DNA of 64,000 nucleotides, from assembly GCA_016790075.1 (NCBI GenBank), contig JAEUPP010000005.1, positions 100,054 through 164,053 on the forward strand, given 5' to 3'. This stretch comes from Rhodanobacteraceae bacterium (GTDB lineage Bacteria > Pseudomonadota > Gammaproteobacteria > Xanthomonadales > Rhodanobacteraceae). Each line of letters begins with the position of its first letter. The stretch's first letter is position 1. A program made the translations under genes and the position numbers. This document shows, in pieces, positions 1-64,000 of this stretch. The notes beneath the pieces were generated by a model. That model worked only from the letters and a program-made list of their open reading frames with translations, made no database searches and was not told where the DNA came from.

Positions 1-1
1 C

Positions 2-448
2 GCGACCATACTGCTGCCCTATTCCCTGATCACCTATCTGACCGACGTCCACGTTGCCGCTGAAATACTCGCTGGACTGCAGCCCCTGCTGGTCGCGCAG
101 GGCTGTGTGGTGCTGGATGCCTTCGTACCGCAGCCGGTCGAGAGCTTCAGCGATTTTCGCCTTGACTATCGCCGCCCCCATGGCGACGGCCTGCTTGAGC
201 GGCACAAGCGCATTACCGCCAACACCGACGGCACCAACCGTATCCAACGCTGGTACCGCGTGCTGGGCGGCGATTCGCAGCTGCGTGAGGAGTTCCGGAC
301 CGACGAAACCATACGTCCCTACGCCCGCACGCAGTTGCTGGCGCTGGCCGCCGAGGCAGGCTACCGCGTGGAGCGCGAAGTGCACGACTACAGCGACGCC
401 GCGGCGGGCGCCCCAACCAGGTTCCTCACCCTGGTATTGCGCCGCTGA
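2..448 (+). CDS. Class I SAM-dependent methyltransferase, C-terminal part (5' truncated by window edge)
   Basis: The reading frame is open from the first bases and stops at 446-448, so the gene begins left of the window. The visible 148 residues include a hydrophobic strand followed by VVLDAFVP, an acidic/aromatic stretch with RRPHGDG, then RWYRVLGG and a C-terminal strand. This arrangement is typical of the C-terminal half of small Rossmann-fold methyltransferases, where a 'set product' strand precedes an antiparallel hairpin. The SAM-binding glycine motif would lie upstream and cannot be seen. An 81-base gap separates it from parE on the same strand. The substrate cannot be inferred. Family assignment is moderate; a DUF-type methyltransferase-like protein is the alternative. 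Confidence 0.55.
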   Translation, partial: ATILLPYSLITYLTDVHVAAEILAGLQPLLVAQGCVVLDAFVPQPVESFSDFRLDYRRPHGDGLLERHKRITANTDGTNRIQRWYRVLGGDSQLREEFRTDETIRPYARTQLLALAAEAGYRVEREVHDYSDAAAGAPTRFLTLVLRR

Positions 449-538
449 CACCCTGCTGCCGAAGTCGCGCCGACGGCGGCTTGCTTGCAGCCGTCGTTGC
501 GGCCACCATGACGGGCTTTCGTTTACCGCGTGACCCTC

Positions 539-2428
539 ATGAGCAGTCGCTACAACGCCGCCGATATCGAAGTGCTGTCCGGGCTGGACCCGGTCAAGCG
601 CCGCCCGGGCATGTATACCGATACGTCGCGCCCTAACCATCTGGCGCAGGAAGTCATCGACAACTCGGTGGACGAGGCCCTGGCCGGCCACGCCCGCAGC
701 ATCGAGGTCACGGTGCATACCGACGGTTCGGTCAGCGTCAGCGACGATGGCCGCGGCATGCCGGTCGACATCCACCCGGAGGAAGGCATTCCGGGCGTGG
801 AGCTGATCCTTACCCGGCTACATGCCGGCGGCAAGTTCTCGAACAAGAACTACCAGTTCTCCGGCGGCCTGCACGGCGTGGGTGTCTCCGTTGTCAACGC
901 GTTGTCGACGCGTGTGGAAGTGACCATACGGCGCGAAGGCCAGATCCACCGCATGGAGTTTCGCCACGGCGACCGCTCCAGCCCGCTCGAAGTGATCGGC
1001 AGCGTGCCCAAACGACAGACCGGCACCAGCGTGCGGTTCTGGCCTGATCCGAAATACTTCGACACACCCAAGATCCTGCTGTCCAAGCTCAAGCACGTGC
1101 TGCAGGCCAAGGCCGTGCTTTGCTCCGGGCTTACCGTCAAGCTCAACGACGAAGCCAGTGGAGAAAAGGACACGTGGTACTACGAGGACGGGCTGCAGGA
1201 CTATCTGCGTTCGATGCTGGGCCAGAACGAGTTCCTGCCGGCCGAGCTGTATGTGCACGAACTCAAGCGTGATACCGAGGCCGTCGAGTTCGCCCTGGCC
1301 TGGGTACCCGAAGGCGAGCTGGTGCAGGAGTCCTATGTCAACCTGATCCCCACTGCCCAGGGCGGCACGCATTGCAACGGCCTGCGCACCGGGCTGACCG
1401 AAGCCCTGCGTGAGTTCTGCGATATCCGCAACCTGCTGCCACGTGGCGTGAAATTGGCACCGGAAGACGTATGGGACCGGCTCTCGTTCGTGCTTTCGCT
1501 GAAGATGCAGGACGCGCAATTCTCAGGCCAGACCAAGGAAAGGCTGTCTTCACGCAACGCCGCCGGGTTTGTCGAGGGCGTGGCACACGACGGCTTTGCG
1601 CTGTACCTGAATCAGCACGTGCAGATCGGCGAACGCATTGCCCAGCTCGCGATCGAGCGCGCTGCCGCGCGGCTCAAGGCCGAAAAGCAGATCGTGCGCA
1701 AGAAAATCACCCAGGGTCCGGCACTGCCGGGCAAGCTGGCCGATTGCGCCTCCAGCGACCTCTCGCGCACCGAGCTGTTCCTCGTCGAAGGCGACTCGGC
1801 CGGCGGCTCGGCCAAGCAGGCGCGCGACAAGGATTTCCAGGCCATCCTGCCGTTACGCGGCAAGATCCTGAACACCTGGGAAGTTGAATCCGGTTCGGTA
1901 CTGGCCTCGCAGGAAGTCCACGACCTTGCCGTGGCGATTGGCTGCGATCCCGGCGTCGACAAGATAGACGGCCTGCGCTATGGCAAGGTCATCGTACTGG
2001 CCGACGCCGATTCCGACGGCCTGCATATCGCCACGTTGCTCTGCGCCCTGTTTCTGCGCCATTTCCCCTCCCTGGTGCGCGAAGGCCATGTCTTCGTCGC
2101 CATGCCGCCCCTGTTTCGCGTCGACGTGGGCAAGCAGGTGTTCTACTGCCTGGACGAAAACGAAAAGCGCACCCTGCTGGAACGCATCGAACGCGAGAAG
2201 ATCAAGGGCCAGGTCTCGGTCACCCGCTTCAAGGGTCTGGGCGAGATGAACCCATCGCAGCTGCGCGAGTCCGCCGTGCATCCGGACACACGCCGTCTGG
2301 TCCAGCTCACTGTGGAAACGGACGATGGAACGAGCAAGGTCATGGACATGCTGCTGTCGAAGAAGCGCGCTTCAGACCGCAAGAGCTGGCTCGAGGAAAA
2401 GGGCGACCTGGCCTCGCTGGAAGTCTGA
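539..2428 (+). CDS. parE: DNA topoisomerase IV subunit B (ParE)
   Basis: ATPase subunit of topoisomerase IV, which with ParC decatenates replicated chromosomes. At 629 residues it matches the family (E. coli about 630). The N-terminal GHKL ATPase shows EVIDNSVDEALAG and DDGRGMPVD, with GGLHGVGVSVVNALS as the ATP-lid motif. The central transducer domain follows. The TOPRIM domain carries LVEGDSAGGSAKQARD and the metal-binding LADADSDGLHI. The ParE-like spacing, without the GyrB insert, and YTDTSRPNH near the start separate it from GyrB. An in-frame GTG at 530 would add three residues. The ATG at 539 gives the usual ParE N-terminus; neither has a clear ribosome-binding site. Confidence 0.96.
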   Translation: MSSRYNAADIEVLSGLDPVKRRPGMYTDTSRPNHLAQEVIDNSVDEALAGHARSIEVTVHTDGSVSVSDDGRGMPVDIHPEEGIPGVELILTRLHAGGKFSNKNYQFSGGLHGVGVSVVNALSTRVEVTIRREGQIHRMEFRHGDRSSPLEVIGSVPKRQTGTSVRFWPDPKYFDTPKILLSKLKHVLQAKAVLCSGLTVKLNDEASGEKDTWYYEDGLQDYLRSMLGQNEFLPAELYVHELKRDTEAVEFALAWVPEGELVQESYVNLIPTAQGGTHCNGLRTGLTEALREFCDIRNLLPRGVKLAPEDVWDRLSFVLSLKMQDAQFSGQTKERLSSRNAAGFVEGVAHDGFALYLNQHVQIGERIAQLAIERAAARLKAEKQIVRKKITQGPALPGKLADCASSDLSRTELFLVEGDSAGGSAKQARDKDFQAILPLRGKILNTWEVESGSVLASQEVHDLAVAIGCDPGVDKIDGLRYGKVIVLADADSDGLHIATLLCALFLRHFPSLVREGHVFVAMPPLFRVDVGKQVFYCLDENEKRTLLERIEREKIKGQVSVTRFKGLGEMNPSQLRESAVHPDTRRLVQLTVETDDGTSKVMDMLLSKKRASDRKSWLEEKGDLASLEV

Positions 2429-2551
2429 GCGCGGCGATCAGAGATCGGACGCGAGGATTTGAGAAAAGCACGCTGCGCAGCCCGCGCCGGCCGGACGCGG
2501 AGCTCTCGACAGCCGTCAAAGCCGATCGCGGCCTAGCAGCCCGGCGCAGGC

Positions 2552-2770
2552 CTAACGCTGCTTTTCATCCTCGTTCCTGGCGTCGTCCTGCTGCTGCGGC
2601 GGCTGTTGCTGCGGCTGCTGTTGCTGCTGCTGGACTTCTTCCTGCTTCTTGTTCTGGTCCTGCTGCGTCGGTGTCGGAGCACGCCGCCCCATACCGGTTT
2701 GAGCCTGCGCCGCCAAGGGCAGCGCGACACCAGCGAACAATACAAAGGCAAGGGCGAGTGCGGTACGCAT
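2552..2770 (-). CDS. Small exported Gln-rich protein, function unknown
   Basis: 72-residue protein with a clean Sec signal peptide: MRTALALAFVLFAG, then a probable cleavage site after LAAQAQ. The mature part is almost entirely low-complexity, rich in Gln, Pro, Asp, Lys and Glu, with several Gln runs around residues 45-60. An upstream in-frame ATG at 2782 would add MDYI, but the signal peptide fits better from 2770. It sits 45 bases downstream of the N-formylglutamate amidohydrolase gene on the same strand and may be co-transcribed. The Gln tracts come from CAG/CAA-type repeats, so length may vary between strains. No family is recognised. It could be disordered periplasmic material or a poorly constrained ORF, though the signal peptide argues for a real gene. 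Confidence 0.55.
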   Translation of the reverse strand: MRTALALAFVLFAGVALPLAAQAQTGMGRRAPTPTQQDQNKKQEEVQQQQQQPQQQPPQQQDDARNEDEKQR

Positions 2771-2814
2771 GATGTAGTCCACCGAAATACAGAAGAGCCC
2801 GGATCTGCGGGCGG

Positions 2815-3594
2815 TCAGCTTTCGAGCGCGGCCTCAAGCAGCTGCCGTATCACGGCGGCTGTCGGCTCGGCGCGCTGCGGAAGATATGAAAAATCATCCT
2901 CGTCCATGTAGTTGAGCTGCGCGAGTTCGAGTTGAATCGCTTCGACGCGGTCGGCCGGACTGCCGTAATGGCGCGTGATGTAGCCGCCCTTGAAGCGTCC
3001 GTTGATGGCATAACTGTAGCGCGACTGGGCCGACAGTACAGCCGCCAGCCGCGCCTGCAGCGCCGGGCTACAACTCGTGCCACCTGCAGTACCGAGATTG
3101 AAGTCGGGCAAGCGACCGTCAAACAGAAACGGCACGACGCTACGAATCGAATGGCCTTCCCACAGCACGACGCGGCCGTGTTCGGCACGCAGCCGTGCCA
3201 GCTCCTGCTGCAGCGCCGCGTGGTAAGGCCTCCAGTAGCTGTCCACACGCGCGGCGATCTCCTCTGGTCCGGGCTGCTTCCCCGGCAGATACACCGGCTC
3301 ACCACTGAATTGCACGATGGGGCAGAGGCCTGTCGTGTTCTGGCCCGGATACAAGGACACATCATCCGGCGGCCGGTTCAGATCGACCACATAGCGCGAG
3401 AAACGCGGAACCAGAACCGAAGCCCCGAGTTCGCGCGCGAAGGCGTAGAGCCGGCTCACATGCCAGTCCGTATCCGGCGTGCGGCGCGCTGCCGGTGTCA
3501 TTCGTGCAGCAACCTCAGGCGGCAACTCGGCGCCGTCATGTGGCAGCGAAATCAGCAGCGGCGCAGTGCCGTGGTGCAGGGTGCATAGGGACAT
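2815..3594 (-). CDS. hutG: N-formylglutamate amidohydrolase family protein (HutG-like)
   Basis: 259-residue member of the FGase family, which in the five-step histidine pathway hydrolyses N-formyl-L-glutamate to formate and glutamate. Recognisable blocks are LLISLPHDGAELP near the N-terminus, DTDWHVSRLYAFA, FSRYVVDLNRPPDD, VVLWEGHSIRSV and a C-terminal NGRFKGGYITRHYG. The conserved His and Glu (PHDG, EGHS) are likely zinc ligands. The start at 3594 is preceded on the minus strand by AAAGGTAG and begins the family at its normal length; a start at 3624 would add 10 non-conserved residues. No hutU/hutH/hutI genes are nearby, so the true substrate may be another N-formyl amino acid. The neighbour upstream is a DadA-like dehydrogenase. 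Confidence 0.85.
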   Translation of the reverse strand: MSLCTLHHGTAPLLISLPHDGAELPPEVAARMTPAARRTPDTDWHVSRLYAFARELGASVLVPRFSRYVVDLNRPPDDVSLYPGQNTTGLCPIVQFSGEPVYLPGKQPGPEEIAARVDSYWRPYHAALQQELARLRAEHGRVVLWEGHSIRSVVPFLFDGRLPDFNLGTAGGTSCSPALQARLAAVLSAQSRYSYAINGRFKGGYITRHYGSPADRVEAIQLELAQLNYMDEDDFSYLPQRAEPTAAVIRQLLEAALES

Positions 3595-3683
3595 GGGGCT
3601 ACCTTTGCCGATGGAACACCGCAACGCCGTTGCAACATCGCTCGCCGGTCCGTGTGCAAGCGGGCCGCAAGGCCGCCATGAAG

Positions 3684-4940
3684 CTACAAATGGAAACGCA
3701 TCGGATCATACGGCCGCGGATCCAGTACCGGCGTCGCACCGGTGATGATCTCGGCAACCAGCTCGCCACTGGCCAGCGACATGCTCACTCCGAGCATGCC
3801 ATGCCCCGTTGCCAAGGTCAGATTCGCGCAGCGGCCGCTACGGCCGAGCAGGGGCAGATCGTCCCAGGTCATGGGCCGCCAGCCAAACCACTCCTCGCAC
3901 ACCCGCGGCCCCTCGGGCTCGCGCAGATAGCGCGCGGCGCCGCGACGCAGCGCATCCAGGCGCAGACGATTGAGGCTGCTGTCGTAGCCGGCGAATTCCA
4001 TGGTGCTGCCCAGCCGATAACCGTCATCCCAGGCCGTGACGCAGACGCTGTCTTCCTTGAGTACCAGCGGAATGCGCGGCGCCAATGCGGGACGTTCATA
4101 AGTGATCGAATAACCCTTGCCCGGCTGCAGCGGAATGCGCAGACCAAGCCGGCGCGCCAGGGGTGCCGACCAGGCCCCTAGCGCGAGCACGACTTCCTCG
4201 GCGCGATAACGCCCCTGCGCCGTCTGCACCGCAGCGACGCGTGATGCAGACAACAGGAAATCATCGACCGCGCAATCCTCGATGATCTCCGCACCGGCAC
4301 CGCGCACCAGGCGCGCAAGCTCCATCACATAGCGATCGGGCCGCAGTTGCGCATCCCCGGAATGGAATACGCCGCCGACCACGCTATCACTCAGACACGG
4401 CTCCAGCGCCTGCAGCGCCGCCGCACTGCGTTCCTCCACCGCAATACCGACCGCACGCAGGCTGTCGAGATGCCAGCCAAACGCATCCAGCTCCCGTTGT
4501 GTGCGGAACACATAGAGCGTGCCATTTTCCGCAAAACCACAGTTCATGCCCTGCGTGGCAACGAGATCGCCGATCAGCCCACGCGAACGCGTGAGGATCT
4601 GCGCCTTGGCGCGATTCACCGCATTGAAATCGCGCCAGTTGCAGCGGCCTGCGAAACGCAGCATCCAGCTGAACAGCTCGAAATCGGCCCTGGGTGCAAT
4701 ATGAAACGGAGCATCCTTGCGCCACATCATGCGCAAGGCCTTGGTGACCATGCCTGGCATTGCCAGCGGTGCCGCATGGCTCGGCGTCAAGGTGCCGCAG
4801 TTGCCATGTGATGCACCGCCGCCAACACGCCCGCGGTCCAGCACGGTAACCCGGCGTCCCCGCTGCAGCAGATACCAGGCGCAGGAAAGGCCTATGACTC
4901 CGGCCCCGAGAATCAGCACATCGGTCTTGGTTTCGCGCAT
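3684..4940 (-). CDS. FAD-dependent D-amino acid dehydrogenase (DadA / D-hydroxyproline dehydrogenase type)
   Basis: 418-residue DAO-superfamily oxidoreductase. The N-terminal FAD-binding Rossmann motif is VLILGAGVIGLSCAWYLLQRG, ending in the ribose-binding acidic strand VTVLDR. This is followed by GGGASHGNCGTLTPSHAAPLAMPG, a block shared by DadA and the D-hydroxyproline dehydrogenase LhpB. The C-terminal RPMTWDDLPLLGR and TGHGMLGVSMS complete the FAD site. These enzymes oxidise D-amino acids at the inner face of the membrane and pass electrons to quinones. The start at 4940 leaves the glycine motif about nine residues in; the in-frame start at 4991 lies too close to the tRNA gene. A 3-hydroxyproline role is possible, but no epimerase or aldehyde dehydrogenase is adjacent. 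Confidence 0.8.
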   Translation of the reverse strand: MRETKTDVLILGAGVIGLSCAWYLLQRGRRVTVLDRGRVGGGASHGNCGTLTPSHAAPLAMPGMVTKALRMMWRKDAPFHIAPRADFELFSWMLRFAGRCNWRDFNAVNRAKAQILTRSRGLIGDLVATQGMNCGFAENGTLYVFRTQRELDAFGWHLDSLRAVGIAVEERSAAALQALEPCLSDSVVGGVFHSGDAQLRPDRYVMELARLVRGAGAEIIEDCAVDDFLLSASRVAAVQTAQGRYRAEEVVLALGAWSAPLARRLGLRIPLQPGKGYSITYERPALAPRIPLVLKEDSVCVTAWDDGYRLGSTMEFAGYDSSLNRLRLDALRRGAARYLREPEGPRVCEEWFGWRPMTWDDLPLLGRSGRCANLTLATGHGMLGVSMSLASGELVAEIITGATPVLDPRPYDPMRFHL

Positions 4941-5025
4941 TCGGTAATCGTAACGATTTTCCGGTCCCGCCCGCCACGCAGGTATTGCCAATCCAGATCG
5001 CCCTCATTAAGATGCGCAGCTCACT

Positions 5026-5102
5026 CGGGGTGTAGCTCAGCCTGGTAGAGCGCTACGTTCGGGACGTAGAAGTCGCAGGTTCAAATCCTGTCTCCCCGAC
5101 CA
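5026..5102 (+). tRNA. tRNA-Pro (anticodon CGG)
   Basis: A 77-base cloverleaf can be drawn by hand. Acceptor stem 5026-5032 pairs with 5092-5098 apart from one U-U mismatch. The D-arm is GCTC...GAGC. The anticodon stem CTACG/CGTAG encloses loop TTCGGGA with CGG at positions 34-36. The T-arm GCAGG/CCTGT contains TTCAAAT. The discriminator A and the CCA tail are encoded (ending at 5102). CGG reads the proline codon CCG, frequent in this GC-rich DNA. A strong intrinsic terminator follows 19 bases downstream. Confidence 0.96.
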
Positions 5103-5120
5103 ATGGATTCAGTTGGTTAG

Positions 5121-5152
5121 CAAAGGCCCGCCTCGTGCGGGCCTTTGTCTTT
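5121..5152 (+). terminator. Rho-independent terminator of tRNA-Pro
   Basis: Perfect 11-bp inverted repeat CAAAGGCCCGC / GCGGGCCTTTG (5121-5131 and 5137-5147) with a 5-base loop CTCGT and a short TCTTT tail. It lies just after the tRNA 3' end and is the clearest terminator in the window. Confidence 0.9.
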
Positions 5153-5188
5153 GTGCTTGGCCTCTTTCTGCCCCTGGCAAACGCGAAT

Positions 5189-5386
5189 TACGCGTATCGT
5201 CTGCGGCGCGTACGTGACTACGGATTCCTGCAGGGCAAGGCAAAGCAGCGATTGGCTATGGTGCAGCGGATCCTGCGCGTGCCGACTTCCGCACCAGCAC
5301 TACATCTGAGTCCACCGATGTACTGCCCGCACTGCCGGACACCGATGCGTGTCGTCGGCCAGATACTGCATCGACCCGACGGATAA
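5189..5386 (+). pseudogene. 3' relic of an IS91-type (Y2) transposase gene
   Basis: About 65 residues, beginning YAYRLRRVRDYGFL, continuing with a basic helix and RVPTSAPA, and ending in MYCPHCRTPMRVV. This matches the C-terminal tail of IS91-family transposases, in which a [RQ]xVR[DH][FY]GFL segment is followed by a Cys-x2-Cys zinc-like pair and M-x-[IV]-V. The catalytic HUH and tyrosine regions are absent, and upstream DNA in the same frame runs straight into the tRNA terminator, so this is a fragment rather than a gene. An apparent ATG at 5135 overlaps the terminator and is unlikely to be used. The assignment rests on motif recognition only. Confidence 0.65.
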
Positions 5387-5664
5387 GCCACAACGACGAT
5401 CACACCCCACAGTCCGGATGCGCTCCACACCGTGCGCTGTCGTCACCGGAAAATCAACCGGAACCGCTCGCTACAGCCAACATCGCTCCGCTTTTTCTGC
5501 AGGACTGTATCGCAGGCACCTCCTCGTGACGCCAAAGAAAAAAGCAAAAAAGCAACACCTTGTTAATGACATCACCCTGCAACAGAAGGACCGGGCTTGT
5601 TCGACTCTGGATAGAATCGCCGCTGCGCGCGATCTAACCCTATTCGATACGCGGCAGGCCAATG

Positions 5665-5982
5665 CTACTTGGCGGCCCGCTCCTTGTGCTCAGGAAGCAT
5701 GACCAGCTCGACCCACTCTTGAAGGCTCCGATAGATGGATGCGCCAGGCCAAGGGAGTCGCTCCTGACTTTGGGACCAAGTAAGGTGGACTTGAGCCACT
5801 CGCCCCGACCCATCGAGTATTTGAAAAAGGGCATCATCTCCGTTCCCCCGGGCGATGAGCCTGACTGCAAGACCGTACATGCAATGCCCGGGCGGCACTT
5901 CGCGCTCAAGCTGCCTGCAAAAGGCCTCATGGAACTGCTCATCGAGATTTTCAGTTGACCACCACGGCTCAAGCCATTTCAT
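5665..5982 (-). CDS. Conserved hypothetical protein
   Basis: 105-residue soluble acidic protein beginning MKWLEPWWSTENLDEQFHE. A conserved-looking centre reads VRLIARGNGDDALFQILDGSGRVAQVHLTW, and the C-terminus is ASIYRSLQEWVELVMLPEHK. Small proteins of this pattern ('gDDALFQILdGsGRVAxVHLTW') occur singly in many proteobacteria and are annotated only as hypothetical; I recall the pattern but no function. The frame stays open upstream to 6201, but that region is low-complexity and overlaps the RCC1 gene; the ATG at 5982 gives the family-like N-terminus. It could be a small immunity or stress protein, but nothing here shows that. Confidence 0.7.
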   Translation of the reverse strand: MKWLEPWWSTENLDEQFHEAFCRQLEREVPPGHCMYGLAVRLIARGNGDDALFQILDGSGRVAQVHLTWSQSQERLPWPGASIYRSLQEWVELVMLPEHKERAAK

Positions 5983-6076
5983 GCGGCGCCCTTCTGCTGC
6001 CTGACGCTTCAGGACCAAGGACACCCGCCGCTCCCAATCCGAGCCCGCCACCGCACTCGTCAGAACGCAGCCAAAC

Positions 6077-7609
6077 CTACTCAAAGCGATCGGCAAACAG
6101 GGCATCGCTGGGGACACATACCCCGCCAGCCGAAGGGCCGCTGAGCTGGCAGCTTGCATCGGCGGGGTAGGCCACGCAGAACGGCGACACGACACAGGCA
6201 TAGCTGCGCAAGCGCAACGGATTCACTTCGGTGGCCAGGGTCACATCCCAACTATTTGGCAGTGTGGATGATTGCGCACCGGTAGCCGGATAACGGCCAT
6301 TGCCGAGATTGCCGGTCTTGTTGCGGCCCCAGGAATACAGGCGCCCGTCCGTATCCAGGGCGTAAGCGTAAAAGGCCGCTGCGTTGCCGCTGAACACCTG
6401 GCTGAAACGATGGCCGGGCGAAAACAGCCGCGTCGCGCGCAGCACGATCAGCTCACCCACGCCCCAGTCCCATTTGTAGGGTCCGCCTCCACCACCCGGA
6501 TTGGAGATGCCACAAGTGCCGCTGCCGAGGCAATTGTAGGCATGCGCCCAGTCCATGCCCTGACCATTGCCAACCTCCCCCTGCACCGCATCCCCCCAGG
6601 CCCACAGACTGCCGTCGCTGAGGATGGCGAAAAATGCCGTGGAACTGGCGGCGATCTTGCTGACCGGCAACGGCAGACCAAGGTCCACATCGATGCGTTT
6701 CGGGGTCGGCAAATTCACCGCCACATTGGCTGCGCCGGTACCCTGCCCCAGCAATTCGCCGTGATAGCCGAAGCCATAGAGCTGCCCCAGGTCATTCAAA
6801 AATATCCGCGCCCCCGACCCGCTCGCTGCCATCGCTACAAGGCTGCCCGTTCCCGAAGGGAGGGAAACCAGCTGCGGACGGGTATAGTCGACCGCATCAA
6901 TCCCCGCGTAAGGCAAACCCAGGTCGCGACGGCTCTGATAGCCGCCATGGCCGCCCCAGCTGTACACGGCTCCGTTCTGCATCAGGGCATTGGCGACATA
7001 ACCGGTGGAGAACTGCTTCACGGCACCACCGCCGGGCATCACCACCTGGGTCGGGTACTCCGTCCAGCCTCCGGCCGTGCCGTTGCCGAGCAGGCCGCCT
7101 GAAGTATCGCCCCAGACCCACAGCGATCCATCCGCCTTGATCGCCGCATCGATGAAAGCTCCCGCATAGATCGAGACCACGTTGCCGAAGGGATTGCCCA
7201 GATTGTCGCGCAGGACTTTGTAGGGCTTGAATTTGTCGGGTGAGCCGCCGCCGGCCGGATTTCCGCTGTACAGGTAGCCGCCCCATACCCAGACATTGCC
7301 GCCGCTATCCAGGGCCATGGACTGGTGCAGCCCACCTGCGACATCGACGATGACAGTGCCCGCAGGAAAGTCAGTAGCTAGCGGCAAGTAGGCCGCTTGC
7401 CCTCCAGCGGTTCCCAGTTCGCCCAGAGCATTGCCCGGACCCAGGCTATATAGCTTGCCCGCCGGCGTCAGAAAAAAAGTGGAATATTCCGCAACTCCGA
7501 CCTTGACCACACCGGACGAAGCGGGCGACGTGGCAGCGGCGTGGACCACCGCGACTGAGGCAAACACCAACATGGCGGCGACTCTGCTGGCAACGGCAAA
7601 TATTCTCAC
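6077..7609 (-). CDS. Secreted RCC1-repeat (beta-propeller) protein
   Basis: 510 residues with a signal peptide (VRIFAVASRVAAMLVFASVAVVHA) followed by repeated RCC1-type blades of the form [AG]-x-[DN]-G-x-[LV]-[WY]-x-[WY]-G, for example DSGGNVWVWGGY, ADGSLWVWGD, QNGAVYSWGGHG, SDGSLWAWGDA and DTDGRLYSWGRN. These predict a seven-bladed propeller. A short Cys-containing tail ends in DALFADRFE. The GTG at 7609 follows GGAGGGG and makes the signal peptide N-terminal; an ATG at 7672 would place 21 residues before it. Bacterial RCC1 proteins are mostly uncharacterised binding or surface proteins. It is divergently oriented to the lipoprotein gene at 7866. Ligand unknown. Confidence 0.8.
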   Translation of the reverse strand: MRIFAVASRVAAMLVFASVAVVHAAATSPASSGVVKVGVAEYSTFFLTPAGKLYSLGPGNALGELGTAGGQAAYLPLATDFPAGTVIVDVAGGLHQSMALDSGGNVWVWGGYLYSGNPAGGGSPDKFKPYKVLRDNLGNPFGNVVSIYAGAFIDAAIKADGSLWVWGDTSGGLLGNGTAGGWTEYPTQVVMPGGGAVKQFSTGYVANALMQNGAVYSWGGHGGYQSRRDLGLPYAGIDAVDYTRPQLVSLPSGTGSLVAMAASGSGARIFLNDLGQLYGFGYHGELLGQGTGAANVAVNLPTPKRIDVDLGLPLPVSKIAASSTAFFAILSDGSLWAWGDAVQGEVGNGQGMDWAHAYNCLGSGTCGISNPGGGGGPYKWDWGVGELIVLRATRLFSPGHRFSQVFSGNAAAFYAYALDTDGRLYSWGRNKTGNLGNGRYPATGAQSSTLPNSWDVTLATEVNPLRLRSYACVVSPFCVAYPADASCQLSGPSAGGVCVPSDALFADRFE

Positions 7610-7865
7610 ACGCCCCTCCGGAACGAGCTCGCTAAACCGCAGCAGTGTAGCGCCGGTCGGATGCTGCACCATTCCCGATAACGGTGCCCGCGCGAAACGC
7701 CGCCCCGACAGGGTGGCGCCGGTCCGCGAAGGCTGCTGCCCCGCCCAGATGAGAGGAACGGCGCGCTACGTCCACTGTGATGTTACGGGAACGCCCGGCC
7801 GGCCGGGACTGGCAAAGCCGGCTACGCCACGACTCCGCCATCGTCGACAACATAACGAGGGGCAC

Positions 7866-9422
7866 ATGGACACTTCATCGGGCAAAGCGGTTCGGCGCGG
7901 CACGATTCTCTCCACCTGCGTCGCAATGCTGTGTTTGGGAGGCTGTGCGTTGTCGCCCTATGTGGTCAAAGACAGCAAGACGAAGCTCCCTGTCCTGAGC
8001 GCGAACTGTGCCAATGGCCAAAGCGCGCCAAGCATGGTTGGCGCCGTCGCAGCAGCCGACGGGCTCGAGCAGCGCTACCACAAGATCGCCGATCAGGAGC
8101 GTCGCACACGCAGCATCGCCGTCGGTGCCGCCATTCCGCTCGGCGTCATCGGCATGTATCAGGGCGCAACGGGCGCCGGTTCGTCGCGTTCTATTGCGGC
8201 GCTGGGTCTGGCGGGTGCCGGCAGCTATCTGGGTGCGCAAACCTTTACCGCCACACCGCGCGAGCTGGTCTATCTCGCCGGAGCCAAGGCACTGAACTGC
8301 GTACGGCGCGCCTACGCACCCTTCGAATCTCTCGGCACCAACGAGTTCGACAGCGCGATCAGCCGTCACCAGCTGGCACTGGGCGAGCTGTCCAACGCTA
8401 TCGCGAAACAGGAAGCAAACCAGGGCGGCGGCACGGACGACCTGCGCCTGTTGACGTATGCGCGCAAGGTGCAAGGCACGGCGCAAGATACTTATACCGA
8501 CGCCTTGCGCCTGCAGCGTGAGGTACGCCAGCTGGGCGTGCATTTCTGCACAATGATCAAGGACATCAGCACACAGGTCGCGATCGAGGCACGCAAGACC
8601 GAGCCCGAGCCCGCCGCCGTGCTGGCCAGCATCGCCTTGCTGCCGAAGATCCAGACCTCGATCACAGGGCGCATGCTACCAAGCGCGTCGGTGCCAGCCG
8701 CACCGGAGGCGGCCAAGTTGAGGCAGCCGGCCGCTGCGGCAGGAACGGCGTTAACCGACCAAGGCGACCGAACTGAGCTGCTCGAAAAAATTGCCGCTGC
8801 TGCCCATACCATGGCCATCTTGTCGGCACAGATCGCGGCAACCGCAAACCCGGCAGGCAGCAACACACAGGCACAGGCCTGCGAATCGCCCCAGGCACAG
8901 ATCACGCTGACCATTACGCCGGATGTATCGACACTCGCACTGGCCGAAGGCGAGAGCTATCGCTTCACCATTCGCAGCCAGATCGGCAATCCGACCTATC
9001 AGATCGACGGTGGCAGCACCGCTTCGCTGGGCGCACAACTCCTGATCGAATCCGGCCAGACGGTGCTGCTGGTAACCGCACTCAAACCTAGCGGTGCGAC
9101 CCCGGCCAGCCTGACGATCCGGGACGGTTCCGGGGCGCTCAGCAAGTCGATCGCCGTAACGGTCGCGGCAAAGCCCGCTGCGACCGACACCGGGAACACC
9201 AAATCTTCGCAATGCGCGCCGCGGCCCGGCGAGGACAAGAGCCTGGTCATGGACCCGGCCAAGGTCAAGTTGCTGCAGCTAAAGCTAGGTATGCCGGCCA
9301 ATCTCCAGACCGGTTGCGTCGGCGACCTTACGCGCGGCGAGATCAGAACATTCCAGCAGAAGAACGGGCTGGCGCAGGACGGTGCGCTAACAGCGGCGCT
9401 CTGGGACAAGGTGACCAACTGA
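7866..9422 (+). CDS. Lipoprotein with C-terminal peptidoglycan-binding domain
   Basis: 518 residues. A lipobox LGGC puts the acylated Cys at residue 27. Residues about 85-125 form a Gly/Ala-rich hydrophobic stretch resembling glycine-zipper segments (GVIGMYQGATGAG, LGLAGAGSYLGAQ). The middle is helical and Ala/Gln-rich. About 355-430 is beta-rich with an Ig-like look (ITLTITPDVSTLALAEGESYRF), and about 455-518 is a PG_binding_1 domain (VKLLQLKLG...GEIRTFQQKNGLAQDGALTAALWDKV). The ATG at 7866 is preceded by GAGG; an upstream extension in frame has no signal peptide. This suggests an outer-membrane-anchored protein reaching the wall. The next gene (9804) encodes a membrane protein and may act with it. 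Not recognised as any named system. Confidence 0.75.
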   Translation: MDTSSGKAVRRGTILSTCVAMLCLGGCALSPYVVKDSKTKLPVLSANCANGQSAPSMVGAVAAADGLEQRYHKIADQERRTRSIAVGAAIPLGVIGMYQGATGAGSSRSIAALGLAGAGSYLGAQTFTATPRELVYLAGAKALNCVRRAYAPFESLGTNEFDSAISRHQLALGELSNAIAKQEANQGGGTDDLRLLTYARKVQGTAQDTYTDALRLQREVRQLGVHFCTMIKDISTQVAIEARKTEPEPAAVLASIALLPKIQTSITGRMLPSASVPAAPEAAKLRQPAAAAGTALTDQGDRTELLEKIAAAAHTMAILSAQIAATANPAGSNTQAQACESPQAQITLTITPDVSTLALAEGESYRFTIRSQIGNPTYQIDGGSTASLGAQLLIESGQTVLLVTALKPSGATPASLTIRDGSGALSKSIAVTVAAKPAATDTGNTKSSQCAPRPGEDKSLVMDPAKVKLLQLKLGMPANLQTGCVGDLTRGEIRTFQQKNGLAQDGALTAALWDKVTN

Positions 9423-9803
9423 ACCCGCCTCGACGCCCAGGACAACCCTATGGCCCGTCGTGCAGTGCTGATCGGCACCGAAGCCGGAACTGAATCTGGT
9501 CGGCATCAAGAATGGCACCCGTCTCTTGCGGCATCGAGGCTTGGCGGGATAGTCAAGATTGACAGCGGAGTATCACGGTCTCACGACAGACGCGCGACTG
9601 GACCTGCCCGCGAAGAACCAAACGTCCCAATCCGCGTCGTCGCGCCGCGCCAGTCCCACCGCTGTACGCATATACGTCAATAACCGACACATGATCTTTT
9701 TCAGAAAAAACTTTTTGCACTTCGCAAACTGCATGACTACCCTTCCCGTGGCCACACGGGGTCATCACGGCTACTGCGCGCAACCAGCAACCTGGAGAGC
9801 ATC
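9423..9803. other. 381-base intergenic region upstream of the membrane protein gene
   Basis: No convincing gene. It becomes AT-richer towards the end (9690-9720, with CTTTTTCAGAAAAAACTTTTTG). A weak sigma-70-like pair, TTGCAC and TACCCT spaced 17 bases (about 9713-9741), lies some 60 bases before the ATG at 9804. The ribosome-binding site is likely CTGGAGAG just upstream of that ATG. The long gap suggests that the lipoprotein and membrane-protein genes are transcribed separately. Confidence 0.4.
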
Positions 9804-10715
9804 ATGACCGGCGCCCAATTCGCACATCGCCTACGTGTCGCACTGCGTATTGGCTGCTTGTTGCTGGTCGCTGTGGCCATGTCACCACAGGCGGCAGCGC
9901 AGGACGCAACCCCCTTGGCATCGGCCGCTGCAGCACAGACCGCTACCGCGCCGCCTGTCGCAACGCCGGTTGCTACGGCACTAGCCGCGGAAGCAGGCAG
10001 CAACGCAGCCAGCAGCAATACGCCGCCAAAATCCATCGAGCAGCTGTTGCCACAACTGCTAGGTCTGTTCGTCGTCGCCACCGTGCTCGAACTGGCACTG
10101 AGCTTGCTGTTCCAGTGGCGGCTTTACCGCGAGTTCTTCAACGGCCGCGCGGTCAAGACCCTGGTCATGATTGCCGCAGGTTATGCTGTCGTTCTGTGCT
10201 TCGACTACGACATTTTTGCGCGTATCGCCGAACATGCGGGCGGAAAAGGCACGACCGGCACGTTTTCGCAGTTCCTGTCTGCCTGTGTGCTCGCCGGTGG
10301 CAGTGCTGGCGTCTATGAGTTGTTCAAGGCGTTGGGATTGCGTCCGCCGGTCGACCCCGAGAAGGACAAACCCAAGCCGGATGAAACCAAGGCCTGGGTT
10401 TCGGTGAAGATCATGCGCCAGCAGGCGCAGGGCGAAATCAAGGTTCACCTGGTGGTTATCCCGACGCCAGACCCAGACAAGGACCCCCTACCCACCGCAC
10501 TTGCGACGACAGTGAATACGCCGCGCAGCGTGGCACAGCGCCTGTTTGGCGTGTTTTTCGCTGATCCGCTGCGCTTCCCGAACTACGGCGGCTGGACAGT
10601 GCATGCGAGCACGCTGTACGAGATCTACGCGACCGACGAGGCCGCACATCGGCACACGATATATCGCGGCAAATTCGCCAACCGGGCAATTGTTGATTTC
10701 GTCGCGACCTTCTAG
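9804..10715 (+). CDS. Membrane protein with signal peptide and three predicted helices, function unknown
   Basis: 303 residues. A signal sequence or first helix (residues 13-33, ending SPQAAAQ) is followed by an Ala/Thr/Pro-rich linker. Helices are predicted at about 76-101 (QLLGLFVVATVLELALSLLF), about 113-131 (VKTLVMIAAGYAVVLCF) and about 152-172 (FLSACVLAGGSAGVYELF). A soluble C-terminal domain of about 125 residues follows a Lys/Pro hinge (PPVDPEKDKPKPDETK) and has beta-strand pattern (KAWVSVKIM, IKVHLVVIP). The ATG follows GGAGAG. It is followed by a perfect bidirectional terminator. No family is recognised; the architecture suggests an inner-membrane anchor presenting a soluble domain. 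Confidence 0.7.
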   Translation: MTGAQFAHRLRVALRIGCLLLVAVAMSPQAAAQDATPLASAAAAQTATAPPVATPVATALAAEAGSNAASSNTPPKSIEQLLPQLLGLFVVATVLELALSLLFQWRLYREFFNGRAVKTLVMIAAGYAVVLCFDYDIFARIAEHAGGKGTTGTFSQFLSACVLAGGSAGVYELFKALGLRPPVDPEKDKPKPDETKAWVSVKIMRQQAQGEIKVHLVVIPTPDPDKDPLPTALATTVNTPRSVAQRLFGVFFADPLRFPNYGGWTVHASTLYEIYATDEAAHRHTIYRGKFANRAIVDFVATF

Positions 10716-10740
10716 TGCATGCCGCTACGGCGGCTGGTGA

Positions 10741-10772
10741 AAAAAGGGCCCCGGCGCAACGGGGCCCTTTTT
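10741..10772. terminator. Bidirectional rho-independent terminator between convergent genes
   Basis: Perfect 12-bp inverted repeat AAAAAGGGCCCC / GGGGCCCTTTTT (10741-10752 and 10761-10772) with loop GGCGCAAC. Because the arms carry A and T runs, it can end transcription of the membrane protein gene on the plus strand and of the cold-shock gene on the minus strand. Confidence 0.9.
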
Positions 10773-10795
10773 CACTTGTGCAACGGCTGCAACGA

Positions 10796-11002
10796 CTACT
10801 GCACTGGCGTCACCGCCGAGGCCTGCGCACCCTTGGGGCCCTGGCTGACGACAAAGCTCACACGTTGGCCTTCCTGCAAGGTGCGAAAACCCTTGCTAGA
10901 GATTGCCGAAAAATGGACGAAGACGTCGGAACCGCCGCCTTCCGGAGCAATGAAGCCGAAACCCTTGGCGTCGTTGAACCACTTTACCGTACCGAACTGC
11001 AT
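10796..11002 (-). CDS. Cold-shock protein (CspA family)
   Basis: 68-residue single cold-shock domain. The RNP1 motif [11 protein letters not shown] and RNP2 motif DVFVHFSAI are present, along with the usual start [15 protein letters not shown]. These proteins bind single-stranded RNA/DNA and melt secondary structure. The start at 11002 follows GAGGGGAAGTC, a good ribosome-binding site, and gives the canonical length; the longer open frame upstream is not conserved. It has its own upstream region (11003-11210). It could be a constitutive CspE/CspD-type paralogue rather than a cold-induced one; the sequence does not decide. Confidence 0.96.
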
Positions 11003-11075
11003 GACTTCCCCTCGAACGTTGCTGGACGAATGCGCGGCAGACTTCTCCCCCGAGTCGGCGCGCCGCGCGTGTACG

Positions 11076-11081
11076 AGTATA
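11076..11081 (-). promoter_or_regulatory. Possible -10 element of the cold-shock gene
   Basis: On the minus strand TATACT (plus 11076-11081) is five of six with the sigma-70 -10 consensus and lies 74 bases before the cold-shock start codon. No good -35 hexamer is found at 16-18 bases. It would give a leader of roughly 65-70 bases. Weak call. Confidence 0.3.
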
Positions 11082-11210
11082 CGCAGCACGGTCAAAAGTG
11101 CGAGAGCATTAGCCGGGCGGCATGTGAGCCGTGTCACGCGACAAGCAACAGAAATCCGACAGCCACAACGCTGAACGCACGACTGGGCCGAGTGGCCCGC
11201 GTCGGCGCCT

Positions 11211-11954
11211 TCAGTTCGCGAGCAGTGCCTGCACCAGCGGCGGCACGGCTGCAGTGGCCGTGCGCAGGTTGGCAAAGATTTCCTCAAGGCTGATCTCGGC
11301 CTGATCGCCACAGCCGGCGGCCCAGTTCGCGACCAGCGCGATACAGGCATAGTCGAGATCAAGTTCGCGCGCGAGTGCGGCTTCGGGCATGCCGGTCATG
11401 CCCACGAGATCACAGCCGTCGCGACGCAGACGCGCGATTTCCGCGCGCGTTTCCAGGCGCGGCCCCTGTGTAGCCCCATAACAGCCGCCGTCGACCACGA
11501 CGATGCTGGCCTTGTCGGCAGCGGCAAGCAGGTCGGCACGCAGCGTTGCCGCGTAGGGTTCGCTGAAGTCGATGTGCCTGACTTCGGCGCCGTCCGCATC
11601 GCAGAAGCTGGTGTAGCGGCCGTGGGTATAGTCGATGATCTGGTCGGGGATGACGACTGCGCAGGGTCCCATGTCCGCGCGAATGCCGCCGACCGCATTG
11701 ACGCCAATCACACGCCTGGCCCCCAGGCTCTGCAGCGCCCAGATATTGGCGCGGTAGTTCACCCGGTGCGGCGGCAGGCTATGGCCTTCGCCATGCCGCG
11801 CCAGGAATGCGACCGGCCGCCCCTGTACCTCGCCGCAGACTACAGGCCCCGATGTGGCGCCATAAGGCGTCTCGATGCTGCGGCGCACGACATTTTCCAG
11901 AGCGGGAAATTGATACAAACCGGTACCGCCGACAATAGCCAGATCCAGCGACAT
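11211..11954 (-). CDS. mtnP: S-methyl-5'-thioinosine / methylthioadenosine phosphorylase
   Basis: 247-residue PNP/MTAP-fold phosphorylase of purine and methionine salvage. Motifs: [12 protein letters not shown] (phosphate-binding loop), [50 protein letters not shown] and [19 protein letters not shown]. Pseudomonas and Xanthomonas-type enzymes of this length with [10 protein letters not shown] act on methylthioinosine, formed after MTA deaminase, so that substrate is more likely than MTA. Family membership is certain; the substrate is inferred. It starts 10 bases after the hpt gene and belongs to the nagZ-hpt-mtnP operon. Confidence 0.88.
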
Positions 11955-11964
11955 GGTTCGCTCC

Positions 11965-12504
11965 TCAGATCGCGTAGATGGCCGGCAGGTTGCGACCCTG
12001 CTCGTAGAAATCCATGCCATGTCCGAATACATAGCGGTCCGGCACCACGACGCCACAGTAGTCCGCCACGATGCCCGGCACGCAGCGGCCATGGCGCTTC
12101 TCGCAGAGCACGGCGACCAGCACGCGGCGCGCGCCCCGGTCCAGACAAAAGTCGCGTATCGCCTTCAGCGTCTTGCCCTCGTCGAGTATGTCGTCGGCGA
12201 GCACGACGGTGCGCCCCGCCAGCGCAGCCGCCGGCTGGCGCAGCCAGTGCAATTCCGAGCCGCTGGTAGCACCGCGGTAACGCGTTGCGTGGATGTAGTC
12301 GAATTCGATGTCGCTCTTCATCGCCAGCGCGAGCTTGGCGCCGAACAACATGCCGCCATGCATTACGGTGACGAATACGGCATGTTCGCCGTCAATCGCG
12401 GCATCAATCTCGGCACCCATGCGGACTATGGCGGCGTCGAGCACGGGCAGGTCATGGATCAGGTCGGCTTTGATCAAGGCCTCGGACAGGCTGGGTCGGT
12501 TCAT
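11965..12504 (-). CDS. hpt: Hypoxanthine-guanine phosphoribosyltransferase
   Basis: 179-residue type I PRTase that transfers phosphoribose from PRPP to hypoxanthine or guanine. The PRPP loop is VVLADDILDEGKTL. Upstream are the catalytic-loop region FDYIHATRYRG and, near residue 47, VMHGGMLFGAKLA. The C-terminal VVVPDRYVFGHGMDF carries the hood that recognises the purine. The start at 12504 opens the family N-terminus MNRPSLSEALIKADLIHD. It lies 8 bases after nagZ and 10 bases before mtnP. Coupled with MTI phosphorylase, it would recycle the released hypoxanthine. Confidence 0.92.
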   Translation of the reverse strand: MNRPSLSEALIKADLIHDLPVLDAAIVRMGAEIDAAIDGEHAVFVTVMHGGMLFGAKLALAMKSDIEFDYIHATRYRGATSGSELHWLRQPAAALAGRTVVLADDILDEGKTLKAIRDFCLDRGARRVLVAVLCEKRHGRCVPGIVADYCGVVVPDRYVFGHGMDFYEQGRNLPAIYAI

Positions 12505-12512
12505 GGCTACAC

Positions 12513-13520
12513 TCAGGCGGGGACACCAAGCGCGGCTAGGCGCTCGATGAAGCGGGTTCGTTGTGGATTGTCGACCAGCGATTGCCAGGTCGACGCGACC
12601 ATGCCGCGCAACGCGGCAATGCGGCTGGCCGGGCACGGTGCGCGGCCGCGCACGGCCGCTATGGATTCAGCTACCAGCGCCGGGCTGCAGACCAGCACGA
12701 GGTCGCAACCGGCAGTCAGGTGTGCCTCGATACGTGCAGCAACACCGCCGGCCGACTCGGCTGCGGCCATGCCGATGTCGTCGGAAAACACCACGCCGCG
12801 AAAACCCATTTCGCCGCGCAGCACATCTTCTATCCAGATACGCGAATAGCCCGCAGGCACGCTATCGACCGCGGGATAGGTCACGTGAGCCAGCATGACG
12901 GCTTCGGCACCAGCGGCGAAGCCGTCGACGAACGCGGCGAGGTCAGTCTCACGCAGCTGCTGCAGCGTGCGCGGATCGGTCGCCGCATCAAAGTGGGTGT
13001 CCTCAAGTACCGAACCATGGCCTGGGAAATGTTTCAGGGTCGCAGCCATACCGCCGAGGTGCATGCCACGCAGGTAGGCCTGGCCCAGCTCCGACACGAC
13101 ACGCGCATCGGCATGAAAGGCGCGCTCGCCGATCGCGCGATTGCCGCGCTTGAGATCGACCACCGGCGCGAAGCTGATATCGATATCGAGCGCGCGCATT
13201 TCGCTGGCCATGACCCAGGCATGTTCCTCGGCCAGCGCAACGGCGCGAGACGGATCGGCATCGTAAATTTCACCCAGCCGCGCAAGTGCAGGCAGGCGCG
13301 TAAAACCTTCGCGGAAGCGCTGCACAGGGCCGCCTTCCTGATCGACGCAGAGCAGAAATTCGTCACCGCGCACCGCACGTATGGCCTCAACCAGTGCAGC
13401 CACTTGTTCGCGCGAGGCAAAGTTACGGCTGAACAGGATCACGCCGCTGACTTCCGCGGCAGCGATCCAGTCGCGCTCGTGTGCGGCGAGCTCCTTGCCA
13501 GCAATTCCGATGACAAGCAT
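12513..13520 (-). CDS. nagZ: Beta-N-acetylhexosaminidase NagZ
   Basis: 335-residue cytoplasmic GH3 enzyme that removes GlcNAc from GlcNAc-anhydroMurNAc peptides during peptidoglycan recycling. Motifs: VSGVILFSRNFAS, LLCVDQEGGPVQRFREGFTRLP, the DISFAPVVDL strand, the catalytic-loop KHFPGHGSVLEDTHFD with the Asp/His dyad, and the nucleophile region VVFSDDIGM. Length is typical of single-domain proteobacterial NagZ. The start codon overlaps the CYTH gene stop by one base (ATGA), showing translational coupling. In many gammaproteobacteria nagZ influences AmpC induction; no ampC is seen here. Confidence 0.96.
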   Translation of the reverse strand: MLVIGIAGKELAAHERDWIAAAEVSGVILFSRNFASREQVAALVEAIRAVRGDEFLLCVDQEGGPVQRFREGFTRLPALARLGEIYDADPSRAVALAEEHAWVMASEMRALDIDISFAPVVDLKRGNRAIGERAFHADARVVSELGQAYLRGMHLGGMAATLKHFPGHGSVLEDTHFDAATDPRTLQQLRETDLAAFVDGFAAGAEAVMLAHVTYPAVDSVPAGYSRIWIEDVLRGEMGFRGVVFSDDIGMAAAESAGGVAARIEAHLTAGCDLVLVCSPALVAESIAAVRGRAPCPASRIAALRGMVASTWQSLVDNPQRTRFIERLAALGVPA

Positions 13521-14032
13521 CAGTCCCGTCCTTCCCGTTCGCTCGCCGACCAGCCTGAGTACGGATAGGCGATCAGATTGAGATTGTAGTAGCGCGGCAA
13601 ATGACTGACCTCACGCCCCAGCCAGTCAGGCCGTTCAAATACCTGGTCAACTGCGTCGAGTTCCAGCTCGGCGACGACCAGGCCATCGTTCGCGCCTAAG
13701 AATTCGTCGATCTCGAACTCATGGTCGGCGCATGCAACGTAATGGCGAATCTTTTCAACTACGCCGTCGCAAAGCTTGGCCAGCATGGCCTCCGCATCGG
13801 CCAGAGGTACTTCGTATTCGTATTCCTGGCGCGACGGGCCCAGCGTCGACGATTTGATATTGAGCCAGGCCTGCTCGCCGCCTATGCGTACCCGCACCGA
13901 GCTGCGCGCAGCCCCGCTGGTAACTGCGGCAGCACTCACCAGATAACCCTGTACCAGCCGCTGTGAGCGTGATACCTGCCCGCGCCAGGCATCCGAAGCC
14001 AGCAGGAATTTACGTTCGATTTCGATGCCCAC
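13520..14032 (-). CDS. CYTH-domain protein (triphosphate tunnel metalloenzyme family)
   Basis: 170 residues starting GIEIERKFLL, the signature metal-binding ExExK motif of CYTH enzymes. Further tunnel residues appear in RLVQGYL, SVRVRIGGEQAWLNIK, RQEYEYEVPLADAEAML, KIRHYV, EIDEFLGANDGLVVAELEL and FERPDWLGREVS. Bacterial members act as inorganic triphosphatases or thiamine-triphosphatase-like enzymes. The GTG at 14032 is preceded seven bases upstream by AAGGGAG, which decides the start: an in-frame ATG at 14053 would put that Shine-Dalgarno inside the coding sequence. Overlaps nagZ by one base. Confidence 0.85.
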   Translation of the reverse strand: MGIEIERKFLLASDAWRGQVSRSQRLVQGYLVSAAAVTSGAARSSVRVRIGGEQAWLNIKSSTLGPSRQEYEYEVPLADAEAMLAKLCDGVVEKIRHYVACADHEFEIDEFLGANDGLVVAELELDAVDQVFERPDWLGREVSHLPRYYNLNLIAYPYSGWSASEREGRD

Positions 14033-14079
14033 GCATATCTCCCTTGGCGCCAACGCGGCCTGCAGCGCCGTGACCCTGT

Positions 14080-15384
14080 TCAGCGCTCAAACAGCGCTAT
14101 CGATTCGACATGCGCCGTGTGCGGGAACATGTCCATGACTCCGGCCGCCCTGAGCTTGAAACCATGCTTTTGCACCAGGATGCCCGCATCGCGCGCAAGC
14201 GAAGCCGGGTGGCAGGATACGTAGACGATGCGCCCCGTGTCCTTCCTTGGCAGATAGTCGAATACGGCCTGGGCACCGGAACGCGGCGGATCGAGCAGGA
14301 TCTTGTCATAGGACTGGCGCGCCCACGGCGTATCGCGCTGGTCATCGAGCAGGTTTGCGACATGGTATTCAACATTGCCTATGCCATTGCGCCCCGCATT
14401 CTGCCTGGCGCGCTCGACCAGACCGTGCTCGCCTTCGACCCCGACCACCTGAGCACAGCGGCGCGCGAGCGGAAATGTGAAATTACCGAGGCCGCAAAAC
14501 AGATCGAGCACACGGTCAGTCGGTAGCGGATCGAGCAAGGCCAGAGCATGCGCAATCATGGCCTCGTTCATGGCCGAATTGACCTGGATAAAATCCAGCG
14601 GCCGGAATTCGAGCTCGACCTCTGCAGCCGCGATGCGGAACGCCAGCCGCGGCTGTTCCGGCCACAGCGGATGCACGCTGTCATTGCCGCCGGGCTGCAG
14701 ATAGATCGCAAGCCCTTGCGCCTGGCCAAAGGCGACCAGGGCAGCGCGATCGGCATCGGACAAGGGCTGCAGATGGCGGAAGATCAGCGCCGTCGTATCG
14801 TCGCCGGCCGCGATCTCGATCTGCGGGATCTCGCGCACGCAGGCCAGCTGACCTACCAATTCGGCAATTGCCGCGATGCGCTCGCCGACCGCGGGCGCGA
14901 GCACCTCACAGCGCGACAGATCCGCGACGTAGCGGCCGTTATCCTCGCGAAAGCCAACCAGAGCCTTGCCCTTCTTGTCGACATACTTGACCGACAGCCG
15001 GCCCTTGCGGCGATAGCCCCAGACGGCCGAGGTCAGCGGTGCCAGCCAATGCCGGGGCTCAACATGGCCGATACGCTCGAAGTTCTCGGCCAGCACACGC
15101 TGTTTCGCGGCGATCTGCGCATCCGGCGCCAGATGCTGCAGGGCGCAACCGCCACAGACACCAAAATGCGGGCAGCGAGGCTGGACGCGATCAGCGGAGG
15201 CGACCAGCACCTGCTCGACCTGTGCCTCGTCATAGTGTCTATGCCGCTGTGCTATCCGTGCGAGCACCCGCTCGCCCGCCAGCGCGCCGCGCACGAAGAC
15301 AGCCTTGCCCTCATGCCGCGCTACGCCACGGCCGTCATGCGAGAGGTCAGTGATATCGAGTTCGAGCGTAGTAGGTGCTTTCAT
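14080..15384 (-). CDS. rlmD: 23S rRNA (uracil-1939-C5)-methyltransferase RlmD
   Basis: 434-residue SAM-dependent rRNA methyltransferase. N-terminal TRAM domain (about 6-62), then the [4Fe-4S] ligands C71, C77, C80 (CPHFGVCGGC) and C159 (RCEVL), and a C-terminal methyltransferase with VLDLFCGLGNF (SAM), LLDPPRSGA and the catalytic Cys at about 391 in YVSCHPASLARD. This combination is diagnostic for RlmD (RumA). The ATG is only six bases from a perfect 12-bp hairpin that occupies the place of a ribosome-binding site. It points away from the YdbL/YdbH pair but lies on the same strand. Confidence 0.96.
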   Translation of the reverse strand: MKAPTTLELDITDLSHDGRGVARHEGKAVFVRGALAGERVLARIAQRHRHYDEAQVEQVLVASADRVQPRCPHFGVCGGCALQHLAPDAQIAAKQRVLAENFERIGHVEPRHWLAPLTSAVWGYRRKGRLSVKYVDKKGKALVGFREDNGRYVADLSRCEVLAPAVGERIAAIAELVGQLACVREIPQIEIAAGDDTTALIFRHLQPLSDADRAALVAFGQAQGLAIYLQPGGNDSVHPLWPEQPRLAFRIAAAEVELEFRPLDFIQVNSAMNEAMIAHALALLDPLPTDRVLDLFCGLGNFTFPLARRCAQVVGVEGEHGLVERARQNAGRNGIGNVEYHVANLLDDQRDTPWARQSYDKILLDPPRSGAQAVFDYLPRKDTGRIVYVSCHPASLARDAGILVQKHGFKLRAAGVMDMFPHTAHVESIALFER

Positions 15385-15390
15385 GACGAC

Positions 15391-15420
15391 AGCGCCCGGG
15401 ATGACGACATCCCGGGCGCT
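15391..15420 (-). promoter_or_regulatory. Perfect hairpin between ydbL and rlmD, adjoining the rlmD start codon
   Basis: 12-bp perfect inverted repeat AGCGCCCGGGAT / ATCCCGGGCGCT (15391-15402, 15409-15420), loop GACGAC. It has no T run on the minus strand, and its 3' foot is six bases from the rlmD ATG. It may act as a terminator for ydbL, as a structure limiting rlmD translation, or both. Confidence 0.5.
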
Positions 15421-15452
15421 TGTGCTCCACAGTTATCGGGCGGATGGACGCG

Positions 15453-16031
15453 TCAGCGCTGCTTCCAGGCGCCCGCGGCGTCCTGATAATACCAGCCGGC
15501 ACGCGCCTGCTCGATCCATTGCGCCGCGAATGTGCTCTGAATCTGCGCCTCCCATTCCGGATGACCGTTGGCGCGCGCGATCTCGGCATAGACCGCCTTG
15601 CGGTCGCGATTCTCATCGGCGACGGACTGATTCAAGCCGCTGCGTTCGGCCAGGGGCACGGCTGAAGCATCACGCACGGCAACCAGTCCATCCCGCGTAA
15701 GGCCTATGCTGCCGGCGGCGAGCGCCTTGGTCAGCACACTGTCGAAACGCTGTTTCATGCGCGCCTGGATTTCCCGTACCGCGGTGGTCTGGATGGTGAG
15801 ATCCGGATCAGCCGCCTGCGCGCTACCGATAAAGAAGTCCAGCAGGCTAGCCTGGGGCGGGCGCGGCGGCGGCTTGACCTCCGCATCCTTGGCCGCCTCG
15901 CCAATAACGTTGCCGATGAATTCTTCAGCGGCTTTCTCCGCCGCCGCTGCGGGGAAATACACATTGATCGTGACGCAGGCCGACAGCAGCACCAGCGCAA
16001 GGCTCAGCAGCATCGTACGAATCGGGCGCAT
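15453..16031 (-). CDS. ydbL: YdbL-like DUF1318 lipoprotein
   Basis: 192 residues. A lipobox LLSAC gives an acylated Cys19, directly followed by VTINVYFPAAAAEKAAEEF, then a Pro-rich linker and a second hydrophobic patch. The C-terminal DUF1318 domain (about 95-192) has GLTRDGLVAVRDASAVPLAE, NQSVADENRDRKAVYAEIARANG and the closing GWYYQDAAGAWKQR. In E. coli YdbL is a periplasmic partner of YdbH and YnbE in phospholipid transport between membranes. Here the protein is itself a lipoprotein and no separate ynbE gene exists: only 14 bases separate it from ydbH. It may combine the YnbE and YdbL roles (inference). Confidence 0.8.
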   Translation of the reverse strand: MRPIRTMLLSLALVLLSACVTINVYFPAAAAEKAAEEFIGNVIGEAAKDAEVKPPPRPPQASLLDFFIGSAQAADPDLTIQTTAVREIQARMKQRFDSVLTKALAAGSIGLTRDGLVAVRDASAVPLAERSGLNQSVADENRDRKAVYAEIARANGHPEWEAQIQSTFAAQWIEQARAGWYYQDAAGAWKQR

Positions 16032-16045
16032 GAGAGACTCCTGGA

Positions 16046-18055
16046 TCAGTTGATAACGGGTTTGGTGCCGCGCGCCGCGGCCTGGAGACGTTCAACAAGA
16101 ATGGCCCAGTCGACTTCGGACTGATGGCCGACAATCTGGATGCGCGGCAGGCCGCGACCTTCGACCAGAGTGTAGCGGGACGCATCGGCATCGAGTCCAC
16201 GCATGTGACAGACCGCATTGTGCAAGCGGCAGCCTATGCCCAGGCGGGAATAACCGAAGGTGTCGAATAACTTGAGTACGCTCGCCTGCAGCCCTGCGGC
16301 GATGCCGCCACCACCGACCGAGGAAATGGTGGTGACCGCGCGCTGGCTGATGCGCCCCCCGCCCAGGGCCTGCAACTGTGCATCAAAGGCCACCGGCTGC
16401 CAGTCGACCAGGCGCAGTGCACGCACATAACCGGACAACCGCCCCGTGATACCGCCTATGTCGAAAGTGCCGGTCAGCAGGCTCAGATCCAGCCCCTCGA
16501 ACGCGATATCAGCCGATAGCGAGGGCGATATGCCGAACGGCCGCTCCAGCGCGAGGCCGGTTACATTCAAGCTGCCGCCGAACACATCGAGCAGGAGGCC
16601 TCCGGCCAGATCGAGGCGCTCGTCGGCATAACGCAGTTCCGGCACTGCGCCACCCAGGGTGCCGCCAAAACGCGGCCAGCCCAACGCCTTGCTCAAGGCC
16701 GACAATTCCACGTCATGCACAGCGAGGCCAGCCTGGATGCGCTCGCCGCGGACCGCGGCCGGATGCAGGCGCAGCCGCAGAAGGTCCAGGCTACCCCCGA
16801 GCAGCGGGATCCGCGCTGGTTCACGCAAGGCCAGTACCCCGTCGCGACTCTGCCAGCGCAACTGCGCCGCACCCAGCGGCAACGCATACAGTTGCGCCGA
16901 CTTCCAGTGCAACTCGGTCGCGGCGAGTTCGCCATCGCGCTCCCAGCTAAGCTCGCCGGCGAGTGCATCGATGCCGAGGCCACGCTGCTTTTCAGCGACA
17001 TCCACGGCATCCAGTGTGACGCTCGCATCCTGCAGCCCTAGCCCATCGGCAGTGCCGCGCAGACTGATGCGGCCGCGGCTCTGCAGTTCGCTCCAACCGG
17101 CGAGTCCGAGCACGCTGGTGAGGTAGCGCTGCTGCGCCTGCGGCAGCTGGACCGTGGCGGAGTCCAGGCTCAACGCACGCACGGGGTTCGCGGCGGCCGG
17201 TGCGATCAGCGCCGATGCGGTCAGATTGAGCACGCCCGGATCGTCGTAGACGAAATCGCTGATGCGATAGGCATCGTGGTCTGGCGCAAGGCCAAACTCG
17301 AGCCGCGTACCGTGGTCCGCGAACGCCACGTGAAATGCCCCGGCCAGCACTTCACCACTGCCGATCTGGCCACGGTGGCGCAACTGCCAGGGCCTGCCCT
17401 CGCGCCATTCCAGCTTGCCCGCAAGGTTGACCTGCGCCGCGGCCCGGCTGCCATCGGCAGTATCGAAACCAAAATCGCGCAGGCTATAGTCAATTTCCGT
17501 TCGGCCGGCACCATCCGCCGGCAGTTCCGCATCCGCCGCGAGCTGCCCGTCCACCCGGGTCAGGGCGGGCCAGGAGCGGCGCAGCAACTCCGACAGCCAA
17601 GCCAGCGGCAATTGCCGCAGGCGCACCTGCCACACGCGGCCGCCCCGCCCCTCGCGATGGTTTAGGCTCAGGCGCGCCGGCGCGCGATTGATCTCAAGAC
17701 TCAATTGCCCCTGCTCAAGCTGGGCGACGAAACCGGCTTCGAGCGGCGCCGCCTCCCGGGCGGTTTTCAGCCGTGCCCGGCCGGCGCAACGCCAGACCGC
17801 CGCATCCGGTTCAAGCGGACACTGCACGTCAAGATCGAACAGTTGCAGATCGGCGTCAGGCCAGTTGAGCCGCGCTGCCAGCAGGCGCAAATCCTGCCCG
17901 CCCGCACGCGTCGGCACTAATTCCACTTGTATCTTTTCTACGCTTACGCCGCCGCTGCGCAGCGTATCGACGGTGGCGCGCAGGCCGGCGGCGCGAACCT
18001 GGGTGCCGATACCAAGCACGAGCACAATGCAGATAATGCGAAACACGAATTGCAT
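16046..18055 (-). CDS. ydbH: YdbH-like AsmA/TamB-superfamily intermembrane transport protein (DUF2950-type 'dicarboxylate transport' domain)
   Basis: 669 residues with an N-terminal signal anchor (MQFVFRIICIVLVLGIGTQVRA) and then a long, almost purely beta-strand repeat protein (LRLLAARLNWPDADLQLFDLDVQC and many similar blocks). The C-terminal part GGGRISQRAVTTISSVGGGG through YSRLGIGCRLHNAVCHMRG is characteristic of YdbH. E. coli YdbH is longer (about 880) and forms a hydrophobic groove that carries phospholipids to the outer membrane. The start at 18055 sets the anchor at the N-terminus; the frame stays open to 18400 but overlaps the divergent response regulator. Adjacent ydbL supports the assignment. 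Confidence 0.8.
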   Translation of the reverse strand: MQFVFRIICIVLVLGIGTQVRAAGLRATVDTLRSGGVSVEKIQVELVPTRAGGQDLRLLAARLNWPDADLQLFDLDVQCPLEPDAAVWRCAGRARLKTAREAAPLEAGFVAQLEQGQLSLEINRAPARLSLNHREGRGGRVWQVRLRQLPLAWLSELLRRSWPALTRVDGQLAADAELPADGAGRTEIDYSLRDFGFDTADGSRAAAQVNLAGKLEWREGRPWQLRHRGQIGSGEVLAGAFHVAFADHGTRLEFGLAPDHDAYRISDFVYDDPGVLNLTASALIAPAAANPVRALSLDSATVQLPQAQQRYLTSVLGLAGWSELQSRGRISLRGTADGLGLQDASVTLDAVDVAEKQRGLGIDALAGELSWERDGELAATELHWKSAQLYALPLGAAQLRWQSRDGVLALREPARIPLLGGSLDLLRLRLHPAAVRGERIQAGLAVHDVELSALSKALGWPRFGGTLGGAVPELRYADERLDLAGGLLLDVFGGSLNVTGLALERPFGISPSLSADIAFEGLDLSLLTGTFDIGGITGRLSGYVRALRLVDWQPVAFDAQLQALGGGRISQRAVTTISSVGGGGIAAGLQASVLKLFDTFGYSRLGIGCRLHNAVCHMRGLDADASRYTLVEGRGLPRIQIVGHQSEVDWAILVERLQAAARGTKPVIN

Positions 18056-18115
18056 GCACGGCGCCCCGGAAAGAGGCGCCGATTGTGGCCAGCACAACCT
18101 GAATGGGGAAGTGGC

Positions 18116-18823
18116 GTGGACCTGCTGATCGCCGACGACAATGCACTGAGCCTGCGCTTCTTCGCCGAAGCCGCCGCCGCCCTGGGGCACCGCTGCGCCA
18201 CCGCCGCCGATGGTGCTGCTGCGCTGACGCTGGCTCGCAGCCAGCGGTATGACCTGCTGCTGCTGGATGTGCGCATGCCGCAGCTTGACGGCCCTGAGAT
18301 GCTGCGGCGCCTGCGGGCAGACCACACGGCGGCATCGCAGAGCAGCCCTGCGCTCGCAACCACGGCAGACAGCGACGCCGGTATGGCACGCGAGCTTCAC
18401 GCCGCCGGTTTTGCGGGCGTGCTGCTAAAGCCGGTCGATATCGACGGGCTGCGGCGCGCCCTTGCCGGAACGAGCATGGTCGCCGAACGCGCGGCGGACT
18501 ATGCCGAGCCCGCTTTGCTCGATGACATCGCCGCCTGCCGCAGCCTGGGCAGCAGCGATGCGGTTACTGCCCTGCGCTTGCTGTTCGCGCAGGAACTCGA
18601 CGCCTTGCCGGAAGAGCTTGACGCCTGCCTGGCTGCGGAAGGTGCCGATTTGCGCGACCGTCTGCACAAGCTCTGTGCCTCGGCCGGATTCTGCGGCGCA
18701 ACGCGGCTGGAACAATCCTGCCGCCAGCTACACCGGCGTCTCGCTACCAGCCCATCCCCGGATGCGGACGCCATTGCTCAATTGCGTGCCGTTGCCGCGG
18801 CAACACGCCAGGCGCTGGGCTAG
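18116..18823 (+). CDS. Orphan response regulator with REC and HPt domains
   Basis: 235 residues. The N-terminal receiver has the acidic pair in LLIADDN, the phospho-acceptor Asp in LLLLDVRMP, the switch Thr region ALATTADS and the conserved Lys in LLKPVD. The C-terminal about 110 residues form an HPt-like four-helix bundle with RDRLHKLCASAGFCGATRLEQSCRQL; its His in xHKLxxxAG is the likely phosphotransfer residue. No output or kinase domain is present, so it probably relays phosphate for an unlinked hybrid kinase. The GTG at 18116 follows GGGGA; there is no ATG giving a complete receiver. It is divergent from ydbH with 60 bases between. Confidence 0.8.
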   Translation: MDLLIADDNALSLRFFAEAAAALGHRCATAADGAAALTLARSQRYDLLLLDVRMPQLDGPEMLRRLRADHTAASQSSPALATTADSDAGMARELHAAGFAGVLLKPVDIDGLRRALAGTSMVAERAADYAEPALLDDIAACRSLGSSDAVTALRLLFAQELDALPEELDACLAAEGADLRDRLHKLCASAGFCGATRLEQSCRQLHRRLATSPSPDADAIAQLRAVAAATRQALG

Positions 18824-18840
18824 TGTCCGCGCGATGCCTG

Positions 18841-18904
18841 GCCCGCATTGCTCACACCCTTTCTACTGCGGCCGCCGATACGAACCGGTGTGAGCAATGC
18901 GGGC
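18841..18904. repeat. 18-bp perfect inverted repeat with 28-base loop
   Basis: GCCCGCATTGCTCACACC (18841-18858) and its exact reverse complement (18887-18904) flank CTTTCTACTGCGGCCGCCGA and eight further bases. It lies 18 bases after the response regulator stop, in a convergent intergenic region. No T run follows, so it is not a typical intrinsic terminator; a REP/BIME-like element or a small palindromic mobile unit is possible. Confidence 0.7.
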
Positions 18905-19053
18905 TAGCCACTCGCGGCACCGACGGCGGACTGGCGGGCCTGGCCCGCCCATTTCAACTGTGCATACCTGCAACTTGTTGTTAAATAATACTTAATCGCC
19001 AGCCTTTGTGGCAGCACAGGAATTTTTCCGCCTGTACTGATCCCGGCCTGTCT

Positions 19054-20418
19054 CTAGTAGCGATCACCAAGAGCGAAGATCGGCTTGCGCTGCTGCCATT
19101 GGCCTTCGGTAAAGTCAGGGAAATCGACAGCACGGTTGCCTTCAGCGACGGAGATTTCCGACAGCGGTGTAATCGCGCTCCAGGTCACTGCGTCGTAAAT
19201 GTCGATGGGCATGGGCTGCCCTTGGCGCAGCGCCTCGACAAAAGCGTTGACCACGAAGAAATCCATGCCGCCGTGGCCCGAGTCTTTTGCTTGTTCCGAA
19301 AACCGTTTCCACAGCGGATGGTCGTACTTGTCCAGCCACGGCGCAGCGGGCTCCCACTCGTCCTCGACCTTGGCCTGTTTTTCTATGTAGATCGACTTGT
19401 GCGTATCGATCCACAGTCCGCCGGTGCCCTGTACGCGGAAGCCCAGCGAATAGGGCCGCGGTAGCGATGTGTCATGGGTAAGCAGGATAGTTTCGCCGTT
19501 GGCGCAGGCCAGTTGCGTCTGCACCACATCGCCGAGCTTGAACTCGGCCTTGCTGTTCGCATGGTCCGGAGCTCCGCGGCGGATGTAGTCGCGCAGACCA
19601 CGCGCCTTGCTCGCATAGCTGGTCAGGCGCAGCACGCGATTGCCGCGATTGATGTTCGCCTGCATGGCACAGGGCCCGATACCGTGGCTAGGGTACAGAT
19701 CGCCACTCCGCCGTACTGAATGCGCGGTACGCCATCGGGCTTCCGACCAGGCCTTGTCGCCGAATTCATAGCCGCCGCCGTAGGCCGAGCCAGGCACGCC
19801 GCCGTTGAATTTCACCTGGCGCAGGTCGTGCTGATAGCCGCCTTCCAGATGCACGATCTCGCCGAACAGTCCCTGGCGGGCCATATTCAGCACAGCGAGC
19901 ACGTCGCGCCGGTAGCACACGTTTTCGAGCAGCATGTAGGGCGTGCCGCTTTGCTGCTGCGCGCGCAGCAACTGCCAGTGATCTTCCAGACTGATGCCCG
20001 CTACGACTTCACAGCCGACGGCAATCTTGGCCCGCATCGCCTCGATGGCCTGCGCCGCGTGCCATTCCCAGGGCGTCACCACGAACACCGCATCCAGGCC
20101 GGCCTTGGCGTACATCTCGCGCCAGGCGACGTCGCTGCCGGTATAGATCTTGGGCCTGTGCTTACCGGCCCTGGCAACCTGCTCCAGCGCCTTGGCGATC
20201 ATGAACGGATCGAGGTCGCAGATGGCTGCTACCACTACATCATGCCGGCGCAGCAGTTCCTTCAGATGCACCTGACCACGCATGCCCACTCCCAGGATGC
20301 CGACCCGGAGTTGCTCGCTGCGCTTGCCGTTGCGCGTCTTTGCCCAGTTCGGCAGTGGCGCCGCGAGCGCTAGGCCGGCGGCAGCAGACAGTACGAATTC
20401 TCGTCGGTTCATCGGCAT
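19054..20418 (-). CDS. Exported Gfo/Idh/MocA-family protein, GH109-like
   Basis: 454 residues. A short twin-arginine signal, MPMNRREFVLSAAAGLALAAPLPNW, is followed by an NAD-binding Rossmann fold (VGILGVGMRGQVHLKELL) and a C-terminal substrate domain with WRTAHSVRRSGDLYPSHGIGP. The YP[ST]HG[IL]GP block and length match family GH109, NAD-dependent alpha-N-acetylgalactosaminidases that use an oxidation/elimination mechanism; other sugar dehydrogenases lack it. The ATG at 20418 has GGAGGAGG just upstream and gives the TAT signal directly. Tat export would let the protein fold with its bound cofactor before secretion. It overlaps nothing but follows recO (20487) on the same strand. Sugar specificity is inferred. 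Confidence 0.8.
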   Translation of the reverse strand: MPMNRREFVLSAAAGLALAAPLPNWAKTRNGKRSEQLRVGILGVGMRGQVHLKELLRRHDVVVAAICDLDPFMIAKALEQVARAGKHRPKIYTGSDVAWREMYAKAGLDAVFVVTPWEWHAAQAIEAMRAKIAVGCEVVAGISLEDHWQLLRAQQQSGTPYMLLENVCYRRDVLAVLNMARQGLFGEIVHLEGGYQHDLRQVKFNGGVPGSAYGGGYEFGDKAWSEARWRTAHSVRRSGDLYPSHGIGPCAMQANINRGNRVLRLTSYASKARGLRDYIRRGAPDHANSKAEFKLGDVVQTQLACANGETILLTHDTSLPRPYSLGFRVQGTGGLWIDTHKSIYIEKQAKVEDEWEPAAPWLDKYDHPLWKRFSEQAKDSGHGGMDFFVVNAFVEALRQGQPMPIDIYDAVTWSAITPLSEISVAEGNRAVDFPDFTEGQWQQRKPIFALGDRY

Positions 20419-20486
20419 GACCTCCTCCAGTCTGGGGTTTGCGCGGTGGTATTGCTTGCGATATTCCTGGAACCGATATTCCTGGA

Positions 20487-21200
20487 TCAGCGCATCGCTG
20501 CGCCGCCCGCGAGCAGGCTCCAGGAACGCAGGCTCGCCCCCCCGAGCTGATGCGTGATCAGTGCGCGCATAAGCCGGCGCAAGCCTGCGAGATCCACCGC
20601 GTCCGGCATGCAATCGTCGGCCAGTGCCCGCAGAGCGCTGCCGCGCAGGCGCAACGCGTTTGGCTGCTGCCGGTAAGGCACGGCGCCGTACTCGGGAATG
20701 TAGATGTACTCCGCATTGGCCTCGATCTCGGTGCCGTCGTCCGCCTGACAGTCCAGAACCAGGCCGTAGCCCGTTTCTGCCAGCAGATCACGCTCGAACC
20801 GACGCAAGGTCCAGGCCCGGGCTGACGACAGCACGAGGCGCTGCAAGGTGGCTTCATAAGCGTCGAACAGCACCGGCAGCGCATCGTGGCGCGGCACCAG
20901 ACGGATCAGGAGTTCGTTGACGTACAGCGCGCAAACCAGCGCCTCCCCGGCCAGAGCAAGGGGCTGTCCGCGCGCCTCCAGACCGGTCAGCTGCACCAGC
21001 TCGCCCCGGCCGCTCCAGCTCAGGCTCAGGGGTACCAGCGGCTGCAGCAGTGCGCGCGGCTGGCGCGGTCGCTCCCGGCGCACGCCCCGGGCGACAAGGC
21101 AGAGGCGGCCATGGTCGCGGCTCCACCCTTCGAGCAGCAGGCTGGTCTCCCGATACGGCCGTGCGTGCAGGACCCAGCCTAGCTGTTCGTCGACGCGCAT
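20487..21200 (-). CDS. recO: DNA repair protein RecO
   Basis: 237 residues. The N-terminal OB fold begins RVDEQLGWVLHARPYRETSLLLEGWSR, followed by GRLCLVARGVRR, both typical of RecO. A helical C-terminal part contains LYVNELLIRLVPRHDA and FERDLLAETGYGLVLD. RecO anneals SSB-coated single strands and, with RecR (also in this window, 54.2-54.8 kb), loads RecA. There is no obvious zinc Cys cluster, as in other gammaproteobacterial RecO. It follows era by 11 bases, the standard rnc-era-recO arrangement. Confidence 0.93.
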   Translation of the reverse strand: MRVDEQLGWVLHARPYRETSLLLEGWSRDHGRLCLVARGVRRERPRQPRALLQPLVPLSLSWSGRGELVQLTGLEARGQPLALAGEALVCALYVNELLIRLVPRHDALPVLFDAYEATLQRLVLSSARAWTLRRFERDLLAETGYGLVLDCQADDGTEIEANAEYIYIPEYGAVPYRQQPNALRLRGSALRALADDCMPDAVDLAGLRRLMRALITHQLGGASLRSWSLLAGGAAMR

Positions 21201-21211
21201 GGCGCCCTGGG

Positions 21212-22129
21212 TCAGCCTTCGTAACCGAAACGCTTCAGCGCAGCTTCGTCATCGGACCAATTCTCCCGCACGCGCACCCAGAGTTTCAGGAATACACGCC
21301 GCTCGAACAGACGCTCCATGGCAAGCCGCGCCGAGGTGCCGACTTCCTTCAGGCGCGCGCCGGCGGCACCAATAACGATAGCCTTCTGACCTGCCCGTTC
21401 GACCCAGATCACGGCGCCGATCTCGGCCACGCCGTCCTCGCGCTCACCGAATTGTTCGATCTCTACCGTGCACGAATACGGCAGCTCCTGACCCAGCTGG
21501 CGCATGAGTTGCTCGCGTACCAGTTCAGCCGCGAGGAAGCGTTCACTGCGATCAGTGATTTCGTCCTCGCCATAGACCGCCGGTGCAAGCGGCAGGCGCG
21601 CGATGATTTCCCGCTCCAGCGCCTGCAGCCCGTCGGCGCGGCGCGCCGATACCAGCAGCACCGCATCGTAGCGGCGCTCGCGGGTGATTTCGGCGATAAA
21701 CGGCAGCAACACTTCGCGATTCTTCAGCGCGTCCACCTTGTTGACGGCAAGCAATACCGGCTTGCCGGCCGCGGCCAGCGCCTGCCAAACGCGCTGGTCT
21801 TCGTCGGCCCAGCGGGCAGCCTCGATCACATGCACCAGTACGTCGACTTCGTCGATAGCACCTCGCGCAGCGCGATTGAGCTGACGGTTGATCGCACGCT
21901 TGGCATCCGTGTGCATGCCGGGCGTATCGACGAACAGCATCTGCGCACCAGGTCGCGTCGCTATGCCAAGAATGCGGTGCCGCGTCGTCTGTGGCTTGGG
22001 GCTTACGATGCTGACACGAAACCCGACCAGCGAGTTCTGCAGCGTCGACTTGCCGACGTTAGGTCGCCCCAGCAGCGCAACAAGGCCACAGCGATGGTCA
22101 GCATCTGCTGCGGGGGTATCAGCGTTCAT
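21212..22129 (-). CDS. era: GTPase Era
   Basis: 305 residues. The G domain has GRPNVGKST (G1), the effector T in QTTRHR (G2), DTPGMH (G3), NKVD (G4) and SAR (G5). The C-terminal KH domain shows [35 protein letters not shown]. Era assists 30S maturation by binding the 3' end of 16S rRNA. The start at 22129 overlaps the rnc stop by 11 bases, indicating coupled translation. One detail departs from usual: STLQNSL in place of STLLN after the P-loop. Confidence 0.96.
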
Positions 22130-22817
22130 GCACAAGAATTTCCTTGATGTGTTCGAGCGCCGAGCCCGCGGCGATCTGCTCCGCAGCGCGCCGGCTAGGC
22201 GCGCGTCCAGCAAAGCGCAAAGGCAAGTGCCCAAGTATGCAGGCGACATCGAACACTTTGGCGTGATCGTCGCCACTACTACTGATGAGTTCGTAAACCG
22301 GCAAGGGCAGACCCCGCGCCTGCAACAACTCCTGCAGCCGCGTCTTGGCGTCTTTTTGCGGTGCGCGCAGCTGCGCTGCACGCTCGGAGAACAAGGTTCG
22401 CACGCAGGAACGGCAGGCGTCCCAGCCTGCATCCAGATAGACCGCCGCAACAAGCGCCTCGAAAGCATCGGCCAGGATCGAATCACGCCGGTGCCCACCA
22501 CTCTTGAGTTCACCGGGTCCGAGTCGCAGCACCTCGCCCAACGCGAGCGAGCGCGCCACATCGGCAAGCGCAGCGCCGCTGACCAACTGCGCACGCATAC
22601 GCGTGAGCTCGCCTTCATCCGCGCGGGCATGCAACTCGAAAAGCAGCTCGGCGACAAGCATGCCGACCAGCGAATCGCCGAGGAATTCGAGGCGCTCGTT
22701 GTTAGGCTTGCCGGCGCTGCGATGTGTCAGCGCCTGCTCAGCCAGTGCCGGGTCATGGAATTCGTGCGGAAAACGAAGTTTTGCCAAGCGTCCAATCGCC
22801 ACGGCTGTAGGGATCAC
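22119..22817 (-). CDS. rnc: Ribonuclease III
   Basis: 232 residues. The RNase III domain carries the signature [15 protein letters not shown] with catalytic Glu/Asp, and [13 protein letters not shown] holds the second acidic pair. The C-terminal dsRNA-binding domain begins [23 protein letters not shown]. It cleaves double-stranded RNA in rRNA and mRNA processing. The start is a GTG at 22817 with no clear ribosome-binding site; an internal GTG at 22802 is an alternative and loses only five residues. It lies between the DUF4845 gene and era. Confidence 0.95.
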
Positions 22818-22855
22818 GGCGTACTAGGCGCCGCAACGCTGCCCGGAGTGCCGCA

Positions 22856-23245
22856 TCAGTCGACGGCTGCGGCCGAGCCCGAGAGATTGAGCGTCTTGTC
22901 GAAGCTGACCAGCAGATCGATGTTGTAGATGAAGTCAATGCGCTTGTCGTAGAACACACGCAGACTGGAGGCACCACTTTGCCGCTGCAGCTGGATATTC
23001 TGCGGCGGTACCGTGTTTTCATCGACGTACTGGATACTGAACTTGGTATTCAGCATCTGGCGTATTTCGCCCACATCCTTGCTGCCGATGCCGGGCTCGG
23101 TGAGCAGCTGGTTCATCGACTTCACTACACCCATGTATTCCGAATAGACCGGAACCAGTTTCATTGCCACGTAGGCGAAGAAACCGACGATGCAGAGCAC
23201 GATGACGAAACCGATAAACGTGATACCACGTTGCGACTGCTTCAT
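22856..23245 (-). CDS. DUF4845 single-pass membrane protein
   Basis: 129 residues beginning MKQSQRGITFIGFVIVLCIVGFFAYVAMKLVPVYSEYM. This type-IV-pilin-like start (Gly-Ile-Thr-Phe plus a helix at about 8-30) is typical of DUF4845 proteins, which sit between lepB and rnc in many beta- and gammaproteobacteria. The periplasmic remainder contains NTKFSIQYVDENTVPP. Function is unknown; the position suggests a link with LepB or membrane assembly. It starts 14 bases after lepB. The frame extends upstream to 23320, but the ATG at 23245 places the membrane helix at the N-terminus. Confidence 0.88.
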   Translation of the reverse strand: MKQSQRGITFIGFVIVLCIVGFFAYVAMKLVPVYSEYMGVVKSMNQLLTEPGIGSKDVGEIRQMLNTKFSIQYVDENTVPPQNIQLQRQSGASSLRVFYDKRIDFIYNIDLLVSFDKTLNLSGSAAAVD

Positions 23246-23259
23246 ATCCACGCCCTCCA

Positions 23260-24063
23260 CTATTTGATCAAGGTGCCAAGACGGCCGAACTCGATAATGC
23301 CGTTGCTGAAACCACGCCAACTCATCCAGATCACGAAAGCCTTGCCGACAAGATTTTCTTCCGGCACGAAGCCCCAGACACGGCTGTCGGAACTGCTGTC
23401 CCGGTTGTCGCCCATGACGAAATAATGCCCGGCCGGAACCTGAACCGTAAAGTCAGGCCCCACCTGCCTGCCCGGCACGGTGATGATCTGGTGGCGAACG
23501 GGGCCCAGTTGCTCGGTGAATGACTCGGCACCGCTATGTACCAGGTCGCGCGACTCCGGATCAGTGCCGGCATACGCACCACCGTTGTCCTGCGCCATTT
23601 CCTCACCGTTGATGTAGAGCTTCTTGTTACGGTAGGTGACCTGGTCACCCGGCTTGCCTATGACGCGCTTGATGTAGTCCTGGGCAGGATCCTTGGGAAA
23701 ACGAAACACGACCACGTCGCCACGCTGCGGTTCGCCGACTTCGACGATCTTCTTGTCCAGCACCGGCAAGCGGATACCGTAGGCGAACTTGTTGACGAGG
23801 ATGAAGTCGCCGACGAGCAGGGTCGGCATCATCGACCCCGAGGGGATACGAAACGGCTCCGCAAGAAACGAGCGAAACAGCAGCACGATGAGAATTACCG
23901 GGAAGAACGAGCGCGAATACTCCACGAGTATGGGTTCGCGCGGCGTCTCACCAGGCGGCACTTCTGCGGCGCGGCGCTTGGCGAAAAACCAGTGATCAAC
24001 AGCCCAGATCACGCCAGTCAGCAAGGTCAGCCCGACCAGGATGGCGGCAAAGTCGAAGTGCAT
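23260..24063 (-). CDS. lepB: Signal peptidase I (LepB)
   Basis: 267 residues with two N-terminal membrane segments (about 5-24 and about 53-70). The catalytic Ser is in IPSGSMMPTLLVGDFILV and the Lys in DYIKRVIGKPGD. Box E, GHYFVMGDNRDSSSDSRVWGFVPEENLVGKA, completes the protease domain. It cleaves Sec and Tat signal peptides at the periplasmic face. It sits directly downstream of lepA, as in E. coli. The ATG at 24063 is the first base of the conserved N-terminus. Length is usual for Xanthomonadales LepB. Confidence 0.97.
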   Translation of the reverse strand: MHFDFAAILVGLTLLTGVIWAVDHWFFAKRRAAEVPPGETPREPILVEYSRSFFPVILIVLLFRSFLAEPFRIPSGSMMPTLLVGDFILVNKFAYGIRLPVLDKKIVEVGEPQRGDVVVFRFPKDPAQDYIKRVIGKPGDQVTYRNKKLYINGEEMAQDNGGAYAGTDPESRDLVHSGAESFTEQLGPVRHQIITVPGRQVGPDFTVQVPAGHYFVMGDNRDSSSDSRVWGFVPEENLVGKAFVIWMSWRGFSNGIIEFGRLGTLIK

Positions 24064-24119
24064 TCGCGTTCCTCAGACTCGGTAGTACAGCGTTCGGTGG
24101 CACAGCAACAATTGTCAGT

Positions 24120-24138
24120 TCCGCGCCAGCGGCGCGGA
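24120..24138 (-). terminator. Intercistronic hairpin between lepA and lepB
   Basis: 8-bp perfect arms TCCGCGCC / GGCGCGGA with a 3-base loop (24120-24127, 24131-24138), six bases beyond the lepA stop. No T run follows, so it is more likely a processing or attenuating structure than a full terminator. Confidence 0.3.
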
Positions 24139-24143
24139 CAGGA

Positions 24144-25934
24144 TTACTTGTCCATCTGCAGCACGGCGAGAAAGGCTTCCTGCGGGATATCCACGCTGCC
24201 GACCTGCTTCATGCGTTTCTTGCCTTCTTTCTGCTTCTCGAGCAACTTGCGCTTGCGCGATACGTCGCCGCCATAACATTTGGCGAGAACGTTCTTGCGC
24301 AGCGCCTTTACCGTCGAGCGAGCAATGATCTGCGAACCGACCGCAGCCTGGATCGCCACGTCGAACTGCTGCCGCGGAATCAGCTCTTTCATTTTTTCCG
24401 TGAGTTCGCGGCCACGCCGGTCAGCAGCACCGCGATGCACGATCAGGCTCAGTGCATCGACACGATCACCGTTGATAAGCACGTCCAGGCGCACGAACGG
24501 ACCCGCACGGAACTCGTGAAAGTGATAGTCCATCGACGCATAGCCGCGCGACACGGATTTCAGCTTGTCGAAGAAATCCAGCACAACCTCGGCCAAGGGC
24601 AGCTCATAGCTGATACGCACCTGGGTCGACACGTAATTGATGCTGCGCTGGATGCCGCGCTTTTCCTCGCACAGACCGATCACGTTGCCGATATAGTCCG
24701 GCGGCGTGAGGATATCGGCAATGATGATGGGCTCGCGCACTTCCTCGATGTTCTGCGCCGGCGGCAACTTCGCGGGGTTGTCGAGCGACATCACGCTGCC
24801 ATCGGTCTGCAGTACTTCATAGACGACGGTGGGCGCGGTCGTGATGAGATCGAGGTCGTATTCGCGCTCGAGCCGCTCCTGGATGATGTCCATGTGCAGC
24901 AGCCCGAGAAAACCGCAGCGGAAGCCAAAACCCATGGCCTCGGAGCTTTCCGGCTCGAAGTTCAGCGCCGCATCGTTGAGCCGCAGTTTTTCGAGAGCTT
25001 CCCGCAACGCCGGGAAGTCGTCAGCGGCGGTCGGGAACAGTCCCGCAAACACCCGCGACTGCATTTTCTGAAACCCCGGCAACGGTGCCGGTGCGGGATC
25101 GGCGTTCATGGTCAGCGTATCGCCGACTGGTGCGCCGTGGACATCCTTGATCGACGCTGTGAGCCAGCCTACCTCGCCCGCTTCAAGGCTGTCCTTGGGC
25201 TTGCGCTTGGGCGTGAACACTCCGACCTGGTCAACCTCGTGCCAGCGCCCCGTCGACATCACGAGAATCTTGTCCCTGGGCTTGATCCGCCCCTGCATCA
25301 CGCGGACCAGCGACACTACGCCCAGGTAGTTGTCAAACCACGAGTCAATGATCAACGCCTGCAGTTTGGTCGTATCGCGCGGCTTCGGCGGCGGGATACG
25401 CGCGACGATGGCTTCGAGTACGGCCTCGATATTCTGGCCAGTCTTGGCACTGATCGGGATTGCATCATCGGCGTCGATGCCGATGACCGCTTCGATTTCA
25501 CTCTTGGCCCGGTCAATATCAGCCGTCGGCAGGTCGATCTTGTTGAGTACGGGAATGACTTCGAGGCCCTGCTCCACTGCGGTATAGCAATTGGCGACTG
25601 ACTGCGCCTCTACCCCCTGGGCCGCGTCAACGACGAGCAGCGCCCCCTCACAGGCAGCAAGCGAGCGGCTGACTTCATAGCTGAAGTCCACGTGACCCGG
25701 TGTGTCGATGAAATTGAGCTGATAGACCCTGCCGTCGCGTGCGGTATAGGGCAGCGAAACCGACTGTGCCTTGATGGTAATGCCGCGCTCGCGCTCAATC
25801 GGGTTGGAATCGAGCACCTGCGCTTCCATCTCGCGGGCCTCCAGACCGCCGCACAATTGGATGATGCGGTCAGCGAGCGTGGATTTGCCGTGGTCGACGT
25901 GAGCAATGATTGAGAAATTTCGGATATGGTCCAT
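24144..25934 (-). CDS. lepA: Elongation factor 4 (LepA)
   Basis: 596 residues, the exact family length. GTPase motifs: [10 protein letters not shown] (G1), ERERGITI with the switch Thr (G2), DTPGHVDF (G3), NKIDLP (G4) and SAKTG (G5). LepA-specific features follow: [14 protein letters not shown] and the C-terminal basic domain [25 protein letters not shown]. It is a ribosome-associated GTPase involved in back-translocation or 30S assembly. It forms an operon with lepB. A terminator at 26051-26082 separates it from degP. Confidence 0.98.
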
Positions 25935-26011
25935 CGAGGTGCCGCAGAACGAGGCCGGCGCGCCGGTGGCGCGTTGGCAAAGCCGCGATTATCGCACGAA
26001 GCCGACCGGAA

Positions 26012-26035
26012 CGCAGAATAGGCCGCAGAATAGGC
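26012..26035. repeat. Tandem 12-bp duplication
   Basis: CGCAGAATAGGC occurs twice head to tail at 26012-26023 and 26024-26035 in the degP-lepA gap. It looks like a recent slippage duplication. It falls about 80 bases upstream of the lepA start. Confidence 0.6.
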
Positions 26036-26050
26036 CAGCCAGACAAACGA

Positions 26051-26082
26051 AACGGACGGCAGCCACACAGCCGCCGTCCGTT
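26051..26082 (-). terminator. Rho-independent terminator downstream of degP
   Basis: Perfect 10-bp arms AACGGACGGC / GCCGTCCGTT (26051-26060, 26073-26082). On the minus strand the stem is followed by TTCGTTTGTCT. It is correctly placed about 20 bases past the degP stop. Confidence 0.7.
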
Positions 26083-26102
26083 CCGGGTTAATCGCGCAAA
26101 GC

Positions 26103-27533
26103 TCAGTCGGTCTTCTTGGGCACGCTGACTGCAACAAACAGGCTTGCGTCCTGGCGCCGCACAAGCAGCATCACCGACTCGCCGGGCTGCACCCCTTTCA
26201 CCGCATTGTTGAACTCGGCAGCGGTCTTGACCTTCTGCTTGCCGACCATGAGTACGATATCGCCGGGCTGCAGTGCCGCACGACGTGCCGGGACACCGGT
26301 GATCCGGGTTACGACCACCCCTTCATCCTTGATGCCTAGCTGCTGGCGCTGCTCGGCGGTCATATCGTCGACAACCATACCCAGCGGATTGCTGCCCGCT
26401 GCACCCGGCGACGCGGCGCTGGACTGGGCCGTCGCATCACGTGTGAGCTCGGCCACGGTGACTGGAATCATCTGCGTCTTGCCGTCGCGGAACACGCCGA
26501 CGTCGACCTTGCTCCCCGGCGCGGTAGCCCCGACCAGCGGAGGAAGGTCGGACGAGTGCACAACGTCCACACCAGCAAACGAAACAATCACGTCACCGAC
26601 CTTGATGCCCGCCTTTTCAGCTGCACTGCCGGCGGTTGTCGCATTGACCAGCGCACCACCGGTGCGTGGCAGCCCCAGACTCTGCGCCAGCTCGCGGTTC
26701 ACGTCCTGAATCTGCACACCAATCATGCCCCGCGAAACAAAGCCCTTGTCCTTGATCTGCTTTACCGCGCTCATCGCAGTGTCGATAGGGATAGCGAACG
26801 ACACTCCCATGAAGCCGCCGGTATTGGACAGGATCTGCGAGTTGATGCCGACGACTTCCCCGTCGAGATTGAACAAGGGCCCGCCGGAGTTGCCGCGGTT
26901 GATCGCGACATCAGTCTGAATGAAGGGCACGTATTGCTGGTCGCGCCCGCCAAAGCTACGGCTGACCGCACTGACGATGCCGGCAGTAACCGAGTGATCG
27001 AATCCGAACGGCGAACCAATCGCGAGCACCCACTGGCCCGGCTTCAATTTCTTGGAATCACCAACGGTAACAGCCGGCAACCCTGTCGCCGTTACCTTGA
27101 GCAGCGCGATGTCGTACTGCGCATCAGAACCGATGACCTTGGCGTCGAGTTCACGCCGGTCGGACAGGCGCACGGTGACGCTGTCAGCCCCGTCAACAAC
27201 GTGATTGTTGGTCAGGATGTAGCCATCACCGGAGATGATAAAGCCCGAACCGAGCGAAACTCCGCCTGGGCGCCCCCCCCGTGGCACACCGGGACCACCG
27301 GGGCCGAAGAAGCGGCGAAAGATTTCAGGGACCTGTTCCTGCTCGGCATCATCAATAGCGGCGGCATCATCATCGCGACCATTTTGACGCGCCTGCACGT
27401 TGACCACAGCAGGTCCGTTCTTGTCGACCAGCGCCGTGAAGTCAGGTAAGTCGTAGGCCTGCACGGACGCCGCCGCGAAGAAGATCGACCCTGCGAACGA
27501 CAGGGCGAGAAATCTCACTATGCCTCGTTGCAT
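26103..27533 (-). CDS. degP: Periplasmic serine protease DegP/MucD (Do family)
   Basis: 476 residues. Signal peptide residues 1-26 (ends AASVQA). The trypsin-like domain has His111 (TNNHVV), Asp141 (QYDIALLKV) and Ser216 (GNSGGPLF), all three catalytic residues intact. Two PDZ domains follow (about 290-370 and 395-470). It degrades or refolds damaged envelope proteins. The start at 27533 is preceded by AAAGGT. A consensus-like sigma-E promoter lies 75-100 bases upstream, and the gene is third in the rpoE-rseA-degP block, as MucD is in Pseudomonas and Xanthomonas. DegQ-like length. Confidence 0.96.
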   Translation of the reverse strand: MQRGIVRFLALSFAGSIFFAAASVQAYDLPDFTALVDKNGPAVVNVQARQNGRDDDAAAIDDAEQEQVPEIFRRFFGPGGPGVPRGGRPGGVSLGSGFIISGDGYILTNNHVVDGADSVTVRLSDRRELDAKVIGSDAQYDIALLKVTATGLPAVTVGDSKKLKPGQWVLAIGSPFGFDHSVTAGIVSAVSRSFGGRDQQYVPFIQTDVAINRGNSGGPLFNLDGEVVGINSQILSNTGGFMGVSFAIPIDTAMSAVKQIKDKGFVSRGMIGVQIQDVNRELAQSLGLPRTGGALVNATTAGSAAEKAGIKVGDVIVSFAGVDVVHSSDLPPLVGATAPGSKVDVGVFRDGKTQMIPVTVAELTRDATAQSSAASPGAAGSNPLGMVVDDMTAEQRQQLGIKDEGVVVTRITGVPARRAALQPGDIVLMVGKQKVKTAAEFNNAVKGVQPGESVMLLVRRQDASLFVAVSVPKKTD

Positions 27534-27606
27534 ACTTATTACCTTTGCTGATTAACGTGGGTTCACCCGGCAGTGCCAGGCATTCCTGAGGGACTGCGGA
27601 CGCCGC

Positions 27607-27634
27607 TTTGAGACCGTCGCAGCAGCAAAGTTCC
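27607..27634 (-). promoter_or_regulatory. Sigma-E promoter of degP
   Basis: Minus strand: -35 GGAACTT (27634-27628), a 16-base spacer, then -10 TCAAA (27611-27607). The -35 and spacing match the RpoE/AlgU consensus GGAACTT-N16-TCxxA. The predicted start would be about 65-70 bases before the degP ATG. Confidence 0.8.
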
Positions 27635-27743
27635 GCGCAGCCCGCATCTGTCGCTTTGCATCCATGTCGCTTTGCGGCACGCAGCTCAAGAACCGGACCG
27701 CCTCAGCATGACGGGCCCGGGCTGCCACCGTAGCAAGGGAGGG

Positions 27744-28373
27744 TTACTGCAGTCGCTGCGGTTGTTTCTGTTCCGCCCCTGCCGGCTGCTGAACCGGAAC
27801 AATCAGCAGGACATAGGGCGCCGGGGGAGTGCGCAGATGGTAGTTCGATTCCACGGGACGCCAGCCGTTCAAAGGCTGCGAACGCAGGTCGTAACCCGGA
27901 GCGAACAAGGTCTCGCTACCTACCGTCGCTGAAGCCGGCTGTGCCAGCGGCAGGCGTGGGCTCAACGAGCTGTCATTGAAGGTTGGGGCCCGTACTGGCG
28001 CCGGCTTGTCGGCCCGGGTTGCGATCAGGCCAGGCTGTTGCTGCAGTTCCGGTTCGGGGGCGGAAGCCATCAGCGCGACGACGGCGACCGCTGCGGCGAC
28101 CGCACCACCCGACAAGTAACGGACCCAGCGCGAACCGCGGGCTTGCGCTGGCGCAGCTTCCGCATCGATACGCGCCATCACTGCTGCCGCAAACCCCGCG
28201 TCAGCCACGAGCACCTGACGTCCCTGCAGGCAATCACGTACCAGATGAAAGCGCGACCAGTCTTTCGCCAGTGCGCTATCGGTCTCGACCGCACGTAGCA
28301 CGAAGCGCGCTGCGTCTCGCTCAATCTCGCCATCCATCAGTGCCGACAGCTGCTGCTTGATTTCCGTAGTCAT
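27744..28373 (-). CDS. rseA: Anti-sigma-E factor RseA (MucA-like)
   Basis: 209 residues. The N-terminal cytoplasmic anti-sigma domain (about 1-75) has QQLSALMDGEIERDAARFVLRAVE and WSRFHLVRDCLQG, the RseA signature. A transmembrane helix spans about 86-104 (VRYLSGGAVAAAVAVVALMAS). The periplasmic tail has a C-terminal YHLRTPPAPYVLLIVPV. It binds RpoE and is cleaved by site-1/site-2 proteolysis under envelope stress. The ATG at 28373 is preceded by GAGG, five bases past the rpoE stop. The next gene is degP; no rseB (mucB) is present, so the periplasmic tail is not guarded by a locally encoded RseB. Confidence 0.9.
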   Translation of the reverse strand: MTTEIKQQLSALMDGEIERDAARFVLRAVETDSALAKDWSRFHLVRDCLQGRQVLVADAGFAAAVMARIDAEAAPAQARGSRWVRYLSGGAVAAAVAVVALMASAPEPELQQQPGLIATRADKPAPVRAPTFNDSSLSPRLPLAQPASATVGSETLFAPGYDLRSQPLNGWRPVESNYHLRTPPAPYVLLIVPVQQPAGAEQKQPQRLQ

Positions 28374-28378
28374 GACGT

Positions 28379-28966
28379 TCAAACCTCGCTATCAGCAACC
28401 AGAGGGCGCAATTGCGTATCGATAGCCTCGCGGGCCCGGAAGATGCGGGAGCGCACCGTTCCGATAGGGCACTGCATCTGTTCGGCGATCTCTTCGTAAG
28501 ACAGACCGTCTACTTCGCGCAGAGTGATCGCAGTGCGCAATTCGTCGGGCAGTTGTTCTACCGTCGCAAATACAGTTCGTTCGATCTCCTGGCGCAGCAG
28601 CTCACGCTCCGGTGTGGCGCTGTCCTTGAGACGAATGCCAGCGTCGAGCTGTACCGCATCATCGACAGCCACATCGTCAGTCGGTGGCCGCCTTCCTTGC
28701 GAGACCAGATAATTCTTCGCCGTGTTGATCGCGATGCGGTAGACCCAGGTGTAAAAGGCGCTGTCACCCCGGAACGCGCCGATCGCCCGGTAAGCACGGA
28801 TGAACGCCTCCTGCGCAACGTCCTGGCATTCAGCCCAGTCCGAGACATAGCGTGAAATCACGCTGACTACTTTGTGCTGATAACGCCGAACGAGCAGATC
28901 GAAGGCGCGTTTGTCCCCCTTCTGCACGCGCTCAACCAGCAGATTGTCGGAAACTTCGTCGGCCAT
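28379..28966 (-). CDS. rpoE: RNA polymerase sigma-E factor (RpoE/AlgU)
   Basis: 195 residues. Region 2 has YQHKVVSVISRYVSDWAECQDVAQEAFIRAYRAIGAFRG and FYTWVYRIAINTAKNYL. Region 4 has LPDELRTAITLREVDGLSYEEIAEQMQCPIGTVRSRIFRARE. This is an ECF group 2 (RpoE-like) factor for envelope stress. The start at 28966 gives MADEVSDNLLVERVQKGDKRAFDLL, as in AlgU, with AGGGAG upstream; the open frame further upstream is not conserved. A sigma-E promoter at 29150-29178 indicates autoregulation. Confidence 0.96.
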   Translation of the reverse strand: MADEVSDNLLVERVQKGDKRAFDLLVRRYQHKVVSVISRYVSDWAECQDVAQEAFIRAYRAIGAFRGDSAFYTWVYRIAINTAKNYLVSQGRRPPTDDVAVDDAVQLDAGIRLKDSATPERELLRQEIERTVFATVEQLPDELRTAITLREVDGLSYEEIAEQMQCPIGTVRSRIFRAREAIDTQLRPLVADSEV

Positions 28967-29436
28967 TCGGGCCGTACTCCCTGCATCAATCGAGGCTGCA
29001 TCCTGCACCGGCCGCGGCGCCTCGCGCTGCGGCGCGACTTCGCGCTCGCGCCCCCAGACCAGAAACCCAGATCCCATCACTGCTTCCACGTTTGACTCCG
29101 CTCGCGCCGCATCGTGATCCCGGGGCAACGCTGCGCGCCGGGCCCGATCCAAGACAGTGACAGCTACCACGAAGTTCCGTCGATTCGTTTATTGCCCAGC
29201 TCGTCTGCTACCTGGTCGACAAGGCAACCCATCGGTAGCCGACTATGGCCCAGGCAGCCCCAGTGTCCCATGCTTGCCCGCCGCGCCCAAGCCTGACACG
29301 CCGGAGCGGCCGCAAGACCCTCGCCCAAGCGAGGCACGAGCAGGCGCCGGTCACGAATTACCAAGACCCTGTCGTTCGGCTCCAGCACCCAGCCCCCTCC
29401 GCACTTCAGGGCCCGGAGACTTGATCGCCGGATTAC
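28967..29436. other. 470-base intergenic region upstream of rpoE
   Basis: Holds the autoregulatory sigma-E promoter at 29150-29178, giving rpoE a leader of about 180 bases. The rest (29180-29436) shows no convincing gene. A 74-codon open frame on the minus strand (29164-29388) has no signal, motif or ribosome-binding site and overlaps the promoter. The 3' end of the GGDEF/EAL gene is at 29437; no terminator with a T run was seen after it. Confidence 0.5.
29150..29178 (-). promoter_or_regulatory. Sigma-E promoter of rpoE-rseA
   Basis: Minus strand: -35 GGAACTT (29178-29172), a 17-base spacer, -10 TCTTG (29154-29150). It is close to the GAACTT-N16/17-TCTGA consensus for RpoE/AlgU. The same -35 heptamer precedes degP. 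Confidence 0.75.
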
Positions 29437-32043
29437 TCAACGTGCCATCAGGTCCTGGGGTGCTGCCCCGAACAGCTTCTCGCGCTCGACCAGCATGTTC
29501 TCGAAACTGACCGGTGCCAGCGGCCGGCAGAACAGATAACCCTGCAATTCCTCGCAACCGTGGTCGCGCAGGAAATTGAAATGCTCCTCGATCTCCACGC
29601 CTTCGGCGACGACACCCAGTTTCAGGCTGTGAGCCATGCTGATCGTCGCTCGCACAATGGCTTCATCATCGGGGTCGACCCCGATATTGCGGACAAACAC
29701 CTGATCGATCTTGATCTTGTCCGCCGGAAAGCGACGGATGTAGTCGAGCGATGACTGCCCGGTACCAAAATCGTCGATCGAAATACGGCAGCCAAGGTCG
29801 CGCAGTGTCTGCAGCGTTTCCATCAGATTCGGAATCGACTTGACGCTGATGCTCTCGGTCACTTCCAGATCAAGCAAGGTCGGATCGATACCGGTCTCGT
29901 CGATGACGTTGCGCACGATATCGGCAAGGTTTGGTTGCTTGATCTGTAGCGCGGACAGATTGACGCTCACGCGCAGCGGTAAATTGAAGCGCGTCTGCCA
30001 GCGCTTGGTGTCGATACAGGCCTTGCGCAGTACCCATTCGCCGATCGATACGATGAGTCCGGTTTCCTCGGCCAGGGGAATGAAGAAGCCCGGGCTGATC
30101 ATGCCAAGCTCCGGATGCTCCCAACGGATCAGCGCCTCCATGCCGACGATGTCCTCGCTGCGCGAATCAACCTGAGGCTGGTAATAGACGCGCAACTCGT
30201 TATTGCGCTCGGCCACACGCAGCTTGGTTTCCAGCGCGATGCGCTGCTGGTGTGATTCCTCGGGGACGGCTACATAGGTCTGGTAGTTGTTGCGCCCCAT
30301 GCCCTTGGCGCTGTACATGGCGACGTCCGCGTGCTTGAGCAGGCGCTCAGCGGTGGCTGCGTCGTCCGGGTAGAAGCTGATGCCAATCGACGCGGTAATG
30401 TGCAGTTCCGAACCGTCCTCAAGAGTCAGTGGAACTTCCATCACACGCACGATTTTCTCGGCGATGCGGATCACGTCGTCTCGCTGCACGATATGGCGCA
30501 GGATCAGCGTGAATTCATCGCCCGCATAACGCGCGACCGTATCCGACGCACGCACGCTCGATCGCAGCCGGCGCGAGACCGCATCAAGCACCTGATCACC
30601 AACGCCATGCCCCAGCGAATCGTTGATGTTCTTGAAGCGATCCAGATCGACGAACAGCACAGCGAACATTTCACCGGTGCGATGCGCCTCGTTGATCGTC
30701 GTTTCGAGACGGTCGTTGAACAGCAGTCGGTTCGGCAAGCCGGTCAGCGCGTCCTGCAAGGCCTTGGCCTTGCCCTGATCACGCGATCTGCGCAGCTCCA
30801 ACTCCAGCGCCAGGCGCCCGGCCGCGACGCGCAAGGTGTCGACTATCGTCGTCGACTCGGGCAGTGCCGTGCGCCGGCCAAGCAGCAACGCGCCCAGCAC
30901 CGTGCGGCGCTCGTCTCGCAACGGCAGACCAACGAAGGCCTCAAACCGCGTGAAGCCCAGGAAAGCGTCACGTTCGACCCGCTTCCAGGCTTCAGCGAGA
31001 TGGACCACGCTGTTGCCATCAAGCACCTGACGTACCGTTAGCTGCTTGAACGGATCAGGTGCATCACCCGGCATGCTCACGCGCTGGTATAGCGTGATCG
31101 GCTGCACTTCCTGCGGCTGGTCCGGCCGCGACGACACCAGCGTGACGTAGTCAAGCTCAAGCCAGTCAACAAGCAGACGCACGATCTGCTTGACCCCTTC
31201 ATCGCCAGCGCCCACTTCGATCGCTTCGGCGAGCAGTCCCAGCGATTGCTGCAGCCGCCCGAGTTCACCCAGATCACGCAATATCGTGAAGTGGACAAGC
31301 TTGCCGGCGCGCACTGCAAGTCGGGACACAACTTCGACCGAATAGCTACCACCATCCGCGCGCGGCTTCTGACAACGGTAACGCACACTGCCTTCGCGCG
31401 TGAGGCGCGCATTGAGCTCGACACGCTGTTCCCGCGTGTGGCTCCTGCTGATGATGTCCAGCGGTTGACCCACTACCTGTGCAGCCTGGAATCCGGAACG
31501 TTGCAGAAACAGGGGGTTGACCTCGATGATGCGCCCCGTCTTCGGGTCGGAAATCACCAGTTCGTCAAGACAGCCTTCAAAAGCGAACTGGTAGCGATCA
31601 CCGCCGGCCGAGCGGCTCGGCGCGTCAGCAGCCATACCCCCACGCCCCAAGGCCAGCGCCTGGCGTATACGCGCCAGTGCTTCGCCACCATCGACGGGCG
31701 AGCGCAACCAGTCGACGACGCCCGGCGGCATGCGCGCCCAGTCCCAATGGCGGTTGGCCGCATCGGCTGGCAGCAGGCCAATCACCGGCACGCGCGCCAG
31801 GCGTTCTTCGCCCTTCATCTGCGTGCAAAAAGCTACAGCCTCACGCGCCTGACCGACGAATTCGATCAGCACGACGTCGATATCGGGATCCTGATTCAGG
31901 AACGCGAGCGCCTGCTGCAAATCCTTGGCGGTGTAGATCGCGTCGAAATTCTGCCCATCGAGCGTGTCGAACAATACACGCCGGTCGTCGCGATTCGTCG
32001 CGACAATAAGCACCGAACCTTGTCCCCTGTCCTCGCGCGCCAT
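29437..32043 (-). CDS. Pseudo-receiver/PAS/GAF/GGDEF/EAL cyclic-di-GMP signalling protein
   Basis: 868 residues. An N-terminal receiver-like domain (about 1-135) has Glu61 (VVLIEF) where the phospho-Asp should be and lacks the usual N-terminal acidic pair. PAS follows at about 150-262 (DELVISDPKTGRIIEVNPLFLQRSGF), then GAF-like about 265-415. GGDEF is at about 425-590 with YAGDEF at 506-511, a usually active variant. EAL is at about 610-860 with EAL 636-638, DDFGTG at 757 onward and VAEGVE, so phosphodiesterase residues look intact. Such tandem proteins make or degrade c-di-GMP. The start codon overlaps the stop of the upstream 170-residue gene by ATGA, so the two are translated together. PilZ is encoded at 36.1 kb. 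Confidence 0.92.
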   Translation of the reverse strand: MAREDRGQGSVLIVATNRDDRRVLFDTLDGQNFDAIYTAKDLQQALAFLNQDPDIDVVLIEFVGQAREAVAFCTQMKGEERLARVPVIGLLPADAANRHWDWARMPPGVVDWLRSPVDGGEALARIRQALALGRGGMAADAPSRSAGGDRYQFAFEGCLDELVISDPKTGRIIEVNPLFLQRSGFQAAQVVGQPLDIISRSHTREQRVELNARLTREGSVRYRCQKPRADGGSYSVEVVSRLAVRAGKLVHFTILRDLGELGRLQQSLGLLAEAIEVGAGDEGVKQIVRLLVDWLELDYVTLVSSRPDQPQEVQPITLYQRVSMPGDAPDPFKQLTVRQVLDGNSVVHLAEAWKRVERDAFLGFTRFEAFVGLPLRDERRTVLGALLLGRRTALPESTTIVDTLRVAAGRLALELELRRSRDQGKAKALQDALTGLPNRLLFNDRLETTINEAHRTGEMFAVLFVDLDRFKNINDSLGHGVGDQVLDAVSRRLRSSVRASDTVARYAGDEFTLILRHIVQRDDVIRIAEKIVRVMEVPLTLEDGSELHITASIGISFYPDDAATAERLLKHADVAMYSAKGMGRNNYQTYVAVPEESHQQRIALETKLRVAERNNELRVYYQPQVDSRSEDIVGMEALIRWEHPELGMISPGFFIPLAEETGLIVSIGEWVLRKACIDTKRWQTRFNLPLRVSVNLSALQIKQPNLADIVRNVIDETGIDPTLLDLEVTESISVKSIPNLMETLQTLRDLGCRISIDDFGTGQSSLDYIRRFPADKIKIDQVFVRNIGVDPDDEAIVRATISMAHSLKLGVVAEGVEIEEHFNFLRDHGCEELQGYLFCRPLAPVSFENMLVEREKLFGAAPQDLMAR

Positions 32044-32555
32044 CAGATCACCCAGCGTCCGTCACGCAGGCGCGGACGCTGCGGCATCACGCGCTCGAAA
32101 CTCAGGTGCTCGGCTACTTCCTCGAGGTTATCCGGCAAGGCCAGTGAAGCACCGACAAAGACAACCTTGCGCTCGTTGCCTCCCTTGGCTCGACCGATCT
32201 GACGCAGCAGGCCGATGTTCGGCGGGCGCAGATGCCCTTCAGCACCGACGAAGAGATAGATACCGAAATGCATGCTTTGCAAAATGTAGCGCAGCGCGTC
32301 GGCCATGCGCTTGGAACCAGGTACACGGACTTCGCCTTCGCGCAGGGAGCTGATGCCGAGGTCATCCTGCCACTGATAGACGGACTGTCCGCTGCGCAGT
32401 GCGAACTGACGAAATTGCGTCAGCACATCGGCAACATCACTGGTCTCGACCACGACCAGATTCTGCTTCGATGCAATGACGCGATCGAACAGGCGGGAAC
32501 TCAGTTGGCTGTCGCTGCTTTCAACGTTCACGCGTTTAAAGAATGCCCCTTGCAT
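32043..32555 (-). CDS. Stand-alone Ycf46 N-terminal-like domain protein
   Basis: 170 residues. The pattern FDRVIASKQNLVVVETSD, then FRQFALRSGQSVYQWQDDLGI, ALRYILQSMHFGIYLFVGAEGH, LRQIGRAKGGNERKVVFVGASLALPDNLEEVAEHL resembles the degenerate RecA-like N-terminal domain that precedes the AAA+ ATPase in Ycf46-type proteins. No Walker A or AAA+ domain is present. This is a fold-level recognition and could be wrong. The ATG at 32555 is taken as start; the frame extends to 32609 through an unlikely Gly-rich segment. It overlaps the GGDEF/EAL gene by ATGA and probably works with it. Confidence 0.6.
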   Translation of the reverse strand: MQGAFFKRVNVESSDSQLSSRLFDRVIASKQNLVVVETSDVADVLTQFRQFALRSGQSVYQWQDDLGISSLREGEVRVPGSKRMADALRYILQSMHFGIYLFVGAEGHLRPPNIGLLRQIGRAKGGNERKVVFVGASLALPDNLEEVAEHLSFERVMPQRPRLRDGRWVI

Positions 32556-32813
32556 GCCCCGCTTGGGAAAGGTTTGAGCCAACGCCGGCAGCGCGCCCCC
32601 CCCGCCCAACTGTTACGTCGCCTGATGCTCGCACAGCAGGCGTCTGTTCGCCTCCCGGACGCGTCGCAGTTTCAACTGCGAACCGGTTTCGACGAAGTTC
32701 AGTGGTTCCCTCACCCCGGCGACTGCAGTCGACATTATCCCTACCTATGCAGATTGACCAGAGGCGCGACCAGCACGGATCATAGCCGGCCCCTACCTGC
32801 AGTCAGCCGCGCC

Positions 32814-34868
32814 ATGTTTGAAGGACTTCGCTTCTCCCACTGGAAGACTGAACGCGGCGCCGACGGGATCGTCGTGCTGAGCTTCGACCGAGCCGGCTCC
32901 AGCGTCAATACGTTTTCACGTGCCGTTCTCGACGAACTCGGCGAGATCATAGAACGCCTTTCGATAGAACCGCCCAGAGGCGTCATCATCCGCTCGGCCA
33001 AGAGTGCAGGCTTTATCGCCGGTGCCGACATACGCGAATTCGAGCAATACGAGAAGACCGGGTCAGTGCTGGAATCGATCCAGAATGGCCAGCGCGTATT
33101 TGAGCGCTTCGCGCGCCTGCCCTGCCGCACAGTGGCAGCGATCCATGGCCATTGCATGGGCGGTGGCACCGAATTGGCCTTGGCCTGCCGCTACCGCGTA
33201 GCAAGCCGCGATCCGGCTACGCGTATCGGTCTGCCCGAGGTCAAGCTCGGCATTTTCCCCGGCTGGGGTGGCAGCGCCCGCCTGCCTTATCTGGTCGGCG
33301 CGCCGGCCGCGCTGGAGTTCATGCTCAGCGGTCGCAATGCGTCGGCCGACAACGCACGCGCGATGGGCCTGGTCGACGCGCTGGCTTCACCTGAGCTGCT
33401 GGTCGAACGCGCGCGCGAGATCATTCTTCACCCGCCAACCCGACCGCTGAAGCAGCGCCTGCTGGCCTGGGCCACCAACCTCTGGCCAGTGCGCCAGATA
33501 CTGGCCCCTACGCTACGGAAGCGGACCGCGGCCAAAGCCAGTCCCGCGCACTACCCGGCGCCGTTTGCACTGATCGAGACCTGGTGCCGTGGCGGCGCGA
33601 TCGGCCGACGCCTCGACAACGAGGCGCGTGCCGTGGCCAAACTCGCGCAGACCTCAACCGCGCGCAACCTGATCCGGGTGTTCTTTCTGCAAGAGCAACT
33701 CAAGGGGCTAGGGGGCGGGATCGCGCACGACATCCGTCATGTGCACGTGGTCGGTGCCGGCGTCATGGGGGGCGACATCGCCGCCTGGTGTGCGCTGCGT
33801 GGCTTCGAGGTAACCCTGCAAGACCGTGAGATGAAGTACATACAGCCGGCGCTCGACCGGGCGCGAGAGCTTTACGTCAAACGCCTCAAAACGCCAGAGC
33901 GCATCAACCCGGCGCAGGAACGGCTGCAGGCGGACGTGGCCGGGACCGGGGCAGCAAAAGCCGACCTCGTCATCGAGGCAATCTACGAGAACCTTGAGGC
34001 CAAACAGTCGCTCTACGCACAGGTTGAAGGGCAATTCCACGAAGGCGAGTTGCTGGCGACAAATACGTCGAGCATTCCGCTGGACCAGCTCAGCAACAAC
34101 CTGCAGCGCCCACAGTTTTTTCTCGGCCTACACTTTTTCAACCCGGTGGCCATGATGCCGCTGGTTGAGGTCGTAACCCACGAAAAACTTGAGCCCGAAG
34201 CGATCAAGCGCGTGCTCTCGTTCTGCAAGGCAATCGACAAACTACCGGTGCCGGTGAAAAGTTCTCCCGGCTTTCTCGTCAACCGCATTCTGATGCCGTA
34301 TCTGCTCGAAGCGATGACGCTTTACAGCGAAGGCGTGCCAGGCCCCGTTCTTGACAAGGCCGCCAAAAAATTCGGCATGCCCATGGGCCCGATCGAACTC
34401 GCCGACACCGTTGGCCTCGACGTCTGCGCCTCAGTCGGCAAGATACTGGCCGAATTCCTCGGCCTTGATCTGCCCAAGGGCATGGATGCACTGCTCGAAT
34501 CGGGCAAACGCGGCAAGAAGGATGGGCAGGGCTTTTACGTCTGGCAGGACGGCAAGCCGGTCAAACCGCAGATTGATCCCAGCTACGAACCACCGGCTGA
34601 CATCACTGACCGCATGATCCTGCCCATGCTCAACGAGTCAGTTGCCTGCCTTGCCGAAGGCGTGGTCGAAAATGCGGACCTGCTCGACGCCGGCGTCATC
34701 TTCGGCACTGGCTTCGCGCCGTTCCGTGGCGGCCCGATCACGCATATCCGCAGCGAAGGCGCTGCGGCGGTCAAAGCCAGGCTCGAAGCACTGGCGAGCC
34801 GCTATGGCAAGCGCTTTGCGCCCAAGAACGGCTGGGACCAGCTCGGCGACAGGCCAGAACACGCCTAG
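32814..34868 (+). CDS. fadJ: Bifunctional enoyl-CoA hydratase / 3-hydroxyacyl-CoA dehydrogenase (FadB/FadJ type)
   Basis: 684 residues. The N-terminal crotonase domain has the oxyanion block SAGFIAGADIREFE, both catalytic Glu residues (GGGTELALACRYRVA and RIGLPEVKLGIFPGWGGSARLPYL). A 3-hydroxyacyl-CoA dehydrogenase follows, with NAD motif VHVVGAGVMGGDIAAWCA, catalytic His in LHFFNPVAMMPLVEV, and the C-terminal domain SSPGFLVNRIL and GMPMGPIELADTVGLDV. It carries two steps of fatty acid beta-oxidation. The ATG at 32814 opens the conserved N-terminus; an open frame reaches 32232 but is non-conserved. No thiolase (fadA/fadI) is adjacent, so FadB and FadJ cannot be told apart by context. Confidence 0.92.
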   Translation: MFEGLRFSHWKTERGADGIVVLSFDRAGSSVNTFSRAVLDELGEIIERLSIEPPRGVIIRSAKSAGFIAGADIREFEQYEKTGSVLESIQNGQRVFERFARLPCRTVAAIHGHCMGGGTELALACRYRVASRDPATRIGLPEVKLGIFPGWGGSARLPYLVGAPAALEFMLSGRNASADNARAMGLVDALASPELLVERAREIILHPPTRPLKQRLLAWATNLWPVRQILAPTLRKRTAAKASPAHYPAPFALIETWCRGGAIGRRLDNEARAVAKLAQTSTARNLIRVFFLQEQLKGLGGGIAHDIRHVHVVGAGVMGGDIAAWCALRGFEVTLQDREMKYIQPALDRARELYVKRLKTPERINPAQERLQADVAGTGAAKADLVIEAIYENLEAKQSLYAQVEGQFHEGELLATNTSSIPLDQLSNNLQRPQFFLGLHFFNPVAMMPLVEVVTHEKLEPEAIKRVLSFCKAIDKLPVPVKSSPGFLVNRILMPYLLEAMTLYSEGVPGPVLDKAAKKFGMPMGPIELADTVGLDVCASVGKILAEFLGLDLPKGMDALLESGKRGKKDGQGFYVWQDGKPVKPQIDPSYEPPADITDRMILPMLNESVACLAEGVVENADLLDAGVIFGTGFAPFRGGPITHIRSEGAAAVKARLEALASRYGKRFAPKNGWDQLGDRPEHA

Positions 34869-35183
34869 CCGGCCTTCCGTGCAAACCAACTGCGCAAGGG
34901 AAGCGCTGAACGGGCGACCAACCAGCGCCTTGGGCAAGCCTTGGCAATCCAGTCGTGGCCACCCAAACCGTGGCCACCCACCTATCCGATCCGTCCTAGG
35001 TCAGGTCGGAATATTTTCCTGCTCCCTTGCTCTCAGCATCGCCGATGGCAATTGCCCCCTTCCTGCCAAAGCGCGGGCATCCGCGGTGTAAGGCCTGGGC
35101 GAAATTGCATCCCAAATGAACCAACGACTAAGCCCAGCTGTCAGCCCACCGCAAGCAGTCCGGTCGGCGTAGCCACGGCAGGT
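34869..35183. other. 315-base convergent gap, includes a small direct repeat
   Basis: No gene seen. A 12-base direct repeat CGTGGCCACCCA occurs at 34954-34965 and 34969-34980. No terminator hairpin with a T run was found for either the FadB-like or the panE gene. Confidence 0.4.
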
Positions 35184-36107
35184 TCAAACCGCTGGGTCGC
35201 GGGCACGCTCGTAGACGCGCAGATGAGTCGCCGCAGCGCGTAGCAGCGGCATGTCGATGTTGTACATGTCGCCACGACTAATCAGGTCGCCGATGATGTG
35301 TTCGCCCTCGGTCGTCGCCCCGCGCTGCAAGTCACGCAGCATTGATGCTTTCAACGGCGAGGACGGGGTCGTCAGTATTGTTGTTGCTTCGGCCTGCACG
35401 AGGTCTGCGACCGCGTGACCACATGCGGCAGCAACCGCACAGGCTTCGCCATAACAGCGGCGCGCAAGCGCGGCGCCGTCGGCCGTCGCGACGATCTCAC
35501 CTACGCTTGCACGCATAAGGCAAGTCATCGCGGCCAGTGTCGCGAGCAACGCAAATTTCTCCCACATCGCGTCGATGATGCGCTCGCTGCGATGCATTTC
35601 TGCCGGAGCGGCGAGCAATGCCGGCGTCAGCGTGTCCAGGCGAGCATCCGCCGTGCGGGCACCGAAGGTCAGGCGATGCATTTGTCCCAAGTGCTGCACA
35701 CTGCCATCCGGCTGTAACGCCACCGAAATATGACAAAGTCCGCCCAGCACACGCGACTTGCCAAAGGCGAGATCGAGCAGGTCGAGATGGCGCAGACCGT
35801 TAAGCAGCGGCAGTACGCGACTGTCCGGACCGACGGCCGGTGCAATCGCCGCCAGGGCGGCACCGAGGTCATAGGCTTTGCAGGCAAGCAGAATCAGGTC
35901 GAACTGTGCGGCCGCCGGCACTTGGGTGAGGATATCCACCTCCCCCGCAAAGTCACCCTGGGCGCTGCGTACGCGCAACCCGTCTCGGCGCAATTGCTCA
36001 GCACGCGCCGGGCGCACCAGAAACGATACGACGCAGCCGGACTGAATCAGGCGTGCGCCGAAATAAGTACCGGTTGCACCGGCGCCAAGCACGAGTACCC
36101 GCATCAC
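35184..36107 (-). CDS. panE: 2-dehydropantoate 2-reductase family protein (PanE)
   Basis: 307 residues. N-terminal NADPH-binding motif VLVLGAGATGTYFGARL, then LILLACKAYDL, VLPLLNGLRHLDLL and a C-terminal helical domain with MWEKFALLATLAAMTCLMRASVGEI and GEHIIGDLISRG. These include the conserved Lys and Glu of ketopantoate reductases, which reduce 2-dehydropantoate to pantoate in CoA synthesis. Several paralogues exist in most genomes, so the physiological substrate could differ. The start overlaps the pilZ stop (ATGA). Two Met codons (36107, 36104) are possible. Confidence 0.85.
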   Translation of the reverse strand: MMRVLVLGAGATGTYFGARLIQSGCVVSFLVRPARAEQLRRDGLRVRSAQGDFAGEVDILTQVPAAAQFDLILLACKAYDLGAALAAIAPAVGPDSRVLPLLNGLRHLDLLDLAFGKSRVLGGLCHISVALQPDGSVQHLGQMHRLTFGARTADARLDTLTPALLAAPAEMHRSERIIDAMWEKFALLATLAAMTCLMRASVGEIVATADGAALARRCYGEACAVAAACGHAVADLVQAEATTILTTPSSPLKASMLRDLQRGATTEGEHIIGDLISRGDMYNIDMPLLRAAATHLRVYERARDPAV

Positions 36108-36469
36108 ATCGTATGGGTCGGGCGATCCGACCCAAGGATACCGGCCAGTATCGATTCGATCTTGGTCCGTGCGGCTTCACCGTCGGCGGATTCGTTGAAC
36201 TGCACGCCTATGCCCGCCGTGCGGTTGCCCTGTGCACCGGGCGGCGTGATCCAGACCACCTTGCCAGCGACCGGCAAGCGGTCCTTCTCTTCCATCAGGG
36301 TCAGCAGGATGAACACCTCGTCGCCGAGTGTGTAACGCTTGGCGGTAGGAACGAACAGGCCGCCATTTTTCACGAACGGCATATAGGCGTTATACAGCGC
36401 GCCCCTGTCCTTGATTGCCAGCGACAGGATGCCTTGCCGCGGCATTCCGCCCATTGCCGGGGTTGCCAT
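36104..36469 (-). CDS. pilZ: Type IV pilus biogenesis protein PilZ
   Basis: 121-residue single PilZ domain. Core strands are ILSLAIKDRGALYNAYMPFVKNGGLFVPT, YTLGDEVFILLTLME, VAGKVVWITPP and RTAGIGVQFNE. Classic PilZ proteins like this lack the RxxxR and [DN]xSxxG c-di-GMP binding motifs, as seen here, and act through FimX/PilB in pilus assembly. Its place after holB is the standard Pseudomonas/Xanthomonas arrangement; the start is one base after the holB stop. The linked GGDEF/EAL protein at 29.4-32.0 kb is a candidate partner by analogy with FimX, though it lies several genes away. Confidence 0.93.
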   Translation of the reverse strand: MATPAMGGMPRQGILSLAIKDRGALYNAYMPFVKNGGLFVPTAKRYTLGDEVFILLTLMEEKDRLPVAGKVVWITPPGAQGNRTAGIGVQFNESADGEAARTKIESILAGILGSDRPTHTM

Positions 36470-36470
36470 A

Positions 36471-37439
36471 TCACGCCCTCCTCACGGCCGGCGCCAATGC
36501 TCGCCAGGCCAACAGTAGTTCCAAGAGTAGTAGTTCGCTGCGCACCGGCGTACGCAATTGCTCGCGCACCCGGCCCGCATCGCGGAACCATTGTGCTAGC
36601 TTGTTGAAATCACTGATAGCGGTCAAGGCGAGCGGCCCGCGCGCACCACGCGCCTGCGCTGCCGCTTCGGCCTGGGCAAGCTGCGCGGCAAACCAGGTAC
36701 GCCGTTCGGCGTCGGCCTTGGCCCAGCGATTGGCTACCTCCGCGGGCGACGCCTTGTAGACCCAGAGCTGGGCCAGATCCGTCACGACCTCGGTACGCAG
36801 CGCAAGTCCACCGCCGCGGGCAAGTTCCAGCGCCAGCCCCGGATTACCGGCCGCGGCATCCAGCGCCTGTGCCGCGCCCTCGATACCCTGGCTCTTCAGC
36901 CAGACCATCGCCTCGGCGGCGTTCGGCAGCAGGAAATCGAGCCGTTGGCAACGTGAGCGTATCGTCGCCGGCAAACGCGATAGCTGGTCGGCGATCAGCA
37001 GCAGGACTGTGCCGGCCCCAGGTTCCTCCAGTGTCTTCAGAAGAGCATTGGCGGCGGCCGTGTTCATGAGGTCAGCCGGATCGATCAGCGCGAGCTGATG
37101 ACCGCCAAACTGGGCGGTCATGGACAAACGCTGCGACAGGAGCCGGATCTGATCGACGGTAATTTCACTGCGCAAGGTCTTGCCGTCGTCGCGCAGTTCC
37201 AGCTTCACCTCGGCGCGGTCAGGATGACTGCCTGCCGCGACCAGCAGACAGCTGCGACAGCGGCCACAGGCGACATCCGCCGGCCTTTCGCACAGCAGCA
37301 GCGCGGCAAGCGCAGCGGCAAACGCACGCTTGCCCAGCCCGGCCGGACCAGCGAGCAGCAACGCATGCGGCATGGCGCCGCGGCGGCGGCGCTCGAGAAC
37401 ATTGTTCCAAAGTGGACCATTCCACGTCGCAACGTTCAT
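36471..37439 (-). CDS. holB: DNA polymerase III subunit delta' (HolB)
   Basis: 322 residues. The AAA+ clamp-loader domain has GPAGLGKRAF (P-loop, with Lys37), zinc ligands C50, C58, C61, C64 (LLCERPADVACGRCRSC), NALLKTLEEPG and the SRC motif RSRCQRLDF. It is the wrench subunit of the clamp loader, with DnaX (encoded at 55.4 kb). The start at 37439 overlaps the tmk stop (ATGA); six more codons are open upstream. The gene order mltG-tmk-holB-pilZ is conserved in gammaproteobacteria. Confidence 0.95.
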   Translation of the reverse strand: MNVATWNGPLWNNVLERRRRGAMPHALLLAGPAGLGKRAFAAALAALLLCERPADVACGRCRSCLLVAAGSHPDRAEVKLELRDDGKTLRSEITVDQIRLLSQRLSMTAQFGGHQLALIDPADLMNTAAANALLKTLEEPGAGTVLLLIADQLSRLPATIRSRCQRLDFLLPNAAEAMVWLKSQGIEGAAQALDAAAGNPGLALELARGGGLALRTEVVTDLAQLWVYKASPAEVANRWAKADAERRTWFAAQLAQAEAAAQARGARGPLALTAISDFNKLAQWFRDAGRVREQLRTPVRSELLLLELLLAWRALAPAVRRA

Positions 37440-38080
37440 GGACTGCTCCGTGCGCATAGAAATTGCGCCAGCGCCTGTTCGACCTGCATGACCACTTCGG
37501 CGATCGGGCGGCTGGCGTCAATCAGGCGGAATCGCGCCGGATCGGCCGCGGCGCGCGCACGATAAGCAGCGCGTACGCGCTCGAAAAAGTCGATCTGCTC
37601 CTGTTCGATGCGATCGGCTTGCCCGCCACGTGCGCCCGCGCGCGCCAGACCTTGTGCGACCGGCAGATCAAGCAACAAGGTCAGGTCCGGGCGCAGACCA
37701 TCGGCAGCCCAACGTTCAAGATCGGCGATGCGCGTTTCGGGCTGGCCACGGCCACCGCCCTGATAGGCATAACTGGCGTCGGTAAAGCGGTCGCTGACGA
37801 CCCAGCGCCCCGCTGCCAGCGCCGGAACGATTACCGCACGCACGAGCTGCGCCCGTGACGCAAACATCAGCAGCAGTTCGCTTTCTGCGCAAAGCCCGCG
37901 ATAGGCCGGCTCCAGCAGCACGCGGCGCATCGCCTCGCCCGCTTCGGTGCCGCCTGGCTCACGCGTGAACAGGGCGTCGATACCAGCGGCGGCGAGGTAG
38001 TCGCGGATATGCGCGAGCACAGTGCTCTTGCCCGCCCCTTCGCCCCCTTCGAGGCTGATGAAACCTGCCGCTGCGTTCAT
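37436..38080 (-). CDS. tmk: Thymidylate kinase
   Basis: 214 residues. P-loop EGGEGAGKST (11-20), TREPGGTEAGEAMRR, the DRF motif in VVSDRFTDASYAYQGGGRG and the LID region ARGGQADRIEQEQIDFFERVRAAY. It phosphorylates dTMP to dTDP. The Gly-rich LID without an extra Arg in the P-loop is the E. coli (type II) class. It overlaps mltG and holB by four bases on each side, in a tightly coupled operon. Confidence 0.97.
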   Translation of the reverse strand: MNAAAGFISLEGGEGAGKSTVLAHIRDYLAAAGIDALFTREPGGTEAGEAMRRVLLEPAYRGLCAESELLLMFASRAQLVRAVIVPALAAGRWVVSDRFTDASYAYQGGGRGQPETRIADLERWAADGLRPDLTLLLDLPVAQGLARAGARGGQADRIEQEQIDFFERVRAAYRARAAADPARFRLIDASRPIAEVVMQVEQALAQFLCARSSP

Positions 38081-39132
38081 GGCGTACGCCGTAGCTGATA
38101 GCGCGCGACAGCGCGGTTGTGTGCGTCCAGATCCGCGCTGAACTCATGCGAGCCATCGCCGCGCGCAACGAAATACAGCGCATTGCCCGCAGCCGGCTGT
38201 ACGGCAGCACGCAGCGCGGCTACGCCAGGCAATGCAATAGGCGTCGGCGGCAGACCGGTACGCGTATAGGTGTTGTACGGCGTGTCGGTGTCGAGGTCGC
38301 GGCGGCGCAGATTGCCATCGAAGCCGGCGCCCAGGCCGTAAATTACGGTGGGATCGGTCTGCAGTTTCATGCCCAGGCGCAGGCGGCGCGCGAACACCCC
38401 GGCAATCAACGGACGTTCGTCACCTTTGCCGGTCTCGCGCTCAACGATGGAAGCGAGAATCAGGGCCTGGTACGGCGAGTCCAGCGGCAGGTCGGCGGAA
38501 CGTGCCGCCCAGGACTGGTCAAGGGCGCGGCGCAGGGCCTGATACGCCTGGCGCAGCAGATCCATATCGCTGTCGCCGCGTGTCCAGAAATAGGTTTCCG
38601 GCAGGAAGCGGCCTTCGGGATGTTCCGCCGCCGCACCGAGCTCGCGCATGATCTCCGGATCCGAGCGCGCACTCAGTGTCTGCTGCAAACCGGCTTCCCG
38701 CGCCAACGCCAGGCGCAACTGACGAAATGTCCAGCCTTCCACAATGGTAAAACGATGCTTGATCACGTCGCCGGCGGCCATGCGTTGCAGCAGTACCCGC
38801 GGCGTAGTGCCGCGCGGCACAGCGTATTCCCCGGCATGCAGCCGTGCCGCTACCCCCATGCGCTGCGCCAATGCACGCCAGTACAGATCCGGTGCTTCGC
38901 TATAGCCCGCCGTACGGATCTGGCGGCGTATCGCTGCAAATGAGGCGCCAGACGGCACGTCGAGCACGGCCTCGTCGCCGATCTGCAGCGGCGTATCGGC
39001 AAAACGGCTCCAGTCGTGCCAGAGCAAACCGCCGCCGAGCGCAGCAGCAACCAGCAGGAAGAGCAGGAAAACGCGCAGCGCACGGCCGTGGCTTGTCTCT
39101 GCTTGCTTTCGCTTGTGCTGTCGCTCAGCCAT
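38077..39132 (-). CDS. mltG: Endolytic murein transglycosylase MltG
   Basis: 351 residues. One N-terminal membrane helix (about 19-38, VFLLFLLVAAALGGGLLW), a LysM-like region, then the YceG domain with the catalytic Glu at about 231 in LILASIVERETGKGDERPLIAGVFARRLRLGMKLQTDPTVIYGLG. It cuts nascent glycan strands and is a likely terminator of peptidoglycan polymerisation. The start at 39132 overlaps the pabC stop (39125) by eight bases; the upstream open frame is an antisense artefact. E. coli MltG is 340 residues. Confidence 0.95.
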   Translation of the reverse strand: MAERQHKRKQAETSHGRALRVFLLFLLVAAALGGGLLWHDWSRFADTPLQIGDEAVLDVPSGASFAAIRRQIRTAGYSEAPDLYWRALAQRMGVAARLHAGEYAVPRGTTPRVLLQRMAAGDVIKHRFTIVEGWTFRQLRLALAREAGLQQTLSARSDPEIMRELGAAAEHPEGRFLPETYFWTRGDSDMDLLRQAYQALRRALDQSWAARSADLPLDSPYQALILASIVERETGKGDERPLIAGVFARRLRLGMKLQTDPTVIYGLGAGFDGNLRRRDLDTDTPYNTYTRTGLPPTPIALPGVAALRAAVQPAAGNALYFVARGDGSHEFSADLDAHNRAVARYQLRRTP

Positions 39133-39949
39133 GCACCGGCTCCAGCAAGCCCAGTCCACGCCATTCGTCCTGCAACGCACGCGTGACAGGGCCAGGTGTG
39201 AACGCCTGCGCATCGATACGGCTAACCGGCAGAATGCCGCGCAGGCTGGAGGTCAGAAACACTTCATCGGCTTGCATGACTTCGTTCCAGGTTAGCCGCA
39301 CTATCTTCACGTCACGGCGCGCCATCACTTCGGCGCGTGCGACACCAGCCACACCGCACTCCTCAAGCGCCGGAGTGAGCAGCTGCGTATTGCACACGAT
39401 AAACAGATTCGCCGCTGTTGCGCTGATCACGTTGCCCGCCGCATCTGCCAGCAGGCCTTCCGCAACAGCGGGATCCTGCCACTCCGCACGGGCCAGTACT
39501 TGCTCGAGACGATTCAGATGCTTGATGCCGGCCAAACGTGGCTGGGCCGCGAGGCGCAAACTGCAGCAGCGTATCGGGATTCCCCGCCGGTACCAATCGG
39601 CAGGGAGGGTCGGTGCTGCGCTCGCCGTCACTATCCAGGTCGACCGCGGCGCTTGCGGCAATGCATAACCGCGTTCACCAACACCACGCGTCAGCGTGAT
39701 GCGCACGGCCGCGCGCGCGAGGCCGGCACAGGCGCGTTGCGCTGTGGCCGCGAGCTGGTCGCGCGGCGGCGCGCAGATACCTAGTCGCGCCGCATCCGCT
39801 TCCAGCCGCGTGCAATGGCGCGACCACAGCGGCGCGACACCGTCGACAAACAAGACGGTCTCGAACAGGCCATCACCGTAGAGCAGCCCCCGGTCAAGCG
39901 TAGCCACGCCGAGGCCGGGTTGTCCGTCGACAAAACTGTGTTCGCTCAT
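39125..39949 (-). CDS. pabC: Aminodeoxychorismate lyase (PabC)
   Basis: 274-residue PLP fold-type IV enzyme that converts 4-amino-4-deoxychorismate to p-aminobenzoate and pyruvate. The N-terminal LDRGLLYGDGLFETVLF is typical. The PLP Lys is 143 in AGIKHLNRLEQVLARAEW; EGLLADAAGNVISATAANLFIV is the phosphate-binding block. It overlaps pabB (ATGA) and mltG. Being paired with pabB and mltG argues for PabC rather than a D-amino acid transaminase of the same fold. Confidence 0.93.
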   Translation of the reverse strand: MSEHSFVDGQPGLGVATLDRGLLYGDGLFETVLFVDGVAPLWSRHCTRLEADAARLGICAPPRDQLAATAQRACAGLARAAVRITLTRGVGERGYALPQAPRSTWIVTASAAPTLPADWYRRGIPIRCCSLRLAAQPRLAGIKHLNRLEQVLARAEWQDPAVAEGLLADAAGNVISATAANLFIVCNTQLLTPALEECGVAGVARAEVMARRDVKIVRLTWNEVMQADEVFLTSSLRGILPVSRIDAQAFTPGPVTRALQDEWRGLGLLEPVHG

Positions 39950-41340
39950 GCATCCAACCCTAACGCACGCAACAGGCCTCGCGCCTTGTGCCGCGTTTCG
40001 TCGAGTTCACGTGAGGCCACCGAGTCCACGACAATGCCGGCACCGGCGCGCCAGCGCAGCAGATCGCCGCTGCGGCTGATCGTGCGGATCAGGATGTTGA
40101 GATCGAGGTCACCATCCCGATTCAGATAGCCCAGCGCGCCGGTATAGGCGCCGCGGCCGCGGCCTTCGAGTTCAGCGATGATCTGCATGCAACGTATCTT
40201 GGGGCAGCCGGTAATGGTGCCGCCGGGAAACACCGCGCGGATCACCTCGCCCGGCGTCACGTCGCGACGCAGGATCGCGCGCACGTTGGAGACGATATGG
40301 TGCACATGGGCATAGGTCTCCACGCTCATCAGTTCGTCGACCACGACACTGCCGGGCTGCGCAACCCGGCCGAGATCGTTGCGCTCGAGATCAATCAGCA
40401 TCACATGTTCAGCGCGCTCTTTCGGATGGCCTACGAGTTCGCGAATTCGCGCCGCATCGTCGTCGCCGGGAAAACGCGGTCGCGTGCCCGCAATCGGGCG
40501 GGTTTGTACACGATCGCCCTGCACCTGAACCAGGCGCTCCGGCGAGGAGGAGATCACGGCCCAGTCCGGACCCTGGAACAAGCCAGCGAATGGCGCGGGA
40601 TTCGCCGCCCGCAGATTGGCGTAGAGCTGTGCCGATGGCACCGACTCAGCCAGACTGGCACGCCACTCGCGCGACAGGTTGACCTGGAAAATATCACCGG
40701 CGCGCAAGTAGTCGTGAATCCGGCCCACGCCGTCGAGGAAATCCTGCGCTGCATCTTCATCAATGGCATCAAGCGCCAGCGGACGCGGCGTGGGAGCCTG
40801 CGCAGCGGCAAGATCGGCTTCAACCAAGGCCAGCAGCCCAGCATATTCAGGTTCAGCAACCAGCAGCGTACGGCCGCGGGAGTGATCGACGAGCACACCG
40901 ACCGGGCAGCGCAGCGCCATCGCACGCGGTAGCGACGGATCGGGAGCCGCAGGCAGCTGCAATACGGGCTCAACGCTCGCCGCGAGTTCGTAGGCGAGGA
41001 ACAATGCCCAGCCGCCACGGAATGGCAACACCTCGGCTTCCTCGCCGCGCACACAGCGTAGCGTGCGCCATTGGTAATCCAGCAGGCCGAGGAAATCGTC
41101 ACCCAGATCCGCCCCCTGCGCGTCGGTGACCCGGCCCGTGGCCGTCAGCGTCAAGCTGTCCTGCGGGAACGCCGGCAGCACGTCCCAGCTGGACGTTCCG
41201 CCGCCTCCCGTGGCAGCGCTCTGCAGCAGGCAGGGATAACGCGCCGGCTGTGCGGCGGCGAGCGCAAGCAGGTCATGACGTTGCGGCAACTCGCGCAGGA
41301 CGAGGGATGGCCGTAACGGCACAGGCACAAGAACGGACAC
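39946..41340 (-). CDS. pabB: Aminodeoxychorismate synthase component I (PabB), PIAGT class
   Basis: 464 residues, chorismate-binding fold. Conserved blocks: AGDIFQVNLSREW, SSSPERLVQV, RPIAGTRPR, HVMLIDLERNDLGRV, YAHVHHIVSNV, FPGGTITGCPKIR and RGAYTGALGYL. It aminates chorismate for folate synthesis. The active-site motif is PIAGT (282-286) where E. coli PabB has PIKGT with a catalytic Lys. A PabB subclass with PIAGT is known, including Stenotrophomonas maltophilia, and uses a non-covalent route with two ammonia equivalents. Neighbouring pabC and mltG favour PabB over TrpE. No pabA is in the window. Confidence 0.93.
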   Translation of the reverse strand: MSVLVPVPLRPSLVLRELPQRHDLLALAAAQPARYPCLLQSAATGGGGTSSWDVLPAFPQDSLTLTATGRVTDAQGADLGDDFLGLLDYQWRTLRCVRGEEAEVLPFRGGWALFLAYELAASVEPVLQLPAAPDPSLPRAMALRCPVGVLVDHSRGRTLLVAEPEYAGLLALVEADLAAAQAPTPRPLALDAIDEDAAQDFLDGVGRIHDYLRAGDIFQVNLSREWRASLAESVPSAQLYANLRAANPAPFAGLFQGPDWAVISSSPERLVQVQGDRVQTRPIAGTRPRFPGDDDAARIRELVGHPKERAEHVMLIDLERNDLGRVAQPGSVVVDELMSVETYAHVHHIVSNVRAILRRDVTPGEVIRAVFPGGTITGCPKIRCMQIIAELEGRGRGAYTGALGYLNRDGDLDLNILIRTISRSGDLLRWRAGAGIVVDSVASRELDETRHKARGLLRALGLDA

Positions 41341-41539
41341 GGCTCAGGGCAGTCCCGCAGGACCAGGCAAGGGATCAAACACGCAGCCGCCGGCGTAGTA
41401 GCGCTCGGACGCACCGCAGCGCCGCCATGCGTCGGCACCCGTCAAACGCGGATGCGGCGAGCTTGCCGCTGAAACGGCCTGTACGCGGAGACACCTCATC
41501 GGCTTGTTCAAAAAGTAGATCCCATGCCCGCGCGAGTGC

Positions 41540-41559
41540 GGGCGCGCAGTAACGCGCCC
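41540..41559 (-). terminator. Possible terminator or hairpin after fabF
   Basis: 7-bp stem GGGCGCG / CGCGCCC with a 6-base loop, 9 bases past the fabF stop. A second, competing stem (GCCCGC/GCGGGC) lies next to it. On the minus strand TTTTT appears only about 25 bases further on. The role is uncertain. Confidence 0.35.
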
Positions 41560-41567
41560 TGGTGTGC

Positions 41568-42806
41568 TCAGATGCGGCGGAATACGAGCGTGCCGTTTGT
41601 GCCGCCGAAACCGAACGAGTTCGACAGCACGACGTCAATCTTCGCCTGGCGCGCAGTGTGCGGCACATAGTCGAGGTCGCAACCCTCGCCGGGCTCATCG
41701 AGATTGATCGTCGGCGGCACCACACCGTCGCGCAGCGCGAGCACCGAGAAGATCGCTTCGACACCGCCTGCCGCCCCAAGCAGATGACCGGTCATCGACT
41801 TTGTCGATGAGACCATGACCTTGCTCGCATGGCTGCCCAGCACGCTCTTCATGCCCTGGGTTTCGGCGAAATCGCCAGCTGGCGTCGAGGTCCCGTGCGC
41901 ATTGATGTAGTCAACATCCGCCGCATTCAGGCCAGCATCCTTGAGCGCATTGGCCATGCAACGCGCCGCACCTTCGCCGCTCTCGCTAGGCGAGGTCATG
42001 TGGTAGGCGTCGCCGCTCATGCCAAAGCCGGCGAGCTCGGCATAGATACGCGCGCCACGAGCCCTGGCGTGTTCATAGTCTTCAAGAACCAGCACGCCAG
42101 CACCGTCAGACAACACAAAACCGTCGCGGTCCTTGTCCCAGGGGCGGCTGGCCTTGGTCGGTTCGTTGTTGCGCGTGGACAGCGCACGTGCCGAGCAGAA
42201 ACCGCCTATGGCTGTCCCGGTCGTGGAGTATTCAGCACCGCCTGCGATCATCACGTCGGCATCGCCATAGGCAATCATGCGCGCGGCAATACCGATATTG
42301 TGCGCCGCCGTTGTGCAGGCCGTAACAACGGAAATGTTCGGCCCCTTGACGCCAGTAATGATGGAAACATTACCCGAGATCATGTTGATGATCGTCGACG
42401 GCACGAAGAACGGCGAGATCTTGCGCGGTCCACCTTCAGCCAATACCTGACTGGTGCGTTCTATGGTCGCAATGCCGCCGATGCCGGCACCGATGCTGAC
42501 CCCGATGCGTTCTGCATTGGCTTCGGTAACTTCAAGTCCGGAATCGGTGAGCGCACTCAGCGAGGCGGCGATGCCGTAATGGATGAACGCATCCATCTTC
42601 TTTACATCTTTGGGCGTGATCCACTGTGCCGGATCGAAATTGCGGATCTCGCCAGCGATGCGCGTGGAGTAAGCGCTCGCGTCGAAGTGCGTAATGGGAC
42701 CGATACCACTGACACCACCGACGATGTTGTTCCAGGCAGTGGTGAGATCATTGCCGACCGGACTCAATATGCCCATGCCGGTGATGACGACGCGACGCTT
42801 GCTCAT
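41568..42806 (-). CDS. fabF: 3-oxoacyl-ACP synthase II (FabF)
   Basis: 412 residues. Catalytic Cys in [14 protein letters not shown], the two His in [13 protein letters not shown] and [17 protein letters not shown], and the C-terminal [17 protein letters not shown]. It extends acyl-ACP with malonyl-ACP. The Cys context is ACTTAA instead of the more common ACATSA, which does not affect the catalytic residue. The start at 42806 gives [12 protein letters not shown], the usual N-terminus. It follows acpP with 180 bases between. Confidence 0.97.
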
Positions 42807-42986
42807 ACAAATGCTTCCAGACTGAAGTAGCGACACAAGCGGGCACTGGAACGCCGTATCGCCAGCATGCTCATGGCGGCAGAACGGTCGCTCAGGATAG
42901 GCTGCCCGGGAACGCCGTAGGTACGACGTGCCGAAAACGCGAACTGCGCCATGCGGCGCAGCTCGTGTGCAGCTTGGGGATCAGGA

Positions 42987-43226
42987 TCAGGGCTTGACGT
43001 GGGCCTTGATGTAGTCGACCGCCTGTTGCACGGTCGTGATCTTTTCGGCTTCCTCGTCCGGGATTTCGCACTCGAATTCTTCCTCGAGCGCCATCACCAG
43101 TTCCACCGTATCGAGCGAGTCGGCGCCGAGATCGTCCACGAAGGAAGCGTTCTGGGTGACTTCGTCTTCCTTCACGCCGAGTTGTTCAACGACGATCTTC
43201 TTGACGCGTTCTTCGATGCTGCTCAT
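42987..43226 (-). CDS. acpP: Acyl carrier protein
   Basis: 79 residues. The phosphopantetheine Ser sits in [18 protein letters not shown]. The whole sequence from [18 protein letters not shown] through [26 protein letters not shown] is standard. It is strongly acidic. The ATG at 43226 has GGAGG nine bases upstream, one of the best ribosome-binding sites in the window, as expected for an abundant protein. It lies between fabG and fabF. Confidence 0.98.
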
Positions 43227-43506
43227 TGTGCAAATTCCTCCCGAAGGGAATAGTTCAAAAATCGAAAACACACTTGCTGTCATCCGCGGCGGCATACACC
43301 TGCGCCATATCCCTGCGGGCAGTACCACCTCTGGGGAGTCTAGTACGGTGCTTGGGCAGTCCAGCGCACGGTTACGGCATGCGACGAACTGCGGAAGCGC
43401 AACACCAGGCCTCCGCAACACAAAGCCCGGCGATTGTAGAGGAATCGGATCGGACCAACCAGATACAGGCGTTTGAGTCAGCGCGAGTCTGCAAACCGCT
43501 GATTTC

Positions 43507-44250
43507 TCAGGGCATGTACATACCGCCGTTGACATGCAGCGTTTCGCCGGTAATCCAGGCCGCCGCCGGCGATGCGAGGAAGGCAACCGCCTGCGCGATG
43601 TCATCCGGCTGACCGAGACGGCCTAGCGCGATCTGTGCCAGCATCGCGTCCTTCTGCTCCTGCGGCAGCGCCGCGGTCATGTCGGTTTCAACAAAACCTG
43701 GCGCCACGACGTTGACCGTGATGCCGCGCGAACCGATCTCGCGCGCGAGCGACTTCGAGAAGGCGATGACGCCAGCCTTGGCCGCCGCGTAGTTGGCCTG
43801 CCCCGGATTGCCGGTCAGACCAATAACCGAGGCGATGCTGATAATGCGGCCCTTGCGCGCCTTCATCATGCCACGCATCACCGCCTTGGACAGGCGGTAG
43901 ACCGAACTGAGATTGGTATCGAGGATGATCTGCCAGTCCTCGTCTTTCATGCGCATCAGCAGCTGGTCACGCGTAATCCCGGCATTGTTGACGAGGATCG
44001 ACACGCTGCCGAAATCCTTGCCGATCGCCTCGATCAGCGCATCGACCGAAGCAGCGTCGGTCACGTTCAGCACGCGACCGTAACCACCCAGCGGCGCCAG
44101 CGCCTGTCCGATCGCCGCAGCTCCGGACTCACTCGTTGCTGTACCGATCACGGTCGCACCGGCCTCGGCGAGGCGCCGCGCGATAGCCGCACCAATACCG
44201 CGACTGGCGCCGGTAACGAGCGCTATTTCGCCTTGAATATTTCCACTCAT
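43507..44250 (-). CDS. fabG: 3-oxoacyl-ACP reductase (FabG)
   Basis: 247-residue short-chain dehydrogenase. NADP motif [23 protein letters not shown], catalytic [23 protein letters not shown] (Ser, Tyr, Lys), then [11 protein letters not shown] and the C-terminal [14 protein letters not shown]. It reduces 3-oxoacyl-ACP. The ATG at 44250 is used; a GTG directly before it (44253) is possible. In most gammaproteobacteria fabD lies just upstream; here only a relic is found. Confidence 0.96.
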
Positions 44251-44293
44251 CACAAAGTCCCGTTATGGAATTTTCGCAAACCCCGCAACCGAC

Positions 44294-44437
44294 TCAGGCA
44301 GTCTTGCCTGGGCCGCATACCGGCGTGTGCAGCGCGCCGCCGGCATCGTGCACATAGCTCGCCGCGGGTTCGACCAGCATACCGACCGATCGCGAGCCCA
44401 GTCCCGGCAATACGAAGGCAAGTTGCGGATGCGTCAT
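44294..44437 (-). pseudogene. fabD: Degraded relic of fabD (malonyl-CoA:ACP transacylase)
   Basis: A 47-codon frame between fabH and fabG, exactly where fabD normally lies, starts MTHPQLAFVLPGLGSRSVGM. The expected FabD N-terminus is MTxxxLAFVFPGQGSQSVGM, so nearly every residue fits but both Gln of the GQGSQ motif are replaced (Leu, Arg). Only about 25 residues of this region remain; the GHSLGE active-site Ser and His are missing. The end, VCGPGKTA, resembles the FabD C-terminal [EV]xGPGKVL block, suggesting a large internal deletion. A functional FabD is essential and must be encoded elsewhere, unless the deletion is an assembly fault. Confidence 0.75.
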
Positions 44438-44562
44438 GTAGGGAATGATTTCTGCAATCCATCAGAGTGCACACCAGGCTTGTCGCAGCTGCCGGGAAAC
44501 GGAAGGACAGGCCGTAGCGCAGGAAGCCCAAGCCACTGGCATGGGATCCGCCCGTCATCAGG

Positions 44563-45534
44563 TCAGTAGCGCACCAGCGCCGAGCCCCAGGTAAAACCGC
44601 CGCCGAACGCTTCCATCAGCAGAAGCTGGCCGCGCTGCACGAGACCCGAACGCACCGCGTAATCGAGCGCCAGCGGCACCGAACCCGAGGACGTATTGCC
44701 ATGCTTGTCGACCGTGACGATGACCTGCTCCATCGGCATTTCTAGGCGCTTGGCCGTAGCCTGGATAATGCGCAAGTTCGCCTGGTGCGGAATCAGCCAG
44801 TCGATCGAGGACTTCTCCAGGCCATTCGCATTCAGCGTTTCCTCGACCACCATGTCGAGGGTCTTGACCGCAACCTTGAATACCTCGTTGCCGGTCATCA
44901 GCACACGCACGCCGGCATTGGGTTCGTCTGGCTTGAAACCCGCGGACACACCAACCGGGTTCCACAGCAACTCCTTGTGGGCGCCATCCGCATGCAGGTG
45001 GGTCGAAATGACGCCGGGAGCATTGTCGGCGGTCAACACAACCGCACCAGCGCCGTCACCAAACAGGACGCAGGTAGCGCGGTCGGTCCAGTCGAGCATG
45101 CGCGTCAGGGTTTCCGCGCCAACGACCAGCGCCTTCTTCACAGCCCCCGAGCGTACGAACTTGTCGGCGACGCTGAGCGCGTAGAGGAACCCTGAACAGG
45201 CGGCATTGACATCAAAGGCGGCACAGCCGTTCGCGCCGAGGCGGTGCTGCAGCAGGCAGGCGGTGGACGGAAAGATCAGGTCGGGCGTCGTAGTGCCGAC
45301 AACGATAAGCCCGATGTCTCTGACATCGACATTTGCCGCATCGAGTGCTGCGCGCGCCGCGTGTTCAGCGAGATCCGATGTGGTCTGGCCTTCTGCGGCG
45401 ACATGGCGCTGGCGGATACCGGTGCGGGAGTGGATCCACTCATCGGTCGTATCGACGAGCTTTTCCAGATCGGCATTGGTCAGGATCTTATCCGGCAGGT
45501 AGCTGCCAGTGCCTGCGATACGGGAATGAATCAG
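44563..45534 (-). CDS. fabH: 3-oxoacyl-ACP synthase III (FabH), probable CTG start
   Basis: 323 residues from 45534. Catalytic Cys in [14 protein letters not shown], His in [13 protein letters not shown], Asn in [15 protein letters not shown]. It condenses acetyl-CoA with malonyl-ACP to start fatty acid synthesis. The conserved N-terminus [13 protein letters not shown] is preceded by CTG, with AGGGGGAAG at the right distance. No ATG or GTG is available; a TTG at 45570 adds 12 residues but has no good ribosome-binding site. CTG (or the next codon, ATT) is therefore the likely start. Upstream lies rpmF with no plsX between them. Confidence 0.94.
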
Positions 45535-45594
45535 AGCGGCTTCCCCCTGGTTCTGGTCGTCGACTCCCAATGGAGTCGCGCGCCCGGCAAACGA

Positions 45595-45618
45595 ATTCCG
45601 GCGCCTGCGCGCCGGAAT
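45595..45618 (-). terminator. Hairpin between rpmF and fabH (terminator or attenuator)
   Basis: Perfect 10-bp arms ATTCCGGCGC / GCGCCGGAAT with a 4-base loop. On the minus strand it is followed by TCGTTTGCC, a weak U tract. It occupies the place where plsX would normally be and may lower read-through from rpmF into fabH. Confidence 0.5.
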
Positions 45619-45658
45619 GTCGTAGCAACGTCAATCGGCTGGCTGGCAGCCGTGACGA

Positions 45659-45853
45659 TCAGTCTTCCGTATGAACCGGGGTCTTGCTGGGGATCACCTG
45701 ACGGCCGCGGTAGTAGCCGTCCTTCGTGATGTGGTGACGGACATGAACTTCACCCGTCGTCGGATCGGTGGCCAGCTGCTTGGCCGTCAGTGCGTCGTGC
45801 GAACGGCGCATGCCGCGGGTCGACGGGGTCTTGCGGGATTTCTGAACTGCCAT
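45659..45853 (-). CDS. rpmF: 50S ribosomal protein L32
   Basis: 64 residues beginning [22 protein letters not shown], the standard L32 N-terminus. The centre has [22 protein letters not shown]. The zinc-binding Cys pairs of many L32 proteins are absent, as in the Cys-free gammaproteobacterial form. The ATG at 45853 is preceded by GAGAGTT. It pairs with the yceD gene, which ends upstream on the same strand, the usual yceD-rpmF arrangement. Confidence 0.97.
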
Positions 45854-45964
45854 GGGAACTCTCCAAAAACACTTGTGTTCGCTTGCCGTAGGCGGTGACG
45901 AACCCATCAGTTACGCGGCCTGCGCCGCACCTGCGCCAATTGCGTGACGCCACCGCCGCTGCTT

Positions 45965-46477
45965 CTATCCTTTCTTCAGGCCACCCAGCGCGGCGAACGG
46001 ATTCGGCCGCTGCGGTGCCTCAGCCTGCGCCGGATCGGTCGACCAGGTAAAGTCGGACTCCTCCAGCCCCGGTTTGACCGGAATCAAGGGCAAGGCCAGC
46101 AGCAACTCGTCCTCGATCACTTCTGCAAGTCTGATTTCCGCCGAATCGAGCAGCAAAGGCTCATAACCGGGCGGCAGTCCTGCTTCGTCCTCTTCCCGCG
46201 TCATCAAACCCAGCCGGGTATCAATAGCTACGGGCATTGCAAACAGTTCCAGCGTGCGCTGGCAGGTCAGGACCAGCTCCACCTGCGCCTGCAACGCGAG
46301 ATAAGCCTGGCCGAGTTCATCGCGGCCGAACTCAATATCGTACGTGACCGTTCCATCCGGTGCAGCCAGCGCATCGGTGAGACGCGTTAGCCGGGCAACG
46401 GGCAGGCGACCATTGAACGAACGCCGCGCCGAAACCATGCGCCAGGCGTCCACTATCTCGGGGAAAGGCGCAGACAT
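45965..46477 (-). CDS. yceD: YceD (DUF177) family protein
   Basis: 170 residues. Conserved features are FNGRLPVARLTRL near the N-terminus, VELVLTCQRTLELFAMPV in the middle and EIRLAEVIEDELLLALPLIPV. Members of DUF177 are almost always next to rpmF and in some bacteria and plants affect 23S rRNA accumulation. The single Cys in the middle block replaces the usual CxRC pair. The C-terminus RPNPFAALGGLKK is the typical end of gammaproteobacterial YceD. Confidence 0.9.
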   Translation of the reverse strand: MSAPFPEIVDAWRMVSARRSFNGRLPVARLTRLTDALAAPDGTVTYDIEFGRDELGQAYLALQAQVELVLTCQRTLELFAMPVAIDTRLGLMTREEDEAGLPPGYEPLLLDSAEIRLAEVIEDELLLALPLIPVKPGLEESDFTWSTDPAQAEAPQRPNPFAALGGLKKG

Positions 46478-46596
46478 GGGCGCGCGATGGTAGTTACGGC
46501 GCCCCTGGAAGTCAAACGAAACCTGCGTGTGCTCCGCTACTTAGGCCCTGCCACAGCGATTTACGCCCGGGCGCGCTTGGGGCAGACTCGACGCCG

Positions 46597-47022
46597 ATGA
46601 ATTATCTGATCGCGCCCATTGTCCTGGTACTGCTGGGGCTATCGTTCTTTTTCGTGCGAGAACGTCGCTGGCGCCGACGCGAGCAGTGCATACGGACCTT
46701 GCTCGACGAAGCCGACGCACTTGAGGCCAGCCTGCTGACTTGCCGCGAACGCATGCAAACCCTGCGCGGCATGCTGACCGACCTGCCGGAAGAAATGACC
46801 GGAGATGCCGATGAGGCGCTTGCTGCCGATGACAAGGTACAGGCTGCGCTGCGTGACCTGCTGCAACACCGGCTGTGGATCAAGCAACATGCTGTCGACG
46901 CCGGGCAGCCCGAACTCGATGCGGCAATTGGCGCGCTGCGCCAGTCACGCCGTTCCATGGAGCAGCAGCTACGCCACCTCGACGACATAACGGCTGCATT
47001 GCGCGAGGCAAGGGCGCGATGA
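46597..47022 (+). CDS. Single-pass membrane protein with coiled coil, function unknown
   Basis: 141 residues. An N-terminal membrane helix (about 4-20, LIAPIVLVLLGLSFFFV) is followed by a basic patch (RERRWRRRE) that would face the cytoplasm. The rest is helical with heptad-like spacing (LDEADALEASLLTCRERMQTLRGML, RSMEQQLRHLDDITAAL). It overlaps the maf start by four bases (ATGA), so it is co-translated with Maf. No family recognised; it resembles small anchors of unknown partner proteins. Confidence 0.65.
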   Translation: MNYLIAPIVLVLLGLSFFFVRERRWRRREQCIRTLLDEADALEASLLTCRERMQTLRGMLTDLPEEMTGDADEALAADDKVQAALRDLLQHRLWIKQHAVDAGQPELDAAIGALRQSRRSMEQQLRHLDDITAALREARAR

Positions 47023-47627
47023 CCGCCGCCGTCAAGCTGGACGCCGTAGATTTGGTACTGGGCTCGACCTCGCGCTATCGCGCCGAATTACTGCGTCGCC
47101 TTACACCGGTATTTCGCCAGGCCGCACCGGAAGTCGACGAGACGCCGTTGCCGGGCGAAGCTGCACCCGCACTGGCGTTGAGGCTGGCCCAAGCCAAGGC
47201 CTGTGCGGTCGCGCAGCGCTTTCCGGGCGCTGTCGTGATCGGCTCGGATCAGGTCGCCGAACTCGACGGCATGGCACTGGGAAAACCCGGCGACAGCGCC
47301 CGCGCTCAAGCACAACTGATCCGCTGCAGCGGAAGGGCGGTGCATTTCCATACCGGGCTATGCCTCGCCGATGCGCGCAGCGCCGGTATTCAGCTTTACA
47401 CCGAAACCGACCTGACCACGGTGCAATTCCGCGAACTCGCTGCGGAAGAGATCAGCCGGTACATCGCGCGCGAGCAACCGCTGGACTGCGCCGGCAGTTT
47501 CAAGTCCGAGGGTCTGGGCATCGCCTTGTTCGAGCGCATTACCAGCGATGATCCCAGCGCCCTGATCGGCCTGCCGCTGATAGCGCTGTGCCGCCTGCTG
47601 CGGCTGGCGGGGATCGTGGTCCTGTAG
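47019..47627 (+). CDS. maf: Maf family nucleotide pyrophosphatase (YceF-like)
   Basis: 202 residues. Motifs: LVLGSTSRYRAELLRRL (S-R-Y/R), ETPLPGE, VVIGSDQVAELDG with catalytic Asp, LGKPGD, FHTGLCLAD and ISRYIAREQPLDCAGSFKSEGLGIALFERITSDDPSALIGLPL. YceF-type Maf enzymes prefer 7-methyl-GTP and lie next to yceD-rpmF in E. coli, which is also true here although on opposite strands. Its 3' half runs antisense to the C-terminal extension of the GT39 gene. Confidence 0.92.
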   Translation: MTAAVKLDAVDLVLGSTSRYRAELLRRLTPVFRQAAPEVDETPLPGEAAPALALRLAQAKACAVAQRFPGAVVIGSDQVAELDGMALGKPGDSARAQAQLIRCSGRAVHFHTGLCLADARSAGIQLYTETDLTTVQFRELAAEEISRYIAREQPLDCAGSFKSEGLGIALFERITSDDPSALIGLPLIALCRLLRLAGIVVL

Positions 47628-49190
47628 CACCTGCGTGTCACATTCCGGCGTGACTCCCGGTTCCGGCACACGGCCGCGATACCAGGCGAATACCTTGCGA
47701 CCGCCGAACAGCGACATTTCATCGAGCAACTGCAAATCAACCACGCGCCGGCACAGTGACTGTTGCCAGGCATCGCGCTCGCCGACGCTACCGGTCGTAC
47801 GCTCGACCACCAGCAGCAGGTTGCGTTGTGCATGGTGCAGGCGCAGGCCGCGCTCGTCGCGCTGCCATAACGCCAGCTGCGGTGCGCGACCATGTTTGAC
47901 ATTGCGCGGGTGATCCAGCGAATAGACACGCAGGGCCGCATCGAGCTGAAAATCGAGTTCGGCGCCGAGCAGAAAATTGTCGGCAACCAGTACGGGGTTG
48001 TGCTCACGTTCGCGCTCAAGCCAGGTGCGCGTGCGTGCTGCAACCTCTTCCCACCCGACAAAGTTGTACGGAAACGCCTTGTGAGCCGCCAACCGTTGCG
48101 CCCAAGCAGGATCCGCTGCCGCTGCGAGGTAGCCGAGTGCGCCGGCGCACCCCAGGGCGGCAAGCGTATAAGAAGCGACGATGTACGGCCGCGAACCCAC
48201 TCCCTCGGCCAGCAGCCGCGCCAGCGCGACCAGCCCGGCCAGATAAGCCGGCAGCGGCCAATGCACACGAAAGCGCAGCTCGTCACCGACCAGTCCGAAT
48301 ACGAAGTAGCCGACAGCGACACCGAGCCCGGACCAGGCCAGCACCGCCGCCGCCAGGGAAACCTTGCGTGCGCACCAGTTGCGCCACAAAGCCCAGAGCA
48401 GCAGCCCATAGAGCAAAGGCGTGACGACCAGAGCCTGTTCCAGTGGCTGCGCCAGTCCCCCGGAATGCAAACGCCAAGGGTGGCGCTCGACGAGCTGAAA
48501 ACTCAGTCCCGACCAATCGTGAGCCCGGTTGAACAGCAGCAGCGGCAGCAGCCCCAACGCGCCGACCGCCAACGCGCCCCAGAATCCGCGTTGCCGCCAC
48601 CAGTGGCGGGCACCACGCGTGCAGAGCAGCAGACCTAACCCACCGGGTAACAGCATCGCTGCGCGGTAATGCGACAGCCACGCCAGCGCAAGTCCGCTGC
48701 CGAGCCAGGCATAACCACGCGCCTCGCCACGCGCGATGCGCAACAACCCGGCAAGCATCGCGAGTGCCGCAACCGTCAAGGGCACGTCCGGCATGGCCAT
48801 CACGCCTAGCGTGCCGCCCAGCGGCAACAGCATCCAGGCTATCCCGATCCACGACGCTGCTCCTGCATCCGACTCACGTCGTGCGATCTGCCACAGACCT
48901 AGCGGCAACGCCGCCCCCAGCAGCAGGAACAGACTGCGCATGCCGATCAGGGAATGGCCAAACAGCGTTTCCCCCAGATGGATCAGCACAGCTGTCGCCG
49001 GCGGCACGTCGGTAAACGACCAGGCCAGTGCGCGGCTTTCCTGCCAATAAAACGCTTCATCACCAAACGGCGCCAGCGTTGCGGCGATGACAAGCTTGAT
49101 CGACTGCAACACGAACCATAAAACACAAAACGTGGTCAGCGCATATCGCGCCGAGCGCACGGCGCTGGCTACACTCACTTCACGGTGCAC
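47358..49190 (-). CDS. GT39-type membrane glycosyltransferase (ArnT-like)
   Basis: 610 residues with about ten membrane helices. The first periplasmic loop has FGDEAFYWQESRALAWSFTDVPPATAVLIHLGETLFG, containing the acidic DEAxYW motif of the GT39/GT83 family, and AMPDVPLTV in the next. These enzymes move sugars from polyprenyl-phosphate carriers to lipid A or proteins; the substrate is unknown. A soluble C-terminal domain follows (about 365-520). The last 90 residues are Gln/Ala-rich, antisense to maf, and may not be functional. The GTG at 49190 has AAAGGA upstream. Divergent from moxR. Confidence 0.82.
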   Translation of the reverse strand: MHREVSVASAVRSARYALTTFCVLWFVLQSIKLVIAATLAPFGDEAFYWQESRALAWSFTDVPPATAVLIHLGETLFGHSLIGMRSLFLLLGAALPLGLWQIARRESDAGAASWIGIAWMLLPLGGTLGVMAMPDVPLTVAALAMLAGLLRIARGEARGYAWLGSGLALAWLSHYRAAMLLPGGLGLLLCTRGARHWWRQRGFWGALAVGALGLLPLLLFNRAHDWSGLSFQLVERHPWRLHSGGLAQPLEQALVVTPLLYGLLLWALWRNWCARKVSLAAAVLAWSGLGVAVGYFVFGLVGDELRFRVHWPLPAYLAGLVALARLLAEGVGSRPYIVASYTLAALGCAGALGYLAAAADPAWAQRLAAHKAFPYNFVGWEEVAARTRTWLEREREHNPVLVADNFLLGAELDFQLDAALRVYSLDHPRNVKHGRAPQLALWQRDERGLRLHHAQRNLLLVVERTTGSVGERDAWQQSLCRRVVDLQLLDEMSLFGGRKVFAWYRGRVPEPGVTPECDTQVLQDHDPRQPQQAAQRYQRQADQGAGIIAGNALEQGDAQTLGLETAGAVQRLLARDVPADLFRSEFAELHRGQVGFGVKLNTGAARIGEA

Positions 49191-49214
49191 TGCGCATCCT
49201 TTGCTGGCCAGAAC

Positions 49215-50174
49215 ATGACTGCCACTTCGCCCGATTCTCCACTAGTCCTTCCGGCCGACCTGCGCACGCGGCTCGACCGTTCTGTCGCACAGGTCAACAG
49301 CGTGCTGCTCGGCAAGTCCATGCAGGTCAACCTCGCCTTCGTCAGCCTGATCGCCGGTGGACATCTGCTGATCGAAGACCTGCCTGGAGTCGGCAAGACC
49401 ACGCTGGCACATGCCCTGGCAGCGACCCTGGATCTCGGCTTCCAACGCATACAGTTCACCAGCGATCTGCTGCCGTCGGACATTATCGGGGTCGGCATCT
49501 TCGAGCGCGACAACAACCGCTTCGAATTCCACGCCGGCCCCTTGTTCGCCCAGCTCGTGCTCGCCGACGAGATCAATCGCGCGACGCCCAAGACGCAGAG
49601 CGCGCTGCTGGAAGCCATGGCCGAACAGCAGGTAACGGTCGATGGCCGCACACATGCCCTGCCCTTGCCGTTCATCGTCGTCGCCACGCAGAATCCGCTC
49701 GACCTCGCCGGCACCTATCCGCTGCCCGACTCCCAGCTCGATCGCTTCATGCTGCGGATCAGCCTCGACTATCCGAGCCGTGAGGCAGAACGCGAGCTGC
49801 TGACCTCCACCAACCGGCAGGAACTCATCGCCACCCTGCAGGCGTGCATGAGCGCCGACGACATACACACGCTGCGCCAGCTGGTCGGCAACGTCATAGC
49901 GAGCCCCGCGCTGATCGATTACCTGCAGGCCTTGATCAGTGCTACGCGCAGCCACGCGGATATCCGCGTAGGCCTGTCGCCGCGCGCGGGACTCGCACTG
50001 CTGGCTGCCGCGCGGGCGCAGGCATTGGTCAACGGACGCGGCTACGTGCTGCCTGAAGACGTTCAAGCCGTGTTTGTACCGGTCACGGCCCATCGCCTGA
50101 CCTTAGCTGGCGGCGGCCAGCGGGATCGGATCGGCGTCACCCGCGACCTGCTTGCCAGCGTGGCCGTGCGTTGA
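49215..50174 (+). CDS. MoxR-family AAA+ ATPase
   Basis: 319 residues. Walker A EDLPGVGKTTLAHAL, Walker B LVLADEINRATPKTQSALLEAM, sensor 1 VVATQNPLDLAGTYPLPDSQLDRFML, and a C-terminal lid with VGLSPRAGLALL. MoxR ATPases act as chaperones, often with DUF58 proteins that recruit substrates. It begins an operon with DUF58 and transglutaminase genes, which overlap one another. The ATG at 49215 is used; a GTG at 49185 would overlap the divergent GT39 gene start. The ribosome-binding site is weak for both. Confidence 0.93.
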   Translation: MTATSPDSPLVLPADLRTRLDRSVAQVNSVLLGKSMQVNLAFVSLIAGGHLLIEDLPGVGKTTLAHALAATLDLGFQRIQFTSDLLPSDIIGVGIFERDNNRFEFHAGPLFAQLVLADEINRATPKTQSALLEAMAEQQVTVDGRTHALPLPFIVVATQNPLDLAGTYPLPDSQLDRFMLRISLDYPSREAERELLTSTNRQELIATLQACMSADDIHTLRQLVGNVIASPALIDYLQALISATRSHADIRVGLSPRAGLALLAAARAQALVNGRGYVLPEDVQAVFVPVTAHRLTLAGGGQRDRIGVTRDLLASVAVR

Positions 50175-51142
50175 GCCGCGCCGCGTCTACCGGCGAGTTC
50201 TGGCTGAAGCTGCTGGCACAGGCCGAGAAACGCTTGCCAGCGCTGACCCGGCTGCGCGTGCGGGAGAATCTGCCGATCCGGCTTGATCGCCGGCGCATCT
50301 ACGTACTGCCAACGGCATTCGGCCTGGTCTTTGCCGGCATGCTGTTCGTGATGAGCATCGGCGCGCTGAACTACTACAACAATCCCGCCTTGATGCTGAC
50401 TGCGCTGCTGGGCTCGGTCAGCGTGCTCAGCATGCTGGTCGCATTCCGCACCCTCGATGGCAGTTGCCTGGATCGGGTACAGGCGGAACCCTGTCATGCG
50501 GGCGACCCGCTGACACTGGAACTGGTCTTCGCCGCCGGTCGGCGCATACGCCCGGGCCTGCGCATCGACATCGGCGGCAGCCACGCTGTCGTCACAGCGC
50601 TGCCCGGCGAACCGCTACGCGCTGTGCTGACCCTGCCAACCGAACGCCGCGGCCTGCTCGCCCTGCCACGCATCCGGGTGTGGACGCGCTGGCCCTATGG
50701 TCTGTTTCGCGCCTGGAGCTGGCTCAATCCGCAGATCGAACTGCTGGTCTACCCGCGCGCCGAACCGCATGCTGTGCCGTTGCCCCAGGGCGGTCAGGCT
50801 GTGCAGCGCAGTCGCGTACAGGCCCTGGGCGAAGAGTTCGGCGCACTGCGTGCGTACCGCGCCAACGATCCGCGCCGGCTGATCGCCTGGAAAGCCAGCG
50901 CGCGCGCCGACCGGCTGCTCGTGCGCGAACCGGAGCAACCGGTCGGTGACGACTATGTACTCGATTTCGACGCACTGGGCGCCCTCGATCTCGAGGCGCG
51001 CATCTCGCGGCTGACGCGCTGGGTGCTGATGGCCGAAGAGCGGCGCGCGCGCTACACCTTGCTGCTGCCGGGACTGCACCTGGGCCCGGATATCGGCAGT
51101 GCACATGCGCGGCGTTGCCTGCGCGAACTGGCCTTGCTCTGA
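50171..51142 (+). CDS. DUF58 domain protein
   Basis: 323 residues. Two membrane helices (about 46-64 and about 73-91: FGLVFAGMLFVMSIGAL and LMLTALLGSVSVLSMLVAF) precede a periplasmic/beta segment, then the DUF58 core with ALGEEFGALRAYRANDPRRLIAWKASARADRLLVRE. DUF58 proteins pair with MoxR ATPases. The usual core is present, but the following vWA-like region is degenerate and lacks a clear MIDAS. The start is TTG at 50171 overlapping the moxR stop (TTGA). Confidence 0.9.
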   Translation: MSRAASTGEFWLKLLAQAEKRLPALTRLRVRENLPIRLDRRRIYVLPTAFGLVFAGMLFVMSIGALNYYNNPALMLTALLGSVSVLSMLVAFRTLDGSCLDRVQAEPCHAGDPLTLELVFAAGRRIRPGLRIDIGGSHAVVTALPGEPLRAVLTLPTERRGLLALPRIRVWTRWPYGLFRAWSWLNPQIELLVYPRAEPHAVPLPQGGQAVQRSRVQALGEEFGALRAYRANDPRRLIAWKASARADRLLVREPEQPVGDDYVLDFDALGALDLEARISRLTRWVLMAEERRARYTLLLPGLHLGPDIGSAHARRCLRELALL

Positions 51143-53118
51143 TGCGGCTCACGCGACGGCAGTTCGACCTGACGGCGCTGACCACGCTCTGCGCCAGCGG
51201 GCTGCACGCGCCGCATTTTCCGCTGTGGCTCAACCTGACGATCACGCTGCTGATCGCCACACGCTGGCTGCAGCGGCGTCTGCGCCCGGACTGGGGTAAA
51301 CCGCCGGCACTGTTGCGTCTGCCGCTGACCCTGGCTTTGCCGGTTGCGGTCTGGCTGCAATACGGAAACATCTTCGGCCTTGATCCGGGCAGCGTATTTG
51401 CTGTCGGCATGCTGGTGCTCAAGCTCACCGAAAGCGAAACCGCGCGCGATGCACGCGCGGTTTCGACCTTTGCGATGTTCGTGCTGATGGCCGCGCTGCT
51501 GTTTGAGCAAGACCTTCTGACCACTCTCTACGTCGGACTCGGTTCCATTCCGCTACTGCTGACCCTGCGTTCGCTCGAAACCGAGGAGCGCACAGCGTCG
51601 GTACCCGCTGCACCGGCACTTGGCAATCTAGGTGCCAGCCTGGCCGCGGTGCTGGCGAACCTGTTTGCCGCAGCGCCGCTGGCCTTGATCGTATTCCTGT
51701 TTCTGCCGCGGCTGGCCGCGCCGCTGTGGTCCGCGCAGACAGCGGCACAAGGTAAAACCGGGCTCAACGACTCCATGTCTCCGGGCAATCTCGGGCAGTT
51801 GCTGCTCGATGACAGTCCCGCGTTTCGGGTGAGCTTCGATACCGCGGTGCCGCCGCCGGCGCAACGCTACTGGCGAGGGGTCGTGTTATGGCGTTATGAC
51901 GGGCAACGCTGGTCCCGCGCCGGCGGTGTGCCGCTGGACCCGGTGCGACAACCGCTGAAACCGCTGGCGGCGGAAATCGGCTATGAAATCACCCAGGAGC
52001 CCAGCCAGAAACGCTGGCTGTTCGGACTCGACATACCGACCAGCGACCCGGTAGGTGCCCAGCGCGACGAGGACTACACCCTGGCAGCGCCGCGGCCGAT
52101 AGGAAAACTCACCGTTTACCGGCTGCGCTCGGCACTGACCTATTCCCTGGACGGCCTGGATTCGCGCCAGCGGCTGCGTGGCCTGCGTCTGCCGGCGGGC
52201 TTGAATCCGCGTGCGCTTGCACTCGGCAAGGAGTGGGCCAGACAACACGATGACCCTGTCAAGATCGTTCAGGCTGCGCTGGAGCTCATTCGCCGGGATT
52301 TCCGCTACACGCTGACTCCGCCCCCGCTGGGCCGCAACGCGATGGACGATTTCCTGTTCGAGACCAAGGCCGGCTACTGCGAGCATTTTTCGTCAGCATT
52401 CGCCGTGCTCATGCGTGCCGCCGGCATTCCTACCCGCGTGGTCCTGGGCTACCAGGGCGGTTACTGGAGCGATGTAGGCAACTACATGGTCGTACGGCAG
52501 TCGGATGCACACGCCTGGAACGAAGTCTGGCTGCCCGACCGCGGATGGGTACGCGTCGATCCCACGGCCGCGGTTCGTCCGGACCGGGTCGAACTGGGCG
52601 CGGGCACGGTCAATTCCAGCGGTTCGGCCTGGTTCGGTCGCGAATGGGCGCTGGCCATGCGCAATCGCTGGGACCTGGTCAATCGCCTGTGGACCCAGGT
52701 CGTCGTGCAGTTCGACGATCTCACCCAACGCGGCCTGCTGCGCAGCGTCGGCATAGAGCAGGCGGACTGGCGCCAGCTTGGAATCACCTTTGCGCTCTGT
52801 ATGGGCCTGCTGGCCGGCTTGGGATTGTGGTGGGCGCTGCGCCGCGATCACGGCGGCGACGCGCTGGACCAGGCCTACGAACGGTTGTGCGCGCGGCTGG
52901 CCAAACGGCTGGATATCACGCGCGCGCCAGCAGAAGGTCCTGCCGACTACCTGCGCCGCGTGCTGCAGCATCAGCCCCAGGCACGCGCCAGCGTGGAGCC
53001 GCTGTTGCTGCAATACATGCAACTGCGCTACGCCCAGTCGACGATTGAGCCGGCGACCGTGCGCGCGTTCGCGCGCGCCGTGCGCAAGGCCGACCTGCAC
53101 CGCTCGCCGGCCCGCTGA
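51142..53118 (+). CDS. tgpA: TgpA-like membrane transglutaminase (DUF3488-transglutaminase)
   Basis: 658 residues. An N-terminal block of membrane helices (about 10-200) is followed by a periplasmic transglutaminase-like domain with catalytic Cys413 (KAGYCEHFSSAFAVLMRAAGIPTRVVLGY), His457 (DAHAWNEVWL) and Asp473 (VRVDPTAAV). A further membrane helix (about 548-570) precedes a C-terminal DUF4129-like segment. Pseudomonas TgpA of this form is essential for viability and has transglutaminase activity. The ATG at 51142 overlaps the DUF58 stop. Third gene of the MoxR trio. Confidence 0.93.
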   Translation: MRLTRRQFDLTALTTLCASGLHAPHFPLWLNLTITLLIATRWLQRRLRPDWGKPPALLRLPLTLALPVAVWLQYGNIFGLDPGSVFAVGMLVLKLTESETARDARAVSTFAMFVLMAALLFEQDLLTTLYVGLGSIPLLLTLRSLETEERTASVPAAPALGNLGASLAAVLANLFAAAPLALIVFLFLPRLAAPLWSAQTAAQGKTGLNDSMSPGNLGQLLLDDSPAFRVSFDTAVPPPAQRYWRGVVLWRYDGQRWSRAGGVPLDPVRQPLKPLAAEIGYEITQEPSQKRWLFGLDIPTSDPVGAQRDEDYTLAAPRPIGKLTVYRLRSALTYSLDGLDSRQRLRGLRLPAGLNPRALALGKEWARQHDDPVKIVQAALELIRRDFRYTLTPPPLGRNAMDDFLFETKAGYCEHFSSAFAVLMRAAGIPTRVVLGYQGGYWSDVGNYMVVRQSDAHAWNEVWLPDRGWVRVDPTAAVRPDRVELGAGTVNSSGSAWFGREWALAMRNRWDLVNRLWTQVVVQFDDLTQRGLLRSVGIEQADWRQLGITFALCMGLLAGLGLWWALRRDHGGDALDQAYERLCARLAKRLDITRAPAEGPADYLRRVLQHQPQARASVEPLLLQYMQLRYAQSTIEPATVRAFARAVRKADLHRSPAR

Positions 53119-53187
53119 GCAGGCGCGGCGCAACGGTTCGGGGCGGTGTATCGTCACAGCGTATCGATGCCGCACCGGGAGCCCGCC

Positions 53188-53712
53188 ATGCCCCTCATCC
53201 GCTGGAGTCTGCCGATCATTGCACTTGCCCTGGCCGCCTGCGCCACGGCACCCAAGCCGCTACGGGGCGAGTTCGCCGCCGCGCCACAGCCCCCTGCAGC
53301 CGACGGACAGAAAGTGCGCTGGGGTGGTGAAATCATCCGCACCGTCAATGCCGCCGAGCGCTCCTGCTTTGAAGTACTTGCGCGCCCGCTCGACGCGCGC
53401 GCGCGACCGCAGCGCCAGGACCACAGCGAAGGCCGTTTCCTCGCCTGCCGCAGCGGCTTCTACGATCCGGCCGTATTCGCCGCCGGCCGCGAAATCACCG
53501 TAATCGGCAGCATAGTCGGCGACGAAATCCGCAAAGTCGGCGACTACGACTACCGCTACCCGCGCGTAGCCGCCGACGTGATCTACCTCTGGAGCGAGCG
53601 AGCGGCCACGAATTACCACCAGCGCTGGTTCTACGACCCGTTCTGGCACCGCCCCTGGTGGGGACCGGCGCATCTGGTCATCCATCACTCTCACAGCAGG
53701 CGCGCCAAGTAA
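53188..53712 (+). CDS. slp: Slp-family outer membrane lipoprotein
   Basis: 174 residues. Lipobox ALAAC with Cys18. The domain has RWGGEIIRTVNAAERSCFEVLARPLD, RFLACRSGFYDPAVFAAGREITVIGSI and YRYPRVAADVIYLW, matching the Slp/YeaY family (starvation- or stress-induced outer membrane lipoproteins). The C-terminal tail is rich in Trp, Tyr and His (HRPWWGPAHLVIHHSHSRR), probably surface or periplasm exposed. The ATG at 53188 fits the signal; earlier codons are not needed. It lies 69 bases past the transglutaminase gene. Confidence 0.88.
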   Translation: MPLIRWSLPIIALALAACATAPKPLRGEFAAAPQPPAADGQKVRWGGEIIRTVNAAERSCFEVLARPLDARARPQRQDHSEGRFLACRSGFYDPAVFAAGREITVIGSIVGDEIRKVGDYDYRYPRVAADVIYLWSERAATNYHQRWFYDPFWHRPWWGPAHLVIHHSHSRRAK

Positions 53713-53793
53713 CAATTACAGAAGTTCAGGCAGTTTCAGCCTGCTCGCGCCGCGCATGCAAAGGCACTACTCGCTACCGGCCCTGCACGCAGC

Positions 53794-54138
53794 TCAGGCA
53801 AACCCACCGCGCAACGGCGCACCGGCCAGCAGATGCAGATGCAGCTGAAACACGGTCTGGCAGCCATGGCCGTTGCAGTTGACGACGCAGCGATAGCCGT
53901 CCTCTGCAAAGCCCTGCCGCTTGGCATAGGCAGCGGCGGCGAGGAACAGCTTGCCGGCGAGCTCCGCCTGGCCCGGCTGCAGATCGTTCAAGGTCGCTAT
54001 CGGCGTCTTGGGCACGAACAATAGGTGCACCGGCGCCTGGGGGTTGATGTCCTTGAAGGCGATGAGATCGTCGTCTTCGTAGACGATATCGGCAGGAATT
54101 TCGCGGCGGATGATTTTGCCGAAGATCGTGTCGCTCAT
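53794..54138 (-). CDS. hinT: HIT-family protein (HinT-like) with variant histidine triad
   Basis: 114 residues. Begins MSDTIFGKIIRREIPADIVYEDDDLIAFKDINPQAPVHLLFVPK, the standard PKCI/HINT block. The active site normally reads HxHxHxx; here it is QTVFQLHLHLL, with Gln98 in place of the first His while His100 (the expected nucleophile) and His102 remain. HinT hydrolyses adenosine phosphoramidates. The first His is not the nucleophile, so weak activity is possible. Start at 54138 chosen from the family N-terminus. Confidence 0.9.
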   Translation of the reverse strand: MSDTIFGKIIRREIPADIVYEDDDLIAFKDINPQAPVHLLFVPKTPIATLNDLQPGQAELAGKLFLAAAAYAKRQGFAEDGYRCVVNCNGHGCQTVFQLHLHLLAGAPLRGGFA

Positions 54139-54206
54139 AAGCTTCCTCCTGGTCCAGTTCTTGTTACCCGCACGTGGCGGCAAACCCTCGATGCCTGAGC
54201 ACCGTG

Positions 54207-54809
54207 TCAGCTCAAGGTCTGGCGGCTGCCGAAGGCGTGCGCCAGCGTGCCGCGGTCGATGAACTCCAGCTCACCGCCAAGCGGAACACCGTGCGCGAGG
54301 CGGGTTGCACACACGCCAGCCTCCCGCGCGAGCTGCGACAGCAGATGTGCCGTCGCCTCGCCTTCGACGGTGGGGTTGGTTGCAACGATAAGCTCCTTGA
54401 CTTCGCCGTTCCGCAGCCGCTCGGCCAGCAGATCCAGGCCGAGTTCGCGCGGTCCCAGCCCGTCGAGTGGGCTAAGCCGCCCCAGCAGCACGAAGTACAG
54501 CCCACGATAGCCCGTGGCGGCTTCGATGGCCGCCTGATCGACCGGGCTCTCCACCACGCAGAGCAGGCTCGCATCGCGCGCCGCATTGGAACAAACGCTA
54601 CAAATCTCGCTTTCACTGAAACCGCGACAGCGCCGGCAGTTGCCGATGCGCTCGACCGCAGCAGCCAGACACCCGGCAAGGCGCCGCCCTCCGGCGCGAT
54701 CGCGTTCGAGCACGTGAAAGGCCATGCGCTGCGCGCTCTTTGCGCCTACGCCTGGCAAGCAGCGCAGCGCTTCAATCAGCTCGGCTAACAGTGGCGAAGC
54801 TGCACTCAT
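54207..54809 (-). CDS. recR: Recombination protein RecR
   Basis: 200 residues. Helix-hairpin-helix [20 protein letters not shown], zinc C4 motif [17 protein letters not shown], and a TOPRIM domain with [22 protein letters not shown] and [17 protein letters not shown]. With RecO it promotes RecA loading on gapped DNA. Order dnaX-ybaB-recR is the conserved bacterial arrangement. Confidence 0.97.
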
Positions 54810-54982
54810 GCGTCAGGGAACCTCAAGACAAGTCCGGCACACAGCCAGCAGCAAGATGGGCTTTGCAGAACGAGACCAAGGCGGAACACGGCGCCGATCA
54901 ACGGCCAGCGCTGCAGCACATCAATCTGCCCGCGGCAGGACCAAAGCCTGCACTGCAGGGCTGCGCCCATGTTCGGCCCTGC

Positions 54983-55306
54983 TCAGAATGGCAGCGAGAA
55001 GCCCGGCGGCAGATTCATGCCTCCGGTAACGCCGGCCATGCGCGACTGGGTTTCGGCCGCTAGCTTGTTCGCTGCATCGTTGAACGCCGCCGCAATCAGA
55101 TCTTCGGCCATTTCCGGGTCGTCCTGCAGCAGCTTGCGGTCGACATTGACGCGGCGCACCTCGTGACGGCCATTCATCAGCACGCTGACCAGGCCACCGC
55201 CGGCACTGCCGGTCACTTCGAGCCTGGCAATCTCGTCCTGCGCCTTCTTGAGATTCTCCTGCATGCGCTGCGCTTGCTGCATCAGGTTGCCGAGAGGTCC
55301 ACGCAT
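54983..55306 (-). CDS. ybaB: Nucleoid-associated protein YbaB/EbfC
   Basis: 107 residues. MRGPLGNLMQQAQRMQENLKKAQDEIARLEVTG, then GLVSVLMNGRHEVRRVNVD and a C-terminal AAAFNDAANKLAAETQSRMAG, all typical of YbaB/EbfC DNA-binding dimers. It lies between dnaX and recR, with 72 bases after dnaX and 173 bases before recR. Its length matches the E. coli protein (109). Confidence 0.96.
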   Translation of the reverse strand: MRGPLGNLMQQAQRMQENLKKAQDEIARLEVTGSAGGGLVSVLMNGRHEVRRVNVDRKLLQDDPEMAEDLIAAAFNDAANKLAAETQSRMAGVTGGMNLPPGFSLPF

Positions 55307-55378
55307 AAATTGACTCCACTAGAAATTTTGAACTTGGCAAAATGGAAAACGTTGCCCGCGTTCGCGCAGGCACACCGA

Positions 55379-57202
55379 TCAGGCACCCGGCAGGCTGCTG
55401 TCGACGCGAACTGAACCGGGCACGATGCGCGCGCCGAATTCACGCATCGCCGCCTGTACGAACGGATCGCGCTCCATGTCGTCTTCGGCCTGCTGCTGGC
55501 GCGCCGTGCGCGTGCGACTGAGCTGCTCGGCCGGCGTTTCGAGATTGCCGCTGGCCTGCTCGAACTGGCAGCGCAGGGAACGGCCGGTAGCCGCGGACAG
55601 CTTGTCCTGCAACTGCACGACCATGGCCGGCGAAAGCATGGCGTAATACTCCGCGCGCAGCGCGAGCTTGAGCACATCCCCCTGCACCGCAGTCAGAGCG
55701 GCGTTGCGCGCGACCTGCCCTAGCGGCCCAAGCAGATTTGCACGCTCGATCAATGCGGCCCAGTCGCGCGGTTCGATCGCGATCTGCACCGTAGTCGGCG
55801 CGACTTCGCTGGCGCGCTCTGCCCGCGCCGCGACTGCCGGTGCAGGATCCACATCAGCCAGAGTGTGCGCCGTAGCGGTTTGCGGTTTTTCCGCTTCCAC
55901 GGCAGCAGACGGAAGGCGTGTGTAAGCACTTGCCAGCGCGGGTTCGACGCTGGCTCGCGCCACCTCGACAGCGGGCGTTGATGCAAGGGATGCCCCATCG
56001 CCACGGTAGGGCTCAGCCTCGTCTTTCGCCGCTTGCGACCGCTGTACCACCGCAGCGGCGCTGGATGCCGGAATCCCCGCAGTCCGCGGTGCCGGCGGCG
56101 GCGGGGCGCTACCGGCTGCGACCGGCGCAAAGGCAAGCAGGCGCAGCAAAGCCATGTCGAAACCCGCACGCGGCGTCGGCGCCAGCGCGAGATCGCGCCG
56201 GCCGCTGATGCAGAGCTGGTAGTACAACTGCACCTCGTCCGCGGCCAGCCGCTGGGCGAAACGCGCCACGTCTTCGGCCTCGGCCGCACTGTCGGCGACA
56301 TGCTCAGGCACGAGCTGGCGCAACTGGATGCGGTGCAGCAACGCGGCGAGATCGTCGAGTACCAGGCCGAAATCCGGGCCGAACTCGGCAAGCTGGTTTA
56401 CTTCGGCGAACAGCGCGTTGCCGTCGTTGTTGCTGATTGCCTCCAGCAGACGACCCACACGCGCACGTTCAATCGTACCGAGCATCGCGCGCACCTCATC
56501 CGCACGCACACTGCCGCCGCCATAGGCGATGGCCTGGTCCAGCAGCGACAGGCCATCGCGCAACGAACCATCCGCGCCCTTGGCCAGCACGGCGATCGCG
56601 TCTGCATCGAAGGCGATCTGCTCGGCGTCAAGAATTTGCCGCATCTGCCCGGCGATCTGCTCGGGCAGCAGACGCTTGAGGTTGAACTTGAGGCAGCGCG
56701 ACAGCACGGTCACCGGCAGTTTCTGCGGATCGGTGGTCGCAAGCAGGAACTTCACATGCGCCGGCGGTTCTTCCAGCGTCTTGAGCAGCGCATTGAACGC
56801 GTTCTTCGACAGCATGTGCACTTCGTCGATGAGAAACACCTTCTGCCGCCCGCGCGCCGGCGTGTACTGCGCGCTTTCGATCATTTCGCGCACATCGTCG
56901 ACGCCGGTGTGACTTGCCGCATCGATTTCCAGCAGATCGACGAAACGGCCCGCGTCAATATCGAGGCAGGCGCGGCACTCGCCACAAGGCTGCGAAGATT
57001 GCCCACGCTCGCAATTGAGCGACTTGGCGAAGATGCGCGCGATCGTGGTCTTGCCGACACCACGTGTGCCGGTAAACAGGAAGGCATGGTGCAAGCGGTC
57101 GCCGTCCAGCGCATGCGACAGCGCGCGCACCACGTGTTCCTGTCCAACGAGTTCGGTGAATCGCCTGGGCCGCCACTTGCGCGCAAGGACTTGATACGAC
57201 AT
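55379..57202 (-). CDS. dnaX: DNA polymerase III subunits gamma/tau (DnaX)
   Basis: 607 residues. P-loop FTGTRGVGKTTIARIFAKSLNCE, zinc ligands CERGQSSQPCGECRAC, DEVHMLSKNAFNALLKTLEEPPAHVKFLLATTD and the sensor SRCLKFNLKRLLPEQI. Domain III follows, then an Ala/Pro-rich linker and the tau C-terminal domain. It is the clamp-loader motor. I did not find an A-AAA-AAG slippery heptamer, so a gamma form by frameshifting is not evident. The ATG at 57202 opens MSYQVLARKWRPRRFTELVGQEHVVRAL. Confidence 0.97.
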   Translation of the reverse strand: MSYQVLARKWRPRRFTELVGQEHVVRALSHALDGDRLHHAFLFTGTRGVGKTTIARIFAKSLNCERGQSSQPCGECRACLDIDAGRFVDLLEIDAASHTGVDDVREMIESAQYTPARGRQKVFLIDEVHMLSKNAFNALLKTLEEPPAHVKFLLATTDPQKLPVTVLSRCLKFNLKRLLPEQIAGQMRQILDAEQIAFDADAIAVLAKGADGSLRDGLSLLDQAIAYGGGSVRADEVRAMLGTIERARVGRLLEAISNNDGNALFAEVNQLAEFGPDFGLVLDDLAALLHRIQLRQLVPEHVADSAAEAEDVARFAQRLAADEVQLYYQLCISGRRDLALAPTPRAGFDMALLRLLAFAPVAAGSAPPPPAPRTAGIPASSAAAVVQRSQAAKDEAEPYRGDGASLASTPAVEVARASVEPALASAYTRLPSAAVEAEKPQTATAHTLADVDPAPAVAARAERASEVAPTTVQIAIEPRDWAALIERANLLGPLGQVARNAALTAVQGDVLKLALRAEYYAMLSPAMVVQLQDKLSAATGRSLRCQFEQASGNLETPAEQLSRTRTARQQQAEDDMERDPFVQAAMREFGARIVPGSVRVDSSLPGA

Positions 57203-57561
57203 GCCGCTTCCTTAAGAACCCCTGGAGCAAGCCGGAACTTGATCCAGATATGGTGGAACCCCCTGCATCAACGGAATGAATCAAGGGGACTGGCGAACAC
57301 AGGCAACACAAGCCTTCGCCCGGGGTTGTGGGAACCCGCAGCAGGGTACCGGAGCTGCACTACGCATGCTTGCTCCGACCTAGCCTGAGACCAGACGCGG
57401 ATTGTGCCACGAGGCAAAGCCTCCTCGCAGAGGCCGGCAGCGGCCCCGGCCCGCCGGCTGCCGGTGCCGGCGACCGCAGCCAGGCGTGTTGTTTTTTGCG
57501 CATTGGTCTAGGCTTGACGCGTGCAGCGTGCGAGCACGCTCGCCAGGAGAACGTCACCCAC
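57203..57561. other. 359-base divergent region between dnaX and the formate dehydrogenase operon
   Basis: No protein gene. It must contain promoters for both directions, but no good sigma-70 pair was recognised. The fdsG ribosome-binding site is AGGAG, 12 bases before the ATG. A rod-like foldable stretch (57328-57410, minus strand) could be a divergent or decayed small RNA. A short GAGGCAAAGCCTC hairpin lies at 57411-57423. Confidence 0.4.
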
Positions 57562-58083
57562 ATGTCGTCAGCCAGCCTCAAGCCCGCCGCAATCCCACTG
57601 CAAGACCCCGGCCCGACACCGCGCGAGCACGCGGCAGTCGCAGCCGCCATCACCGCCTGCCGCGATCTGCCCGGCGCCCTGCTGCCATTGCTGCATGCCG
57701 TGCAGGACGCGCTGGGCTATGTTCCCAGCGCGTCCTTGCCCATGATCGCCCACGCACTGAATCTTTCCCGCGCCGAGGTACACGGCGTGCTGAGTTTCTA
57801 CCACCACTTCCGCACCAGCCCTCCTGGCCGTCATGTGCTCAAGCTGTGCCGCGCCGAGAGCTGCCAGGCCATGGGCTCGGTCGCGCTGGAAGCGCTGGCC
57901 AAACAGCGGCTGGGTATCGACTACCACGCGACCAGCGCAAGCGGCGGCACTACGCTGGAACCCGTGTACTGCCTGGGCAACTGTGCGCTGTCGCCGGCGC
58001 TGCTGGTCGATGACGAATTGATGGGCCGGGTCACACCGCAGCGGCTGCTCGCGCTGCTGGATGCGCTGGAGTCCGGCTCATGA
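57562..58083 (+). CDS. fdsG: NAD-dependent formate dehydrogenase subunit gamma (FdsG)
   Basis: 173 residues, NuoE-like thioredoxin-fold [2Fe-2S] protein. The ligands are C96, C101, C137, C141 ([11 protein letters not shown] and [11 protein letters not shown]). The N-terminal helix bundle has [44 protein letters not shown]. It passes electrons between FdsA and FdsB in the soluble complex that oxidises formate with NAD+. It heads the fdsGBACD operon and overlaps fdsB by four bases. Confidence 0.94.
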
Positions 58084-59618
58084 CGGTCACCGTCTATGTA
58101 CCAGCCGACTCTGCCGCCGTTTCAGTCGGTGCCGATGCGGTAGCCGCACGCATTGCGCTGCTCGCGCAGCAGCGCGGCAAGGCGATACGCCTCGTGCGCA
58201 ACGGCTCGCGCGCCCTGTTCTGGCTGGAACCGCTGGTCGAAGTCGCAACCCCGGCCGGCCGCATTGCGTATGGCCCAGTCGATGCCACTCAGGTCGACAG
58301 CCTGTTCGACGCGGATTTCCTGGGCGGTGGTGCTCACTCCCTGCGGCTGGGCCTCACCGATGAAATACCGTTTCTCAAACAGCAGGAACGGCTGACCTAC
58401 TGCCGTATCGGCCTTATCGATCCACTGGATCTGGACGACTACGCCGCCCACGGCGGCTGGCAGGGATTGCAGCGTGCCCTCGCCCTGAGCCCAGCGCAGG
58501 TGGTGCAGGAAGTGCACGATTCCGGTCTGCGCGGTCGCGGCGGTGCCGCGTTCCCGGCCGGTATCAAGTGGAAGACCTGTGCCGACACGGTCGCGGCGCA
58601 AAAATACATAGTCTGCAATGCAGACGAAGGTGATTCCGGCACCTACGCCGACCGCCTCCTGCTGGAAGGCGACCCTTATTCGCTGATCGAAGGCATGTTG
58701 ATCGCCGGACTGGCCGTCGGCGCAACCGAGGGCTACATCTATATCCGCAGCGAATACCCGCGCGCATTCCGCGTGTTCAACGAGGCGATTGCGCGCGCCG
58801 GCTCGGCGGGCTATCTCGGCGACAACGTCGCCGGCAGCGGCCGTCGCTTTGGCCTGCAGGCACGCCTCGGCGCCGGCGCCTATATCTGCGGCGAGGAAAC
58901 GGCACTGCTTGAATCACTGCAGGGGCGCCGCGGCCAGGTTCGCGTGAAGCCGCCGCTACCGGCACATCAGGGCCTGTACGGGCAGCCGACCGTGGTCAAC
59001 AACGTCGTCACCCTGGGCAGCGTGCCGCTGATCCTCGCGCGCGGCGCGGCGTTCTACCGGGACTACGGCCTGGGCCGCTCCCGCGGCACGATTGCGCTGC
59101 AGCTTGCCGGCAATGTGCGCTGCGGCGGCCTCGTCGAAAAAGCCTTTGGCCTGAGCCTGCGCGAGCTGCTGCATGATTTCGCCGGCGGCACGGCGAGTGG
59201 GCGCCCGATCCGCGCCGTGCAGGTAGGCGGCCCGCTCGGTGCCTACCTGCCGCAAGACGTGCTGGACACGGCGATCGACTATGAGGCGATTGCCGCCGTC
59301 GGCGGCATGCTGGGCCATGGTGGTGTCGTCGTGTTCGACGACACGGTCGACATGGCCGCACAGGCGCGTTTCGCCATGGAGTTCTGCGCGGCCGAATCCT
59401 GCGGCAAATGCACCCCCTGCCGCCTGGGATCGACGCGGGGTGTCGAAGTCATCGATCGCATCCGGACCGGCGTCGACCCGGTACGCAACGAGGCACTGCT
59501 GCGTGATCTTTGCGCCACCCTGCTCGACGGATCGCTATGCGCGCTCGGTGGCATGGCGCCGTTTCCGGTGTTGAGCGCTCTGGACAACTACCCCGAGGAT
59601 TTCGGCCTCGCGCGCTGA
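58080..59618 (+). CDS. fdsB: NAD-dependent formate dehydrogenase subunit beta (FdsB)
   Basis: 512 residues, NuoF-like diaphorase subunit with an FMN site ([17 protein letters not shown]), NAD-binding block [23 protein letters not shown] and a C-terminal [4Fe-4S] ligand set C441, C444, C447 (ESCGKCTPC) and C487. An N-terminal extension of about 120 residues, as in Cupriavidus FdsB, lies ahead of the NuoF core. It reduces NAD+ with electrons from FdsG. It ends 49 bases before fdsA. Confidence 0.95.
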
Positions 59619-59667
59619 GCGCCGGCACGAACTGACATCCATGGCGCGGCCGCGCCGGAGGAATTCC

Positions 59668-62517
59668 ATGCTTTCCATTGCCGAAAACGATCTGGGCACA
59701 CCGGCGTCGGAATCCGATCTGCTCGTTACGCTCGACATCGATGGCCGCTCGATCCGCGTGCCCGCTGGCACCTCGATACTGCGCGCCGCCGCGCTGGCCG
59801 GCAGCACGATTCCGAAACTCTGTGCGACCCAGATGCTGGACGCGTTCGGATCCTGCCGCCTCTGCCTGGTCGAGATCGAAGGCCGCAAGGGCTATCCGGC
59901 CTCATGCACAACGCCGGTCGCCGATGGCATGAAGGTGAAGACACAGACGCCGCGGCTCGGCACACTGCGTCGAAACATCATGGAATTGTATATTTCAGAT
60001 CATCCTCTGGACTGCCTGACCTGTCCGACCAACGGCCACTGCGAGCTGCAGGATATGGCCGGCGCAGTAGGCCTGCGCGAGGTGCGCTATGGCTACACCG
60101 GCGCCAACCATCTCGATGCAAGGAAGGACGAAAGCAACCCATATTTCACCTTCGATCCGGCCAAATGCATAGTCTGCTCGCGCTGCGTACGCGCCTGCGA
60201 CGAAATCCAGGGCACGTTCGCGCTGACCATCCAGGGCCGCGGCTTTGATTCCAAAGTATCAGTCGGCCAGAACGAATCGTTTCTCGACTCGGAATGCGTC
60301 AGTTGCGGCGCCTGTGTACAGGCCTGCCCCACCGCGACGCTGAGCGAGAAGTCGCTGATTGAACTCGGCCAGCCCGAACGCAGCATCGTGACGACCTGTG
60401 CCTACTGCGGCGTCGGTTGCTCGTTCCGCGCCGAAATGAAAGGCGAAGAACTCGTACGCATGGTGCCGCATCAGGACGGTCACGCCAATCACGGCCACTC
60501 CTGCGTCAAGGGCCGCTTCGCACTCGGCTATGCGACACACAAGGACCGCATCACCACGCCGCTGCTGCGCAAGCGCATCAGCGATCCCTGGCAGCCAGTC
60601 AGCTGGGACACGGCAATCGCACACGTCGCCGCCGAGTTCAAGCGCATCCAGACGAGCTACGGACAGCACGCGGTCGGCGGCATCACCTCGTCGCGTTGCA
60701 GCAACGAGGAAACCTATCTGGTGCAGAAACTCGTGCGTGCGGCACTGGGCACCAACAATGTCGATACCTGTGCCCGCGTCTGCCATTCGCCGACCGGCTA
60801 TGGCCTGAAGCAGACGCTGGGGGAATCGGCCGGCACCCAGGACTTCGACTCGGTGCGGCAAGCCGATGTGGTACTGGTCATCGGCGCGAATCCCACCGAC
60901 GGTCATCCCGTATTCGCCTCGCAGCTCAAGCAACGCCTGCGCGAAGGGGCCAAACTCATCGTCATCGACCCGCGCCGCATCGACCTCGTGCGCACGCCGC
61001 ACATCCAGGCACAACATCACCTGCAGCTGCGTCCAGGGACCAACGTCGCCGTACTCAATGCGCTGGCCCATGTGATCGTGACCGAGGACCTGGTCGACAC
61101 AGCCTTCGTCGAGGCGCGCTGCGAAGCCCCGGCATTCACCAAGTGGCGCGCGTTTATCGCACAGCAGCAGAACTCGCCCGAAGCACTGGAGCGCGAAACC
61201 GGCGTGCCCGCCGGGCAAGTGCGCGCCGCGGCGCGGCTGTATGCAACCGGCGGCAATGCAGCCATCTACTACGGCCTAGGCGTTACCGAGCATGCGCAAG
61301 GTTCCACGGCCGTCATGGCGATTGCGAATCTGGCCATGGCAACCGGCAACCTCGGCCGCGCCGGAGTCGGCGTGAATCCTCTGCGCGGCCAGAACAATGT
61401 GCAGGGTTCCTGCGACATGGGCTCGTTTCCGCATGAGTTTCCGGGCTACCGCCACGTGTCGGATCAGGCCGTGCGGGAGAGCTTTGAACAGGCCTGGGGA
61501 GTGGCACTGCACGACGAACCCGGCCTGCGCATTCCGAACATGTTCGAGGCCGCGCTGGACGGCAGCTTCAAGGGCCTCTACATCCAGGGCGAGGACATCG
61601 CCCAGAGCGATCCGAACACACAGCACGTGACCGCGGCGCTGAGCGCGATGGAATGCGTGGTCGTGCAGGATCTGTTCCTGACCGAATCCGCCAAGTTCGC
61701 CCACGTATTCCTGCCCGGAAGTTCCTTTCTGGAAAAAGACGGAACGTTCACCAATGCCGAACGCCGCATCTCCCGCGTGCGCCGCGTGATGGCGCCCAAG
61801 GCCGGTTACGCCGACTGGGAAATCACTCAGCGGGTTGCCCAGGCCATGGGCTATCCGATGAACTACCGCGATCCGGCGCAGATCATGGACGAGATCGCGG
61901 CGCTGACGCCGACCTTCAGCGGCGTGAGCTATGCACGCCTGGAAGAACTCGGCTCCATCCAGTGGCCCTGCAATGCCGAGCACCCGGACGGTACGCCGAC
62001 CATGCACGTCGACGCATTCGTGCGTGGCAAGGGCAAATTCATGCTGACCGCCTATGTGCCCACGGACGAGAAGGTCAATGCGCGTTTCCCCCTGCTGCTG
62101 ACGACGGGCCGCATCCTGTCGCAATACAACGTCGGCGCACAGACGCGGCGCACGCCCAACGTGGTCTGGCACTCGGAGGACGTGCTTGAACTGCATCCGC
62201 ATGACGCTGAAGTAAGAGGCATCAGCGACGGCGACTGGGTCGGCGTCGAGAGCCGCGCCGGCGATACGGTGCTGCGCGCACGCATTTCCGACCGCATGCA
62301 GCCCGGCGTAGTGTATACAACATTTCATTTTCCAGAATCCGGCGCGAACGTGGTCACCACCGAAAATTCCGACTGGGCGACCAACTGCCCGGAATACAAG
62401 GTGACTGCGATCCAGGCCACACGCGTCTCGCAACCCTCGGACTGGCAGCGGCGCCACCAGGCGTTCACCGAACAGCAGCTGGAGTTGCTCGGCCCGGCAC
62501 GCACGACCAGGCCCTGA
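59668..62517 (+). CDS. fdsA: NAD-dependent formate dehydrogenase catalytic subunit alpha (FdsA)
   Basis: 949 residues. An N-terminal [2Fe-2S] ferredoxin-like domain (CRLCLVEIEG), a His/Cys cluster (PLDCLTCPTNGHCELQ) and two [4Fe-4S] sets (CIVCSRCVRACDEI and CVSCGACVQACPTATL) feed a molybdopterin domain with its own CAYCGVGC. The active-site metal ligand is Cys372 (ARVCHSPTGYGL), not selenocysteine. It oxidises formate to CO2 with a bis-MGD cofactor. The ATG at 59668 has GGAGGA six bases upstream; an ATG at 59641 would add nine residues and place the site inside the gene. Confidence 0.96.
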   Translation: MLSIAENDLGTPASESDLLVTLDIDGRSIRVPAGTSILRAAALAGSTIPKLCATQMLDAFGSCRLCLVEIEGRKGYPASCTTPVADGMKVKTQTPRLGTLRRNIMELYISDHPLDCLTCPTNGHCELQDMAGAVGLREVRYGYTGANHLDARKDESNPYFTFDPAKCIVCSRCVRACDEIQGTFALTIQGRGFDSKVSVGQNESFLDSECVSCGACVQACPTATLSEKSLIELGQPERSIVTTCAYCGVGCSFRAEMKGEELVRMVPHQDGHANHGHSCVKGRFALGYATHKDRITTPLLRKRISDPWQPVSWDTAIAHVAAEFKRIQTSYGQHAVGGITSSRCSNEETYLVQKLVRAALGTNNVDTCARVCHSPTGYGLKQTLGESAGTQDFDSVRQADVVLVIGANPTDGHPVFASQLKQRLREGAKLIVIDPRRIDLVRTPHIQAQHHLQLRPGTNVAVLNALAHVIVTEDLVDTAFVEARCEAPAFTKWRAFIAQQQNSPEALERETGVPAGQVRAAARLYATGGNAAIYYGLGVTEHAQGSTAVMAIANLAMATGNLGRAGVGVNPLRGQNNVQGSCDMGSFPHEFPGYRHVSDQAVRESFEQAWGVALHDEPGLRIPNMFEAALDGSFKGLYIQGEDIAQSDPNTQHVTAALSAMECVVVQDLFLTESAKFAHVFLPGSSFLEKDGTFTNAERRISRVRRVMAPKAGYADWEITQRVAQAMGYPMNYRDPAQIMDEIAALTPTFSGVSYARLEELGSIQWPCNAEHPDGTPTMHVDAFVRGKGKFMLTAYVPTDEKVNARFPLLLTTGRILSQYNVGAQTRRTPNVVWHSEDVLELHPHDAEVRGISDGDWVGVESRAGDTVLRARISDRMQPGVVYTTFHFPESGANVVTTENSDWATNCPEYKVTAIQATRVSQPSDWQRRHQAFTEQQLELLGPARTTRP

Positions 62518-62524
62518 GCCGGCG

Positions 62525-63367
62525 ATGAGACCCGACAACCACAGCGCGACACTGCCGTACGGCGCCGTGCAGCGTACGGTCGTGCGCTGGCGCGACGGCC
62601 AGCTCGAGCAGCAGGAAGACATCATCGCCGAAGAAGTACCGGTGGCCATCGTCTGCAACGGCGAGCGCTTCGCCGTAATGATGGCGACGCCGGCCGATCT
62701 CGAAGACTTCGCACTGGGTTTCGCACTGAGTGAAGGTGTCATCGCAGATCCGGCCGAACTCACCCAGGTGCAGGTCAGATCCCACCTTGAGGGCGTGGAA
62801 CTGGAGCTTTCGATTCCACCGGCACGCGCCGCCGCGCTGGCACAGCGCACGCGTCGCCTGGAAGGACGCAGTGGTTGCGGCATCTGCGGCAGCCGCGATC
62901 TCAACGACCTGCTGCGCCTGCCGCCGCCGGTTGGCGCGAGCCCTGGCCTGAGCGCCGTGGCACTTGATCGCGCACTGACCGCACTGGCCTCACACCAGCA
63001 CCTCGCCGCGGCCACGGGCGCCACGCATGCGGCAGCCTGGGCCAATCCTGCGGGAGGCATTCAGCTCCTGCGTGAAGACGTAGGCCGCCACAACGCACTC
63101 GACAAACTCATAGGCGCGATGCTGCGCGAACAGATCAGGCCCGATGCGGGATTCGCGCTGATCACGAGTCGCGCCAGTTATGAAATGGCCCTGAAGGCCG
63201 CCAGCGCCGGCATTGCCATACTCGCAGCGATCTCGGCCCCGACCGCGCTGGCGATTGCGCTGGCCGACAGCGTCGGCCTCACCTTGATTGGTTTCGCGCG
63301 GCCCGGCGGCTGCGCCGTCTACACCCATGCCGGCCGCTATGCCGGCGATCCCGGAGAGCGCCCCTGA
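62525..63367 (+). CDS. fdhD: Formate dehydrogenase sulfurtransferase FdhD (FdsC)
   Basis: 280 residues. The CxxC motif C118-C121 (GRSGCGICGSRDL), EDVGRHNALDKLIGAML, ITSRASYEMALKAASAGIAILAAISAPTALAI and the C-terminal IGFARPGGCAVYTH identify the family. FdhD/FdsC carries sulfur to the Mo-bis-MGD cofactor, which formate dehydrogenases need for activity. It occupies the fdsC position between fdsA and fdsD, seven bases past the fdsA stop. Confidence 0.95.
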   Translation: MRPDNHSATLPYGAVQRTVVRWRDGQLEQQEDIIAEEVPVAIVCNGERFAVMMATPADLEDFALGFALSEGVIADPAELTQVQVRSHLEGVELELSIPPARAAALAQRTRRLEGRSGCGICGSRDLNDLLRLPPPVGASPGLSAVALDRALTALASHQHLAAATGATHAAAWANPAGGIQLLREDVGRHNALDKLIGAMLREQIRPDAGFALITSRASYEMALKAASAGIAILAAISAPTALAIALADSVGLTLIGFARPGGCAVYTHAGRYAGDPGERP

Positions 63368-63585
63368 ATATCGAACGCCTTGTTGCCATGGCCAACGACA
63401 TCGCGCACTACTTTGCCTCGGAGCCCGAGCATGACGCCGCTGTCAGCGGCATCCGCTCGCATATTCAGCGCTTCTGGGAACCACGCATGCGCGCTGCGCT
63501 CATTGCCCATTGCCGCGATACCAGCGGTAGCGGTTTGCATGAACTCGCTCGTGAGGCGGTCATGCAACTCGCGAACAAGCAGTGA
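63364..63585 (+). CDS. fdsD: Formate dehydrogenase subunit delta (FdsD), probable CTG start
   Basis: 73 residues from 63364. The core RLVAMANDIAHYFASEPEHDAAVSGIRSHIQRFWEPRMRAALIAHC is the FdsD signature (MANxIxxF..RFWxPRMR). Homologues begin about eight residues before the MAN motif, with a pattern like NIxxLVxMAN; here NIERLVAMAN follows a CTG at 63364 with GGAG seven bases upstream and overlaps the fdhD stop (CTGA). The first ATG is 63388, without a ribosome-binding site and omitting conserved residues. FdsD assists cofactor maturation or complex stability. Confidence 0.88.
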   Translation: MNIERLVAMANDIAHYFASEPEHDAAVSGIRSHIQRFWEPRMRAALIAHCRDTSGSGLHELAREAVMQLANKQ

Positions 63586-63812
63586 ATGCAGAAGCATCGA
63601 GCAGGCGTTGAGCCACCGCGGTGTATCCGTTGCCACCCACAGCAATCGAAATACATGCCAGGAACGGGACCCGCTGCGCCGCCGGCAAGTGCCTGTCCAC
63701 GCCCCCCTGCAGACGAACACGAACAACTGGCCGCTCAGCGGATCAGCGCCCATGCCGCGCTTCACCAGCGCTGGCGAGTTTATTCTGCGTGTGAGTCACG
63801 TCTCACGGAGCA

Positions 63813-63828
63813 CTAGGAAATTTCCTAG
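63813..63828. promoter_or_regulatory. Perfect 16-bp palindrome CTAGGAAATTTCCTAG
   Basis: Exactly self-complementary, AT-centred, without a loop, the form expected of a dimeric regulator operator rather than a terminator. It lies 13 bases before a second perfect inverted repeat. The bound protein is unknown. Confidence 0.6.
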
Positions 63829-63841
63829 GGATGGATGCGGC

Positions 63842-63867
63842 AAATTCCGATGCCACACTCGGAATTT
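63842..63867. promoter_or_regulatory. Perfect 9-bp inverted repeat AAATTCCGA / TCGGAATTT
   Basis: Arms at 63842-63850 and 63859-63867, loop TGCCACAC. No T run follows. AAATTCC and its complement resemble the core of the neighbouring palindrome (GGAAATTTCC), so both may be sites for the same regulator. Confidence 0.5.
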
Positions 63868-64000
63868 CACCGATGCGCCCGACCTGGGCGTACGTCTAGG
63901 CTGGGCAGCGCAACGCGCGTCAAGCCATTCCTTTTCGCCCAGTCTGCAATGCCGCACGAAGCCCCGTGGCGGCCGCGAACCCGTAATTTTTTTCGACGAA

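Follow-up and report, generated by a model that had tools for sequence, protein, structure and literature searches.

The fatty acid synthesis (fab) cluster of a Rhodanobacteraceae bacterium (G000; 5.62 Mb in 83 contigs, completeness rated 95.65%) raises the question of which enzyme performs malonyl-CoA:ACP transacylation in a genome whose fabH and fabG are separated by a mere scrap of fabD. In the window, by which we mean the whole 64,000-nucleotide stretch analyzed (G000:C67:100054-164053), the minus-strand gene order is yceD, rpmF, fabH, a 309-bp gap, fabG, acpP, fabF, and pabB. The genes flanking the gap are intact: fabH (44563-45570, minus strand) is 86.8 to 92.7% identical to that of the six congeners in which it could be read, the end of the gene being all that is seen in the congener G002, and fabG (43507-44253, minus strand) is 84.8 to 91.5% identical in seven congeners. 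The acpP (42987-43226) and fabF (41568-42836) genes, also on the minus strand, are likewise intact, and the AcpP protein has 100% identity in G001, G002, G003, G005, G006, and G007 (aligned part) and 97.4% in G004. An Rfam search of window positions 39000-47000 and a phage search of positions 40000-48000 returned no match.

The initial annotation, made from the DNA alone, had described the gap as a fabD relic that has lost both Gln residues of GQGSQ and the GHSLGE site and retains a GPGK remnant, and closer reading bears this out. The 309-bp intercistronic stretch (44254-44562, minus strand) contains a 47-codon open reading frame (44294-44437, minus strand) whose first ~26 residues correspond to the FabD N terminus, with both Gln of GQGSQ replaced, followed by a short C-terminal-like stretch that ends in CGPGK, after which the frame is lost and a stop is reached. 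The GHSLGE region is absent from the entire 309 bp and the ORF has no catalytic Ser/His region, so that, taking a canonical FabD as a protein of ~300 residues with GQGSQ, the GHSLGE catalytic Ser, and the catalytic His, it is not one. A tblastn search with the 47 residues matched the FabD N terminus in 10 of 27 loci (E <= 1e-4), of which 18 have a canonical FabD N terminus (L016 and L018 being the same gene); the best match was 67.9% over 28 residues (E 4.7e-8). Local alignment of the 309-bp DNA to the fabH-fabG regions of G001 and G006 scored 64.4 and 65.1, beating all 200 shuffles in each case (maxima 51.5 and 51.6), while the score against G003 (52.2) lay below the maximum of 200 base shuffles (52.5). 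The tblastn matches and the alignments above shuffles for two of three relatives therefore confirm, at the level of sequence, that this stretch holds a fabD remnant. No repeats able to account for the deletion are reported inside it.

Comparison of the locus among close relatives, which the initial annotation had proposed, covered a genus sample of eight genomes (G000-G007). Five congeners (G001, G003, G004, G006, and G007) have an intact fabD between fabH and fabG, which lie 992 to 1,182 bp apart including the fabH stop codon, and in G005 the gene is split across two contig ends that together cover all of it; canonical FabD is thus present in all six congeners other than G002. In the metagenome-derived assembly of G002, the fabH-fabG gap is 304 bp, lies on one contig, and holds fabD scraps unlike those of G000, namely the first FabD residues, a TQPALL-like stretch, and the C terminus. 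Its DNA alignment beat all 200 shuffles against each of the three relatives tried. G000 and G002 are sisters in a tree of fabG, acpP, fabF, and pabB (support 98/99 from DNA and 91/94 from protein; G022, being partial, was left out). The lineage of G000 and its sister G002 appears from these data to have lost fabD, and the two remnants could stem from a single loss after which the gene eroded independently in each species or from two losses, the breakpoints being compatible with both.

The G002 locus also bears on two simpler explanations. The initial annotation had allowed that the assembly might have dropped about 0.9 kb here, and a canonical fabD could sit in the missing part of a genome that is 95.65% complete in 83 contigs; in three genomes of the family that have no full match (G070, G081, and G243; looser search), FabD pieces are indeed found at the very start or end of contigs. 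In G000, however, a single contig carries fabH, the mutated remnant, and fabG in succession, and a single contig of G002 does likewise, though other pieces of fabD survive there. Because two species carry different scraps at one locus, an assembly error is unlikely, and we consider it very improbable that an intact fabD exists and was lost in assembly or binning. The 47-codon ORF might instead be a new small functional gene, since it is open, or malonyl-ACP might be made otherwise, ACP self-malonylation being one possible source. The remnant of G002 keeps different FabD pieces, and no ORF matching that of G000 was seen in the three forward frames of its gap, which speaks against a new gene; we give explanations of this kind hardly any credence.

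Across the family, a search with the FabD of G001 (E <= 1e-75) detected a canonical FabD in 224 of 233 genomes and, when restricted to the 192 genomes with completeness of 90% or more and contamination of 5% or less, in 189. The nine genomes without a match are G000, G002, G066, G070, G081, G155, G224, G243, and G254; the fabH-fabG remnant was seen in G000 and G002 only, the two of the nine that the remnant comparison took in. Apart from the contig-end pieces noted above, the looser search found nothing in G066 and G254, and the only matches in G155 and G224 were within large ORFs (50% and 32% identity). These last four genomes are uninformative because they comprise 510 to 690 contigs at 80 to 93% completeness. 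In a different family (f7) of the same order, G042, rated 94% complete in 210 contigs, has no match to the fabD model TIGR00128, which may reflect a gap or a further loss of fabD. The best FabD match of another genome, G054, covers model positions 2-219 only.

The absence of plsX next to fabH calls for a different explanation. The initial annotation had correctly seen a hairpin (45595-45618, a perfect 10-bp stem with a 4-nt loop) and no plsX between rpmF (45659-45853, minus strand) and fabH, and had taken this as part of a rearrangement of the cluster. PlsX (PF02504) was found in none of 37 family genomes sampled (G000-G036), compared with 8 of 24 genomes from other families of the order, and rpmF adjoins fabH without plsX in G001, G003, G004, G005, G006, and G007 as well. 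A loss peculiar to G000 is thus rejected, and the missing plsX looks, in this sample, like a family trait. PlsB is present in G000 (TIGR03703, 972 bits). In G054, a plsX in pieces with an in-frame TAG was noted at G054:C1:2288920-2289889.

The genome-wide search for another FabD that the initial annotation had also suggested turned up no canonical FabD in G000 and one candidate substitute. A PF00698 search identified six acyltransferases, five of them domains in ORFs of 2,012 to 4,326 aa and the sixth a 287-aa protein, AT53, the only stand-alone acyltransferase found. Its gene (G000:C53:21404-22264 = L017:9904-10767) lies on contig C53 and not between fabH and fabG. AT53 matches TIGR00128 over its whole length at 332.3 bits (cutoff, 260.9), so annotation by that model would name it FabD; because a trans-AT of the congener G004 also passes (327.6 bits), the model does not tell FabD from trans-AT. 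AT53 retains Gln9, Ser88, Arg113, His193, and Gln243, which include the active-site Ser and His and the Arg that binds malonate, the roles of the two Gln residues and of His193 being our assumption. The available part of PMC11775670 names Ser92 and Arg117 in E. coli FabD and states that the Arg distinguishes acyltransferases from acyl hydrolases.

Several lines of evidence address where AT53 came from. Among solved structures, the closest to it in sequence are 6mhp (299 bits; labeled simply malonyl CoA-ACP transacylase), PksE (284), PksC (284), and DisD (280 to 283), with E. coli FabD (1mla) at 190. In a tree of 44 rows, one per chosen locus from 82 tblastn pieces, AT53 falls within the trans-AT clade (100/99) and pairs with the G004 copy (98/95), while 16 canonical FabDs form a clade that excludes it (100/99); the tree left out duplicate loci, contig-cut pieces, second AT domains, and L006, and its group labels, including trans-AT, were assigned by similarity and context. 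A tree joining AT53 to the canonical FabDs was rejected (p-AU 4.7e-75, with a program warning of long branches among outgroup rows). AT53 is 75% identical to the G004 AT, 54% to that of an Oxalobacteraceae MAG, ~45 to 53% to other trans-ATs, and 35 to 38% to canonical FabDs. As judged from the tree and these identities, AT53 is a discrete acyltransferase of the trans-AT polyketide synthase (PKS) type, homologous to FabD. The tree and the 35 to 38% identity reject the idea that AT53 is a relocated canonical fabD; as AT53 is the sole stand-alone candidate found, the relocation that the initial annotation had offered lacks support. Its other proposal, replacement by an unrelated malonyltransferase with the old copy decaying, fares better: replacement is the best-supported account, although "unrelated" does not hold for a homolog of FabD.

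The surroundings of AT53 point to a polyketide origin. The gene lies in a 10.5-kb islet (L017, ~5380-15890) where G001, G006, and G002 have 130 to 230 bp, and the ORFs of the islet include a metallophosphoesterase (MPE), AT53, a PfaD-family enoyl reductase (ER) that deletions and frame changes have disrupted, an ACP, a PRK07103-type KS, and an NYN-domain gene. AT53, the ACP, and the KS (KS53; L017:12713-14029, plus strand) are all still open in G000. KS53 reads GASASG at the usual position of the active-site Cys, a feature shared with decarboxylating KSs of HMG-type cassettes. A transposase-like fragment, which we take to be of IS1595 type, lies in the left part of the islet (L017:6275-6742, minus strand).

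In G002, the AT53 ortholog is found as two pieces, both at contig ends, with 92% identity over residues 2-100 and 85% over residues 210-287; we infer that they are one gene, the middle third of which was not found in the G002 assembly. One of the two contigs also carries an AMP-binding gene and, by our reading, condensation-domain and PPTase genes. The other carries a PspC-domain gene, an open ER, an ACP (89% identical to that of G000), HMGS, and ECH. The PspC-domain gene (L067:248-763, plus strand) lies between the AT and the ER, and G000 retains a match to 21 of its residues at L017:10809-10871. A second trans-AT of G002 (G002:C638:1812-2654; L025) belongs to another subclade, is 48% identical to AT53, and adjoins an ACP, giving G002 two putative trans-ATs as candidates for the FabD role. 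The G004 copy of the AT lies ahead of KS-DH-KR-ACP modules that have RhiE-like linkers and in which no AT domain was found in the 7,045 aa searched. G004 also has tandem acyltransferase genes that follow an ACP and a KS (L028:8879-9718 and 10103-10960), one of them trans-AT-like (48% identical to AT53) and the other 23% identical.

This context in the three genomes argues that the AT came with a trans-AT cluster. Judged by its genes, the G000 islet is a fragment of a decayed polyketide cluster of which a fuller version is seen in G002. G000 appears to have lost the PKS modules of the cluster: no AT-less megasynthase ORF was found in this genome, at 95.65% completeness, and all six KS matches in ORFs of more than 2,000 aa share the ORF with an AT.

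Values of dN/dS are low in and around the islet. The dN/dS of AT53 is 0.068 (99 codons) and 0.123 (78 codons) against G002 and 0.096 against G004; the comparison genes gave 0.10 (ACP), 0.09 (MPE), and 0.09 (core fab and pabB genes), and the broken ER gave 0.15 pooled against G002, with 0.08, 0.14, and 0.35 in its three pieces. Selection specifically on AT53 was dropped as an argument, the neighbors and the broken ER being similarly low. KS53 adds nothing here, because the homologs with which it was compared are not clear orthologs. Because the broken ER still shows a low dN/dS, the cluster decayed recently, and because the MPE, ACP, and KS beside AT53 are also open, the intactness of AT53 is weak evidence.

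Taken together, these results lead us to propose that, after the loss of fabD, AT53 now performs malonyl-CoA:ACP transacylation for type II fatty acid synthesis, a reading to which we assign a probability of roughly 0.57. The proposal draws on the remnants in two species with no canonical FabD found in either, on the standing of AT53 as the sole stand-alone malonyl-type AT in G000, and on its trans-AT ancestry, its intact active-site residues, and the want of an AT-less megasynthase ORF for it to serve among those found in G000. AT53 would have arrived with a trans-AT polyketide/nonribosomal-peptide cluster and may have charged not only PKS carrier proteins but also AcpP with malonyl from CoA. 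AcpP loading in the common ancestor, at a time when the PKS was still active, would have made fabD redundant, and fabD would then have eroded separately in G000 and G002. The PKS would later have decayed in G000, where AT53 had to stay. The balance tips narrowly toward the broader statement that a trans-acting PKS AT has permanently displaced the essential FabD in two wild sister species, in one of them outliving its PKS, so that an enzyme of secondary metabolism would have become a housekeeping one.

The distribution of these genes gives mixed testimony. An AT of the AT53 subtype (>=75% identity) occurs in three of the eight genus genomes, G000, G002, and G004; two of the three have lost fabD, G004 carries both genes, and the five congeners without the subtype keep fabD. 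Possession of a trans-AT rarely goes with fabD loss, which counts against AT53: a trans-AT-like match (E <= 1e-60) occurs in 25 of the 233 family genomes, and 23 of these, including G003-G006, keep canonical FabD. Also on that side are the second trans-AT of G002 and a PfaA-type MAT in both fabD-less genomes.

The last of these could be the substitute itself. Contig C47 of G000 carries a PfaA/PfaD-type secondary lipid synthase (L096 = G000:C47:17001-35807; plus-strand ORFs 2532-4160, 4067-10102, and 10035-16235). It comprises a PfaA-type protein with KS, AT, ACP, and KR domains (TIGR02813, 1,334 bits; cutoff, 1,010) whose MAT domain scores 128 bits against PF00698, a PfaD-family ORF (TIGR02814, 621 bits), and an ORF with KS, AT, and FabA domains that we take to be PfaC-like. 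If this MAT domain did the work of FabD, AT53 would be a leftover. A precedent exists in Photobacterium profundum, which, according to the portion of PMC8174602 available to us, can do without fabD, the combined loss of fabD and pfaA being synthetically lethal; in the same account, a fabD deletion in E. coli was rescued by Pfa synthases at 22°C and not at 37°C. The authors of PMC8174602 suggest, in the same portion, that other bacteria carrying Pfa-type synthases might likewise not need fabD. The domain is indeed also present in the fabD-less G002 (82% identity). It occurs, however, in seven of the eight genus genomes (82 to 88% identity to the G000 domain; not found in G001), among them G003-G007 (86 to 88%), all five of which have fabD, and it offers no explanation for why the loss fell on just the pair of species that carry AT53 or an ortholog above 84% identity. 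We therefore regard the PfaA MAT as unlikely, though it is the main rival to AT53. AT53 and the PfaA MAT, both present in both fabD-less genomes, might also share the work with neither alone essential, an arrangement that we think quite improbable. Distribution patterns within the genus prove little, and no statistics apply, because there is only one evolutionary event; the pattern of AT53 subtype versus PfaA MAT modestly favors AT53 as the probable successor of FabD.

FabD is treated as essential and is regarded as an antibacterial target. A natural, fixed loss with a PKS AT in its place, if true, would mean that polyketide clusters can give enzymes to core metabolism and would make G000 and G002 a case of an essential enzyme displaced by a distant homolog from secondary metabolism. 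Recognition of AcpP by the AT would in that case be directly testable, AcpP being unchanged here, and annotation by fabD models such as TIGR00128 would mask a replacement of this kind. Resemblance to FabD alone is no proof of function, because, in the part of PMC8003026 seen, an AT-like domain resembling FabD failed to rescue a fabD mutant, a MAT domain of the same synthase serving as the positive control. No natural fabD loss with a PKS-AT substitute was found among the matches listed in the open-licence literature on fabD, trans-ATs, and Profftella, and the accessible text of two Profftella papers (PMC4651294 and PMC7643613) yielded no fabD replacement. What is already known, from the excerpts available, is FabD serving a PKS (PMC13096860) and the laboratory PfaA bypass (PMC8174602).

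Set beside known enzymes, AT53 is closest to discrete trans-ATs. PksC (5dz6) and DisD (3rgi) are among its nearest solved relatives by sequence, over the whole length, and it groups with trans-AT genes of its own bacterial family; PksC and DisD serve a PKS, in the case of DisD presumably a trans-AT PKS, whereas the search of G000 turned up no megasynthase ORF lacking an AT. Canonical FabDs of the same order (e.g., L018, L022, and L020) have the same active-site residues as AT53, and L018 passes TIGR00128 as AT53 does, but they form a separate clade and are encoded between fabH and fabG. In the barnesin system, as far as the available part of PMC13096860 goes, one malonyltransferase is common to fatty acid and polyketide synthesis, as proposed here, but in the opposite direction, with the fatty acid enzyme FabD acting as the trans-AT for a PKS; Streptomyces cases of FabD serving polyketides are cited in the same part. 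The closest functional parallel is the PfaA bypass of P. profundum SS9, where, by the available account in PMC8174602, type II fatty acid synthesis can proceed without fabD thanks to the malonyltransferase of a secondary lipid megasynthase; were the PfaA MAT the substitute here, G000 and G002 would be a natural case of what those authors suggested. In SS9, fabD was lost through laboratory selection or construction, and a domain of a megasynthase does the work, whereas the two species here, G000 and G002, appear to have lost it in nature, with a discrete enzyme of the trans-AT type as the best candidate.
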